From: Arbacia lixula
Lineage: Eukaryota; Echinodermata; Echinoidea; Arbacioida; Arbaciidae
DNA: 64,000 nt
Direction: 5' to 3'
NCBI GenBank assembly: GCA_963669155.1
Contig: OZ022589.1
Span: 21,754,886 to 21,818,885 of the forward strand
Shown: positions 1-64,000 of the stretch, in pieces
How the letters are laid out: every line of letters begins with the position of its first letter
Numbering within the stretch: the stretch's first letter is position 1
Made by a program: the position numbers and the translations under genes
The notes under the pieces: model-generated
Told to the model about the DNA's origin: nothing
Database searches by the model: none
Seen by the model: the letters and a program-made list of their open reading frames with translations, nothing else

Positions 1-62
1 AATCGAACTCACGACCTTCAGTCTACCAGTCTGACGCTCTACCAACTGAGCCAACAGACCGA
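1..62 (-). repeat. tRNA-derived sequence (SINE head or tRNA pseudogene), copy 1
   Basis: Read on the minus strand this has a Pol III A box (TGGCTCAGTTGG) and, at the window edge, a B-box-like TTCGAT. The middle resembles an elongator-Met or Lys tRNA. The anticodon loop is too long and the T stem does not pair well (seen complete in copy 2), so it is not a good functional tRNA. It is cut by the window start. Confidence 0.5.
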
Positions 63-344
63 TTGCTGATGTTGGTACCTTTTCAAAGAGTATTAAATAT
101 ATATACTTGCCGATTGTCAACAAGTTTCTATCTATTACTGAGGTAATTTTCTTTTTGATATAAAGAAATGTGCAATTTATGAAAAAATCACATGGGGGAG
201 AGGGGGATTTGTTGCCCAAATGTATCCTGAAAGTGACCCGAGAGCCCTCTAAATCTGATACAATCTTTTAGTAACATAAACTATAATTTGACATCTTATA
301 TGCTGTGAGATAATTGGCCATTGAAATGTTACTACTTTTCCATG

Positions 345-605
345 GCGCTCGCTTTTCTCTCCGTCTCTCTCTCTCCACCTCTCCCTCTCTCTCTCTCTCC
401 CTCCTCTCTTTCTCTAAAGCCATCTTCGCTGTTCTTTTCTCTTCCGATGCAAGCATTCTTTCATATAGAGTACCGAAGTGGTGTCGTCATATGAACATGT
501 TGGCTCTAAACAAATTCACTCCACTGAGAGGTTTACCTGTCCGATATTGTATATCTCTCTCCACCTCTCTCTCTCTCTCCCTCCTACTCTCTTTCTCTTT
601 CTCTA
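345..605. repeat. CT-rich simple repeat, two blocks
   Basis: Two (CT)n-rich blocks, near 355-410 and 550-603, separate two copies of the same downstream sequence (from about 405 and from 600), so the block and its flank were duplicated in tandem with a period of about 188 bp. The same arrangement is at 16440-16690 in copy 2. Open frames here are serine/leucine artefacts. Confidence 0.85.
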
Positions 606-653
606 AAGTCATCTTCGCTGTTCTTTTCTCTTCCGATGCAAGCATTCTTTCAT

Positions 654-868
654 ATAGAGTACCGAAGTGGTGTCGTCATATGAACATGTTGGCTCTAAAC
701 AAACTCACTCCACTGAGAGGTTTACCTGTCCGATATTGTATATCGGGCTAGTGTCCGGCATTCTCAATTACATTCCCCGTTGTAATCACCGCTGCTTTTC
801 TGCCCGTATTGTTTGGAGTCATTTGTCTTGACAATGCTCAAATGGTGTCACACTTCGGTACTCTATTT
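654..868. mobile_element. MITE-like element with ~35-bp imperfect terminal inverted repeats (copy 1)
   Basis: It begins with GAGTACCGAAGTGGTGTCG and ends with the inverse of GAGTACCGAAGTGTGACACC. The element is about 215 bp and lacks coding capacity. A duplicate of its left part is at 467-545. Relatives are at 16734-16946, 45574-45797 and, more diverged, 58732-58870. The family is non-autonomous; the supplying transposase is not visible here. Confidence 0.7.
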
Positions 869-869
869 T

Positions 870-3311
870 CAGATAAGCAGACGTAGACGGTTGCTTATTT
901 TCCCCATAAATATATTTTTTATTCTTGAATGCATCAACATTTTCAAATTCATGACATATATCAATACGGTAATTATGAAACTGATCCATGTATAATCATG
1001 TAAATGCTCATTGTTTTGATTAAGGAAACACTCAGATATCTATATTGTGGATGCAGAGAATTGTCCTAGTCAAAACTCAATTCAAACAGTGATGCAACAC
1101 TTTGGCAATTGTCGACAAAAACTCTCCTGACTATGAAAAATGTCATGTTGTTTTCTTACATATTTGCTGGCTGAGCCTCCCCCCTCCTCCCCACAAAATT
1201 ACAACTAAAATCAGAGTAAGAAAGTAAAATAATGTATTACAGTATAAAATTGAAAATGAGAATGAGGGATTTTAGGTGGGATATATGACAAACATTCATT
1301 TTATTTCAAGAACTAAAAATCAAAAATACATACCTGTTCTTTTATAATGCTCTCTTTATTAAACGCTTAGAAATATATAACTTATTAAGTTCTTATTTAT
1401 TCCATCCTTTAAAAGATAAGTACATTTATACTAGGATCCCTTATGCCATGGTCACAACCGGCCGTCCGTGTTTTTCTACGTGGAGTTGGCAGCTTGCTTG
1501 CCAACTTCTACGATCCTTCCCTGCGTCGTCCTTGCGTCCGACGTAAGGAGTTTCAGCGAAACCCGACGCAGATCACAAGCAGAGAGAATCATATAATTAT
1601 GAATATGTGAAGGAACATCTCAGGGGAAATCAAGAAAACCGAGCTGTACACTCTACACATGCAAAGAATCTAGGCCATTTGAATCACCAATTAGATTCTT
1701 TACACACGCAAACACTGATAACATGAATATATAGATATACAATGTACATGGATAGCTTATATCGTTGGATATTCACATGCAATAGAATGTAATTTGAAAG
1801 AGAAATAGTTTGTTCAAACATTGCTTTCCTCAATTAAATACAACCAGAATTATTCTGTTTCTTATAGAGAATGAATTCCATGTCGTGTTCTTGCATCAAT
1901 ACTGTGCACTTCACATGCTATTACTTGCTACACAGGCGTGTGTGTGGCGGGGATATGTGTCGAAGAATGATCCATGCCGCCGGTCTCTTACACTAATACA
2001 TCATGGGACGACTTTCCCTTATATGTGCAGTATTGAGAATTCAACGTGCTTCACACAATCCTTTAATCCTAATACTCACTCATTATTCCCCCACCCATGT
2101 CAATTTTTTGTCGGTACTTCCGAACACCTCAATATTTCGAAACGAACATGATTTTTTTCCTGATCCTTTCCGCACATTTTGATACCAAATTTATGACGAT
2201 CGGACCTACCGTGCCGATATCAGATTACGTTTACCAAACACATGTCACTGAAATTTCGCTATTTTTCTATATGACTGAGCACAACCATATGGACAAAATC
2301 ATGCAGATTTCCATTTTATGTAAATATTTTTCTAATAGGAAGTGTAAATAATTACAACACACACAAACCCACATACACCCACATTCACACACACTTGCAC
2401 CCAAATCGCAAAATGCGCTTGACGAAAAACAATGAAATACGTGAGAAATAATTACAACCTATCCTTCTTTCAGGAATTGATGAGGGATTTTTTTAAAGAC
2501 ATTTGTACCAGAAACTGATATTCCTGTGGCTTTATCTAGTGATGTTTTTGCATAAATGAGCATACATTATTGAATTTAAAAAATAAAGGCACTTTCGTAA
2601 ATTTAGCGATACAACTTGTAGAGTACATAATTCTTGACCCTTATAAAACAAAATTAAGGGAATTGGGCGGCCATGGCCATAATGCATTATAATAGTTAAT
2701 ATGACTGCTTGATATACTATCTCTCTCTCTCTCTCTCTCTCTGGGTGCTTTGTCGTGTGACGTAGGCGATCATGGAGTGCCACACAGTTCTCTGTACTGA
2801 GCTCTTTGTATCAATTGCATATCATGGTAAACCAGTCAGTCAGGATGCTTATCAACTTAATAATCCTTCTTCCCATGCCCCATACCCCTGGTTCTTTTTC
2901 ATCAATTCAAACTCTTTCAAGTAAACTTTACACAGTATACGACGTAAAAAATCTCAACCTTCAGATTCTTGGCTCACATATCAGTTTCATAATATACATA
3001 CATGATAATGAAACATTCTTCTTTGTGTGACATAACACATACAGCTATGAATTGAGTCATATGTCACAAGTTATGTAAATACTCGTTCTAGGCATATCTG
3101 AATATGACCCGCTATTACGGTGAACATGTCTATACTGACTGTCCAATGGGTGGATACAAAATATCTTTTGTTCCCCTGCATCAGTTATAAACTAATGCTC
3201 AATACCCCAAAGGAGATGCAGTCCGCTGGTTCAATAACGATGTGCGAGTTTCGGCATGTAAACAATTAAGATTGGCGGTTATTTCTGACCAGTCAATCCT
3301 AAAGCTCGCAG
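870..3311. other. Non-coding AT-rich stretch, duplicated at 16950-19387
   Basis: No exon, RNA gene or coding-like frame is supported. It holds short CA-rich runs (2360-2400), a (CT)n run at 2721-2742 that is shorter in copy 2, and a locally GC-richer block at 1450-1570 with an inverted pair (ACGTGGAGTTGGCAGCTTGC and GCTTGCCAACTTCTACG). Open frames of 60-113 codons here have no family resemblance. Confidence 0.6.
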
Positions 3312-4040
3312 CTTAATCAAGAGAGAGATGTGTCGCTGATATTTATATAGGACATGTGTGGAGTTAACCCGGTGTTCCTCTGTGGGAAAGTCCACCCTTC
3401 AATGACCTCTCCTTAAGGAGAGATGTAGCGTTGATTAGTTGAGCTACCTCTGCGCGTTCTCTTCAAATCGTTCCAAAGCCCATCCATTAATTCATCGTGA
3501 CCTTAATCAAGAGAGAGATGTGTCGCTGATATTTATATAGGACATGTGTGGAGTTAACCCGGTGTTCCTCTGTGGGAAAGTCCACCCTTCAATGACCTCT
3601 CCTTAAGGAGAGATGTAGCGTTGATTAGTTGAGCTACCTCTGCGCGTTCTCTTCAAATCGTTCCAAAGCCCATCCATTAATTCATCGTGACCTTTATTTT
3701 AGGCAAGATTTAGAGTTGATTTGTTGCGCTAGCTCAGCGGGCTCTCTCTCTCCCTTACCATTTTGTCAAGTTTCGCAAAAGTCCATCCTAGCTATAATGG
3801 CATCTCTGGTAGGAGAGATTTCTTGTTCATTTGTCAAGCTGGCTGCGCGGATTAATTATCTCCCTCACTCATCCTTCGTTGTCGTGGCAAAGTCCATCCT
3901 ACAGTCTATAGTGACCACTCCTTTAGGAAGATTTAGCTTAGTGTTCATTTGTTGAGCTCCGCGAGTTCTCGACAATCTCCCTCACTCATTCTACTTTAAT
4001 TCGGCCTGCTTTGGCACTTCCTACAGTAGCGTCCCCGCCG
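3312..4040. repeat. Tandem array of ~190-bp units, present only in copy 1
   Basis: Two essentially identical 190-bp units lie at 3312-3501 and 3502-3691. They are followed by at least two more diverged, shorter units (about 3770 and 3890 onward) recognisable by AAAGTCCA(C/T)CCT and a downstream TTGAGCT or TTGTCAAGCT. The array is part of the ~786 bp missing from copy 2. One direct-repeat border (sequence ending near CCCCAAGATGTAAATTACTG) recurs at 4104 and 4500. Confidence 0.85.
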
Positions 4041-4099
4041 ACGACGGAATTCTTATGGAATTCTCGCTTTCCTTCATACATTAATGAATCATGAATTAT

Positions 4100-4383
4100 G
4101 ATTCCCCAAGATGTAAATTACTGCTGCGTTTCTCTAACTGGAACGTGCGGCAGCGCTGCAGTGTCAGCTTGCCCATAAAGCCGTAGATGCTCTCCTGCTA
4201 CTCGTCATTGTGCTTCGCAAAGTGGGGAGCTCTGCAGCACTTGACGTCAAGGTCGCTCTCCACACGCTTGCGCCACTGCTCGACCAACTCGTCGTTTTCC
4301 TTGGCCGTGGCAATCGAGTCATCGCGAGAGAAGAAGTTCAGGGCGGGCGCCTTGACCGGGCGGCCAGTATAGATCTCATTCAC
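4100..4383 (-). pseudogene. DUF829/TMEM53-like alpha/beta-hydrolase, C-terminal exon (broken), copy 1
   Basis: On the minus strand a good acceptor (TGTCCTTCAG) precedes an exon reading VNEIYTGRPVKAPALNFFS, then RDDSIATAKENDELVEQW, then RAPHFAKHNDE. This matches the end of DUF829 (TMEM53-type) alpha/beta hydrolases: a beta strand ending in Asp-Asp, a helix, then a strand followed by the conserved His (APHFAKH). A TAG stop follows HNDE where relatives usually have Tyr, but the frame stays open downstream (ESIYGFMGKLTLQ). The stop is also in copy 2. Family assignment is by motif pattern from memory and is moderate. Confidence 0.5.
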
Positions 4384-4797
4384 CTGAAGGACAATGCAGA
4401 ACAATAGGACCGTTAATAAACTCTGCTTTGTTTCTTTGGAAATTCGTATGGAATTCTCGCTTTCCTTCATACATTAATGAATCATTATGAATTATGAGTC
4501 CCCAAGATGTAAATTACTGCTGAGTTTATGCCTTGTAAAATGTTAGAAATATGTGGCTTGTTTGAGACCGAGTCTCCGCGAGACTAGACGGGTCTCTGAA
4601 AAGTCGTGAATTCGAATGCGTTTGATTTTTTTTTCAAGTCTCCTGTAAGTCTCTGTAACTTATCAATGCTGTCCTTGCAACATCTCCATCAATGAGACGG
4701 ACCTTTAACTCTTACATTACCATTCCCTGAAAACCACATTGGCTTACTACACATCTCCACGCCAATGCTCACGAGAGAGTTCACCCTTCAAGCTCAC

Positions 4798-5201
4798 CTT
4801 GACGATGCTATCCATGGTGTACTTGTTGGTCAGCCAATATTAGGTCTCTGCAACCCTCTTGATGACAAACTGCGTAAAGGAGTTGTTGGCGGCCTGCGAG
4901 TAGATACCCTCGTAGCTATCCCTGGAGAGAATGTACAGGATCTGATCAACGATGCGGTAACGCACCGATGCATAGGCCTAACGGCTACTCCGCTCCGCAG
5001 ACGCGCGCTTCTTCTCCCTCTGATACATCCATCAGGTCGAGCATCTCGGCGTACACGTGGCTGGTGACGGAGAATGCATGGACCAGGAGAGGGCGTGTGT
5101 CGCCGTCCGTGACATAATCCAGGATCTCCCGCGCGATCTCCTTGGCGTTGGCGGGCCAGGCGATGTCGATGGGTCGCGTCTTGACCACCAGTACATCGAA
5201 T
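4798..5201 (-). pseudogene. DUF829/TMEM53-like hydrolase, central exon (frameshift and stops), copy 1
   Basis: Minus-strand exon between acceptor TTGTTCTAG and donor AAG|GTGAGC, joining in phase 0 to the exon at 4383. It reads FDVLVVKTRPIDIAWPANAK, then a stretch ending RPLLVHAFSVTSHVYAEML. In DUF829 proteins the LLVHxFS segment carries the nucleophile region; here the usual S-x-G-G context is altered. A one-base shift after DLM is needed to continue, and stops follow in the second frame (before AYASVRYRIVDQ and after RVAET). Upstream exons are not found. The gene is broken in both copies. Confidence 0.5.
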
Positions 5202-5339
5202 CTAGAACAACTAAAAAATATACAACATTGAAACATGTATTATATCAACATATGACTTAACATAGGAAAATATAAATAGTGACAAATCGGCAATAGCGAC
5301 GAGTAATAAAAAGCGGCACAACATGAGTATTGCAGAGAT

Positions 5340-6031
5340 GTTAGTATAAACAATGACTGATTGATTGATTGATAAGAAATTAACGACACTACTGACACTT
5401 GAGTGTCATATAAGTGTCGAACAGTTCATCTAAAAAGATTACACAATTCAAGTTTCCCTCATGTGATTTACAGAATTTGAGCAGGATTATAAATAAGAAA
5501 TAAATCAATATGTAAACTACTTAATCGGGATAACTTCCCTACTCTCTATGAAAAGAGAAGCAGGTTCTTTAACGTGCCAATGGTGTGACTCTCTTTTACA
5601 CGGGACCGACGGTTTAAAGTCTTCTCCGAAAGACTAGGCAATTGGAATAAAATACCTTGCCCAAGGGTATACCTGTTGTGATTGGGATACGATCAGTTTC
5701 CCACTTAAAATCTAGTGTAAAGATTGATCTTCTTTAAAAAGTTTATAACACATAATCGCGAAATATCTCTAAATAATGTCTTGAGGTCAGGACAATCAAA
5801 GTTAATGCGAATATTTGCAAGTTCAACACATTCAAAGAGAATGTGTTTAATTGTTAGTGTATAATTACATGATATGCATTGAGGTGGATTGTCTACTGCA
5901 AATAAGTATGCATGAGTCAAATGAGAATGCCCAATACGAGCACGGGTCAAGTATAAACAATGCAGAAAAAGGTTTACCCGTAAATGCCTCAGTGGCTTGA
6001 TAAATTGGGTACACCTGTATAAATAGAGCAT
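5340..6031 (-). mobile_element. Non-LTR retrotransposon (LINE) 3' end, copy 1
   Basis: The minus-strand frame 6031-5705 reads LTRARIGHSHLTHAYLF, then PPQCISCNYTLTIKHILFEC. This is the Cys/His C-terminal segment that follows the reverse transcriptase (and RNase H) in many Jockey/CR1-like LINEs: LTR-x-RIGH-x-x-LTH, C-x2-C, T-x-x-HIL-x-EC. A 3' UTR follows to a (TCAATCAATCAA)-type tail near 5357-5374, as expected for a 5'-truncated LINE insertion. The reverse transcriptase itself is absent. Confidence 0.75.
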
Positions 6032-6462
6032 GCAAATAAATAGAATAATTACACCGGGGAGCTAAAGCTGTTTACTTATTTTATTCTTTGTTGCGCCAGG
6101 TAAAGAGTATTTAGAGAGGAGGAATGCTGTTTGTCACATTGTGGGGTTCTTTATAAATAAAATAAATAAAGAATTATAATCGGAACTAATGTTTATGTAG
6201 TTTCAAAATGAAACGTTAATTTTAAGGAATGCATAAAATAATGAGATTATAATGAAACGCAATAACATACACATAGCAATTGAATTGAACAGTGAAATGT
6301 TGCCTCAATACAATAATCTTTAAATAGGAATGAGGATGGATAGACAATCAAATATTTTCCGATTGACTCTGTCTACTAGTCATATATATATCAAAAGTAA
6401 TGAATGAAATTATGGGTTTACATCAAACTATCTTCGGTACAGATATCATAACCTGCATATGG

Positions 6463-6720
6463 CCGGTTGATAATGTTCAGCGCAGTGTGCAGCGTCAATA
6501 TAACCCGGTTGCCTTGACGACGCGATCGCGATAATGTTGATTTTTGAAGCGCGAGTTCATCAAAAGACCCGCTGTCGAGGTTACACAGTAGGACGTCGAT
6601 GCCCGAGCTGAGGTGGTTGTAGTTGCGATCCTCGATGCTCGGCGACGTCGATGAGGGAGACCAGGAAACCGAACAGTCACCGCCCGGTCTGGGTGCAAGG
6701 GAACGTGATGGCTGAACCCT
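6463..6720 (-). other. Unidentified exon-like GC-rich block, copy 1 (copy 2 at 21767-22020)
   Basis: On the minus strand a 67-codon frame runs from 6698. A second frame (reading SSGIDVLLCNLDSGSFDEL, then RQGNRVILTLHTALNIINRP) ends at a possible donor GCAG|GTTATG. Base composition is richer in G+C than the surroundings and the block is well conserved between the copies. I recognise no family. It could be an upstream exon of the broken hydrolase gene, but the phase does not fit the exon at 5201. Confidence 0.25.
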
Positions 6721-7384
6721 TGATTACGGCTGAAATATATATAACTTTATATCTTGTAAAGCACACGACATCTTAATGACAATAATCACACCATTTGGTT
6801 AACCAAAAAGACTTCCCCCCAAAAAAAGCAACCGGATATCTCCTCGATATCTCCAATTAGCATAATAGCCATTTACTAGCATAATAATGTACATCACTAG
6901 AATACTTCCATTTAACCAGCAACCATTACTAACAAAATGCGTAAGTTGCATAAACCATTGATTACCAAAACATATAGCCACGCTAAATTAGTTCTCATTT
7001 CCATCCCAATATAAATATATGCCGTAAATACACGGTGGTACCAATCAATGAGAAATACCCAACAATATACGCTTCCTCAAACTTCGACATGACTGACATA
7101 ATATGGCCGACTTTTGTTACTTGCCAAAAGAGGGCGTTTATGACATTTGACTACTAATTAAACACATTTCAGTTTTTGCTGAAAAATACATACGTTCAGT
7201 TTCCGAACGAGAAGAAATCATTCAATTTGAAATGGTAATTTTCGTGTCAGAAATTGTTTGCATTTAAAATGTTCACTTTAGTTGAAAGCACTGATTTTTA
7301 GAAAGCCAAACTTCAATCTGAAAGACTTGCCTATACAAAAATTAAACAGTTGTAGAAACCCCCGCAAACTGGCATGTTTCAGAC

Positions 7385-7600
7385 TTACAGTTATTTTGAA
7401 GAATTGAAGACCCTGTTGCCTGCCTCCCGGAGGAATTTGTGTCCACACGACGGCCGTCTGCACTTCCCGCTCATGACAGCAGAAACAGTGGCAGGTAGAG
7501 TTGGGGCAGATACACTCGACTCTCTCCCGCACACAGGACTCCTCCCCGTGGGTGACAAAACAGGTCTTTCGTCAATCACGACAAAATAGCTTTTCACACC
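7385..7600 (-). other. Unidentified exon-like block, copy 1 (copy 2 at 22732-22969)
   Basis: A GC-richer island on the minus strand has a cysteine-rich frame (CICPNSTCHCFCCHEREVQ, then TAVVWTQIPPGG) with alternative overlapping frames. Copy 2 carries about 31 extra bases (22858-22890) that change the frame, which argues against a conserved coding role. No family is recognised. Confidence 0.2.
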
Positions 7601-8569
7601 ACTCCCTCAAACTCATGTACTCTCGGACCCTCGTTCTATCATACCAAAACAAAATCTCCCAATCATGTTATCCCATAAGTGCTCACGTCACTTACTATTA
7701 CATAATAGCCTTAGGGCAAAATCAGGCAAACCGAAAAACGCGGGTAACAATAAATTAGGCACGGCTCCTAGCTGCGAAAAGGATAGACAAAAGAATTAAG
7801 AATGCGATGCATCCAGTGCGCCACAGAGCCTAGGTTACCTGTATTATAAAACATATGGTATAAGGGCTTTTAGAAGATGAGTCGAATTAACTCGGCCATG
7901 TGGTGTTAAAAGCTATTACAAAAGAAACACATTACTGAGCAACGTGGCTTCCATTGCCAGTCAGTTAACCTTTGTAATTTGGCTTACATTTTATTTTGAC
8001 ACTGTTTACAAGTTGATTTTAAAAGAATTACGAAACTAAGCATTCTGAATGTGGGCTGGTAATGAATTCTAGGTTCCTGGACCTAAACAACGGGCTGATT
8101 TGGAAAGAGTATTTTGTATTTAACTTTCCACATGTGGAATTTAACAGGTTGAAGGGTATTGTACTGATGAATTTCAGCATTCAATGAAAGCATGTGCATG
8201 ATATATTAGGTTTGAAAAGTATCTATATACCATTAAACAGGCAATTTGCATCGTATTTATATCAAAAACATTAAGCAACGTTCGAACAGGGGTAACGAAG
8301 ATTCAAGGTAATGAGAACTGGCACATAATACGGAGGATTCTGTTCTGTATAAACGATGAGGTCTGACTAATTTAGAAGGATGAAAATTGTTTATTCTTGT
8401 TTGTTAAATTGAATAAAGAATTGAATTGAATTGAAGATGAGATCCCCATTTGCAACAAATTTTTCCAATCGCCTGAGAATAATCTGTCGAGTTTTAATGA
8501 AATCTAACATTAATTTTTTAGATTTGTAACCCATTTTTAAAACCTTAGGTCTACTTTCAAGAAAATAAT

Positions 8570-9300
8570 AAATGGAATTTGCCCCCTGGGGCCATTTGGG
8601 GTGCTACACCCACACCCTGCCTCTTGCCACTTGAGTACCACCATTTTAAGAACGTAAGGTTCCTATTGCCCATGGATCATTCCTATCAAGTTTGGTTAAA
8701 ATCCAGTTATTTATTCTTCTGAAAAAGTGAAAATAAGAGAAAGATGCATGGGGGATTTTTTTTTTTTTTTTTTTTTTGGGGGGGGGGGGGGGGCTACCTA
8801 CTCCAAGCTCCTTGCCATTTCTGTCCTCCATGCTAACAACCTGATGTCCCTAATACCTGAGGATGGTTCTAGTTATTCATTCTTGAGAAAAAGTATTTAA
8901 AAAATAAGAAAAAGTTTCCCCATGTGGTGTTTTGGGGGCTACCCCCTTACCCAGCCCCTCACCGCTTGTACACCACAAGTTTAAGAACTAATGGTCCCTG
9001 TTTCCTCAGGATGATTCCTTTCTAGTTTGGTTAAAATCCAGTTATTTATTCTTGAGAAAATGTCCCAAAATATGAGATAATGCCCCTGGGGCGCTTGGGG
9101 GCTACCCCACCCCCTTACCACTTATGACCATACATTTGAACAAGGTAAGGTCCCTATTACCTACGGATGATTCCTATCAAGGTTTTTTTTTTCAAGTCCA
9201 GCGGCGCTTTTTCGTAAAGAATGAAAATTAATATATGAGGGCCCCTGGGGCACGTTACAGGCTGCCCCCAGGTGCCCCTGAAAATATTTTGACATGCCTC
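8570..9300. repeat. Homopolymer-rich minisatellite, ~160-180-bp units (copy 1)
   Basis: Units share CCCTGGGG followed by GGGGCTACCCC, then AACNTAAGGTCCCTATT and TTTGGTTAAAATCCAGTTATT. The T and G homopolymer run at 8757-8793 is part of one unit. About five units are present; copy 2 (23930-24990) has about two more. No coding potential. Confidence 0.85.
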
Positions 9301-9417
9301 TACAGGTAATACATGTATTGTTCCAAATATAATTTCATGCATGTGTGCCAAATTTGGTGCTTGTAGGCAAAAGTGCAATTTTTTTCACTTTATCCACCCC
9401 ACCATACAGTACACACG

Positions 9418-9617
9418 NNNNNNNNNNNNNNNNNNNNNNNNNNNNNNNNNNNNNNNNNNNNNNNNNNNNNNNNNNNNNNNNNNNNNNNNNNNNNNNNNNN
9501 NNNNNNNNNNNNNNNNNNNNNNNNNNNNNNNNNNNNNNNNNNNNNNNNNNNNNNNNNNNNNNNNNNNNNNNNNNNNNNNNNNNNNNNNNNNNNNNNNNNN
9601 NNNNNNNNNNNNNNNNN
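9418..9617. other. Assembly gap (200 N)
   Basis: A run of exactly 200 N. It interrupts copy 1 of the duplicated segment at a point equivalent to 25085, and the sequence after it (9618 onward) does not match what follows 25085. The round size suggests a scaffold join rather than a measured gap. Confidence 1.
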
Positions 9618-9729
9618 CTAAGCATAAATTAACGTTAGATTCGGATTTTTAGAATTGAACTGACAAAGTCCGCACCACCTAGCATCCAGGCCGAGGCCGC
9701 CCAGCGCAGCACAGCCGCACACATATATA

Positions 9730-9855
9730 TACACACATATATATATACACACACACATACACGTACATACCACATACGCACTTTCTGTCACACGACATCA
9801 ATCTAGTCGCACCCCCTCCTTTCCCACACACATACACACACACACCCACACACAC

Positions 9856-9887
<32 letters not shown>

Positions 9888-9945
9888 GTACACACACACA
9901 CAAAAAAAAAAACACTCACACAAACACACACACACACACACATAG
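9730..9945. repeat. CA-rich microsatellite block
   Basis: (CA)n and (TA)n runs are interrupted by a conserved non-repeat core containing TCTGTCACACGA and CAATCTAGTCGCA. The same core with a (CA)n run recurs at 29800-29998 and, inverted, at 55208-55440. The frames here are Cys/Val artefacts of the dinucleotide. Confidence 0.85.
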
Positions 9946-9949
9946 AACA

Positions 9950-10260
9950 TAAATGTAAAGACATCTCTCATTCCAAACTACAATACCGGTTTATTGTTAA
10001 AAAAGCTATACGGTTCATACTACATATAGTACAAACTAAATTTACTTTACGACAAGAAATCTGCATCATCATAGTTTTGTGACATGCACATTGGATCCCA
10101 CGGGGTTTTGTAGTAGAGTTAACACAATGTAAAATACAAATTGTGTCTTGAGGAAACTGACCTACATATTCCCTAACAATAGGATTTCCACGCTTCCGTT
10201 GTGTGAAAGTCACTGCAGAATGTGTTATGTAAGCAGACTGCAGCAGTTGGTGGTTTTATA
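9950..10260. repeat. Interspersed repeat fragment, paralogue of 31316-31650
   Basis: The run from ACATCTCTCATTCCAAACTACAATACC through TGTGTTATGTAAGCAGACTGCAGCAG matches 31350-31640 with moderate divergence. The similarity resumes after the 728-bp insertion (from 10989, AACAAGGAAGGTCTCGGTATG) and at 31660. No protein homology is seen. Confidence 0.7.
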
Positions 10261-10988
10261 AACAACAAAAAAGTAAGTCCCCCCTAAGTAAGATAGCATA
10301 ACTTTTTATCGAAGAGGCTTTGGGCAAAATAGTATGGCAGGATTATTTCTTATCTTATTGACTAACTTCTATGTGAAAATCACATTGATCCAATTAGGCG
10401 TGCATGAGTGGGCACATTTTAAAGTCAAAAATGTCAAATGTCATTCTGTCATATGAATTTTTGATGAATTCCCTTTTTTGTGCATAATTTATGTCCTTTC
10501 ATTGTTTTTCATCCATCTCTCATGTACATAAATCTATCCTGACACTTGATCCATTGTTACAGTTGAGTTGAGTGAGCATCGTTTAACAAATACTTATCCC
10601 TCTTGAGTTTGAAACTTTTAAAAACTCTTTATCTTTGTGTAAAAAATAGAAATCTTAATATTTTGACAAGTGTAACATGACCTCTTCTGTAAACATAAGT
10701 TATTTTCGTGTCAATGTTGAGTGAATACACTTTCAAAAATGCCAAAATGTGCAGTTAAAACGGTATTAACAATTACCCTTGTGACTTTTGAAAAATGACA
10801 TTTCTGCCTTTAAAATATGCCCACTCATACATGACTAATTGGATTACTGTGATTTTCACACAGAAGTTAGTCAATTAGTTAAAAAACAATCCTGCTAGAG
10901 ATGTTTTGCCCAAAGCCTCTTCAATAAAAAGTTATGCTATTTTGCTTAGGGGGAAGGGGGGGGGGTGGATTTACTTTTTCGTTGTGTT
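10261..10988. mobile_element. 728-bp long-inverted-repeat (foldback/MITE) element
   Basis: Arms of roughly 180-190 bp (10261-10445 and 10790-10988) are inverted copies. Paired landmarks are GGCTTTGGGCAAAA with TTTTGCCCAAAGCCTC, AACTTCTATGTGAAAATCAC with GTGATTTTCACACAGAAGTT, and AGTGGGCACATTTTAAAG with its inverse. The paralogous repeat at ~31645-31660 lacks the insert, giving an empty site. The flanking TATA on both sides is a plausible target duplication. No coding frame, so non-autonomous. Confidence 0.85.
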
Positions 10989-11614
10989 TATATAACAAGG
11001 AAGGTCTCGGTATGATTTTGAATGTATAGCCCACCTTGAAGCTTAGTTGGTTTGAATAAACAATAAAAGCAGAAACATGACAGAAATAGTCAGGATGACA
11101 AATCCACCAAAGGACAAGAAAGTTATGTTGGAATAAATAACTTGAACTTAAAGCTAGCTCTTTCTCTAGCCACGCATTGCGTATACCAGCTGGTGTACCC
11201 AATATCTAGCACAATAACTATAAACCTCCTCAATTAGCAACTTTATTTGTATGTGCATAATAACATCATACATTGCAGACTATCTTTTCTGAAATAACAA
11301 ATTTATATCAATATCGTTTACATGTTAAGTGATATGAAATTTGCACATGGATCAAACGATTAGACACAATTACGTAAGAAATATTTGAGTCTTTCACTTA
11401 GTTTCGAGATTACATCACAGTAAATATAATTTGACAACATTGACATTGATATGCTTTATAAGTCGCACAACATAACTTGAATATCTTTCCTCCTGACGTA
11501 ATTAGAGGGTCACTAGTTATTTGATTGCATATTATGATGTTAATCCGCGCGAATTTCTAAAAGTACGAAAAATGTAAATATAGCAAGTTCACGACTGTAT
11601 TTTACAGCCGGGTG

Positions 11615-11620
11615 TATAAA
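11615..11620 (+). promoter_or_regulatory. TATA box candidate for carbonyl reductase first exon
   Basis: TATAAA lies in a short GC-richer context (CCGGGTGTATAAAGAGAGGG), about 280 bp upstream of the ATG at 11901. This distance suits a TATA promoter with a 5' UTR of about 250 bases, or a promoter with a short unseen 5' intron. Inference from position only. Confidence 0.45.
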
Positions 11621-11900
11621 GAGAGGGCAAAGTCCATGTGCACCCAAAGTGGCTCATAGTAGAAGTACATATCGATCGACTACAGAACGGACACACTCAA
11701 AACCCGTTCAACTTGAATATACAGGTCTATACCAACATCGACCAAGTACGTGTACCTCGATATCGATGTGGGCATGCATGGTCGTACTCGACGGGCTGTA
11801 TCCAATAACTCCTTGTATCCAACTCTCATATTGTTGCACCAGTAAGCGCACGCGTCCAGACAGAGACTCACTTCGTCTGACCCAGACGGAGTTAACAACG

Positions 11901-11927
11901 ATGTCCGGAGGCAAGAAGGTGGTTTTG
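11901..11927 (+). CDS. CBR1: Carbonyl reductase first coding exon (candidate exon 1 of CBR-B)
   Basis: ATG to TTG encodes MSGGKKVVL, followed at once by a donor (TTG|GTGAGC) in phase 0. This is the length, phase and sequence type of the first exon of CBR-A (MTGEKKIAL, 51522-51496) and of the N-terminal beta strand of carbonyl reductases before TGxxxGxG. Exon 2 of CBR-B (VTGANKGIG, 56221) is the only plus-strand partner seen, 44 kb downstream. The ORF is open upstream to 11649, but the short start is chosen by comparison with CBR-A and human CBR1. It may instead start a third paralogue whose other exons are outside or lost. Confidence 0.6.
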
Positions 11928-12467
11928 GTGAGCGAAGACCTTTCATTATCTAATTGCCCTGATGATGCTTCATCAATGCACTTTAGTGGTCTGATATTGC
12001 ATGTTATTATAGGCCTATAGCCCCATCGATCGATCTCCGCAGTTTCAGCATTGTGTTCTATTTAAGCAATATAATGATTTAATCGTGTCTGCGCGCACAC
12101 ACACCCTACCCTACCTCATTTATACGCACACAGTTCATGGTGACCTCATGTGATACGATTTCTAAACATGAATGTGGTTCAACTTCATTGTATTGAGTAG
12201 TGATCCTGTTTCCATATTTCTCATATTTGCAAGAGAGATTTAAGTCTGTACCAGGGGCGTATATAGACAACGGGGGGGGGGGGGGGGGGGGGGGGCGGGG
12301 GGGGGGGGGAATGGTATGTACAATCATCCCCCCCCCCCCGGTTTTGGGGAATGATATTTGCTTACTTAGCAAGTCATAATGATGATAATAATGGTAATAA
12401 TAGTAATGACAACAATTAAAATATCAACAATAACATGATCAAAATATTCCTCATCATAATTGTAATT

Positions 12468-14475
12468 AGGTGGTCTGTCGCCAACGACAGATCACCTCTT
12501 AATTTCGTTAGAATTTTTTGTATCTTCTTCTTCTTCTTCTTCTTCTTCTTTATTTTTATTCCTTCACCCCCACTTTTTTTGTGCCGCGTATAACTCATAA
12601 TTGCCTTCATCAATTTTATTGAAACTTTCATCACTTCTTGGTATTAATGTAATATTTTGGGAATAAGCTTTTCAAGGTCATCACATGATCGTGACGTCAT
12701 CAACGAGCAATTTAATGAAAAACTATTCATCCTTCTCTAGAACGGATAGTTGGATCAAAATGAAATTTGACATGAATAAATTTAACAAGTAGACAATTGA
12801 TTGCATTACAAAAAAACGCGCGCGTACGCGTACGTTAATGCATTTACAAGCGTGCAAAATTTTACAATTCTCTAAATCAGTTAGAATTTTTTTTGCACAT
12901 GTTCTAGGCAATTTTGAGCATTTCAAAAATTTCTGCGCGTGTGCACGCGTTCGCGCGTTTTTCCGTGCGTAACGCGAACGCAGCGTCAAAATTCTGTTTT
13001 TTTACTGGTTTCATGTTCCTGGTACTCCATAGAACACATCCTGCAATTTTGAGTCATTTCCATGCAAGAACAAGGTCCTGCGGGTGCGTCGAAGTTGAAA
13101 GTCTGCGCGTGCGTCAATACGTTTTTGTGTGCAAATATAGTAAAAAACATGACTACCTTCAATCGGCCATAGCTCTTCAGAATGGATGGTGAACCTCAAT
13201 TTTTTTTTTTAATTCTGAAAGAGTGGGTAATATACATGTAATTTGATGTTCGATTTACCTTTTAGATTTATGTTGATGTCATCATATTGCCATATCATTG
13301 AAAAAAATGAATTTTCATGTATGACGTCATGAACTTTTTTACCCGTTTTTGCGTATCTCAGTAATCCTTGGTCAATTTTCTCCCAAATTTCAGTATGTTG
13401 TAGCTGAGACCTTGGTCTATGGTAAAGTTGCCTTTATTTTTCATTTTGATGACGTCTTCATGGTGTAAATTTCACTATACACATGAATGTCAGAGTCGGG
13501 CGTATCGTGTTATGTCAATGGAAGGGGTATTTATGAAATTACATGACCCATGACGACCTTCTGGGAGCTGTATCTCGCTTATGTTTGAATCTGTTATTCT
13601 GAAAGTTAAGTAGGTTGTAGCTGAGTCTACTAGCTTTCGGGAACGTTGTCTTCGTTTTTTAATCAGATGTCGGGATCATGCCGAAAATCTCCATTGAAAC
13701 TTGAAATTGTGGTATCAAAATCGAAACGAGATAAACACGTTAGCTTTCATAGAATAACGCCATCTACAGTTTAAAGTATTATAGTTACAATAAAAACGCA
13801 GACGCTGACATAATCTATATTTCTAAGTCTTTTTCTCCAAAATTACTGATTAAATCTTAATGAAAATTTTACAGTATCTTTATTTAATAGACTTGTACAA
13901 AATGATTTAATTTCAACGTGATCAGTCAGTCGTGACGTCATCTAGGTGTCATTTTTTGTTTTTACCATGAAAAAATGTTATCAACGATGGTGCAAATCAT
14001 CTTCATGGCATTGTCTGGAATGGGTAGGGTCATTACTTCATTCCTTTTGCAATGTGATTTTTGCCTCCCTCTCGTATTATTAACCTTGCTGTGTCCTTCT
14101 CTTTGATATTCTCTTTACCTTTTTTTCTTCTCTCGTCCCTTTATTATAAATGCCTATTATCTACATTTTGTGAGTACTAAGATCTGACCATATCACGCAA
14201 ATCTCTGAAATATTAGAAAGTTGTAGCTACGTACGCTATAAACTTTCTTGAGCATTGCCGCTGATTTATAACGAATACGCGGTGTCACCATAGCCCATAC
14301 CTGCATTAAGGCAAGTCTGTGAAATGTTAGTTTGTTGTAGGTGTGCTATGAGCTTTCTTCAGCGTTGCTCCTGATTTTTAATGACTAGATGGTATCACCG
14401 TGCATTTGCCAGAACTTAGCATGATGTCCATTGACAGACCACCTCATACTTAATTGTACACAAGTATCTCTCGTT
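12468..14475. mobile_element. Helentron-like non-autonomous element (copy 1, ~2 kb)
   Basis: It starts with AGGTGGTCTGTCG, a four-base loop and CGACAGATCACCT, a near-perfect hairpin. It ends with the inverted sub-terminal CAGACCACCT (14435-14444) and a small palindrome (ATACT...AGTAT, 14446-14467). The interior is rich in CGCGCG-containing short repeats (12815-13110) and TGACGTCAT-type motifs, with no transposase. The same architecture is at 30009-31250, and partial copies are listed separately. Sub-terminal inverted repeats plus a 3' palindrome resemble Helentron-associated (HINE) elements; a TIR element is the alternative. Confidence 0.6.
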
Positions 14476-14479
14476 GCTT

Positions 14480-15660
14480 TTATGATTTTATTCTTTACAT
14501 ATATGTACTGTAACTGACATTTCTTCTTTGAATGAATCATAAAAATGAATATTCCCGCAGCAGCATCTACCTGTCGCAGCCCGTGTTAGTTGGTAGATTG
14601 GCTGCCCCATCTATCCATTGATTGATTCTCTCCACCTTCGCTGTGGTCTGCCCTTCCTTCGCTTGCCTACCCGGTACGGTATGGTGGCCAGCTGTATGTA
14701 CCGTATAGGGAGAGAGAAAGTAAGAGGAATATGTAGTGGGAGAGAAGAGAGATACACTGGACTCGGAAAAGTTTAGGAACACCTGCATTCAGTTTATAAT
14801 TGGTAGACTTTATTGATATTCAGGCTCATAGCATAGTTCAAGTTTTGTTTTAAAGTGAATAGTATATAAGGATGTACATTTTATCCTTGATTCAAACAAA
14901 GTTACACTCTATTAAATGGCTGCCTACCAGTCAATATGGCATTTTCTCAAAATGCTAACCTTTTTATTACATTCGCGTAATCTAGATATCCAGAGCTTTT
15001 CACCATTAAACAGGGTTAAATGCGTAACTACATTCATTTTTCCTTTTCCTAGTTCGAAGTCAAACACACAAATGAAATTAAACAATACTTAGTGTTTCAC
15101 TTGTAAGGAAACCTCTTTTTTTTAAATTCAAAAACATAAATGACAAGAAAGGGGGTTGACATCTCTAGACTAGGGCGGCCAATCCATGATTGCCAGGACT
15201 TGTGTCTCTTCCTTTTTCTTCAAGTAGCCTTTGCATATTCTTTGAATAGTCTTGACGTGTGCTTTGGGTCATTGTCCTACTGGAAAACGAACCTTCCTCC
15301 GATCAGGCGTTTCCCTGAGGGAAGGCCTTCCGCTGTAGGATTGAATGATAGCCTTGCTGGTTGAGGATACCCTCTACTCTGTGCAAATAAGAAAGATTGG
15401 ATGATATCAGAGATCAGGGCCATGTTGCAGATAGGTTTTCTTGGTAGCTACCATTGATTGTAAGGTAGAATAATTTAAAACCTATATGCAACATGCTCCA
15501 GGAAAGTGTAAAAAATCAATGGACGAAAAAACGGGCAGAAAAGTAATAAGAAGAGGAATATGGAATAGTGAAAAACGGAACAACAAAGATGATAAGGCTC
15601 TTGTTGATTGTTGTCAACAGAGATAGAAGGAAAACAACAATTAAAGTCAATAGTTCAACA
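14480..15660. other. Non-coding interval
   Basis: AT-rich sequence without a supported gene. A frame at 15140-15364 contains FAYSLNSLDVCFGSLSYWKT-like and LPPIRRFPEGRP-like segments, reminiscent of a very decayed Tc1/mariner transposase region, but too weak to call. Confidence 0.4.
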
Positions 15661-15664
15661 AAAA

Positions 15665-16002
15665 AAAAAATAAAAGGTTAAGCGATGGTTGCCAGGAGTT
15701 CAGGTGTCGTGACTTCGGGCTCATCACCCTTTACCGACTACCATTAGTTCCCTTCTGGTATGGCGACCGGCCCATCGCGTATCCCTTCCTACCTCCTAAA
15801 AACTATAGCCTATAAGAACTATAGACTCTAACTCTTTAGGGGAGGAACAAGGGCGATCCCAATGCCTTTGCCGGGCCATCCGACAATCCTTGAACCTTGG
15901 CTTTGCAACCTTGGAGTTAGCGGGTTTCGAACCCGTGCTCGCTAGCACGAGTGTGAGGCAGTCCCGGCGCTTACCCTACCACTAGGCTATAAGACGTCGG
16001 TG
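15665..16002 (-). mobile_element. tRNA-derived SINE
   Basis: On the minus strand the 5' part has a Pol III A box (TAGCCTAGTGGTAGG) and a perfect-looking B box (GGGTTCGAAACCC) with a Ser/Leu-type long variable arm (CTCGTGCTAGCGAGCACG). A ~230-bp tRNA-unrelated body follows, ending in a T/A homopolymer at 15660-15672. This organisation is that of a tRNA-derived SINE, not a working tRNA gene. Confidence 0.65.
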
Positions 16003-16072
16003 GTTTTGCTTGGTGATTTTAGCGTATAGACTATAAGTTTCAAATCAACGAGAAAAAAACCAAAAGAGCATC

Positions 16073-16142
16073 TATGTCAGGAATCGAACTCACGACCTTC
16101 AGTCTACCAGTCTGACGCTCTACCAACTGAGCCAACAGACCG
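16073..16142 (-). repeat. tRNA-derived sequence (SINE head or tRNA pseudogene), copy 2
   Basis: Full version of the element at base 1. The A box is TGGCTCAGTTGG and the B box AGTTCGATTCC on the minus strand. The anticodon arm forms only a four-base stem with an oversized loop and the acceptor arms do not pair, so a tRNA-derived SINE or tRNA pseudogene is more likely than a working tRNA. A pyrimidine-rich stretch follows 3' on the minus strand. Confidence 0.5.
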
Positions 16143-16733
16143 ATTGCTGATGTTGGTACCTTTTCAAAGAGTATTAAATATATATACTTGCCGATTGTCA
16201 ACAAGTTTCTATCTATTACTGAGGTAATTTTCTTTTTGATATAAAGAAATGTGCAGTTTATGAAAAAAATCACATGGGGGAGAGGGGGATTTGTTGCCCA
16301 AATGTATCCTGAAAGTGACCCGAGAGCCCTCTAAATCTGATACAATCTTGTAGTAACATAAACTATAATTTGACATCTTATATGCTGTGAGATAATTGGC
16401 CATTGAAATGTTACTACTTTTCCATGGCGCTCGCTTTTCTCTCCGTCTCTCTCTCTCCACCTCTCTCTCTCTCTCCCTCCTCTCTTTCTCTAAAGCCATT
16501 TTCGCTGTTCTTTTCTCTTCCGATGCAAGCATTCTTTCATATATAGAGTACCGAAGTGGTGTCGTCATATGAACATGTTGGCTCTAAACAAATTCACTCC
16601 ACTGAGAGGTTTACCTGTCCGATATTGTATATCTCTCTCCACCTCTCTCTCTCTCTCTCCCTCCTACTCTCTTTCTCTTTCTCTAAAGTCATCTTCGCTG
16701 TTCTTTTCTCTTCCGATGCAAGCATTCTTTCAT

Positions 16734-16946
16734 ATAGAGTACCGAAGTGGTGTCGTCATATGAACATGTTGGCTCTAAACAAACTCACTCCACTGAGAGG
16801 TTTACCTGTCCGATATTGTATATCGGGCTAGTGTCCGGCATTCTCAATTACATTCCCCGTTGTAATCACCGCTGCTTTTCTGCCCGTATTGTTTGGAGTC
16901 ATTTGTCTTGACAATGCTCAAATGGTGTCACACTTCGGTACTCTAT
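16734..16946. mobile_element. MITE-like element with ~35-bp imperfect terminal inverted repeats (copy 2)
   Basis: Counterpart of 654-868 within the second duplicated segment. It has the same terminal inverted repeats, with ACCGAAGTG near each end in opposite orientation. Confidence 0.7.
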
Positions 16947-19398
16947 ATTCAGATAAGCAGACGTAGACGGTTGCTTATTTTCCCCATAAAATATATTTTT
17001 TATTCTTGAATGCATCAACATTTTCAAATTCATGACATATATCAATAATTATGAAACTGATCCATGTATAATCATGTAAATGCTCATTGTTTTGATAAAG
17101 GAAACACTCGGATATCTATATTGTGGATGCAGAGAATTGTCCTAGTCAAAACTCAATTCAAACAGTGATGCAACACTTTGGCAATTGTCGACAAAAACTC
17201 TTCTGACTATGAAAAATGTCATATTGTTTTCTTACATATTTGCTGGCTGAGCCTCCCCCCTCCTCCCCACAAAATTACAACTAAAATCAGAGTAAGAAAG
17301 TAAAATAATGTATTACAGTATAAAATTGAAAATGAGAATGAGGGATATTAGGTGGGATATATGACAAACATTCATTTTATTTCAAGAACTAAAAATTAAA
17401 AATACATACCTGTTCTTTTATAATGCTCTCTTTATTAAACGCTTAGAAATATAACTTATTAAGTTCTTATTTATTCCATCCTTTAAAAGATAAGTACATT
17501 TATACTAGGATCCCTTATGCCATGGTCACAACCGGCCGTCCGTGTTTTTCTACGTGGAGTTGGCAGCTTGCTTGCCAACTTCTACGATCCTTCCCTGCGT
17601 CGTCCTTGCGTCCGACGTAAGGAGTTTCAGCGAAACCCGACGCAGATCACAAGCAGAGAGAATCATATAATTATGTATATGTGAAGGAACATCTCGGGGG
17701 AAATCAAGAAAACCGAGCTGTACACTCTACACATGCAAAAAAATCTAGGCCATTTGAATCACCTATTAGATTCTTTACACACGCAAACACTGATAACATG
17801 AATATATAGATATACAATGTACATGGATAGCTTATATCGTTGGATATTCACATGCAATAGAATGTAATTTGAAAGAGAAATAGTTTGTTCAAACATTGCT
17901 TTCCTCAATTAAATACAACCACAATTATTCTGTTTCTTATAGAGAATGAATTCCATGTCGTGTTCTTGCATCAATACTGTGCACTTCACATGCTATTACT
18001 TGCAACACAGGCGTGTGTGTGGCGGGGATATGTGTCGAAGAATGATCCATGCCGCCGGTCTCTTACACTAATACATCATGGGACGACTTTCCCTTATATG
18101 TGCAGTATTGAGAATTCAACGTGCTTCACACAATCCTTTAATCCTAATACTCACTCATTATTCCCCCACCCATGTCAGTTTTTTGTCGGTACTTCCGAAC
18201 ATCTCAATATTTCGAAACGAACATGATTTTTTTCCTGATCCTTTCCGCACATTTTGATACCAAATTTATGACGATCGGACCTACCGTGCCGATATCAGAT
18301 TACGTTTACCAAACACATGTCACTGAAATTTCGCTATTTTTCTATATGACTGAGCACAACCATATGGACAAAATCATGCAGATTTCCATTTTATGTAAAT
18401 ATTTTTCTAATAGGTAGTGTAAATAATTACAACACACACAAACCCACATACACCCACATTCACACACACTTACACCCAAATCGCAAAATGCGCTTGACGA
18501 AAAACAATTAAATACGTGAGAAATAATTACAACCTATCCTTCTTTTAGGAATTGATGAGGGATTTTTTAAAGACATTTGTACCAGAAATTGATATTCCTG
18601 TGGCTTTATCTAGTGATTTTTTGCATAAATGAGCATACATTATTGAATTTAAAAAATAAAGGCACTTTCGTAAATTTAGCGATACAACTTGTAGAGTACA
18701 TAATTCTTGACCCTTATAAAACAAAATTAAGGGAATCGGGCGGCCATGGCCATAATGCATTATAATAGTTAATATGACTGCTTGATATACTATCTCTCTC
18801 TCTCTCTCTGGGTGCTTTGTCGTGTGACGTAGGCGATCATGGAGTGCCACACAGTTCTCTGTACTGAGCTCTTTGTATCAATTGCATATCATGGTAAACC
18901 AGTCAGTCAGGATGCTTATCAACTTAATCATGTTAATAATCCTTCTTCCCATGCCCCATACCCCTGGTTCTTTTTCATCAATTCAAACTCTTTCAAGTAA
19001 ACTTTACACAGTATACGACGTAAAAAATTTCAACCTTCAGATTCTTGGCTCACATATCAGTTTCATAACATACATACATGATAATGAAACATTCTTCTTT
19101 GTGTGACATAACACATACAGCGATGAATTGAGTCATATGTCACAAGTTAGGTAAATACTCGTTCTAGGCATATCTGAATATGACCCGCTATTACGGTGAA
19201 CATGTCTATACTGACTGTCCAATGGGTGGATACAAAATATCTTTTGTTCCCCTGCATCAGTTATAAACTAATGCTCAATACCCCAAAGGAGATGCAGTCC
19301 GCTGGTTCAATAACGATGTGCGAGTTTCGGCATGTAAACAATTAAGATTGGCGGTTATTTCTGACCAGTCAATCCTAAAGCTCGCAGCTTAATCCCCA

Positions 19399-19673
19399 AG
19401 ATGTAAATTACTGCTGCGTTTCTCTAACTGGAACGTGCGGCAGCGCTGCAGTGTCAGCTTGCCCATAAAGCCGTAGATGCTCTCCTCCTACTCGTCATTG
19501 TGCTTCGCAAAGTGGGGAGCTCTGCAACACTTGACGTCAAGGTCGCTCTCCACACGCTTGCGCCACTGCTCGACCAACTCGTCGTTTTCCTTGGCAGTGG
19601 CAATCGGGTCATCGCGAGAGAAGAAGTTCAGGGCGGGCGCCTTGACCGGGCGGCCAGTATAGATCTCATTCAC
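19399..19673 (-). pseudogene. DUF829/TMEM53-like hydrolase, C-terminal exon (broken), copy 2
   Basis: Counterpart of 4100-4383. It reads SRDDPIATAKENDELVEQW and keeps the same stop after HNDE. The acceptor is intact. Pro in RDDP is nearer the family pattern than Ser in copy 1. The lesion shared with copy 1 shows the gene was already dead, or the model wrong, before the copies separated. Confidence 0.5.
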
Positions 19674-20087
19674 CTGAAGGACAATGCAGAACAATAGGAC
19701 CGTTAATAAACTCTGCTTTGTTTCTTTGGAAATTCGTATGGAATTCTCGCTTTCCTTCATACATTAATGAATCATTATGAATTATGAGTCCCCAAGATGT
19801 AAATTACTGCTGAGTTTATGCCTTGTAAAATGTTAGAAATATGTGGCTTGTTTGAGACCGAGTCTCCGCGAGACTAGACGGGTCTCTGAAAAGTCGTGAA
19901 TTCGAATGCGTTTGATTTTTTTTTCAAGTCTCCTGTAAGTCTCTGTAACTTATCAATGCTGTCCTTGCGACATCTCCACCAATGAGACGGACCTTTAACT
20001 CTTACATTACCATTCCCTGAAAACCACATTGGCTTACTACACATCTTCACGCCATTGCTCACGAGAGAGTTCACCCTTCAAGCTCAC

Positions 20088-20505
20088 CTTGACGATGCTA
20101 TCCATGGTGTACTTGTTGGTCAGCCAATGTTAGGTCTCTGCAACCCTCTTGATGACAAACTGCATAAAGGAGTTGTTGACGGCCTGCGAGTAGATACCCT
20201 CGTAGCTATCCCTGGAGAGAATACAACTGTACAGGATTGATCAACGATGCGGTAACGCACCGATGCATAGGCCTAACGGCTACTCCGCTCCGCAGACGCG
20301 CGCTTCTTCTCCCTCTGATACATCCATCAGGTCGAGCATCTCGGCGTACACCATGTACACGTGGCTGCTGACGGAGAAGGCATGGACCAGGAGAGGGCGT
20401 GTGTCGCCGTCCGTGACATAATCCAGGATCTCCCGCACGATCTCCTTGGCGTTGGCGGGCCAGGCGATGTCGATGGGTCGCGTCTTGACCACCAGTACAT
20501 CGAAT
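20088..20505 (-). pseudogene. DUF829/TMEM53-like hydrolase, central exon (frameshift and stops), copy 2
   Basis: Counterpart of 4798-5201 with the same acceptor (TTCTAG) and donor. It has small insertions (MVY within HVYMVYAEML, and a few bases near 20222) and shares the stops at SSR*AYASVRY and RVAET*. It reads LLVHAFSVSSHVY in the nucleophile-elbow region. Confidence 0.5.
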
Positions 20506-20659
20506 CTAGAACAACTAAAAAAAATATACAACATTGAAACATGCATTATATCAACATATGACTTAACATAGGAAAATATAAATAGTGACTGATCGGCAAT
20601 AGCGACGATTAATAAAAAGCGGCACAACATGAGTATTGCAGAGATTTAAGTATAAACAA

Positions 20660-21343
20660 TTACTGATTGATTGATTGATTGATAAGAAATTAACGACACT
20701 ACTGACACTTGAGCGTTATATGAGTGTCGAACAGTTCATCTAAAAAGATTACACAATTCAAGTTTCCCTAATGTGATTTACAGAATTTGAGCAGGATTAT
20801 AAATCAGAAATAAATCAATATGTTAACTACTTAATCGGGATAACTTCCCTACTCTCTATGAAAAGAGAAGCAGGTTCTTTAACGTGCCAATGGTGTGACT
20901 CTCCTTTACACGGGACCGACGGTTTAAAGTCTCCTCCGAAAGACTAGGCAATTGGAATGAAATACCTTGCCCAAGGGTATACCTGTTGTGATTGGGATAC
21001 GATCAGTTTCCCACTTAAAATCTAGTGTAAAGATTGGTCTTCTTTAAAAAGTTTATAACACATAATCGCGAAATATCTCTAAATAATGTCTTGAGGTCAG
21101 GACAATCATGAGGTTAATACGTATATTTGCAAGTTCAACACATTCAAAGAGAATGTGTTTAATTGCTAGTGTATAATTACATGATATGCATTGAGGTGGA
21201 TTTTCTACTGCAAATAAGTATGCATGAGTCAAATGAGAATGCCCAATACGAGCACGGGTCAAGTATAAACAATGCAGAAAAAGGTTTACCCGTAAATGCC
21301 TCAGTGGCTTGATAAATTGGGTACACCTGTATAAAAAGAGCAT
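20660..21343 (-). mobile_element. Non-LTR retrotransposon (LINE) 3' end, copy 2
   Basis: Counterpart of 5340-6031, with frame 21343-21053 carrying the same C-terminal motif. A small indel near 21110 shifts the frame relative to copy 1. It has a TGATTGATTGATTGAT tail at 20664-20682. Confidence 0.75.
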
Positions 21344-23929
21344 GCAGATAAATAAAATAATTACATCGTGGAGCTAAAGCTGTTAACTTATTTTATTCTA
21401 TGTTGCGCCAGGTATTTAGAGAGGATGAATGCTGTTTGTCACATTGTGGGATTCTTTATGAATAAGATAAATAAAGAATAAAAATCGGAACTAATGTTTA
21501 TGCAGTTTCAAAATGAAACTTTAATTTTAAGGAATGCATGAAATAATGAGATTATAATGAAACGCAATAACATACACATAGCAATTGAATTGAACAGTGA
21601 AATGTTGCCTCAATACAATAATCTTTAAATAGGAATGGGGATGGATAAACAATCAAATATTTTCCGATTGACTCTGTCTACAAGTCATATATATATCAAA
21701 AGTAATGAATGAAATTATGGGTTTACATCAAACTATCTTCGGTACAGATATCAAAACCTGCATATGGCCGGTTGATAATGTTCAGCGCAGTGTGCAGCGT
21801 CAATACAACCCGGTTGCCTTGACGACGCGATCGCGATAATGTTGCTTTTTGAAGCGCGAGTTCATCAAAAGACCCGCTGTCGAGGTTACACGGTAGGACG
21901 TCGATGCCCGAGCTGAGGTGGTCGTAGTTGCGATCCTCGATGCTCGGCGACGTCGATGAGGGAGACCAGGAAACCGAACAGTCACCGCCCGGTCTGGGTG
22001 CAAGGGAACGTGATGGCTGAATACTTGATTACGGCTGAAATATATATAACTTTATATCTTGTAAAGCAAACGACATCTTAATGACAATAATCACACCATT
22101 TGGTTTACCAAAAAGACTTCTCAAAAAAAAGTTACCGGATATCTCCTCGATATCTCGAGGCATAATAGCCATTTACTAGCATAATAATGTCCAGTGCTAG
22201 AATGATATTTACCTCTGCTATGTACAATACTTCCATTTAACCAGCAACCATTACTTATGACCGCTTGTTAACAAAATGCGCAAGTTGCATAAACCATTGA
22301 TTATGAAAACATATAGCCACGCTAAAGTAGTTCTCATTTCCATCCCAATATAAATATATGCCGTAAATACACGGTGGTACCAATCAATGAGAAATACCCA
22401 ACAATAATACGCTTCCTCAAACCTCAACATGACTGACATAATATGGCCGACTTTTGTTACTTGCCAAAAGAGGACGTTTATGACATTTGACTACTAATTA
22501 AACACATTTCAGTTTTTGCTGAAAAATACATACGTTCAGTTTCCGAACTAGAAGCAATCATTCAATTTGAAATGGTTATTTTCGTGTCAGAAATTGTTTG
22601 CATTTAAAATGTTCACTTTAGTTTCAAGCACTGATTTTTAGAAAGCCAAACTTCAATCTGAAAGACTTGCCTATACAGAAATTAAACAGTTGTAGAAACC
22701 CCCCGCAAACTGGCATGTTTCAGACTTACAGTTATTTTGAAGAATTGAGGACCCTGTTGCCTGCCTCCCGGAGGAATTTGTGTCCACACGACGGCCGTCT
22801 GCACTTCCCGCTCATGACAGCAGAAACAGTGGCAGGTAGAGTTGGGGCAGATACACTCACTCTCATGCAGCAAGTCCCCAGACTTCCCCGACTCTCTCCC
22901 GCACACCGGACTCCTCCCCGTGGGTGACAAAACAGGTCTTTCGTCAATCACGACAAAATAGCTTTTCACACCACTCCCTCAAACTCATGTACTCTCGGAC
23001 CCTCGTTCTATCATACCAAAAACAAAATCTCCCAATCATGTTATCCCATAAGTGCTCACGTCACTTACTATTACATAATAGCCTTAGGGCAAAATCAGGC
23101 AAACCGAAAAACGCGGGTAACAATAAATTAGACACGGCTCCTAGCTGCGAAAAGGATAGACAAAAGAATTAAGAATGCGATGCATCCAGTGCGCCACAGA
23201 GCCTAGGTTACCTGTATTATAAAACATATGGTATAAGGGATTTTAGAAGATGAGTCGAATTAACTCGGCCATGTGGTGTTTAAAGCTATTACAAAAGAAA
23301 CACATTACTGAGCAACGTGGCTTCCATTGCCAGTCAGTTAACCTTTGTAATTTGGCTTACATTTTATTTTGACACTGTTTACAAGTTGAGTTTAAAGGAA
23401 TTACGAAACTGAGCATTCTGAATGTGGGCTGGTAATGAATTCTAGGTTACTGGACCTAAACAACGGGCTGATTTGGAAAGAGTATTTTGTATTTAACTTT
23501 CCACATGTGGAATTTAACAGGTTGAAGGGTATTGTTCTGATGAATTTCAGCATTCAATGAAAGCATGTGCATGATAAGTATCTATATACTATTAAACAGG
23601 CAATTTGCATCGTATTCATATCAAAAACATTAGGCAACGTTCGAACAGGGGTAACGAAGATTCAAGGTAATGAGAACTGGCACATAATACGGAGGAGTCT
23701 GTTCTGTATAAACGATGAGGTCTGACTAATTTAGAAGGATGAAAGTTGTTTATTCTTGTTTGTTAAATTGAATAAAGAATTGAATTGAATTGAAGATGAG
23801 ATCACCATTTGCAACAAATTTTTTCCAATCGCCTGAGAATAATCTGTCGAGTTTTAATGAAATCTAACATTAATTTTTTAGATTTGTAACCCATTTTTAA
23901 AACCTTAGGTCTACTTTCAAAAAAATAAT

Positions 23930-24990
23930 AAATGGAATTTGCCCCCTGGGGCCATTTGGGGCGCTACCCCCACATCCCGCCCCTTGCCACTTGAGTACCA
24001 CGATTGTAAGAACGTAAGGTCCCTATAGCCCATGGATCATTCCTATCAAGTTTGGTTAAAATCCAATTATTTATTCTTCTGAAAAAGTAAAAATAAGAGA
24101 AAGATGCATTTTTTTTTTTTTTTGGGGGGGGGGCCTACTCCCCCCATGACTCCTTGCCATTGGTGTTTCCCCATTCTAAATTCTAACAACTTAAGGTTGC
24201 TAATACTTAAGGATGGTTCCAGTTATTCATTCTTGAGAAAAGGTATTTAAAGAAAAGGAAAGTTTCCCCTGGGGCGTTCTGGGGGCTACCCCCCCCCCCC
24301 TTCCCAACACCTTGCTCCTTGTGTACCCCAAGTTTACCAACTGATAGTCTCTATTACCTAAAGATAATTCCTATCAAGTTTGGTTAAAATCCAGTTATTT
24401 ATTCTTCTGAAATAAGAGGAAGTTATGCATGGGGGCATTTTTTTTTTTTGGGGGGGGGGGGCTACCTACTCCCAGCTCCTTGCCATTTCTGTCCTCCATG
24501 CTAACAACCTAATGTCCCTAATACCTGAGGATGGTTCCAGTTATTTATTCTTGAGAAAAAGTATTTAAAAAATAAGAGAAAGTTTCCCCCTGGGGTGTTT
24601 TTGGGGCTACCCCCTTACCCAGCCCCTAACCGCTTGTACACCACAAGTTTAAGAACTAATGGTCCCTGTTTCCTCAGGATGATCCCTTTCTAGTTTGGTT
24701 AAAATCCATTTATTTATTCTTGAGAAAATGTCCCAAAATATGAGATAATGCCCCAGGGGCGCTTGGGGGCTACCCCACCCCCTTACCACTTATGACCACA
24801 CATTTGAACAAGGTAAGGTCCCTATTACCTACGGATGATTCCTTTCAAGGTTTTTTTTTATCAAGTCCGGCGGCGCGTTTCTTAAAGAATGAAAATTAAT
24901 ATATGAGGGCCCCTGGGGCACTTTAGAGGCTGCCCCCAGGTGCCCCTGAAAATATTTTGACATGCCTCTATAGGTAATACATGTATTGTT
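23930..24990. repeat. Homopolymer-rich minisatellite, ~160-180-bp units (copy 2)
   Basis: Same array as 8570-9300 with about seven units. The extra units (near 24120-24420) include a poly-C run at 24292-24300. The length difference of about 300 bp is expected for array slippage or unequal exchange between alleles. Confidence 0.85.
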
Positions 24991-25088
24991 CCAAATATAA
25001 TTTCATGCATGTGTGTCCAATTTGGTGCTTGTAGGCAAAAGTGCAATTTTTTTCACTTTATCCACCCCACCATACAGTACACACGTGT

Positions 25089-25440
25089 CATAGCCTAGCC
25101 ACACGCCAGTCATTTTTGGCAGTAGAAGAAATAAGCACATTTGGAGAGGAGATAGCTGTCATTAAGAGGTATCTCCAGCAACTGCCAGCAGGGCCCAAAC
25201 AAATCAAAGCCATCAAACGGAAGGCCATAAGGCAATGTGCAAAATGGGATCTAGGCAACTAACTAGACTAATTTGCGTATAGCTGCATACAATAAATTAT
25301 GCATTAGCATGCCAGATGACCTTAATTTTTGTATATATTTGTATTTTCCCAAATTATTGGTTGCGTGGACACCTACACCCGTCAAAACCATCGCGTACAG
25401 AGCGATGAGAGCAATTTGCAAACATGGTCTAGGGAACTAG
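25089..25440 (+). other. Duplicated C-terminal coding fragment, unidentified
   Basis: A plus-strand frame ending at 25262 contains VEEISTFGEEIAVIKRYLQQ, then KQIKAIKRKAIRQCAKWDLGN and a stop. A second diverged copy of its end (VKTIAYRAMRAICKHGLGN and a stop) lies at ~25380-25440. The conserved end looks like the C terminus of some element-encoded protein, but I cannot name the family. It lies just past the end of the duplicated segment. Confidence 0.3.
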
Positions 25441-25884
25441 ACTAATAATACGGAAAGGAACCACATATAACAATGAACCAAATTTGCCGTGTAAATCACG
25501 GCATATTTGGTTCCTCCTGGAACGATATGTGATAACGAGAACGAGAGCTGCTGGCATATATCGTTCCGAGAACCAGATATAACGCTGGTACGAGATATGC
25601 CGTCACACCGGCCACCGCCATCATAACGGCGGCTAGCTCTCAACGATGAGCGTGCCCTTTCAGACCACCTTTCAGACCACCTACCCGATAGACAATGTCG
25701 ACGATGTCGAAACGGGGGGGGGGGGGGGGGGGGGGGCTTACATCTTTTGTGCATGTTGGCAATAATAATTTCATTGCAACCACACTGAGGTAATCTGCAA
25801 TGAATGTGCCGCATTTCTAGCCGGATTTTCCATAAATACAAAATTGGGAGCAATAATGCACAGGGCCCAAAAGCTGTTTTCGTT

Positions 25885-26550
25885 AAGTATGCACAATTTT
25901 CCCCTGAACTGCCTAGTGACGCGTTTTATTTTTCACTTCAACTGTATTTCGTGATTTAGTTTCAATGGATAGAAAGCACACTGAATATATTAGTTGTTGC
26001 TTCTCGGACAAAACTCAGACAAGCTTTGGGGTTACCACTGGTGAAATGTTTTTTGTATCAGAAAACCAATTCAGAACACAACGATGACCATTGTGTATCA
26101 CACCTGTCCATCCAATAGCAACTGGCTACAGAGTGTCATTAATAATTCATGATGCTACTGGTAGAAAAGAGGTTGTGAGTTGACACGTGTGATACACAAT
26201 GGCCATTGTTATGTTCTGTTTCGCCAACTAGGTTTGAAAAGGTAAGAACGTGGTGATTGTTTCTTTGTTGGGCAAGCGGATAATACAAAGATATGTGCCA
26301 CGTTGTTGTCCAATACTGCTGGCCAAACTCTGTGTCTGATACATACTAACATACCATTTTCGTAATGTATGCACATTTTATGCACATCGTTCAAACAATG
26401 CGTTACTGACGGTAAACCCAAAGCGTGTCCGAGGTTTGTCCGAGTAGCAACACCTTATAGATTCAGATGCGTCCATCCAATGAAACTGAATTACGAAATA
26501 CAGGTGAATGTAGCAGCGCGTCACTAGGCAGTTATGAGGAAATTTGTGAA
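25885..26550. mobile_element. Foldback element with ~150-bp arms, containing a nested inverted-repeat element
   Basis: The left arm (25890-26045) and right arm (26400-26545) are inverted copies. Landmarks are CTGAACTGCCTAGTGACGCG with CGCGTCACTAGGCAGTTATG, and TCTCGGACAAAACTCAGACA with TGTCCGAGGTTTGTCCGAG. Inside, 26072-26218 has its own inverted arms starting CAGAACACAACGATG and ending TGTTATGTTCTG. A relative of both parts is at 54791-55130. Confidence 0.75.
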
Positions 26551-26809
26551 TAAATTACTAAAATGGATTATTATGTCCCTTTCTTCATTAGACGTATCGA
26601 ATTCCTATTGTAAAGCCAAGACAACAGCGCTGCATATGAGTGTCAATATGGTCGATCATTATACACGATAAAGCTAATTCATGTTATTCAGAATCTACTT
26701 CTATACCGACATAATTGTGACACATCCTCCATAAACATTTATCAAACATGAATATTTTATAAAGGTGAAATTTTGATACATCAAACTTGGATGTACCTTA
26801 TTCATGTAA

Positions 26810-29375
26810 GTGAGAATAGGTGAACTGATCAGTGTAAGAAATTTCAAGGTCATGGCATGACCTTGAGGTAATCTACGAGCAATTCAATGAAAGCCCATTA
26901 TCTATTCCTCAAGATCTGATCATCTATAGCTAATGAAATTTGACATGCATAAATTTAATGAAAAGACAATTAATTTTAATGAAAAAAAGGCGTGCGTAAT
27001 TGTATGTTAATGCATTGACGCGCGCGCATTTCTTTTAATGCTCTAAATCAACTGGAAATTGTTTTGCATGTTTCCATTCCCGCGCGTGCGTGTGCGTTCG
27101 CACGCTTTTCCGTCCGTAACAAAAACGCAACGCAACAATTCCGTTCCTTTACTGAAGTAATGTTTCTGACACTAAACACATTACTAAAAACACGTGCGCG
27201 GGTGCGTCAAAGTTGAAAGTCCGCGCGTGCGTCTATGCATTATTGTGTGCAAATATTGTAAAAAAGACATGGCTTTCTTCAATCAGCTATAGCTCCTCAG
27301 AATGGTTGGTGACCCCAAGGATGTTCAAGTACATGGATATCCATCTGCCGCTTAATTAATGCAGATTTATTGTACTCTCCTTCTAGTCACAAAAGAACGC
27401 TTTACAAAGAATTTCTCTTTGATCTCCCATGTTCGAAGCCGATTCTCTGGATGATTTTTGCCTGGATTTGACGTATAAACAAAATCGCATGCTCAGAAGA
27501 ATTTGGGGAAACATCCTCACCCTATATGCTTGAGCAGTTGTGACATGTAATACATACGATGTATTTATGGAGATTCAATCGAGGAATATTGTTACAATAT
27601 GGCAAAAAGGCTCTTAACGTGATATCAAGTTGCAGCATAAAAGTCCCAATTTCACCAGGAAGGTGTTAGAACTGGATTCGGCACGAAGAATAATTTATTC
27701 CTACACCAGTCGCGATCATTGATATCACAATATAATATTTGACGCATTTGGTTCTTTGATCCAGTGACGACCGCCGCCAAATATGCAAGGCGCGTTTTTG
27801 ATTATTTAGAGGAATATATATTTTGTATGCGCAGAAGATTTCAGAACCACTTCATGAACTGAAGTGCATGTGCAGTAGTAGTACATCTTATAATGATACG
27901 ATTCTGTGAATTTCAGATTATATTGTTGCTCCGCTTTTGTGATAACAGGAGAATACTGTAGAAAACATGCCAGAGAAAAGCCTCCATATCGCACATTAGG
28001 CAATCATATTTCCTTAAAAATATCTTGTAAATCGCCTATTGAGTGTTTTACCTTCCATGGAAACATCCTAAATTTCGTGTCCGGAGATGTCCGAAAAAAG
28101 CTACGGACCAAATTCTTTCTACAATTTTATCAAAATTTTTCATACGCTCACCCCAAAACTTATTCACAGTGTGTGTAAAAAAGATCAGCTATGAACTCCC
28201 AGCGAAGGCTGAACGGTTGACATATTTCTCAAACCAGATTATCTTTCGTTATTCAGAGGAAGGCACTGCCTAATTAGAAATACAACGTATTACTTGAAAC
28301 ACTTGAATGTCTTGAATTTTTATTAGGCGGCGGTCATCATAGATCAAAGGAAGTCTATCCGAGGTCCATGATTTCACAACGTTCCTCATCATATTCTATG
28401 AAATTGGAAGAAACATTATTTTAAGATATTTTCCTTTCAGACAAGTAACATGAAAAAACGTGCCCAGCCGCGCCAAAGGTAGTATTTCCATCTCAAAAAG
28501 TGTCAAATTGGCATTTGCTTGTCCTTATTACCTACATAACAAGCACTTACTGACAAAATTAACAGTTCAGCAGCGAAAGCTGAGATGTATGCATGTATAT
28601 GAATGTGTATGACCTATTATAAAATCCAGGTGAACTTAACGCAATCGCGTATGCATCATATTGTTGAGAGAAGCTGCTAGTCACGAATCATCATGGTATA
28701 AACCTTGATTATGAGCATTAATGTCAAAATGTGACGTATGTACAGGTTATGTCAATGGAAGAGGCACTTATTTCCAATCATGAAATGGCATGACACGAGC
28801 TGTATCCTTGTCATATTTGTCTTTTAATCTGAAATTTTAGTATGTTATAGCCGAGTCTTCTAGCTATCGCCTCTGTGGTCTTTGCTTTTTATCAGATGTC
28901 GGAATCATGGCGACATTTTAGCTTGAATATTGATTTCGAAATCATTCTACCCCTGCTGCGCATTACGTGTTAAGTGAATGGAAAGATGTCTGCATGATTG
29001 GTTGAGACGCTGTTAATAAGAACACGAGACCCCGGTTCGAATGCTGATGTGGGTATGGTCATTATTTCATTCCTTTTGCACTGTGATTTTTGCCACCGTC
29101 TTCTGTTCTGTCCCTCGCTTTGTCTTTCTCTTTTCTATCCCATTTTTTCTCTCGCCCCTTTATCTTAAATGACCATTAATGTTGTGAGCAGATACATGTG
29201 ACCATTCAGGCAAGTTTCTGAAATGTTAGTATGTTGCACGTGCGCTATGAGCTTTCTTGAGCGTTGCCTCTGATTTCTAATGCATAGATGGTGTCACAGT
29301 GCATTTACCAACCTACGTCTTTGCCAATACAGAACACCTTATACCTGTCCATTAGTGTGTCTCGTTATGTTTATT
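26810..29375. mobile_element. Helentron-like element, 5'-truncated copy interrupted by a ~1.25-kb insert
   Basis: 26810-27325 matches 12660-13200, and 28600-29375 matches 13490-14475, including the 3' end (GAACACCTTATAC). Between them, 27330-28600 has no counterpart in the other copies and is either an insertion or family-specific sequence. It contains small frames (for example 27906-28178) without recognisable homology. The 5' hairpin is missing. Confidence 0.55.
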
Positions 29376-29799
29376 GCTGTTTATTTAGCCGCATTCACGC
29401 GGTGAAAGCCAATTCAGACGGTAAAAAATCTTACAAATATTTTGGGGTTATCTTGTGGTTTGGAAACCACAAGATTAATCGCACATATTGTTAAGCTTGC
29501 AGCAGCTATATCTTTTCTGTATTGTTAACTATCCTCCCATAACAGTATCCCTGATCTAAGGCCTAAGGGTACCTGCAATTTGAGGGATTTGTGATTTAAT
29601 CACTAATTACTCAAAATGTGGATTACATGAGGGCAAGTAACTTTCAACAAGTTTCTAAAATGGACAATACATGAACTTAAGACCATTGATGGCGAGAAGA
29701 TTGCTCACGATAACCTTTTGAAGGCTTTTTGTCTTCCCAGTACATGTATATTCTCTTTAATTCTTCATGTGTTCATGAATAATACAGTTCCAAGGTACT

Positions 29800-29873
29800 C
29801 CTCCCTTTGTCTCACATTAACTCAGGTAAGAGGGTCGACCCCTCCCCCCCCCACAAACACACATACACACACA

Positions 29874-29926
<53 letters not shown>

Positions 29927-29998
29927 ACATACCACATTCGCCCTTTCTGTCACACGAGGTCAATCTAGTCGCATCCCCCTTTCCCACACCCTTTTTCC
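29800..29998. repeat. Microsatellite-bearing interspersed repeat (plus orientation)
   Basis: A (CA)n run at 29862-29918 is flanked by the same sequences found inverted at 55208-55440: CCAAGGTACTCCTCCCTTTG on one side and CTTTCTGTCACACGA with CAATCTAGTCGCA on the other. The dinucleotide run is carried within a dispersed unit. Confidence 0.75.
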
Positions 29999-30008
29999 AG
30001 TATTTTTT

Positions 30009-31250
30009 AGGTGGTCTGTCGTGCACCGACAGATCACCTTTTAATTTCGCCCGAATTTTCTTTCTTTATTTTTATTTTTTGCACCCCATGTTTTTGTGTC
30101 AACTATATCTCAACAATGCATATGCCATGATACATCATATTTTGACCATGTATAGGTATACATGTGAACTTGTCATTGTAACTTTTTCTAAGTCATGACG
30201 TCATCATGACGTCATCTACGAGCAGTTTAATGAAAACCTATAACCTCATGTAGCTCTAGAACCAATCATTTATAGCTAATGAAAATTTACATGCATAAAT
30301 TTAATGATAATACAATTAATTTCAGGACATTAAAACGCGCGCGTACGCGTACGTTAGTGCAAAAACGCGCGCGCAAAATTTTAAAAATGCTCTAAATCAA
30401 CTCAAAATTGTTTTGCATATGTTTTAGATCATTTCAAGCATTTCAAAAATTTCCGCGCGTGCGCGCGCGTTCGCGCGTTTTTTCGTACTTAGCGCGTACG
30501 CACTGTCAAAATTCCGTTTTTTTTACTGGTTTTACGTTTCTGATACTACAAACATTACGTTCTGAAATTTTGAGTCATGTCCATGCAATAACAAGGTCGT
30601 GAGAGTGCGTCAAAGTTGAAAGTCTGCGCGTGCGTCAATACGTTTTTGTGTGCAAATATTGCCAAAAACATGACTGTCTTCAATCGGCCATAGCTCAATT
30701 ATGACGTCATGAACTTTTTTACCCGCTTTTGCATATCTCAGTAATCCTTGGTCAATTTTCTCCAAAATTTCACTATGTTGTAGCTGAGACCTTCTCCTAT
30801 ATATAACTATCTTTTATTAGTCATTTGATGACGTCTTCATGGTGTGAATTTCGTTATACGCATTAGTGTCATAATCGGGCGCATGTACGTGTTATGTCAA
30901 TGGAAGGGATATTTATGAAATGACATGACGACCTACTAGGAGCTATATCTCGCTGATGTTTGAATCTGTTACTCTGAAATTTTAGTATGTTGTAGCTCAG
31001 TCTACTAGCTTTCAGGATAATTGGTCCACTTTTTAATCAGATGTCGGGATCATGGTGAAATTTCAGCTTGAATATCGATTTCTTAATCATTCTAGCCACT
31101 GCCTTCGGGCATTACGTGAAAAGTGAATGCGAAGATTTGTGGCTCAATGGGTAAGGCGATGTTTTATGAACGTGCATTTACCAGCCCATGTCAGTGCATG
31201 AATTTGCCAATGCAGACCACCTTATACTTGTCCACAAGTATGTCTCGTTT
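30009..31250. mobile_element. Helentron-like non-autonomous element (copy 2, ~1.24 kb)
   Basis: Both ends are intact: a hairpin from AGGTGGTCTGTCG at 30009, sub-terminal CAGACCACCT at 31213-31222, and an exact 8-bp-stem palindrome ATACTTGTCCACAAGTAT at 31224-31241. About 750 bp shorter than 12468-14475 through an internal deletion. Non-coding. Confidence 0.65.
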
Positions 31251-31315
31251 TATTTGATTTCATTCAAAAATTATTACATAAAGCATGGACAAAAGCATGA
31301 CACGCACATACTTAC

Positions 31316-31800
31316 ACACACACACACACACAAAGAACATAAACATAAAAACATCTCACATTCCAAACTACAATACCGATTTATTGTTAAAAAAAGTACA
31401 AGCCCTACTCTGCATAATATATATTTAAACTCTCAAAACTTTACTTAACAACAAGAAATCTGCATCATCAGAATTTTGTGACATACACATTGGTTCCCAC
31501 AGAGTTTTGTCAAAGGTTACATACAAATTGTATCATGAGGAAACCAACATATTCCCTAACAATAGTATATCCACTCTTACGATGTATGAAAGTCACTGCA
31601 GAATGTGTTATGTAACCAGGCTACAGCAGTTAGTGGCTTTATATATAACAAGGAAGGTCTCGGTATGATTTCGAATGGATAGCCCACCCTGATGTTCAGT
31701 TGGTTTCAATAAACAATAAAACATGAAAGAAACATGTTAGTGTTTGATGACAAATCCGTCAAAGGATAAGAAAGTTATGTTTTTTAACATTGTGATTTTG
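31316..31800. repeat. Interspersed repeat with the empty site of the 728-bp element
   Basis: Paralogue of 9920-10260 plus 10989-11110. At 31645-31660 the sequence runs straight through (CTTTATATATAACAAGGAAG) where the other copy carries the foldback element. No coding potential is supported. Confidence 0.7.
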
Positions 31801-32059
31801 TGACATCACGTGCGAGGTGCTCTCCCATTATCTTGTGTGCTGTATGATTCCATAAGTTGCTCTTTTTCTGCTTTGGATGAAGGCTTTTTTTTTTCTTCAT
31901 AGAGGTATGTGCGTCAAAATGTGTGTCTAATAATGTATCATATGCACAAATAAAATGATGTACATCTTTAGGAGGAAATTGACAGTTTCTACAAAATAGT
32001 ACACGACACAAATTCAAAACTTTAAACAATTGTAACTTTCTTATCCTTTTCATCAAACC

Positions 32060-32870
32060 TTTGCTAACATATTTCTCTCAGGTTTCTACTTTTATTGGAA
32101 CCAACTCAATTTCAGGGTGAACTATATATATCCCTTGCCTCGCCTAATTTAAATTTACTTGGCTGCCTTGGTGATAATGATACATGGTCTTAAATGCACA
32201 GGGTTATGTCATCTGGGATTTGCTGTTCATTGCTTACAATGTTTTCATCTAGAGTCTAGATCACAGTTCAATGGCGCTTGCCTGTAGAAGTTGTTACTCA
32301 TCCCTTGAATAACTCGTGGATTACTTTGGAAGTAAAACATAGTACATGGTCTAACTATGTTTTCATGTCGATATTCATCGATCCTGATCGTATGATTTTA
32401 AGTGGGTTGAAATGTAAAATATACACTCGGCCACAAATCTATGATGATCATTGCAATAATCCCCAGTCGTTTTTAGCAAAGAAATAAATATATATACTTT
32501 TTTACATATTTCCCGAATATTTTTTTTTGAAATGCATATTTTTAGAACATTTTTTTTTAAAATACTCAAAAAATAGTATATTTTTAGGACATTTCCTAAA
32601 AAATAATCTAAAACTAACACACATTTTGAGTATTTTGTTCAAATGCCAAATACAACGAATATTTTTTTTTCTATTTTTCATCTTCATTATCAACATTCTT
32701 GTGAATTTGAACAATTTTATAAAAAATACTCTAAAAATAGTATAGAATTGAATAGAATATTCATCAAGCCTATTCACATGTGTCATTATTTTGTACAGTA
32801 CTTTTAATATAACCTCCAAATAACCAGATAAAAGAAGTACTACAGTATTAAACCTGTCAGAAATTTTAAC
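32060..32870. other. AT-rich non-coding interval
   Basis: Very A+T-rich, with degenerate runs of TATTTTTAGAACATTTTTTT-type sequence at 32510-32740. 32745-32860 is homologous to 49640-49740 (GAATATTCAT...CCTATTCAC...AACCTCCA). No gene supported. Confidence 0.5.
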
Positions 32871-33885
32871 CAATTTTTCACCAGTCTACTTCAAAGAAGT
32901 GATAAATCTCTGTACCATGTTAAGTTCTTTGACCTTTGAACCTTTGAGAAATTTCACCAAAATTGTCATCACTCTACCCCAAGTAGTGATCCATCTTTGC
33001 ACCATGTTTGCTTGGTATTTCGCCATTGGATTTGGATTTATTTTGAAAAATATCACTTTTGGGGCAATTTTTAACTAATTCTTGACAAAGTTCATTGGCC
33101 TTTGAACTTGCAGGGGTTTTATCCACACTTTCACCAGTCTACCTCCATGAAGTGATACATACTATGTTTGGTTAGAATGGCACCATTGGATTTGGATTTG
33201 GGTTTATGGTGAAAAATATAAATTTTTGCATAGTTCATTGACCTTTCACCTCTGACCTTCCAGCAATTTCACCAAAAATATCACCAGTCTACCCCTAAGT
33301 AGTGATCCATCTTTTCACTATGTTTGGTTGGAAATGCGCCATTGGATTTGGATTTATTGTGAAAAATATAAAGTTTGGGACAGTTTTTAGCCAATTTGGG
33401 CAAAGTTCATTGACCTTTGACCCCTGACCTTTCAGGAGTTTTACCAAAAATGTTACCAGTCTACCTCCAAGTATTCTTCCATCGTTGTACCACAAAAATG
33501 TTCTTCTTTTGTAAGTTATACTAACCAATATAATTACATAATCATACTTGTACTACTATAGCCTATTATAGTGTGTGAAAAAAGTACGAAATAGGATAGG
33601 AATAGGGTGGGATTGGATTAATATAAGTACTAGTATGCCAATTTTGGCAAAGTACATTGACCTTTGACCTCTGACCTTTCAGGAATTTTACCAAAAATGT
33701 TACCAGTCTACCCCCAAGTAGTCTTCCATCGTTGTACCACAAAAATGTTCTTCTTATGTAAGTTATACTAACCAATATAATTACATAATCATACCTGTAC
33801 TACTATAGCCTATATGTGAAATTGTGTGAAAAAAAAAGTACGAAATAGGAAAGGAATAGGGTGAGATTGGATTAATATAAGTACT
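32870..33885. repeat. Satellite array with nuclear-receptor half-sites (orientation 1)
   Basis: Four to five diverged units of about 150-245 bp each contain ACCAGTCTACC, AAGTAGTGATCCATC, CACCATGTTTGG and the inverse of AGGTCA half-sites. The unit at 33658-33677 is a perfect triple (TGACCT, T, TGACCT, C, TGACCT). A ~245-bp segment is duplicated in tandem (33395-33630 and 33640-33880). It lies just past the 3' end of CBR-A. Confidence 0.85.
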
Positions 33886-34192
33886 AGTATGTCAATTTAG
33901 GTCTAATTTAGGCATTATGACTCGGATTATCCTAAAATGAATTAAAGTAAGGATTAAAATCTTTCAATATTTGTGTGCAGATCAATATTTTAACGATGTT
34001 GATCCATCTGGGATTCTTGTGAATTTGAACATTTTAAAAATATATTTTTATAATATTTTTGGTCGCATAAATAAGAAAAATACATACAGTATTCGCGTTC
34101 CAAAAACGTACGAAGAAAATATTTTTCAGGTATTTTTTAATTATATTTTTATGGTATTTTTAAAGAAATAAAATAACCTAAAAGACTCAAGT

Positions 34193-37100
34193 CTACCAGA
34201 ATTCTGCGGCCATCTTCTTCTCAAAGTACAGTCCCTGATGCTTGGATCCAGGAGGGAGTAGAGCCAGGTACACGGGGGTCATAGCTCCTTGATCGATAGT
34301 CAAATTGCCCTGCTGGCCTGACATATCAGTCATAACATATCCCGGGCAGCACTGTAAGGAAGCGAAAATCCAAAAGAAATATGTTTTATTTATCATTGCG
34401 GAGATAAATCGCTAGTGATAATCACTGACATTACTGCCAGAAGCTCTATCATGTCTATTGCAATCAGGCTTGCTTCACAAACCTGACCAATTTAGGTCAA
34501 ATTCGAGAAGGCTAATAAAACAAAGGTTTGATAAACTCACGTTGTTGATGAGGATACCTTCCCTGGTGGAGTCCTTGCTGACGTCACGGGCCTGCACCCT
34601 TGTGAGGACTGTTAGGCCCAGCTTGCTAATTCCGTAGTCAAACTTGTCAAGCTTGTCCCAGCCGTTCTCTGCTTGAGTCCCAGCTTTCAAAGCACTATTG
34701 CAACAATTAGATCCGGTCCGAGAGAAGGGGATGATTAACGATACGCATATGTGAATGTACATTTAGCATCTGCTTTGGCACTTGAAGACCTTTTGAGTAA
34801 GGAGCATACTCACTCAGGCAGGCTTCTAAAAAAATCATACCTGTTCGTTCCTTTCTGATTTACCTTAACTTCCACTTCCACCGTCATAACAAAAGGACAA
34901 GATTGATTTCATATATAAAGTAGGATAACAACTTATTTTAGGCATCTATAGAACATAGATAATTCAATGTCATTGACCTTAATGAAATATTATGTGTGGC
35001 AGGCACTTTAATGTTATAATGATAAGGAGCACGAAACGTTCACAATGGTTACAGGGGGTGTTTCACACAGCTGTTTTTAAGATAAGAATGACGCGCGACT
35101 GGTTACCATGTGCTTAGAGATTCTCAAGGATTTTGACTCCCTTCCGCTAAAGTTCAAATCTGATGTTTATAAATTAAAATTATTGCTGTTTACAGGTGTC
35201 TAAAAACAAAGTTTATAATATGTCAAATTTGATTAGCATTGTTGGAAATTAACAATGCCCACTATGTAAAAACAGGAAGTGTGGTATCTCATGTAGAACA
35301 ATTAGAAAGGGTCACCAGTCGTTCTTAGCTTAAGAACAGCTTGGTGAAACACGCCCCAGTTGCGAGACAACTGTATATAGTGCACGATATTATAATGCGA
35401 TGGAAGGATATTTCGGCATTCCTGATCAAAAGAGTTCTGACAAATATGAGCGACACATTATCAATTCAACTACTAGATTCATCAGACACATCCGACCTTG
35501 AGGTAAATGACCTCTCACCATTTAAATTTTGACCATCCACTAAACATTTGACCTCGCCTATGACGTGAATGGTCCCCGGTTCCGATTCTTATGATTTGAC
35601 CACTGACTTAAACTTTAGCTCATCCTTACGGTCTGATGAATAAATAAATATGCACTTTATAATGGTTTGACGATTGATTTATAATCTTTGACCGCAACTG
35701 ATATTCTCATAATTATGAAGGGAATGGTTGCCGTATCATGGTTTGACCATCCAGTTTGACCATTAATTTAACCTTTGACCTCACCTGATAAACTCATTCA
35801 TAAGGTCAATGACCCCTCGTTCCGTATCAGCCATCTTGAATCTCTTCTGAAGCGCTGGACTGAGTTTTGCGTATATCATGAAACCAAGGCGACTCGAAAG
35901 GTTCACCACTCTGGATAAAAAAAGGAATAAAAACATTATTCATGTGGGGTATAATCTTAGCCAAATGTCCCTTGACTTTTTCATCCTCGTAATGAATTCA
36001 AAAGGACGCGTTTCACTTAAATACAGAAAGCATTAGGGCCTATATACTTGAAGAATACTGTATTAAAACGAGCCTAGTTGAGTTTCGTTACGAAACTTAA
36101 CCAATATAAATCCTTTCATTATTAGTCTTATTATATGAGGACGTGAATTATCGGTCAAATAAGATAATTGTAGTAACCAGGGCTTATTGATCTTGCAGAT
36201 ATTAAGTGATTTATGATGAACATTTTGTGCAGTAACGCTTAAAGCGGATTCGCATTCGCACGTAGGGGCGAAGCTCATTTGCATATTCGTATTTGGATCC
36301 TTCCTTAAATGTTTCTTACAGTTAAAGTCATATAAAACGTGGACTTAACAATTTACATGTGATTTTTATGGCAAATTTAATTCTCTTTAAAATGAGATAT
36401 GTCACTTTATCTGAAAGTTTGGCGTTGTGGATTAATATGTGATTTTATATCATACTTTTAGCTAGCCTTTAGCCAAGGCATTCGGCGCTTTTATTTCCCA
36501 AAATGTGCCGAACGAGTCTGCATACATAAGACTATCATGCGAGGAACGGGTCTGCATACATAAGACTATCATGCGAGGCGCTTCAGCGCCGATGCCTTTA
36601 TAGCCTTTAGCCAAGGCATTCGGCGCTTTTATTTCCCAAAATGTGCCGAACGAGTCTGCATACATAAGACTATCATGCGAGGAACGGGTCTGCATACATA
36701 AGACTATCACGCGAGGCGCTTCAAGGCAGCTCGCTCGCGCGATCACTACTGTAAACGCGCACTGCTTTAGTCTTTTTTCAAACCTTGTTCGGCGAGCGAG
36801 GACTCGACCAAAGGCTAACTTTTAGCGCGAACTCTCGTTCCGCTGTACGTGCGCTGTACGTTTAGTGCGCGCGAAGCTGTATGTGCGCGTGTTACGTACG
36901 ATTGTGCGTCCGTTGTATGGCTTTCTCTTACGTTCGCACAAGGTAATTAAGTAGCGGGCATTAGGGTCCAAGATCCACTGCACTCCGTCACGCGGAGCTC
37001 TTTCTGCGTCTTGTCACCCGATAGTCTCTGGTCTCATAGCCTACGATGTACAAGGTAGTGTACACTGATCTTAATTAGTTATCATTCGTGTTCATAATGT

Positions 37101-40100
37101 AGGAAGCTAGTTTTCCCCCTAAAGTCTAGTAAATTTTCGTCCTTATAATATTTCGCCTAGAAAGGTGGACTAAATCGACATTAATTCTATATAAATGTCC
37201 TGACATACACAAGTCGCACTTGATTGCTAGTTCAGTTAGCTTGCTAGAATATAAGAGGTATATGGACTGGCTCAGTGAGCAATAAGACATTAAGCATAAT
37301 TACAATTAATATCTCTTAATAGTGGCAAATAGTTTATTGTGTATATATGTATATTGCATGAATTAAAAGTTATATTCTTTTGGATTTGAATTGGACCTTT
37401 GATCTCTTTAATAAGTAATACATATATACATACTCTCATTTCATCTACTTCGTTTTCCTCCTCCTTGTTATCTCTTCTCATCGCTGTCATATAGGCTTGA
37501 CAAAACAACGGTCCACATTATCTTTTATAAAGCATCCCATATTTAATTTTCAACACTGACTGACATTTTAACCCCGTCTGTGTATTTACCGCTCGGCACT
37601 TGGTCTTATTAAACATCATGGCCACGGGGTTAAGATCTAGAACCCAACACCGTCCAGCCAGTCCTATTATTTATTGTGACGTCGTCTCCCCTGGCATGCC
37701 ACGCACGTCTACTACGTCCGAAGTCCCAAAACAACAACAACAAAAAGCTCGGCTTAATGAAGGCATAGTGAACATACTAGCAACGTCCCGCCGCCTTCCT
37801 CCTTCCTCAGTCACAGCTATTTATATATACACTGTTGGTCATAAAGGTGGAATAAAATATTTTTGAATGAAAATCGACAGTTTTTTTGTATTTGAAAGTC
37901 TACGCGTAGACAAAATGGTAATTGAGTGAGTACGTAATGTTTCCCCATTACACAGGTGACATTATAACATGATAAATTTGGATTACGTAACAAATTCTAT
38001 TGTTGTAGACTATAAAAACATATGCATATGATATTCTTTCCTTTCCCTGATTTAGCACTGTGTATAAGAAGGTTGCATTTTTTCGAGTTCCTTGGACCGT
38101 TTGAAATAAAAATCGGTAGACACGTTCCCTGGACTATCCCTGGTCCCATGGCAACAGCAACACGTACGCGAGAGAGTGGTAGCACTGCGACAGGAGGGCT
38201 ACAAGCAGACTGATATCGCAGAAGTCCTAAGGATATCACAGAGTGCAGTCTCTAAGATCCTGAAACGTCAACGTGAGTCGGGGAATGTGCAGCCTCGGAA
38301 ATCACCAGGACGTTCCAGGTTGACCTCAAGAATAAGAGATGATCGCGAACTGTTGAATTTCAGCCGCTGAAACCGGAAATTGCCCACGAGCCATCTTCGT
38401 CGCTTGTGGAGGAGATAGCATGGGATCAACGTTTCCGGGACAACCGTTGTCAGATTGCTCCAACATGGTTACCGAGCACGACGGTTGACCAAATGTCCAC
38501 GCCTGTCTGTTTCGCCACAGAGAAGCTCGTCTTCTTTGGGCTAGGGAGCACAGAAGGCTTCATCCAGGACATTGGCAACGTGTGGTCTTCACGGACGAGA
38601 GCCGTTTCATCCTTTGCGATGAATGTACATGTATGCGAGACGGCTCAGTGATGATATATGGGCCGGCATCCATTATGGAGGGAAAACGCCACTGGTGGTT
38701 CCGGACGGAAACGTCAACGCCGCCTCCCCTAAGGGATATTTTGGAGTTCCACTGTCTTCTATAAGCAAGACGAGTGTATGGGCACAATTTCCGACTGCAG
38801 GATGACAACGCTTGATTACACAGGGCAGCTGCAGTAAGGAAATTCCCAGAGGCAGAGGGCGTCTTACAGTTGCCATGGCCAGCTTGTTCGCCGGATATGA
38901 ACCCCGCATGGGATGCCCTAGACCGAGCCATCAACGAAAGTGAGGTCATTCCTCAAAATCTGCATGAGTTGGCAGATGCTCTGAGGGAAGAATGGGACGA
39001 CATGCCTGTTGACGTCATCAACAAGCTAGTGGACAGCATGCCACGACGTCTGCATGCGCTGGTTCGTGCAAGGGGTGGACATACCCGATACATGTACTAG
39101 TGACTGAGTAAGAACAATGACTCAAGTTTGATGCAAATTTGTCCATGAAATCACAAAAGAGAAGTCATCTTGAAAACTGAGAAAGATTGAAAATAAATAT
39201 CTCATGATTCTTTAATTTACTGTTTATTGTCGTCATTGTAGTTCTATGCTCATGACATCCATCGCTTAGGACATAAACTTGTAAAATATTACTGTCAAAC
39301 GTGTGTAAAAGGCAGAATAATGAAATAAAGTGGTTATCATGCACCATAAATGCATATTCAAACTCATGTTGTAATAATTACGCTGTACGTGAAAATTTGG
39401 CGAAAAAAATACTCCACCTTCAAACTTGATACATGTGTGTATTGCATAAAACCAATGAAGTGTGTAAAATTGGGGTCAAATCTGATTAAGGTGAAAGGTC
39501 AATGCACTTTGTGAAAAATTGACCAAAATTGACCTTTTTCACATTAAATCCAAATCCAAGAATACAATTCTCATCAAACATGGTACAAAGATGGATCACT
39601 ACTTGGAGGTAGACTGATGACATTTTGGGTAAAATTCCTAAAAGGTCAGAGGTCAAAGGTCAATGAACTTTGGGGAAATTGCAAAAAAATTGATCTCGAT
39701 TATCTTTCACAATAAATCCAAGTCCAAGAATGCAGTTCTCATTAAACATGGCACACAGATGGATCACTACTTGGGGATAGACTGGTGAAATTGTTGGTAA
39801 AATTCCTGAAAGGTCAGAGGTCAAAGGTCAATGAACTTTGCCAAAATTGGCTCAGAACTATCCAAAAACTTTATATTTTTCACAATAAATCCAAATCGAA
39901 TGGTACATTACCAACCAAACATGGTGCAAAGATGGATTACTACTTAGGGGTAGACTGATAACATTTTGGGTGAAATTTCTCAAAGGTCAGAGGCCAAAGG
40001 TCAATGAACTTTGCCAAAATTGGCTATTTTCCACATTGAATCCAAATACAAGGATGGATTAATTTAGACAGACTGGTTAGATTAGAAGTCAAAGAAGTAA

Positions 40101-43100
40101 GAGGTCAAAGGTCAAATGAACATTGCCAAACTTTGCTAAACATTAAAAACAGAATATCATATTTTCATTTCACTTAGGAATTCACTGGAACATTCCCAAC
40201 CAAACAAACATATTTTCTGAGAATAATCTTAATAGAGCTAGCAAAGAGGCGGAGGCATATATATCGAATGCGTGGCAGTCGAATTGCTCTAGTTCATGTT
40301 TCAATGATTTGACGTGGTTTCTGTACCGGTCTTTGAAGGGGCCACCAATCAGACCATAGTAAAATTTCTTCTTGTTATCGTGTTTAATGGTGGCTTTGTA
40401 GACGATTGACTCTTCGAGGCAATTTCCTTGTAACGGGCATTGGGTTTTGGTTTGGTAATTGTACTTGGGTGGTGTTGTATCACGTACCGGCTTAATTGCA
40501 GATTGTCTAATGACTCTTTGATTGTGGGATTTTATTATTGTGTCCATGTTTCTCATACAGCTGTAGCTGACCTTTAGAGTGTTTTTGTTGAAGATCTGGT
40601 TCAATTTGTACCCCTTTGGGAAGTGTTTTGTTATCAATTTCAAGAATTTGCCCCCACGCTTGTCTTGATGTCTGCACTATATGGTGGGTTGAACCATGTG
40701 ATCTTCCGGTTCCTGGTTTTTCTTTTCTTTCTGTCCCTTTCTTCGTTTGGTTTAGTGTACTTTATGTCCATCTTGCAATCACTATTTTTCACTATTCCTC
40801 AAACGACGTCATATTCCGTAAACAGCTAAGTCCCTTCGCCCGAAACGGCGAATCCACTACATGTACAGTATCGGAGTATATTCGGTGATGCGTAAATAAT
40901 TCGATGCGAACGGCTCGCATTAAGCCGTTAGATCGTATTCTCCTTCCAGGCTGCCTGTACTATTCGAAATTGAAAACTATGTGCGCGTTGCGAGTTTGAA
41001 GCCGAAGTCCCTATCACAACACGACTGAAATGCTTGTAGCAAGCCTCACATACAAAATAGGAATGGTGCCGCTTTTGGGCTGCTTTCAGAAACCACGGGT
41101 TCTCCTCGATAAACTCAATTTTGCTTGGAGCGGGCAATTTAGATAGAGCTACGAAGTTCGACTGCAAGCAAGCGGCGCAAGCGGAGCTGACAGAGACAGC
41201 AACCCGGCGCTCCCCGGTAGCTGTTCCTTTGGATTCCGCTGCAGATGTGTTTTCCTCAACTGTGTACGTGCAGACTCTGTGCGAACGATTGCAGCACTTG
41301 TTCACTGAAGAATATTTCCCATCAACTGATGTTTTCATGTTACGAAAACATCATAAAATAATGGATCATATTTCCAATAGGACTGTAGCTAAAGCGATAA
41401 TACAAAGAAAACTGAATAACCGCTAACGATCATGTAGGATTGCGATGCTAGCTTGGGTGAGTGCGCTGGTGTGCATAGCGCATGCATTAACCGCTACGGT
41501 AAATGCGTATGTGTATTGTACGTGTTTGACGAATAATAATCCCGACGTATTGAATTAGGCTATCTGCATCACAATTTGAAAATTGAATGCTCGGGTACGG
41601 ATTCATTTTGTCAATAACAAAAGTTCCACCGGATAGATCATCTTTTAATTTTTCGTGATGAAACCTTAATACTGTTTAGTTAACATAATTCCTTTACACG
41701 ATAATTTAACCGGTGGCATTTTTAATGTGATTTTTTCAAATCATTTATTTGGTTTAAGGTCGCGGTTTGCCATTCACTTTGCACGCGTAGGCGAAAGTAG
41801 GTGAACCGAGGGAGGCTCGATGATTGCGACATATTCTCCATTTTCGGAGAACTTGTTCATTCTCCGATAACGGAGAAGGGCTCTGACTGGTAAAGCAGCG
41901 CCACCTTACAACCAAGCTCTGAAAAAAATGATAGAAATTGAAATCGATAACAAAACACTTCCCAAAGTGGCAAAAATTGAACCAACACGATAACAAAAAG
42001 AAATTTTACTATGGTCTGACTTGTGGCCCCTTTAAAGACCGGTGCAGAAACCACGTCAAATCACTCAAACATGAAAAATACAGAAATGAGATACAACTTT
42101 CTAAGTACATTTGGACATTGAAATAATCAAACACCCAGTACGCACTAACTTTGGACATCGCCAAGAAGTCAAGCACCAACACAAGAAAAAACGGATTGTG
42201 CAACCTTTGTCTCGAGGAGAAGTACCTCATCATAACAAGGACGCTATAAACCAAAAAACGGAGCTCCTGTCCAAGTGCAGACACCAGAACCGCCCACAAA
42301 GAAAACCACCCAAGCGACAAACAACTGATCTATCGCACTAAACGCACTACACACCAACCAATCAGTCGGCCTGAAGATCGTCCAGCCACAAGGACGTGAA
42401 ACCGTCGGTAGCCGAACCACTGATTATATATATTTATATACATTTTGTGTATGGATATTAATATCAATGATGCATAAAGAATTATGAGTTATTAGTTATC
42501 ATGGAAAAACTTTGGAAGACCCAACCTAGTAATATGTCGTCCTCGAATAAGCTAGTTTCGAATCCTGACGCCCATTCTCTTTCCCAGTGAATAAAAGAGA
42601 ATGTTAATGGTGGTCAGAGTGGAGCATATTAACTATTTGTACATTTACGTTGTAGAACATTTGAGAATAGATTACGAATAAGCACTTTTAGTACAACATG
42701 TTTCCTTACCTCCCATGCGATCTTATGAGTGGGATTAAAGCTTTGCTCAGACGGAGGGTTGCAAAGAGGTTGGTTTCTATGGTAAGCTGGGCGTGAACGA
42801 TGTCAGGTTCCGATGCATTAGTCTAATATTGAACAAAACAGAAAGGCGAAACATACGAATGCCAGGAAACTATACTGATTATACACATCATTAATGATTA
42901 GGATTAATTATATTGAAATTATTCATGCAATTACCTATGTCTGGGAGATATTCAGAAGTGAGGGGGATTCGGGTAGAAGGAAAGAGGGGCGGAAACTGAT
43001 TTGAATTAAATCGTGGAAATGGGGAGGTTGGATGGAAAGACAGTTTGAAGACAACATTTTAAATTGAAACATGAAACAAATGAGGAGATAAGGAGAGGAG

Positions 43101-46100
43101 AAGAAGCGCAACAAAAAAAGAAAGAAAGAAAGAAAAACGACATAAAAGTGAGAGGAAAAGGAGAGAAGATAAGCAAACATCTTTAATAGATAGGTTTACC
43201 TTAAATGAACGATAAAAGGTAGGAGAGCGAAAATATCTAGAAAGACAAACAGATATGAAACCGTGGAGCATACGACGGGCACAAAGAGGAGAAGAACAAA
43301 TGGGAGTAATTAGAAGGCGAGAAGTCAGAAGTGGATTTAAGAAAAGGGAGAAGGAAGAAAGACAAAAAAAAACATGAGGACAATCGAGTATGATGTTGAA
43401 GAATTCAGGAAGAGGCTGTATGAAAAAAAAAAGGAAATGGATAGAAGACCGGAAAGAACTAGGTGCAGGGACTAATTTCACAACAGACCACGGAAATGAC
43501 ATAAATGAAGCAATGACCACTTAATGAGAAAACATGACAGAATGTAAAGCTTCACATACAAGTATAGATGACTGTGGCGAATAAAACTGCACACAAAACA
43601 AACACGGAATAAAGCTGACATACACTTTCGGAGGAGACAATGATGAATGATAGGACCTGTATCAATTCGCAGTAGTAGTTGTAAATGTAGTTCTAGTTTT
43701 ATGAAGCGGAAATAATTCAGAAGATATTTTCGTTAAGAGGAAAACATGCAAATGCACGGTACGTTACCGGGAAAAGTATTCCTGCATTGTTGACCAAGAT
43801 GTCTAGGCCATCGTGGGTCTCCTTGAAGTACTTCGCTACTTTCTCAATGTGATCATTATTACAGATGTCCAGTTGGATGAATTTGGGGTGAAGCCCCTCC
43901 CCTTTTAAGGCGCGAACGGCCTCGTGGCCCCGCCCTTCATCGCGACTCGCGAGATACACCTCCCCATTGTCGCCGAAATGTTTGCAGAGCGCCCTCACAA
44001 TGGCATAGCCGATGCCTTTGTTGCCTCCAGTCACCTGAAATGACGCAATTTGAAATGAGATGACAGTAATGTTGGCAGTAGTATGTAATCTAATCATGAA
44101 TTCGTACTTACAACAAGATACTGTATTCATAATAATATAGCTTACATGATAGGTGAAAAATATATAAACGAAAACGCTTAGTTCCGATCCCATTTGTCTT
44201 TTCATAATTAAATAAGGCACAATTTATACAAATAAATTCTGGGCATCCTGAATGAGACGTGCATTATTTCTTAACCTTCTGAATGCCAAACAAAATGTTG
44301 CCCAATGGGATTTGCGAATGTAGGCTATTGTGGATACCCCCCCCCCCTGAAATGAGCCGTGTTAGTAATGCATTCACGTAGACCGTTTTTGTTATGTTTG
44401 CAAATTGTTATTCACGTGTAGGTTTCTTTGATGGTATGGCATGTGTGTATTAATGATTTGTTGTAGTTTGCCGCATATTTTCTTAGTAAAGTCTTGTCGA
44501 GGATGTTGTGAAATGGGTATCCTCTCGTCGATTTTCCACATGATATTCCATGATCATGATGAGTGGGAAAATGGAAAGAAAACACAACTTTTCTTGAACT
44601 TGTTTTTGGGGTCAGCTATCCTTTTCACATAAGCGTATTTGTTGATATTGTATTTTTATCTAGTGAGTAAAATAAATAAATATCTTGAATTCATTCACTT
44701 CTAAATGTTAACAAATTCGATTCCCTGAAAGCAGAGACTGGTAAAAATCACGTTTTTTGATGTTGTGTCTTACGTCTTTATGACGTAGAATTTTGACGTC
44801 AAATGTACGTCTTTTTTACATCATATATGTCATCTTTTTGACGTCACACATTAACATCTTTTAAGGCATCTTGTCATTAGTCTTTGCACTGGCGAAGCCG
44901 CGTATTGCTGAATAGGTTGTGTGTCTTTTATTTCTACCACACCATTGGTGAGTGCCCTTTTCATTCGCGCCGCAGGCGTTCAGTTTTTCGGGAAACCCGC
45001 ACACGTTCTCTCTAATCTTTTTGAGACAAACTTTGCTCGATTCCATAACCAACGTTTCTATATTGCTGATTTCGCATGAGCGCCCTCTATATATAGTCAC
45101 AACACTGGGGTTCTTTGCGATTCTGTAAAAATGAACTACGAAGTCCTCTCTCTTCTTCAGTGACCTGTAGGCCTACTTATATGCACCGCTTCAACAAATA
45201 TTTATAATTTCTGCTTGCAGGTTTCGGTAATAATAAGTTTCGTTGAATTCTAATTGTTTGATGGAACATACTTAACTATGAGCGAAAAACCTCCGCGTGC
45301 TCAATCATTTCAATAGTATGAGTGAGTTCATAACTTTGTTGCGGAGGAAAATTACCTTGCGACCTGCCAAAGTTGTAGGCACGATCAAGCTACTTGTTCT
45401 TGGGTGCGTCGCAGTATCACAACTATCCACAATCCTGACTTTTCACCATAAAGACCGTGAAGCTCTAAAAAGAAACAGTACTTAATTAACTATATGTGTT
45501 AAAAACACCAAGAAGCTCGCTCTTTATGATGAAACACAAATGTGGAATAGAGCACGAAACGCAGGATAGGGAATATAGCACCGAAGTGGTGACGCCACAT
45601 GAGCATGTTGCCTGGACAAACGGTTCAAACTCACTGCAGTGAGAGGCTTAGCGGTCCGATATTGTCTATCGGTTTAGTGTCGGGCAATTCCTATCACAGC
45701 CCCCGCTGTGATAATCGCTGTTTGTTCGACCCGCATAGTTTAGAACCAGTTGTCCCGGCAACTATGCTCAAACGACGTCACACCTCGGCACTCCATATCA
45801 CGCACTTAAAACTTATCATTAGTAAGTTATTACTAATAAAGAGACAGGAAGTGATTTTTTAATTGGCTTTTGAAGTTACTGATGGAATTAAGATTTTTTA
45901 TATTTGAATCAAAAGAGTTCCAAAATTTCGCTCCTTTAAACTGGATAGAATGCGATTGCGTTAGATGCAAACGACAGAACAGCAGGACAAAATTATCATT
46001 TTTACGAGTATTAAAAGTATGGGTTTGGGAATATTGTACAAAATAATCTGTAAAAACATGTGGCAATAACCCATCTGGAAGTTTGAAAACAAAAACTCCG

Positions 46101-49100
46101 AGTTTGAACGCTATGCGATCATGAATACTTATGTATGTTAGTATGTACTTCTTTGAAAAGTGGAGAAGAATGGGCAAGGTAATTTGAGTTAGTACTTAAT
46201 TGAATGGCTTTCTTCTGGAGAACAAATAAACGGGTTAGATTTTTTGAACTCGTGCCTGACCAGACCAGGCTACAATAATCCAGATAAGGCAGTATAAGGG
46301 CATTGTATATCGTACAAAGAATCTTATTTGGAAGAAATTCCACGTACTTTATAAAGCATCCCTAATGACATGCTAATCTTCCTGTAGATATGGTCCACAT
46401 GGTCATTCCACGAGAGTTTGTCGTCAATTATGATCCCCAAGAAATTTGTGGAATTTACCCTTGAAATAATACTATCATATCTAATAGTCATATTACACAA
46501 TGTAGTGGCCTTGGTCGACTGAAATAACATATATTTTGTCTTTTCTACATTTAGTTGTAATTTGTTGGCCTTAAACCAATCACATATATTTTTCAATTCA
46601 TCGTTCGCAATATGATTAATTTGCTCTTCATCAGAATGCGATACAAACAAATTTATATCATCAGCATATATTACAAAATTGAGGACACTCGACGAGTTTA
46701 TGATGTCATTTATATATACAAGGAACAAGAGTGGCCATAAGATACTTCCCTGCGGAACTCCACAATTCAACAACATGGTATTTGAGTTGACACCTTTAAA
46801 AGTAGTGTATTGTTTACGATTATGTAAGTAACTTTTGAACCATTGTAGTGGTATACCCCGGATTCCATAGAGATCAAGTTTGCTCAGTAAGATGGCATGG
46901 TCCAATGAATCGAACGCCTTACTCAAACCAATACATAAAGCAAGAGGCTTCTCTTTCTTATCTAAGAACGAGGTGATTTTTCCAGGGCATGAAGTAAAGC
47001 AGTCTCTGTTGAAAATAGAGGCCTAAACCCAAATTGTTCATTTATCAATACAATGTTATCCATCAAGTACTTATACAGTCGCTTATATACGATTCGTTCT
47101 AAAATCTTTGATAGAGCTGATAAGAGTGAAATGGGTCGATAATTTTCAATGAGACTTTCTTCCTTCTTTTTATACACAGGGACTACTTTAGCTATTTTAA
47201 AGGAATGGGGAGGGAGAAAATAGGGGAGGTAAAAAAAAATCATGCGAATTGGTGAGTGAGAGAGCCAAAAATGTCAAGAAAGGAAGTAAAAAAATGGGGA
47301 GTACACAAATTATTTTGGCGGAGATGTGAGTACCAGAATTCTCAAATAATGTCTTCACTCTCTTTTTCCTCATCTTTATTTTTCTCTTCCTCCCTCTCTC
47401 TTTCTCACACACACTCACTATCTCTGCATTTGTCCATGATATGCTCGCACCATTCACGTACGCTTCACAGCATACACAACGCACAAAACTCGTAGCACAT
47501 GACATAAAAAAATGCATATGGGACTTCGTACTGGGACATTGTGGGGGCAAAAAGTGTGATCTTGACCCGATTAAACACGAATGACCCCAACATGTACATT
47601 AAGGCAAGTCTCTGAAATGTTAGTATATAGTGTAGGTGCGCTATGAGCTTTCTTGAGCGGTGTATCTGATTGCTTATGAATAGATGGTGCATAGTGTCCA
47701 TATTGTAAAGGTGCATTTTCCAGCCCTGTCTGTGCATGAATTTGCCAATGCAGACCACCTTATACTGAGATTTTGCGAGACGAAAAATAAAACGCTCACG
47801 ATTTCTATAGAACGAGCGAGCGCTGCCGATTGACTGCTTAGGCAGGGAGGATTTACCTTTTTGTTGTGTTTAATTCCCCCCTCTTTGACGTAACTGTTGA
47901 AATAATCTCAGTCGGTCGGATTTCGATATATAGATTTAGTAATCATGGTTAGGGCTCTATGTCCTAAATTAGTTAAAATGCACACCGCATCAATGAAGTC
48001 CTTCCCTTCCACATTTCTTCTGAAAGCTTCTTCACGCTACCGTCAACCTATTCGTAACACCATAACAGTGTAAGCTTTGAAATGTCACTAAATTGCCCTC
48101 TTCCTTGGCAAGCATCGTGCTAATTTTCATTTCAGTACACATGACAGAATCCATGACAACAGTGTGTCGATAGTAACATTACACTTCCAATTTACTGTGG
48201 CAACAACGATGCGGCAACACCCCATGTTATTCTAAACAATATGGCGCTTATGATTGGATCAAATGAAATATACATTTACATTCTACACGTTTGACACAAA
48301 TTTACACTGCGTGAATTTTAACCAAAAGATATCAAAATAATTTTGAGAGGTGTAATGCTGTAATACAAATAACAGGCGCTAATTCAAACCATCATTAATA
48401 AAGTATGCAGAGTGTGTATATTCAGGTGATACATGTTGGTGCCTAAGAAGTAATTATAAGATGGGCTAAAGAATCTCTGTAATTTGATTGGTCAATTATC
48501 GTGCAAGAGTTTGTACTTATTGCTGCACAGTGAGATGTTGATACCACATCCAACCACCAGTGCAATGACAAACAAGCAGATTCTGATAGCTGAGGGTTCT
48601 GGCTAAGATAAAAACACGCAAAAATATTGTGGCTAAGGGGGGGGGGGGGGGGGGGGGGGTGGAGGTCTAGGTGGCCCACCGTCTACATGTATTTGCTGTT
48701 GGAATTGCAACCTCATTGCGTAGAACTATTATATTTCGCTATATATATACAACTCTATGTAGTGACGCCCCCTTCATTGCATTGTGCGGTGAATAAGGGT
48801 ACTCATACATGATCATGTTCTGTCTAAAAATCTCTTTGCGTTGAATAATTTCTTCTCGCTTGTCCTATAAAAACATGTCAAACACACTCTTACAAGCGAT
48901 AGTACAGTTTGTACAGTCCGTTTTTTTTTTGTCTTCTGTCCCTCAAATGTCCATTTTTTGTAGGAAATTGAGATGCACCGTACACCCCTCTAAAACGATT
49001 TTCCACCAAGATATTTCCACTATACCTTCAAACTCAACGGTTGGTATGTTTGTTTTATATCCCTTTTGTAAAACAATAACAAAACAAAAATAGTCGCACT

Positions 49101-50341
49101 TTTTCCTCCGTCTCGATATCGGTTCATCCCGGGGAAATGCGCGACACGCTATATAGATCTACGCGATGCATTTCTTTCCAGCTGCGTCTTTGTGTTTTAG
49201 AGGGAAAACCGGGGGGAAACCAGTGAGATCTAATGGTTATAAAAGGGGTCTAATTTCAAAATTATTTTCTTTTGGCATCCTAGATTCTATACTGATTTTC
49301 TGCTTACTCCAATGGCATGAATGGGGACTCTTAACTGATAACTGATAACTGATTATTAATGGTTCCAGTAAGGATTTCTGCTGGTCTTCTAATTGATCCA
49401 GTAGGGATTCCTACTGGTTTGTGCTGGTCTTGTACTGTTTTTTTAATGGATCCAGTAATGATTTCTAATATGACGTAATGTTCTTAAAAAGCCAGATAAT
49501 CCTAATCTGATATGTAATCGCAATCCCAATTCAATATATTCCTAATCCTACTATCACTTCAAGCAATCACTGTATAAACGAGGTGGTATATCATCACAGG
49601 ACGTTTACTAATTGAAACTTTTGTTAACTGAGATGCTCATGAATATTCATGAATATGTGAGGCCTATTCACGAATGTCATAATTTTGTACTTTTAAACAA
49701 ATAACCTCCACATAACGAGATAAAAGAAATATTAACGTATTTATACCAATAAATGATTTGAAGTTTAAATAGTGAATATCACCTACTTAAGTGAAGGCAA
49801 TAATGATAACAACAACGAAAAATGCTCTTCTCATGTAAGTTGTATAACCAATATCTTATGAACCTGTACTATTACATGAAAGTGTATGAAAGAAAGGGTA
49901 CGAGTAAGGATAGTAAGAGCCTGGTTTATTGGGTAGCTTGTCCTCCAAGCAGCTCTCAACTATATATGTATACTGACGACGATAACAAGATCAAAGCACA
50001 CCAATCATTAATGTCCAGTATTCTTTAATGATTAGAATACATGAAGAACAGTCAGAAGTAGTTATTGTAAATACACCGCTATAATAACCAAGACTGTATA
50101 TATGAGGCTGTAAGCTGTACAGAGTAGGTCTACACCTAGTGGTGGTATAGACTGGAGTGGATCACATATTCTGCTGAGTGCTGATGCAGCTTGGACATAC
50201 TAGGGAGGAACTTTAGCGGAGGAAGGATGCATTGTTTATGAGGGGCTGAAGGGAGGATTGACCAGTAGGATGGAGAGAGAGAGGAGGAGGAGTGTAGGTG
50301 GTCGGTTTGTTCTTGTCGATAATTGCCTGAGACTGGAGAGG

Positions 50342-50409
<68 letters not shown>

Positions 50410-51522
50410 AGAGAGAGAGCGAGAGAGAGAGTGTGTTGGGGATATTAAGGGAAGGGGTATAGTAAGATCTTACATTCGTCCCATCTTTCCAAAAGAGACG
50501 TCCTCGTCTCAACAAATTAACGCATGAGAAAATATGGGAATTGAGTAAAAACTTTTGAAAACATGCAAAATGATGAAGGGTGAAGGCTTGAGGGTACCCC
50601 ACAATGAGTAAAGGTATACCTATCATTGGACAGAGCAATGACCAAAGAGGCAAAATTCATATGACGCAAAGGGCCCTATGATGAGATATCCAAAACAATT
50701 TAACCAATACAATATAAGGAGAAACCAACACAGAGATATGTAAAAGAATTGCAACAATGGGCTATGTTTGTACTACAAAAGCTATAGTGAGGTTTACTAT
50801 AGAGCATAAATGTTTCAATGCTAAACTGATGATATGCATGGTTCAAACATGACAGAATTGTTTGCAACAAAACATAACGAAATATAAAACACAAAGCCAA
50901 ATAGAGAATGAATCCTGAACGCGCGCTTATTACAAAGTATCGACTTGTCGACTTAAATTGATCAAAACATGAAAACGGAAGCAATGACAACAAGATGTAA
51001 CAAATGAAATATAATGTTGAGGATGTGAACGTGAAGTAAACCGAAATTACTTTACTGTAACAGCAAATGGCAAACTTGATGTGACTGGAACAGCAAATTG
51101 TAACCATGAACATGGAAACATGGTTTAAGATACCAATCTAATGGTTCCAGTAGGGGTCCCTTCTGGTTTCTACTGGTATTCTACTGGTCTTCTATTGGAT
51201 TCAGAAGAGGTTTCTACTGGTATTCTACTATATATTATGTTTCTAATGGTTTCCACTTGAAATCATTTCACTTTTCATATTCAAACCAGTAGAAAATTTC
51301 CAGTATAGAAACCAGTACGAATCTCTATTGGACGCAGTAGAGATTCCTACTGGTTTCCATTGGCCTGCTGTTGGATTCATCCATTCTATTGGATACATAC
51401 ACTTAACTTTTCGAATATATGCCTATATAGAGAGCATATCTACTTCAAGCAATGGAGATTACAAAAGAGTGTGTTAAAAATTAATGATTACTCACCAGAG
51501 CAATTTTCTTTTCTCCTGTCAT
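34193..51522 (-). CDS. CBR1: Carbonyl reductase CBR-A (CBR1-like SDR), complete, six exons
   Basis: NADPH-dependent carbonyl reductase of the short-chain dehydrogenase family, expected to be a cytosolic monomer that reduces quinones, aldehydes and ketones. Coding exons (minus strand): 51522-51496, 44034-43768, 42822-42710, 35910-35785, 34694-34541, 34351-34193. All introns are GT-AG, phases agree, and the total is 846 nt or 281 residues (human CBR1 has 277). Motifs in order: VTGGNKGIG dinucleotide-binding loop (residues 10-18), NNAG (91-94), VVNLSS with the catalytic Ser (near 140), YGISK catalytic Tyr and Lys (near 200), CCPGY after the last intron, and C terminus AAEFW. The start is the first ATG (MTGEKKIAL) before the exon 1 donor. 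Introns are packed with transposon remnants. I found no clear poly(A) signal near the stop. Confidence 0.93.
35535..35784. other. Degenerate TTTGACC-rich segment beside CBR-A exon 4
   Basis: Repeated TTTGACCA/TTTGACCT words (about nine in 280 bp) form imperfect short tandem units in intron 4 right after the exon 4 donor. They resemble, but are not, the AGGTCA satellite; true AGGTCA spacing is not kept. Confidence 0.4.
36463..36728. repeat. Two tandem 138-bp units with an internal direct repeat
   Basis: Units start at TAGCCTTTAGCCAAGGCATT (36463 and 36601). Each also contains GTCTGCATACATAAGACTAT twice. The adjoining 36720-36950 is rich in CGCG and GCGCGA words, unlike the AT-rich surroundings. 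Lies in CBR-A intron 3. Open frames here are repeat artefacts. Confidence 0.85.
36730..37825. other. Non-coding interval in CBR-A intron 3
   Basis: CpG-rich at the left (36730-36960), then AT-rich. No exon or RNA gene is supported. A small frame at 37600-37866 has no recognisable family. Confidence 0.4.
37826..39425 (+). mobile_element. Tc1/mariner transposon, decayed
   Basis: The ends carry an imperfect inverted pair: AAGGTGGAATAAAATATTTT near 37845 and the inverse of AAGGTGGAGTATTTTTTTC near 39410. Between them is a plus-strand transposase remnant. Length and layout suit a Tc1-like element of about 1.6 kb. It is inside CBR-A intron 3. Confidence 0.75.
38170..39100 (+). pseudogene. Tc1-like transposase pseudogene
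   Basis: The N-terminal helix-turn-helix is clear in frame 38176 (MVALRQEGYKQTDIAEVL, RISQSAVSKILKRQRESG), followed by the basic PGRSRLTS linker. Later parts shift frame repeatedly: VVFTDESRFILCDE (first catalytic Asp region, near 38580), a tryptophan-rich middle, LQDDNA near 38800 (second Asp) and WPACSPDMNP near 38875 (region of the third catalytic residue). Several frameshifts and stops make it inactive. Confidence 0.85.
39400..40165. repeat. Satellite array with nuclear-receptor half-sites (orientation 2)
   Basis: The same family as 32870-33885 in inverse orientation, with about five units of 160-175 bp. Perfect triples AGGTCAGAGGTCAAAGGTCA occur at 39643-39662 and 39811-39830, a triple with one mismatch starts at 39984, and a double is at 40102-40114. 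It lies in intron 3 of CBR-A, between the Tc1 pseudogene and a Penelope-like fragment. Confidence 0.85.
40182..40643 (-). pseudogene. Penelope-like element, GIY-YIG endonuclease-region fragment
   Basis: The minus-strand frame has LPKG-type linker sequence, CPLQGNCLEESIVYKATI with its Cys spacing, then KKFYYGLIGGPFKDRYRNH. This is the zinc-linked GIY-YIG nuclease module found at the C terminus of Penelope-like retroelements (Y-x-G followed by Arg). The reverse transcriptase portion is absent. After KSLKHE the frame runs into unrelated sequence, so the 3' end is truncated near 40250. Confidence 0.8.
40928..41338 (-). CDS. Hypothetical 136-codon Cys-rich ORF
   Basis: An uninterrupted minus-strand frame in a region with less AT bias. 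It has Cys pairs (CAAC near residue 83 and CEAC within SYFVCEACYKHFSR near 105) that could form a zinc site. It lies between the two oppositely oriented Penelope-like fragments. I recognise no family; it may be an element-captured or decayed exon. Confidence 0.25.
   Translation of the reverse strand: MKTSVDGKYSSVNKCCNRSHRVCTYTVEENTSAAESKGTATGERRVAVSVSSACAACLQSNFVALSKLPAPSKIEFIEENPWFLKAAQKRHHSYFVCEACYKHFSRVVIGTSASNSQRAHSFQFRIVQAAWKENTI
41930..42330 (+). pseudogene. Penelope-like element fragment, opposite orientation
   Basis: It reads ITKHFPKWQKLNQHDNKKK, then FYYGLTCGPFKDRCRNHVKS and QLSKYIWTLK, followed after a frameshift by CNLCLEEKYLI and SKCRHQNR-type residues. This continues the GIY-YIG module to its normal end. 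Relative to 40182-40643 it lacks about 80 codons between KLNQ and HDNKKK, with a clean junction. It is in the reverse orientation to that copy. Confidence 0.75.
42950..43500. repeat. Purine-rich tract (polypyrimidine on the CBR-A sense strand)
   Basis: A strongly purine-biased plus strand (GAGG, GAAAG, AGGAAGAAAG words and an (AAAG)n run near 43115-43135), so the transcribed strand of CBR-A intron 2 is pyrimidine-rich just ahead of exon 3. Intron 2 of CBR-B has a CT tract in the equivalent place. Confidence 0.6.
44035..45573. other. CBR-A intron 1 part: non-coding with two CRE palindromes
   Basis: No exon supported. TGACGTCA palindromes occur at 44794-44801 and 44839-44846, amid extra TACGTC half-words (44771-44811). 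A poly-C run is at 44339-44347. A frame at 44861-45100 (minus) has no known family. Confidence 0.4.
45574..45797. mobile_element. MITE-like element, ACCGAAGTG family
   Basis: It starts with CACCGAAGTGGTGACGCCAC and ends with the inverse (GACGTCACACCTCGGCACTC). The interior matches 654-868 (GAGAGGCTTAGCGGTCCGATATTG; CGTAGTTTAGAACCAGTTGTC-like). It abuts the 3' end of the LINE at 45833. Confidence 0.7.
45833..47243 (-). pseudogene. Non-LTR retrotransposon with reverse transcriptase (5'-truncated, frameshifted)
   Basis: Minus-strand frames in order: 47243-46962 (KVVPVYKKKEESLIENYRP, ISLLSALSKILERIVYKRL: RT block 1-2), 46926-46324 (SKAFDSLDHAILLSKL, GVPQGSILWPLLFL, and VIYADDINLF with YADD near residue 88), then 46343-46119 and 46177-45833 (LPYLDYCSLVWSG and FNTRKNDN...AKFWNSF, the usual C-terminal tail). 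Motifs fit CR1/Jockey-type LINE reverse transcriptases. Frame breaks near 46965, 46330 and 46150. The endonuclease domain is missing, so it is a dead 5'-truncated copy in CBR-A intron 1. Confidence 0.9.
47580..47775 (+). mobile_element. Helentron-like element, 3'-end fragment
   Basis: Only the last ~190 bp of the family remain (GGCAAGTCTCTGAAATGTTAG to CAGACCACCTTATACT). The terminal palindrome is lost after ATACT. Confidence 0.6.
47776..49310. other. Non-coding interval in CBR-A intron 1
   Basis: No gene supported. A poly-G run at 48638-48659 creates proline/glycine frames. 47858-47885 resembles the right end of the 728-bp foldback element (TTTTTGTTGTGTTTAATTCC). Confidence 0.4.
49315..49480. 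repeat. Degenerate TACTGG-type short tandem repeat
   Basis: Phrases such as GGATTCCTACTGGTTT and GTGCTGGTCTTGTACTG repeat imperfectly. The same vocabulary fills 51135-51380 (TTTCTACTGGTATTCTACTGG). No coding signal. Confidence 0.6.
49630..49940. repeat. Interspersed repeat related to the flanks of the 32.9-33.9 kb satellite
   Basis: 49640-49740 matches 32745-32860, and 49815-49935 matches 33495-33620 (TGTTCTTCT..TGTAAGTTATA..CCAATAT; GTACGA..TAGGATAG). The two parts are adjacent here without the AGGTCA satellite between them. Confidence 0.6.
50340..50432. repeat. (GA)n microsatellite
   Basis: A nearly uninterrupted AG run of about 85 bp with a G9 run at 50400-50409. Open frames on both strands here are dipeptide artefacts. 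It lies 1.1 kb from CBR-A exon 1 within intron 1. Confidence 0.95.
51135..51380. repeat. Degenerate TACTGG-type short tandem repeat
   Basis: Second block of the vocabulary seen at 49315-49480, for example TTTCTACTGGTATTCTACTGG-like phrases and their inverse (AACCAGTAGAAAATTTCCAG). Some inverted pairs allow hairpins. Confidence 0.6.
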
Positions 51523-51572
51523 GATATTACACCGTCGCTCGATGTATTGCAGCCCGCAAATGAAGGCATCAG

Positions 51573-51587
51573 TCCGCGCGAATTTCT
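51573..51587. promoter_or_regulatory. 15-nt word shared by the upstream regions of both CBR first exons
   Basis: TCCGCGCGAATTTCT lies 51-65 bases upstream of the CBR-A ATG (inverse orientation relative to the gene). It also occurs at 11544-11558, 343-357 bases upstream of the candidate CBR-B ATG and about 57 bp before its TATA box. A chance 15-mer match between two such short regions is very unlikely. Its role is unknown. Confidence 0.35.
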
Positions 51588-51804
51588 GAGTGTGCAAACG
51601 TGCGTAAATTTCATGACGTATAGCCCCAATCGTTGTTTGAAGATTGTTAGGGCCCGAGACCACTGAAGTAGAAAAGTTTTTTCTAGTTCAGTGCCCGAGA
51701 CACTGATCTCTCCCACTGAACTATAGTGGTATAGTTCAGTGATCTCCCCATTACGTGAGAACAGCTGACCAATCACAATGTAGTTCGCATAATAGAACCG
51801 TAGT

Positions 51805-52110
51805 CCGTGCGGTCAGTTTTTAACTCCTTTTGCAATGTGATTTTTGCGACCTTCTTCTGTTCAGTCCCTTACTTTGTCATTCTCTTTGAGATTTTCTTTC
51901 CCATTTTTCCCCTCTCGCCCCTTGAAGTAGTGAGCACATACATGTGACCATTTAGGCAAGTCTCTTTCGTGAGTGCTGCTTCTGATTTCTAATGAATAGA
52001 TGGTGTCACCATGGAAGGTCCATGGTGTCACCGTGCATTACCGTCCCACATCTGTGCACGAATTTGCCAATACAGGCCACCTTAAACTTGTCCACAAACA
52101 GGGGTTCAAC
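51805..52110 (+). mobile_element. Helentron-like element, 3'-end fragment
   Basis: It matches the last ~300 bp of the family (from TTTTGCAATGTGATTTTTGC to AGGCCACCTTAAACTTGTCC), with a degenerate terminal palindrome. It lies about 280 bp from the first coding exon of CBR-A. Confidence 0.55.
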
Positions 52111-53195
52111 CCCCCCCCCCCCCTTAGACGTTCAACCCCCCTCTATTTTTGTTCAAATGTTATTTATACATTTTTTGTTTATTTATTTTTCTCTTGCTTG
52201 TGTCTTCCCAGAAGACGTTCTGGCATGTATCCCTACCTAATAATGTATGAGGCAAGATATTGTGCAGCGCCGGAAAAAACGTCATGACTTCTACCCCCCC
52301 CCCCCCCCCCCCCCCTACAGAGAGCACTTTCAGAGAGTGGGCGGGATAAAAAAAAAAAACTTATGGAAAAAACATCATCACAGGATGAGGACACAAAAAG
52401 TTTTCTTGTGGTTGCGTAACTTTCTTTTGGAATGCATTCAAACGAAGAGGTGCTTTCTGTACAGCAGCTCTAGCTGCTCCTTTTCTCTGTATTGTGATTT
52501 GGCTTCCTTTTTACTATGAATAGCACAAGAATCTCCTCCATGAATGTCATGGTTTTGGGTCAAAACACACTCAAGCATTTTGTGATTACGTAACAGATTC
52601 GCTTGTATTTTTTTCCTGCAGAAAACGCATTCTTCCTTTAGAATTCTATCTGTACGGAAAGATGATTGGAGAATGCATGAACGAGTAATTATTCATTTTC
52701 GGCAAAAGTTCATGTGCAATTAAAGCTCAACAGAATTTTTTTTACTACATTATGTCTCTGTAGAAGATACAAGGCAGAAATTTTCCTGGTACGGTTTCAC
52801 CACTATACCAATGTCGGCACGAAGTCAGCTTTGAAATATCGTTATATTAGGTTACTATATGACATAAGACCGACATTTATTTTCAAATAAGATCATGGAA
52901 ACATTATGAATGACCGGAAAGTTTCCTTCTTTATTCCTCTTGTCTCCCATCTCTTATTTGAAGTGTATTGAACTCAGTATTAAGGGCCTTGAGCCTGTGG
53001 GTCGACAACCTGGCTGTGTCTAGTCTACACACATTATTATTGTTTGCAAATCGTGCTCCCACATACTATCTGAATGAATACACTTGTAACCAAATGGTGC
53101 CCTTCACATTCACACTTTACTGTGGTGGCTATACTACCACAATCTAATTCACATGAATAATATAATATTACGTTGCACCGTGACAAAGCCAACTG
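52111..53195. other. Non-coding interval
   Basis: Poly-C runs at 52111-52123 and 52293-52314 produce proline-rich frames. Otherwise AT-rich with no exon supported. Confidence 0.4.
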
Positions 53196-53199
53196 ATGT

Positions 53200-53945
53200 T
53201 TCAACGTGAGCAAAACACCCTCCCCCTAATTATACTTAACCTTTTCTCAAAGAATGATTTTTTTACACATATCCAACAATGCAATCAAGGCATTTTCACC
53301 TTCCACGTACAAGAACACTCCTCGCCAATAGACTCTTCACATTTCACGGAACAAAATACTGGAACTCCTTGCACATAAACATAAGACAATCAGCCACTAT
53401 AAACACATTCAAAAGAAAAAAACAACAACGCATAAATGAACAATACATAAAATCTTATAAAATCTTGTAAATCTTGTAAAATAATAAAAGTAATACAAAT
53501 CGATACAAACAAATCAATCCTCCTACGTTCCTAACCACACACCACAAATACATCACAATGATTTAATTGATGCAGTGCTAATCTCATATCGACAACCACC
53601 CTCCCCCCCCCCTTCCCACCCTCCATCCCCGCTCCCTTCCCCTTGCCTTGTCTCTGATGGTTTCTTGTTATTATTAATTTCATCAATGTTTTATAGTTGA
53701 TTAATAATATTTGTTTGAAATATGTTTTGGTTCTAAGGGGTCCAGTTGACAAGCTCTGCTTTTTTGGACTCCTTACACACTCACCTTTGTCGTCATCATT
53801 ACAATTTGTACATTTTATATATTTATTTGATGTATGTTTTTGTGTAATATTTGTACTATTGATTGTATTTGTACTTATGATTGTATTTGTATTATCTAGT
53901 ATGAGTTGTGGAAAATAATAAATTGCAAAAAACAACTTACAAATA
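53200..53945 (+). mobile_element. LINE 3' end fragment (second family)
   Basis: The frames 53196-53378 and 53279-53470 overlap as one frameshifted tail: FHLPRTRTLLANRLFTFHGT, then KYWNSLHINIRQSATINTFKR. This is the C-terminal consensus of CR1/Jockey-like LINEs (LP..RT......F.G...WNSLP......FK). A 3' UTR follows to a T/A-rich end near 53945 (AATAATAAATTGCAAAAAAC). No reverse transcriptase remains. Confidence 0.75.
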
Positions 53946-53954
53946 AATTACAAA

Positions 53955-54500
53955 AATGAAAAATCGGACGTTTGTATGTGTAATGTCAATGGGAGGGTCA
54001 TTTATTTCAAATCATGAATTAACATGACGATCTGTTAGGAGCTGTGTATCGCCTGTGTTTGGATTTTTTTACTCTGAAAATTTAGTATGTTGTAGTTAGA
54101 TCTACTAGCTTTTGGGAACGTGGTCTCCATTTTGTATTAGATGTCGGAATCATGGCAAAATTTTAGCTTGAATATCGATTTTTAAATCATTCTAGCCAAT
54201 GCTGTGCATTAGGTGAATGGGAAGATGGGAGGATGAATTGAGGCCGTCGTAAGAACGAGCGACCAAGGTTCGATTGCTGGTGTTGGAAGGATCAAGTTTT
54301 CATTCCTTTAGGAATATTTATTTTGCCACCTTCTTCAGTTCTATCCCTCAGTTCTTCATTCTCTCTGAGATTTTCTTTCCCATTTTTCCCTTTCCCCCTT
54401 TATCTTCAATGACTTACATGTTGTTAGCACATACATGTGATCATTGAGACAAGTCTCTGAAATGTTAGTATGTTGTAGGTGTGAGTCGATGGTGAGTGAT
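53955..54500 (+). mobile_element. Helentron-like element, internal fragment
   Basis: It matches the second half of the 12468-14475 element (GTAATGTCAATGGGAGGGTCA to ATGTTAGTATGTTGTAGGTG) and stops before the 3' end. Non-coding. Confidence 0.5.
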
Positions 54501-54790
54501 TCTGTTCATACTCATTTGATCCTAGCTTCGCCAGCTAGATTCACGTACTGGTAGTACTTGGTGTTAATAAAAACTGTTGACACCTTTGAACAATGATTTC
54601 AAATATATCACAAATCGAATCAAGCTGAAATTGACTTATCATAAAGTCAAGAGATGTCAATTCTTTTCGAAGCAGGTTTCGTAGCATTTCACCAAGTCTT
54701 ATTCTTGAAATAATCCTTGGAATATACAATGAAGATTTGACATCCGGACAAATTTGGAACCTAAAATATGTGTGTATCAGCAAATTAATT

Positions 54791-55130
54791 CAGAACACAA
54801 CAATGTCATTGCGCACCACACATGTCAGCCCACAACTTTTCTGCCAGAAGCATCATGCATTATTAATGAAACTGTAATGGAAGTTGCTAGTAGATTGACA
54901 GGTATGATACACAATGGTCATCGTTGTGTTCTGAATGAATTATCCGTTTTTGTAATGTATTCACAATAGTCCCCTAACTGCCTGGTGACGTGTTATTACC
55001 TCACCTGTATTTCGTGATTCAGTTTCAATGGATGGAACGCACTGAATCTATTAGTTGTTGCTACTCGGACAAACCTTGGACAAGCTTTGGGTTTACCATT
55101 AATTACGTATTGTTTGAACGACATGAATGA
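54791..55130. mobile_element. Foldback/MITE relatives of 25885-26550
   Basis: 54791-54933 is an inverted-repeat element (CAGAACACAACAATG ... CATCGTTGTGTTCTG) like the nested unit at 26072-26218. 54960-55120 matches one arm of the outer element (CCCCTAACTGCCTGGTGACG to GGACAAGCTTTGGGTTTACC). The other outer arm is missing. Confidence 0.7.
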
Positions 55131-55207
55131 AATTTGCATACATAACAAAAATGGTCTATTGATGGAACACACGATATAGGTTATAGGTTACCAAAGCACA
55201 AAATTAT

Positions 55208-55304
55208 GACGGTTGTGTGTGTGGGGGAGGCGGGGGGAGGGGGAGGGTGCGATTAGATTGATCTCGTGTGACAGAAAGTGCGTATGCGGTATGTGCGTGT
55301 ATGT

Positions 55305-55365
<61 letters not shown>

Positions 55366-55445
55366 AAGGAGGGGGGGGGGGGGTCGACCCTCTTCCGTGG
55401 GTTAATGTGAGACAAAATGAGGAGTACCTTGGAACTGTATTATTA
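55208..55445. repeat. Microsatellite-bearing interspersed repeat (minus orientation)
   Basis: (GT)n at 55311-55362, flanked by the inverse of the sequences around 29862-29918 (TCGTGTGACAGAAAG on one side, AATGAGGAGTACCTTGGAAC on the other). Poly-G at 55372-55382. Confidence 0.75.
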
Positions 55446-55629
55446 TTTGTATTTGCGACCGACCGACCACGCAATTGGGTCTGTTTACAGTAAAGGGATA
55501 TTTTTGGCACAACTGAATCATTTACAATTATTACCACCTTGCACCACCCAAATGTGACTGAGTGTTGAATTAGTTTCCTCCAAAACCTGCTCTGAATGTT
55601 CATTTATTATATTTTTCTAAACTAAGCCT

Positions 55630-55725
55630 GTACGTATTTGCCATATCACGTTGGTCACGGGACAGATGAGTGTGTAATACAAACTCGTCTGTCCCGTGAC
55701 CAATGCCCTGTGGCAAATTTGTACA
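55630..55725. mobile_element. Short inverted-repeat element (~95 bp)
   Basis: TTTGCCATATCACGTTGGTC with ACGGGACAGATGAG pairs with CTCGTCTGTCCCGTGACCAA and TGCCCTGTGGCAAAT. The arms are about 40 bp with a loop of about 15. Non-coding, probable MITE remnant. Confidence 0.7.
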
Positions 55726-55979
55726 GTGCAAATTTTCTGAAAAGCACAAAATCTTGTAGGGCAAATCAATACATTTCTTTGATATTTTACTAGAATTGGA
55801 TGGCTTATTTAAGAGAACAAAAATATAAATGGAATTTAAGAGATTTGTGCAAATGTTACAGTAAATGTAACAGAAATGTACACAGGCCCAATTCTATCTT
55901 TGTAACTGTTTTTGTTTCTAAAGACACAATGTTCATATCAAATGACAGACCAATACTTTCACTGTATGGAATCAATGGT

Positions 55980-56166
55980 ATAGTCCTAGGCCTAATTTAA
56001 TTCAGATTCAAATACGAAAATGAGAATAAGCTTGCCTACAGAAACGTCTTAGACGTCATTCTCATTCTCGTATTTGATTTCTGATGATCCTTGTGCTATC
56101 ACGTCTACAATACATATTTTTCCTAAGAAATGACATTTTTATCTAATTCAATTAGGCCTAGGACCA
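55980..56166. mobile_element. MITE with ~26-bp terminal inverted repeats, 55 bp before CBR-B exon 2
   Basis: Starts TAGTCCTAGGCCTAATTTAA and ends TTCAATTAGGCCTAGGACCA. A second inner inverted pair (CAAATACGAAAATGAGAAT with ATTCTCATTCTCGTATTTG) is nested in it. It sits immediately ahead of the branch-point region of exon 2. Confidence 0.75.
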
Positions 56167-56220
56167 TACCATTCATTAATTTTATAATATCAATCTTATA
56201 ATATTTATTGTATATTACAG

Positions 56221-57604
56221 GTAACTGGGGCCAATAAAGGCATCGGTTTTGCAGCAGTGAGGGCGCTCTGCAAACATTTCGGCGACAATGGGGAGGTGTA
56301 TCTCGCGAGTCGCGATGAAGGGCGGGGCCACGAGGCCGTTCGCGTCTTAAAAGGGGAGGGGCTTAACCCCAAATTCATCCAACTCGACATCTGTAATAAT
56401 GATCACATCGAGAAAGTAGCGAAGTACTTCAAGGAGACCCACGATGGCCTAGACATCTTGGTCAACAATTCTGCAATAATGTTTAAAGTAAGTAGTGTAT
56501 TAGCATGTGGTTCACTTTAAATCATATTTGAAAATTCATGTCATCAGGCCTTATATAATGTTTTCATCACCACATCACGGTCTCGTTCTTGTACAATTTC
56601 TCCTTTATCCAAGTGACCCGTTTTGCTTCTCCTCCGCCTCCATACTTTTCCATATTTGTTATGGCCAAATGAAAGTTCTGCAAACAATGTGTGAGTTAGA
56701 GATGGACACCTGTACCAAGAGAGTCTCTTGTCACCAGTAATGTGCACCAGTGCATCACAGGAAGGGTTAATAAGTCAACATATACCAGATCCGTTTGATA
56801 TGCAAACAGCAGGTGTGCCTGTTTGGAGAAATTCGCAGTTGTAGGACAAGACAAATAATGATAAATTACATCATTACAGGTTATCAACCGGACAGAGACG
56901 ATAATAGGTCAAATCCAACGTGAAAAACTGTTCAGTCCTTAACACGAAATCTGCTATAATCATGAAATTCAATGCACAAGGCAGTACACAATGCCATTCC
57001 TAATTAAACGTAAGTATTTTATGCCGTTCTTTATCAGGGAATGATATACCCCATAACCTCATGCCTACCGTTAATATTAATTCTTAACTTTTTGCACCTT
57101 TGTTTGAACTTGATTTATAACGCGTTGCAGTGTACACATTTTTTGTTAATCTAAGTAAACAAATCATTATTGACATGATTAACAAGGTATCATGATTGTT
57201 TGCATATTCCCGTGCTGGTACCTAACGCCGATTTGAAGTGGAGCTTTTCATTTTGTAAAAACGTAATTTTATCACATAACATACGATCTGGCAGTATATT
57301 TATACTGAACTAACGAATGGTTGATCTTGAACCAACCTCGAATACAAATTGGCAAAAAGATGGTATCATGAATAATTAAAATTGTTCCCCATTCCTTCCG
57401 TCTCCCTCCCCCACCCCCACCCCCACCCCCCGCCTCTATCTCTGCTCTTATCTTGTCTCTTTTTTATCGTCTATCTCTCCATCTCTGTCTGTCCGTCTGT
57501 CTGTCTGTCTCTGTCTCTGTCTCTCTCCCTCTCCATGTCTCTCCCTCACCCACCTCTCCCCCCCTCTCTCTCTCTCTCTCTCTTCCCCTCTCTTTCCCCC
57601 TCCC

Positions 57605-57639
<35 letters not shown>

Positions 57640-57778
57640 TCTCCCTCTCTCTCCCCCTCTCTCTCTCTCATTCTCTCTCTCTCTCTCTCTCCCTCTCTCT
57701 CTCTCTTCCTTTCTCTCTTTCTCACCCTTCTCTCTCTCTCTCTCTCTCTCTCCATCTCTCCCTCTCTCTCCCCCTCCC

Positions 57779-57821
<43 letters not shown>

Positions 57822-60200
57822 TGTCTCTCTCTCTCTCTCCCAGAAAACGGACCCCGAGCCCACCAGCGTCCAGGCGCCAGTGACGACAGAGACCAACGTG
57901 CTAGCGACCCTCCGTTTAAGCAGATCACTGCTTCCACTTATCCGATCGCATGGGAGGTAGCGACAAAAATATGTATATATATCTTTCTTTCTTTCGTTAA
58001 CGTGTACACTAGCGATAGGAAATTAAACTTGCTATCGATTCAGATCAACCGCAACTCTTTATAAGACGGGGTCCTGGGGGGCATTTCATCAAAGGACTTG
58101 TCGGACGTTTTATCCGCAAACTGTTATAAGATAGTGAAATGCTTGCATCTTATTGGCCGAGAGCAAACTTGTCGGATAAAATATCCGACAAGTCCTTTGA
58201 TGAAATGCCCCCCTGTTCTTCTTCAAGATGATAAAGCTAGAACAACACAAACAGACCCAAATACCACCTAACGCAGTGTATGTACTTACGCGTGCAATTG
58301 GATAAACCTATATATATGATAGATTCATGTAGAACTGGGATTGTTTTTTCAATAGTAACAAACATTATTTTTAGTCGATATCCATTTTTTTTTCCAGAGT
58401 AGTGAACGTAGCCAGCGAGGCAGGGTCAGCAACCTACCCGAAGCTCAGCCGCGCCCTGCAGGACAGATTCAAGACGGTGGACACGGAGCAAGGGGTCATT
58501 GACCTCATGAATGAGTTCATCAGGTGAGGTTAATACATGGTCAAACCATTAGAACGGGACAGGGGTCATTTACCTATTCATCACAAGTCCTCTGTGGCGT
58601 ACTATTCAATCCATATTAATCTTCAATGCGATAATAATAAATTGATGTGGGGAAACTTACCAAAGGTAGAATATTGATCATTGTCGTTTGGTCATATTTA
58701 TTAGAATAGAGCAATAAATATTGAACTCGCAGTATAGTACCAAAGTAGTTGGGTATTCAAATTTAGAGTCCCCACTGTGATCACCACTCCTTTCTCTACC
58801 GGCATACATAGTTTAGAACCAGTTGTCTTGATAATTATGCTCAAATGACGTCACATTTAGGTATTCTTTACCTACTGATACAAAACCGCAAGTCGGTGCA
58901 TTTCTTTGAATTGTGTTCCTCCTTGTGTAAATTGATTCTTGAACCAGTGCAGCGAAAGAAGGATCATCTGAACAGGCTCAGAGAGACTGGAGCATCGGCC
59001 CCAAAATCAGCTACGGAGTCAGCAAACTGGGCCTTATAGCGTTAACTCGGGTCCAGACCAATGACGTCAGCAAGGATTCTACCAGGGAAGACATCCTCGT
59101 CACTTCCGTAAGTACATCGTAGGAGACAGGTCACCGTGTACGAGCGATCCGATCAGTCGTGCGACTCTGCGATTGGTTGAGTCGCAGGACTCGGTCATTG
59201 GATTTGTGCAAGTAGGTGACCTCATATTTTCAGTCGTATGCCCTTTATGCTAGCCTAGGTACTAGGCTGTGAGGTGCATGGACACAACCCAGTCTGTTAA
59301 TAACTATGTCTGGTAACACAGACTAGGCCCCAATCCCATCCTCGCTCTTCTAAGCTGTGAGGTGCATGGACACAACCCAGTCTGTTAATAACTATGTCTG
59401 GTAACACAGACTACACCATAATTACATCGTGGCTCCAGCTTCTGAGGAGGAGCAAGGATGGGATTAAGGTAAAGTCTGTGTTACCAGACATAGTTGTTAC
59501 CAGACTGGGGTGTGCCCATGCACCTTACAGCCTAGTACCTAGGCTACCTTCATGCAGAATTGCGGTTAAAATCGTGTCGTCTTCGGTTGCTTTAATATTG
59601 CGATGTAAGTATAACTAATCAATACGACAAGTACCATTCCCATCGTGACATCATCAAAAGTAGAAATGAGCACCATACTAATAGACACAATTTATGCACA
59701 TAACTTGTCATTACAATGATTACCTCACCTGCCTCACCTGCTCACAATAGCATCACATGTCTTCACACAATACAACCTCTTTGGTTCAGTTTCTTTCATG
59801 ATTCTTTCATGATCTTTCATGATGTCACAATGGGAATCTAGACCTGGTGATTTTTTATGGAGGCGGGGCTAAGCAGTGCTAAGAAAAATATAGAAAAGTA
59901 ATTTTATAATATATGACACTTATTTTCATTGCACAGTCAATGATTTTGTGATATACCTTCTAATATGCACCAACATAAGTCAACATACATTTCGATATCA
60001 GGGGACCTTAAATATTTGTTTCGCTTGTTCGTTCCCAGTGTTGCCCCGGATACGTGAGGACCGATATGAGAAGCCACACTGGACAGCTGACTATGGATGA
60101 GGGCGCTACAACACCCGTCCATCTTGCACTGCTTCCGACCGGTTCCCAAAGTCACGGATTGTTCTTTACTTGTAAGAAGGAGGTCCTAGACTTCTGGTAG
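56221..60200 (+). CDS. CBR1: Carbonyl reductase CBR-B (CBR1-like SDR), exons 2-6
   Basis: Paralogue of CBR-A with the same intron phases. Coding exons: 56221-56487, 57844-57956, 58398-58523, 58948-59107, 60039-60200; together they give about 275 residues without exon 1. Motifs: VTGANKGIG, VVNVAS with the catalytic Ser kept, YGVSK with Tyr and Lys, and CCPGYVRTDM. The usual NNAG motif reads NNSA (end of exon 2), which is unusual for the family. Exon 5 is two codons longer than in CBR-A. The acceptor of exon 3 follows a ~400-bp CT tract. No first exon is seen in the 5 kb upstream; the best candidate is 11901-11927. All splice sites are GT-AG and there is no frame damage, so the gene looks functional. 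Confidence 0.88.
57400..57843 (+). repeat. Long (CT)n polypyrimidine tract forming the CBR-B exon 3 acceptor
   Basis: More than 400 bases of almost pure C/T run straight into the acceptor (CTCTCCCAG|AAAACGGAC). The tract could adopt triplex (H-DNA) structure and is likely to vary in length. The 200-codon Ser/Leu frames and Glu/Arg antisense frames over it are artefacts. Confidence 0.95.
58075..58213. mobile_element. 138-bp MITE with ~42-bp near-perfect terminal inverted repeats
   Basis: GGGGGGCATTTCATCAAAGG and ACTTGTCGGA at the left pair with TCCGACAAGTCCTTTGATGA and AATGCCCCCC at the right. Located in CBR-B intron 3. The near-identity of the arms suggests recent insertion or strong foldback-driven maintenance. 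Confidence 0.9.
58732..58870. mobile_element. Diverged MITE, ACCGAAGTG family
   Basis: It matches 45574-45797 in its second half (CATAGTTTAGAACCAGTTGTC, ATGCTCAAATGACGTCACAT) and begins TAGTACCAAAGTAG. It lies in CBR-B intron 4, ending about 80 bases before the exon 5 acceptor. Confidence 0.6.
59250..59548. mobile_element. Inverted-repeat element with duplicated left arm, CBR-B intron 5
   Basis: The left arm (CTAGCCTAGGTACTAGGCTG ... ACACAGACT, 59250-59324) is partly duplicated at 59352-59413 and is inverted at 59472-59548. Direct and inverted copies share CTATGTCTGGTAACACAGAC. The 74-codon ORF across it is an artefact. Confidence 0.8.
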
Positions 60201-61770
60201 GCCAAGATCTTAGAATCTTGGTAGGTCAAGGTATAGAACTCATAGTAGGGCTAGATCGTAAAAATGTTAATAACACATGGTTTACACGATCCGATCAATA
60301 CAAAAGGAAGTAAGTAACAAAAGAGACTTTTCTTGTAATGTCTGTCACTTGCATTGGCATCAGTGTAACACCACATCAGGTTAGATTGAATATTTCGCAG
60401 CAAGATGAAAATTTCTCGTCCGGATTTTCGCCGTATGTAGGAAATACTTAGTACAATCTAGGAATACCAATAACCCAGATTGGAGTGATTTGTCACATGC
60501 TTCCTTTTGTCAGAGTAGGGTAGTATTATAGTCTGCACCTGCTTGAGATATCACGGAATTACTTGGTTTAATCCAAAAGAGACACAGCTTAGGTTCATAA
60601 GTGCTACCCACCCCATTCTAACCCAATGTATTGTTCTTCTCCAGTAACTTGAGAAGAGGTCGATCTTGATCATGGTAGATCGCTCTACCTCCAGTGCTTC
60701 ACATTGGTTTGACTTATAATTTTGTACGTAAGCATTAAACATGAAAAAAATTTCCGTCTATAAGTTCGTAGGTCAGCATTAGATATGTTAAAGTCTCAAT
60801 CTATAATACCTACGTATTAAACATGTTAAAGTCCACATTGATCAGTTTTTAAGTAAGTGTTGAACATGTTAACGTCTCCATATATTTCTTATGTTATTCA
60901 ATTAGACTGACACATACATGACATATCTACCTCTCAACAGTTACCAGATAGTACCACCGTCCACATAAGCGCCCTCGAGTGGCAATCTTCAGTACATTCG
61001 TTAGCAATAATATCTTTGCGTATCTGTGAGTGGAGGTCATGTTGAAGAGAATCGTAGATAGAAGCATGTAGAAACAGTCAAATAAGTCAACAGAAATATA
61101 GATATAGGTAGTAATTTAATTGAAGGATTTATTTTGCAGCTTTGATTCATGACAACAACGAAACTGGGCAACAGATCTGCATTATTATATTCACTCTTAC
61201 ACAATATGTTGTGGTCGTGCTGTACATCGCATGAGCATCCTTATTTTGATACACGTGCAAGGAAATAATATTTACAACGTGAATAAATAAAACTTACGTT
61301 TTTCACATTATTTGCAATTAATGGACATGGTGAAACAATATTTGTATTGAGGTATCATATTTTAATGCAATGCAGTACGACTTGATTTGCAGTGATTTCC
61401 ATAACGAAAATATGAAGCTTGCTACATAATTTGAGCAACGTCTTCGAAAAGTTTAATGAAGTACTTATTTCTGTGGGCAAAATGAATATCACAAAGCACT
61501 AGAAATACAAACATAGCTAAATAGATTCAATGATTAAAAACTATGTAGAGCTGAATTGTACACTGATTTATGTTAATTGGTATGTCACCTTTCAATCTTG
61601 AACATTGATTTTTGTTTGTCGGTATATTGGCTCAACTTCAGACACTGTCACTCAAAATCTAAATATTTCGGCCTATGATTCAAATATCCAGGCATATTTC
61701 ATTAATCATAAGTTGGACATGGAGTAATATTCTCAAAGTCACATGTAACTCGTCATTGAACACATCACGG
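60201..61770. other. CBR-B 3' flank
   Basis: AT-rich sequence with no further exon. A weak run of short phrases (CATTAAACATG...AAAGTC at 60725-60880, four rough repeats) is the only structure noticed, apart from the AATAAA pair at 61282. Confidence 0.4.
61282..61291 (+). terminator. Possible poly(A) signal of CBR-B
   Basis: Overlapping AATAAA hexamers (AATAAATAAA), about 1.08 kb past the CBR-B stop. No nearer AATAAA was noticed. The long 3' UTR this implies is unverified. Confidence 0.25.
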
Positions 61771-61773
61771 CAT

Positions 61774-62144
61774 GGGCGGATCCAGGAGAGGGCCGAAGCC
61801 CCCCCCCCCCCCCCCCCCGAAGCCCCGGGCCGAAGCCCCCCCCCCCCCCCCCCCCCCAACACCACCACCACCACGCTTATCAGCTCTCTTGAGCGGTTGG
61901 TCGGGGCCCTTCACACTCGTGTAAAGATTGACAGAATCATTGCCACGTTTCTAAACAGGAAGGGAAGCTGGGCCCCGTAACGTTTGCAAATTTGAAAGAC
62001 AAATTCTGATTGGTTACTGGTCGGTCTGTTGAACATAAAGCGCATGCAACAATGATGTTGATTGGTCATTGCCATTTTGCGATTGATCGCAAACCGTAGG
62101 GCCCAGGTCTTCACCCCCCTCCTCACAAATCCTGGATCCGCCCC
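61774..62144. mobile_element. MITE with GGGCGGATCCAGGA terminal inverted repeats
   Basis: Left end GGGCGGATCCAGGA (61774-61787) and right end TCCTGGATCCGCCC (62130-62143) are perfect inverses. The 371-bp body carries two poly-C runs (61800-61817 and 61838-61857) and no coding potential. Located between the convergent CBR-B and GH3 genes. Confidence 0.8.
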
Positions 62145-62321
62145 TTACTAGCAAGTTGGACAATTCTTGAAAAAATTAATGTGTTCAAACACATCAGTTA
62201 GCATGGACGATCGAGGAGTATTGGACAAATGTGTGACTATTCGATTAAAACAGTATGTTGAGAATTCACTTTACTTGTGATTATATTTCGGACACTCTAT
62301 TCATGTTTCGGACATTACGTC

Positions 62322-63606
62322 TCATGTTTCGGACCCTCGCCCGAACGTGTTGGACCTGAGCACCGAGTTGTCTAGCATGAGCCGGAGCGTTTGGGGCGTG
62401 CGCAGTTTGCGCGGGACCTTGTACTGGTTAGCTGCAGTCGTACTGTTCGTCAGGATAAAGTCATGCAGCCGGCTGAACGTGCCGGGTTTCACGATGTGGA
62501 CACTGGGGGTTGCTATGGCACCCTTCTCGCGGTAAGAGTTGTAACAGAAAGAGAGGTGTCGAAGCTTCTCATCAATCTACATGAAAAAAAATAACATGAA
62601 AATATGCAATGACAAACCAATTTATTAAAGAAACCCGGAAACAAGATGGAAAGGGTGAAATATTTTACTGTATTATTTTCCAAAACCGTACAACTGATAT
62701 TGAAATGAACTAGCCAACGAACAGATAAATTGGGACCCCACCAGGCTATGTTAACATGCGAGGTGGCCCTTCCATATGTGTGCCCCTTACCACCCTGAAA
62801 TTAGTTTGGTTGTAATAAAACCAGAAACTAGAAAGTAAAATATAAGTGAAGTTTTGATGAGAATCCATCAAATTATAAGAAAATTACGATTGTTTGAAGT
62901 TTTGATTTTGTGACATCGCTTGCGAGATGCTCTCCCATATGTTGTGTATTACTTTTGTCAATGTCGTTTTTCTCCAAATAATATGCATCACCTGTGTATT
63001 TCATCATCACACGTTTCTACACACATACCTCTGAAATACAATTATTCCTTCATCAAAAAATTTCGTGTTTGAAGTTTTACCCCTCCCCCACTATTGCCTA
63101 TCTGATATGCGCCGGGCTAGAATGGGCAAGTTACTGGTCGCGCGAAGGAGACTGACGCCCTCGCATGTCAGCCCGTCAGTAGTTTGCCCAATAGCCCGAC
63201 GCATATCGGATAGGCTGCTCCCCCACCCACTCTACATCTCTCTGTCCTTTTTACCACACGAGCATTTCTCTTCCACAAAAAAATCCCAGCTCTCTCCACA
63301 CATTTCGCAGTTAAACAACACCCCCCCCCCTCCCCCGCCCCCACCCCCATCAAATGTTACCCCGTGAGTTTCACCTCCTCGTTGTACCCAGGAGTAATTT
63401 TCCCTGGAGTGTATTGTGCTAGGGGGTTATTGTCCACATGTAATTGGGGATAGGGCGGGGGAGGGGGGCGGGTCGATCTTTCAAGGGTGATCGTCCTCGT
63501 AGTCTTACCAAATAATACTGCTCGTGTTCGATCTCGTCAAACGACGGTTCTCGATCCAGCTCAACAAAGACGAGGTAATATGGACATATCGACGTATCCC
63601 GGTTAT
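62322..63606 (-). CDS. GH3-domain protein, last two exons (5' part outside window)
   Basis: Minus-strand exons 63606-63509 and 62576-62322 with good acceptors (TTCCTCACGCAG and TTTTTCATGTAG), donor TTG|GTAAGA and matching phase. They encode ICPYYLVFVELDREPS, then IDEKLRHLSFCYNSYREKGA, SVHIVKPGTFSRLHDFIL and ANQYKVPRKLRTPQTLRLML, ending at TGA. The order of an acidic hinge, S-x-x-YNSYR, H-(I/V)-V-KPGTF and NQYKxPR is the C-terminal subdomain of the GH3 acyl-adenylate-forming family (known as amino-acid conjugases in plants; animal members are poorly characterised). No stops or shifts, so it is probably live. The adenylation core would lie beyond 64000. Confidence 0.8.
62577..63508. other. GH3 gene final intron
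   Basis: The intron contains a segment (62890-63030) related to the 31790-31930 repeat (TTTGTGACATC..GAGATGCTCTCCCAT) and a palindromic pair around 63095-63215 (CTATCTGATATGCG with CGCATATCGGATAG). C-rich run at 63320-63335. Confidence 0.5.
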
Positions 63607-64000
63607 CTGCGTGAGGAAGTGAAAGGTGAAAGGTGAAAGGCGGAGGCAGGTATGATCGATACTCGTGTGCTGAACATGGCACAGTATGCAGAATTAGCAT
63701 CAAAAGCACGTTTAAACTGATGTGCTACGTCACTGCCTCTCACATTATGACAACCGTTTTGAACCAATCACAAGCTTTCTGCTCCCTGGAAATTTTGCGG
63801 CAATGTAACTTGTTTTTATATTTTTATGAAAAATTATTATGAAAAGCTGTAGCATAATCAATGCGAGCGGCAGTTGTATTTCACTTCAGTGTGAACGCGA
63901 CTGTCATCAGAAAAAGCGTGTACGACAGAGCTGGGCCATGTTGCATGTAGGTTTTCAATCATTGTAATTATCCATCAATGATAATTATCATGGTAACAGC

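What the first reader, a model, noticed from the sequence alone, without database searches (positions are those of the whole stretch)
43786..56469. Gene-conversion-like tract in exon 2 of the two inverted carbonyl reductase genes
Within exon 2, CBR-A 43998-43786 and CBR-B 56257-56469 (213 bp) differ at only 4 positions, including almost all synonymous sites. The first 36 bp of the same exon differ at about 10 positions, the last 18 bp at more than half, and exons 3-6 at many sites. Selection on protein sequence cannot explain silent-site identity with such sharp edges; ectopic conversion between inverted paralogues can.
Basis: partly seen in the sequence, partly recalled or inferred. Interest (0 to 1): 0.75.

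Follow-up and report, generated by a model that had tools for sequence, protein, structure and literature searches.

The report
Exon patches copied between reductase genes
Three neighbouring carbonyl reductase genes that otherwise differ at about a third of their bases share nearly identical patches inside exon 2, best explained by recent DNA copying between the genes (gene conversion); the process is well known, but this is a clean, three-way example in genes otherwise so different.

Summary
In detail: A 43998-43786 (-) and B 56257-56469 (+) differ at 4 of 213 positions; the first 36 bp of exon 2 differ at 10 and the last 18 bp at 9. Silent divergence falls from saturation in exons 3-6 (A-B dS 1.65; 53 of 110 same-amino-acid codons differ) to 0.046 in the tract (2 of 69). 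Protein constraint and codon bias do not explain this.

The whole genome adds a third gene, C, left of the window, and its allele D on an unplaced contig. The right part of the tract (116-121 bp) is nearly identical in A, B, C and D. The left part is identical only in A and B; in codons 13-41 C differs at 21 of 87 positions, dS 1.29. So this is a nested mosaic of at least three genes, not a private A-B exchange. Its age resembles that of alleles C and D (dS 0.049), on few sites. Distant paralogues E and F show no such runs.

Best reading: recent interlocus gene conversion centred on exon 2. Direction is unresolved and topology tests are uninformative. No reads or orthologues could be checked. 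A known kind of event, well resolved here.

The parts
43786..43998 (-). Gene A, homogenised tract of exon 2 (213 bp, exon positions 37-249), 4 differences from B
56257..56469 (+). Gene B, homogenised tract of exon 2 (213 bp), 4 differences from A
43781..43901 (-). Gene A, core shared with third gene C and allele D (exon positions 134-254, 121 bp, 3 differences to each of C and D)
   Evidence: window positions converted from exon coordinates
56354..56469 (+). Gene B, core shared with C/D (exon positions 134-249, 116 bp, 4 differences to each of C and D)
   Evidence: window positions converted from exon coordinates
43911..43998 (-). Gene A, left part of the tract (exon positions 37-124), identical to B over 88 bp but with 22 differences from C
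   Evidence: codons 13-41
56257..56344 (+). Gene B, left part of the tract (exon positions 37-124), identical to A over 88 bp
43768..44034 (-). Gene A exon 2, whole (267 bp, 89 codons)
56221..56487 (+). Gene B exon 2, whole (267 bp, 89 codons)
51496..51522 (-). Gene A, probable exon 1 (MTGEKKIAL, then GTGAGT); compare C MSGGRTIAL and D MSGVRTIAL
   Evidence: pattern search, not confirmed by transcripts
42710..42822 (-). Gene A exon 3
35785..35910 (-). Gene A exon 4
34541..34694 (-). Gene A exon 5
34193..34351 (-). Gene A exon 6 with stop codon
57844..57956 (+). Gene B exon 3
58398..58523 (+). Gene B exon 4; 58484-58524 (its last 40 bases and the first intron base) is identical to C and D, a weaker second island
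58948..59107 (+). Gene B exon 5
60039..60200 (+). Gene B exon 6 with stop codon

Best explanation
Exon 2 of a linked cluster of three carbonyl reductase genes (A and B in the window, C with its exon 2 about 11.7 kb left of it) has been homogenised by recent non-allelic (interlocus) gene conversion. At least two transfers are needed: one between A and B covering about 213 bp (exon 2 positions 37-249), and one linking C with A or B covering about 116-121 bp (positions 134 to 249-254). A break in exon 2 of one gene was probably repaired by copying the paralogous exon (synthesis-dependent strand annealing is the usual route). Copying stayed mainly within the exon because the flanking introns have lost most or all similarity. 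Shown: the silent-site trough, its edges, the nesting, the third gene, and the similarity to allelic divergence. Inferred: the repair pathway, the number and order of events, and that they happened by DNA templating.
For: A-B dS is 1.65 in exons 3-6, 1.38 in codons 1-12, 0.000 in codons 13-41 and 0.086 in codons 42-83; A-C dS is 1.46, 0.42, 1.29 and 0.000 in the same parts (A-D 0.041 in the last). Silent differences among same-amino-acid codons: A-B tract 2 of 69 against 53 of 110 in exons 3-6; core A-C 0 of 37 against 51 of 110, A-D 1 of 38 against 52 of 112, B-C 2 of 38 against 52 of 119, B-D 3 of 39 against 51 of 121. Permutations on silently matching codons, six sequences: A-B 1, A-C 0, A-D 0 of 10,000 shuffles. 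None of eight comparisons with E or F is significant. The core is the part of exon 2 with more amino-acid change relative to E (A-E 22 of 42 residues, dN 0.445, against 6 of 29, dN 0.160, in codons 13-41), so protein constraint predicts the opposite pattern. Codon choice in the tract is mixed (AAA and AAG, AAT and AAC, four Val codons, five Leu codons), so codon bias cannot force matches. For A-B and B-C the sequence next to exon 2 in intron 1 (60 bp) and intron 2 (150 bp) aligns no better, or hardly better, than shuffled sequence (13 to 120 of 200 shuffles as good). A search with the core returned four places, A, B, C and D (4 candidates scored). Tract lengths fit published estimates, mostly 50 to several hundred bp (PMC3924818, passages).
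Against: Topology tests do not distinguish the three groupings of A, B and C in any partition (all AU P above 0.2), so the case rests on branch lengths and runs. Third positions in codons 13-83 are also somewhat more conserved than exons 3-6 relative to E (A-E 33 of 71 against 115 of 176, P = 0.0095; B-E P = 0.014; C-E P = 0.046) though not relative to F; exon 2 may evolve a little more slowly at silent sites, far too little to explain 2 of 71. With strictly silent columns the runs are weaker: A-B 8 and 0, A-C 21 and 180, B-C 3049 and 1132 of 10,000 (six and four sequences; A-D 63, B-D 2584 with six), so B-C is not significant that way, although its core contrasts with exons 3-6 (P = 3.9e-7). 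A and C are less cleanly bounded than A and B: codons 1-12 have dS 0.42, and the first 150 bp of intron 2 of A still align with C and D (100 and 101 identities in 166 and 167 gapped columns, 0 of 200 shuffles as good). That pair may be closer kin or may have had an older, longer exchange. The genes are only about 67-71% identical in exons 3-6, below the 80% above which conversion is said mainly to occur (PMC3924818). No orthologues or reads were available.
Confidence: 0.9

Rival explanations
1. DNA- or RNA-level purifying selection (a synonymous-site constraint element such as a splicing enhancer, structured RNA or overlapping element) keeps exon 2 identical in A, B and C without exchange.
For: The core is almost identical at silent sites in three genes. 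Exon 2 third positions are mildly more conserved even relative to E.
Against: In codons 13-41 A and B are identical but C differs at 11 of 24 same-amino-acid codons, so no constraint common to the three genes exists there. In the core, E differs from A at 7 of 20 silent codons and 22 of 42 residues. At gathering thresholds Rfam finds only two tRNA matches in the window. Constraint does not predict four consecutive mismatches at the edges.
Confidence: 0.04
2. Assembly or polishing artefact: reads of one paralogue were used to build or correct the other.
For: The assembly is imperfect nearby: a collinear duplication of about 14 kb (offset about 16.1 kb, blocks 92-96% identical) spans an N gap at 9418-9617, and an unplaced contig carries more of the other haplotype.
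Against: A and B are not identical: at the four differing sites C shares the A base at three and the B base at one. The core is also present on a separate contig (C507). At 24% local divergence, reads of one gene would hardly be mapped on the other to correct it (inference). The duplicated stretch ends at about window 25085, before A and B.
Confidence: 0.04
3. Persistent island (a variant of the best explanation, scored apart): exon 2 has been converted again and again since the genes duplicated, and the present tracts are the shrinking remains of a once longer zone of concerted evolution, instead of fresh conversion between already diverged genes.
For: Conversion between sequences about 70% identical is expected to be rare (PMC3924818 and PMC3758752), while an island that stays identical keeps recombining (inference). 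The shorter core nested in a longer A-B tract, the residual A-C similarity in intron 2 and a weaker B-C/D island at the end of exon 4 would fit.
Against: Edges are sharp: four consecutive mismatches at positions 33-36 (A-B) and at 121-124 (A-C). Codons 13-41 of C are saturated relative to A and B, so the A-B extension arose or continued without C. One genome cannot separate the two histories.
Confidence: 0.4
4. RNA- or cDNA-templated repair: a spliced transcript of one gene, or its reverse transcript, served as template, which would explain why mainly exon sequence is homogenised.
For: The A-B and B-C tracts lie inside exon 2 beside unalignable introns. With six sequences the B-C and B-D silent runs nominally span the exon 4-5 junction (codon indices 150-194 and 142-194; 23 and 0 of 10,000). 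A reverse transcriptase fragment lies in the probable first intron of A (46324-46923), but such elements are common in animal genomes (recalled).
Against: The junction-spanning run arises because a differing codon just after the junction (GCG in B, GCT in C and D) was left out for a gap in F; with E alone as outgroup the B-C run stops there. No intron is missing between exons 2-6 in A, B, C or D. Ordinary conversion explains exon restriction by intron divergence alone.
Confidence: 0.04

Closest known systems
Exon-restricted interlocus gene conversion in GOT1Sd/GOT1Sr of the copepod Tigriopus californicus (PMC3728101; passages read)
   Same: [quoted passage not shown] GENECONV and sliding divergence were used.
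   Different: There several populations were compared and divergence within the pairs was moderate; here one genome, three genes, and silent-site saturation outside the tracts.
Interlocus gene conversion between duplicated genes in general (PMC3924818, passages; PMC3758752, section 3.2 and passages)
   Same: Tract lengths of about 116-213 bp lie within the reported range, mostly 50 to several hundred bp; the genes are linked on one contig.
   Different: Identity in exons 3-6 is about 67-71%, below the 80% named as usual. The longest exact run today is 88 bp (A-B), below the minimal identity lengths quoted for mouse (132-232 bp).
Carbonyl reductase 1/3 (CBR1, CBR3; short-chain dehydrogenase family, Pfam PF00106)
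   Same: Protein B matches carbonyl reductase/20beta-hydroxysteroid dehydrogenase 1n5d (E 1.6e-60), CBR1 1wma (1.2e-58) and CBR3 2hrb (1.8e-57) along most of its length; A and B match PF00106.
   Different: B reads NNSA where A, C, D, E and F read NNAG (that NNAG is a family motif is recalled; 1n5d reads NNAA). Enzyme activity is untested.

Membership tests
Interlocus gene conversion | Tract of markedly lower silent divergence than the rest of the same gene pair, with definite edges | tested here: met
   edges least tidy for A-C
Interlocus gene conversion | Runs of matching sites longer than chance (Sawyer-type permutation) | tested here: met
   A-B and A-C/A-D; B-C in the core not significant with strictly silent columns
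Interlocus gene conversion | No such signal in more distant paralogues | tested here: met
   AE, BE, CE, DE, AF, BF, CF, EF longest runs 3-6; 1391 to 9530 of 10,000 shuffles reach them
Interlocus gene conversion | Tree of the tract conflicts with the tree of the rest of the gene | tested here: inconclusive
   no topology rejected in any of four partitions
Interlocus gene conversion | Tract clusters by species, not by orthologue, in a related species | not testable with these tools
   states that this genome has no relatives here
Carbonyl reductase 1/3-like short-chain dehydrogenase | Near full-length similarity to solved CBR1/CBR3 | tested here: met
   residues 1-272 of B against 9-274 of 1n5d
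Carbonyl reductase 1/3-like short-chain dehydrogenase | Glycine-rich cofactor motif and catalytic Ser, Tyr, Lys (motifs recalled) | tested here: met
   Translations show VTG-NKGIG, VN-(S or A)S and YG-SK in A and B
Carbonyl reductase 1/3-like short-chain dehydrogenase | NADPH-dependent carbonyl reduction | not tested
   Needs the purified protein

The most novel reading that the evidence does not exclude
Short exon islands can be exchanged again and again among at least three genes whose remaining sequence is saturated with differences, recently enough that the exchange should still be segregating in the population (tract dS about equals allelic dS). If so, rejection of mismatched strands is bypassed locally: either the islands sustain themselves because they stay identical, or breaks are focused nearby. 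Intron 2 of B holds a 200-bp stretch that is 98% pyrimidine and that of A one of 79.5%, against 60.5% in C and 59% in D; such tracts can form unusual DNA structures (recalled) and may promote breaks.
Probability: 0.3. Interest if true: 0.55.

Novelty: new member of a known kind. Interest (0 to 1): 0.38.

Why it matters
It is a compact natural test of how much homology conversion needs: three linked genes, exons about 70% identical outside the islands, introns mostly beyond alignment, and an allelic yardstick in the same assembly. It also warns that gene trees or orthology calls made from exon 2 of this family could mislead.

Tried and rejected
Topology tests were tried as a direct test of conversion; they do not discriminate. 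Direction of transfer: GC3 of tract codons 13-41 (21 of 29) was set beside exons 3-6 of B (119 of 186) and A (106 of 183); this leans towards B as donor but is too weak to claim. A longer B-C/D run in exons 4-5 partly reflects codons dropped for gaps in E and F; I keep only the 41 identical bases at the end of exon 4 as a weaker island. No convincing exon 1 of B was found. My exon blocks count the exon 4 / exon 5 junction codon twice (AGG and AGT); both are the same in A-D and only lower the exon 3-6 divergence slightly. Naming the organism was not done; one paper search on a guessed sea star (listing only) gave nothing usable, so I call it an unnamed animal. Papers: the only search naming carbonyl reductase listed three papers with both terms, none on this subject by title (listing only); searched gene conversion more widely (listings; one search found none). 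PMC3924837 was searched for passages and gave one off-topic. This covers only the held open-access library.

Full report
THE OBSERVATION. The window is part of an unnamed animal genome of 607 Mb held as G000 (C14:21754886-21818885). Exon 2 of gene A (44034-43768, minus) and of gene B (56221-56487, plus) are each 267 bp and open in the same frame. Exons 3-6 differ at 181 of 549 aligned bases. A self-comparison of the window gives an A-B match at these coordinates that hardly leaves the exon.

A THIRD GENE. The tract matches five places in the genome: B, A, C507:4550-4762 and C14:21743219-21743431 (both 87%), and a distant one at C14:7507392 (68%). Gene C (C14:21743183-21746746, plus) has the same exon structure in exons 2-6 as A and B. 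C507 is a 13 kb unplaced contig. I take its gene D for an allele of C and not another paralogue, for three reasons. Its main blocks align with the C region at 89-96%. Its right end matches window 9718-12219 at 99.96%. The sequence left of the N gap at 9418-9617 and that right of it are collinear for about 14 kb in blocks of 92-96%. This looks like two haplotypes of one region laid end to end in C14. E (C14:7507350-7512472) and F (within C14:3350500-3366500) are outgroups.

THE NESTED MOSAIC. By exon 2 position: A and B agree over 37-249 with 4 differences. A agrees over 134-254 with C (differences at 145, 216, 223) and D (145, 223, 238). B agrees over 134-249 with C (165, 189, 216, 223) and D (165, 189, 223, 238). 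In codons 13-41 A and B are identical at all 87 bases, whereas C differs from both at 21, dS 1.29. Outside, A-B, A-C and B-C dS are 1.65, 1.46 and 1.36 in exons 3-6. So the right half is common to all three genes, and the left half to A and B alone.

STATISTICS. Silent differences among codons for the same amino acid: A-B tract 2 of 69, exons 3-6 53 of 110; core A-C 0 of 37 against 51 of 110; core B-C 2 of 38 against 52 of 119. Sawyer-type permutation on silently matching codons (six sequences): A-B 1, A-C 0 of 10,000. With strictly silent columns A-B has 8, A-C 21, A-D 63, B-C 3049 and B-D 2584 of 10,000; with four sequences A-B 0, A-C 180, B-C 1132. In eight control pairs with E or F the longest run is 3-6 codons, never significant. 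No formal correction for several pairs and filters was made; A-B stands in any case, A-C is weaker under the strictest filter with four sequences, and B-C rests on its contrast with exons 3-6 (P = 3.9e-7).

ALTERNATIVES. Protein constraint predicts that the core is well conserved in the family; relative to E it is less conserved than codons 13-41 (22 of 42 residues differ, dN 0.445, against 6 of 29, dN 0.160). Codon bias fails because the tract uses mixed codons for Lys, Asn, Val, Leu and Asp. A silent constraint common to the three genes fails in codons 13-41, where C is saturated. A mild slow-down of exon 2 silent sites exists relative to E (33 of 71 against 115 of 176, P = 0.0095 for A-E) but not relative to F. 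Topology tests reject nothing. An assembly artefact is unlikely given the differences between A and B and a separate contig with the same core, but reads were not available.

THE FLANKS. Next to exon 2, A-B and B-C introns align no better, or hardly better, than shuffled sequence. The first 150 bp of intron 2 of A do still align with C and D (100 of 166 and 101 of 167 columns identical; 0 of 200 shuffles as good). With A-C dS 0.42 in codons 1-12 this hints at closer kinship of A and C, or at an older and longer exchange beneath the recent one.

AGE AND MECHANISM. The A-B tract has dS 0.046 (two silent codon differences); alleles C and D have 0.049 in exons 3-6 (5 of 168). On these few sites the exchange is about as old as the alleles in this individual, and may still be polymorphic. 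The tracts (116-213 bp) fit the range, mostly 50 to several hundred bp, reported for interlocus conversion (PMC3924818, passages). The same review says that conversion occurs mainly above 80% identity and at low rate below; PMC3758752 (section 3.2 read) quotes minimal identity lengths of 132-232 bp for mouse. Here exons 3-6 are 67-71% identical, and the longest exact run is now 88 bp. Either the islands have been kept alike by repeated exchange while the rest diverged, or rare events between diverged exons were fixed; one genome cannot tell. Exon 2 is the longest of exons 2-6 in A-D (267 bp against 111-162 bp of aligned codons in exons 3-6), so it is the likeliest to hold enough homology (inference). 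Exon-restricted conversion beside a diverged intron is described in copepod GOT1 genes (PMC3728101, passages).

GENES. B matches solved CBR1 and CBR3 along most of its length, and A and B match PF00106. Reading frames of exons 2-6 are open in A, B, C and D. Probable first exons were found for A, C and D but not for B.

VERDICT.

Noticed in passing
1-9417 and 16082-25085, N gap at 9418-9617; C507:1-13123: Probable false haplotype duplication: two alleles of one region laid end to end in the assembly (about 14 kb collinear, blocks of 92-96%), with more of the second haplotype on unplaced contig C507. True distances between C and A or B would be about 16 kb less than the coordinates suggest.
   Followed up: yes
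58484-58524 (end of B exon 4) with C and D: 41 aligned bases (40 of exon 4 and the first of the intron) are identical in B, C and D while A differs at four of them; a possible second, weaker conversion island.
   Followed up: partly
43618-43767 (start of intron 2 of A): About 150 bp still align with intron 2 of C and D (0 of 200 shuffles as good), unlike A-B or B-C.
   Followed up: partly
57382-57843: Pyrimidine-rich CT tract directly before B exon 3; the best 200 bp of this intron are 98% pyrimidine. Intron 2 of A is also pyrimidine-rich (best 200 bp 79.5%), those of C and D less (60.5%, 59%).
   Followed up: partly
46324-46923, minus strand: Reverse transcriptase fragment (PF00078, E 1.5e-20) in the probable first intron of A.
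   Followed up: no
1-60 and 16071-16139, minus strand: Two tRNA matches that lie about 16.1 kb apart and so are probably the two allelic copies of one gene in the haplotype duplication; ARAGORN calls the second tRNA-Thr (GGT).
   Followed up: no
40293-40384 and 42075-41984; 59251-59546: An inverted 92-bp repeat (92%) in intron 3 of A and an inverted repeat of about 300 bp (76%) in intron 5 of B.
   Followed up: no
56470-56475: B reads NNSA where A, C, D, E and F read NNAG; the changed residues lie just outside the converted tract.
   Followed up: no
L041 1026-1202 and 3112-3288, minus strand: Cluster F, about 18 Mb away on the same contig, holds two copies of a last exon of a related reductase.
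   Followed up: no
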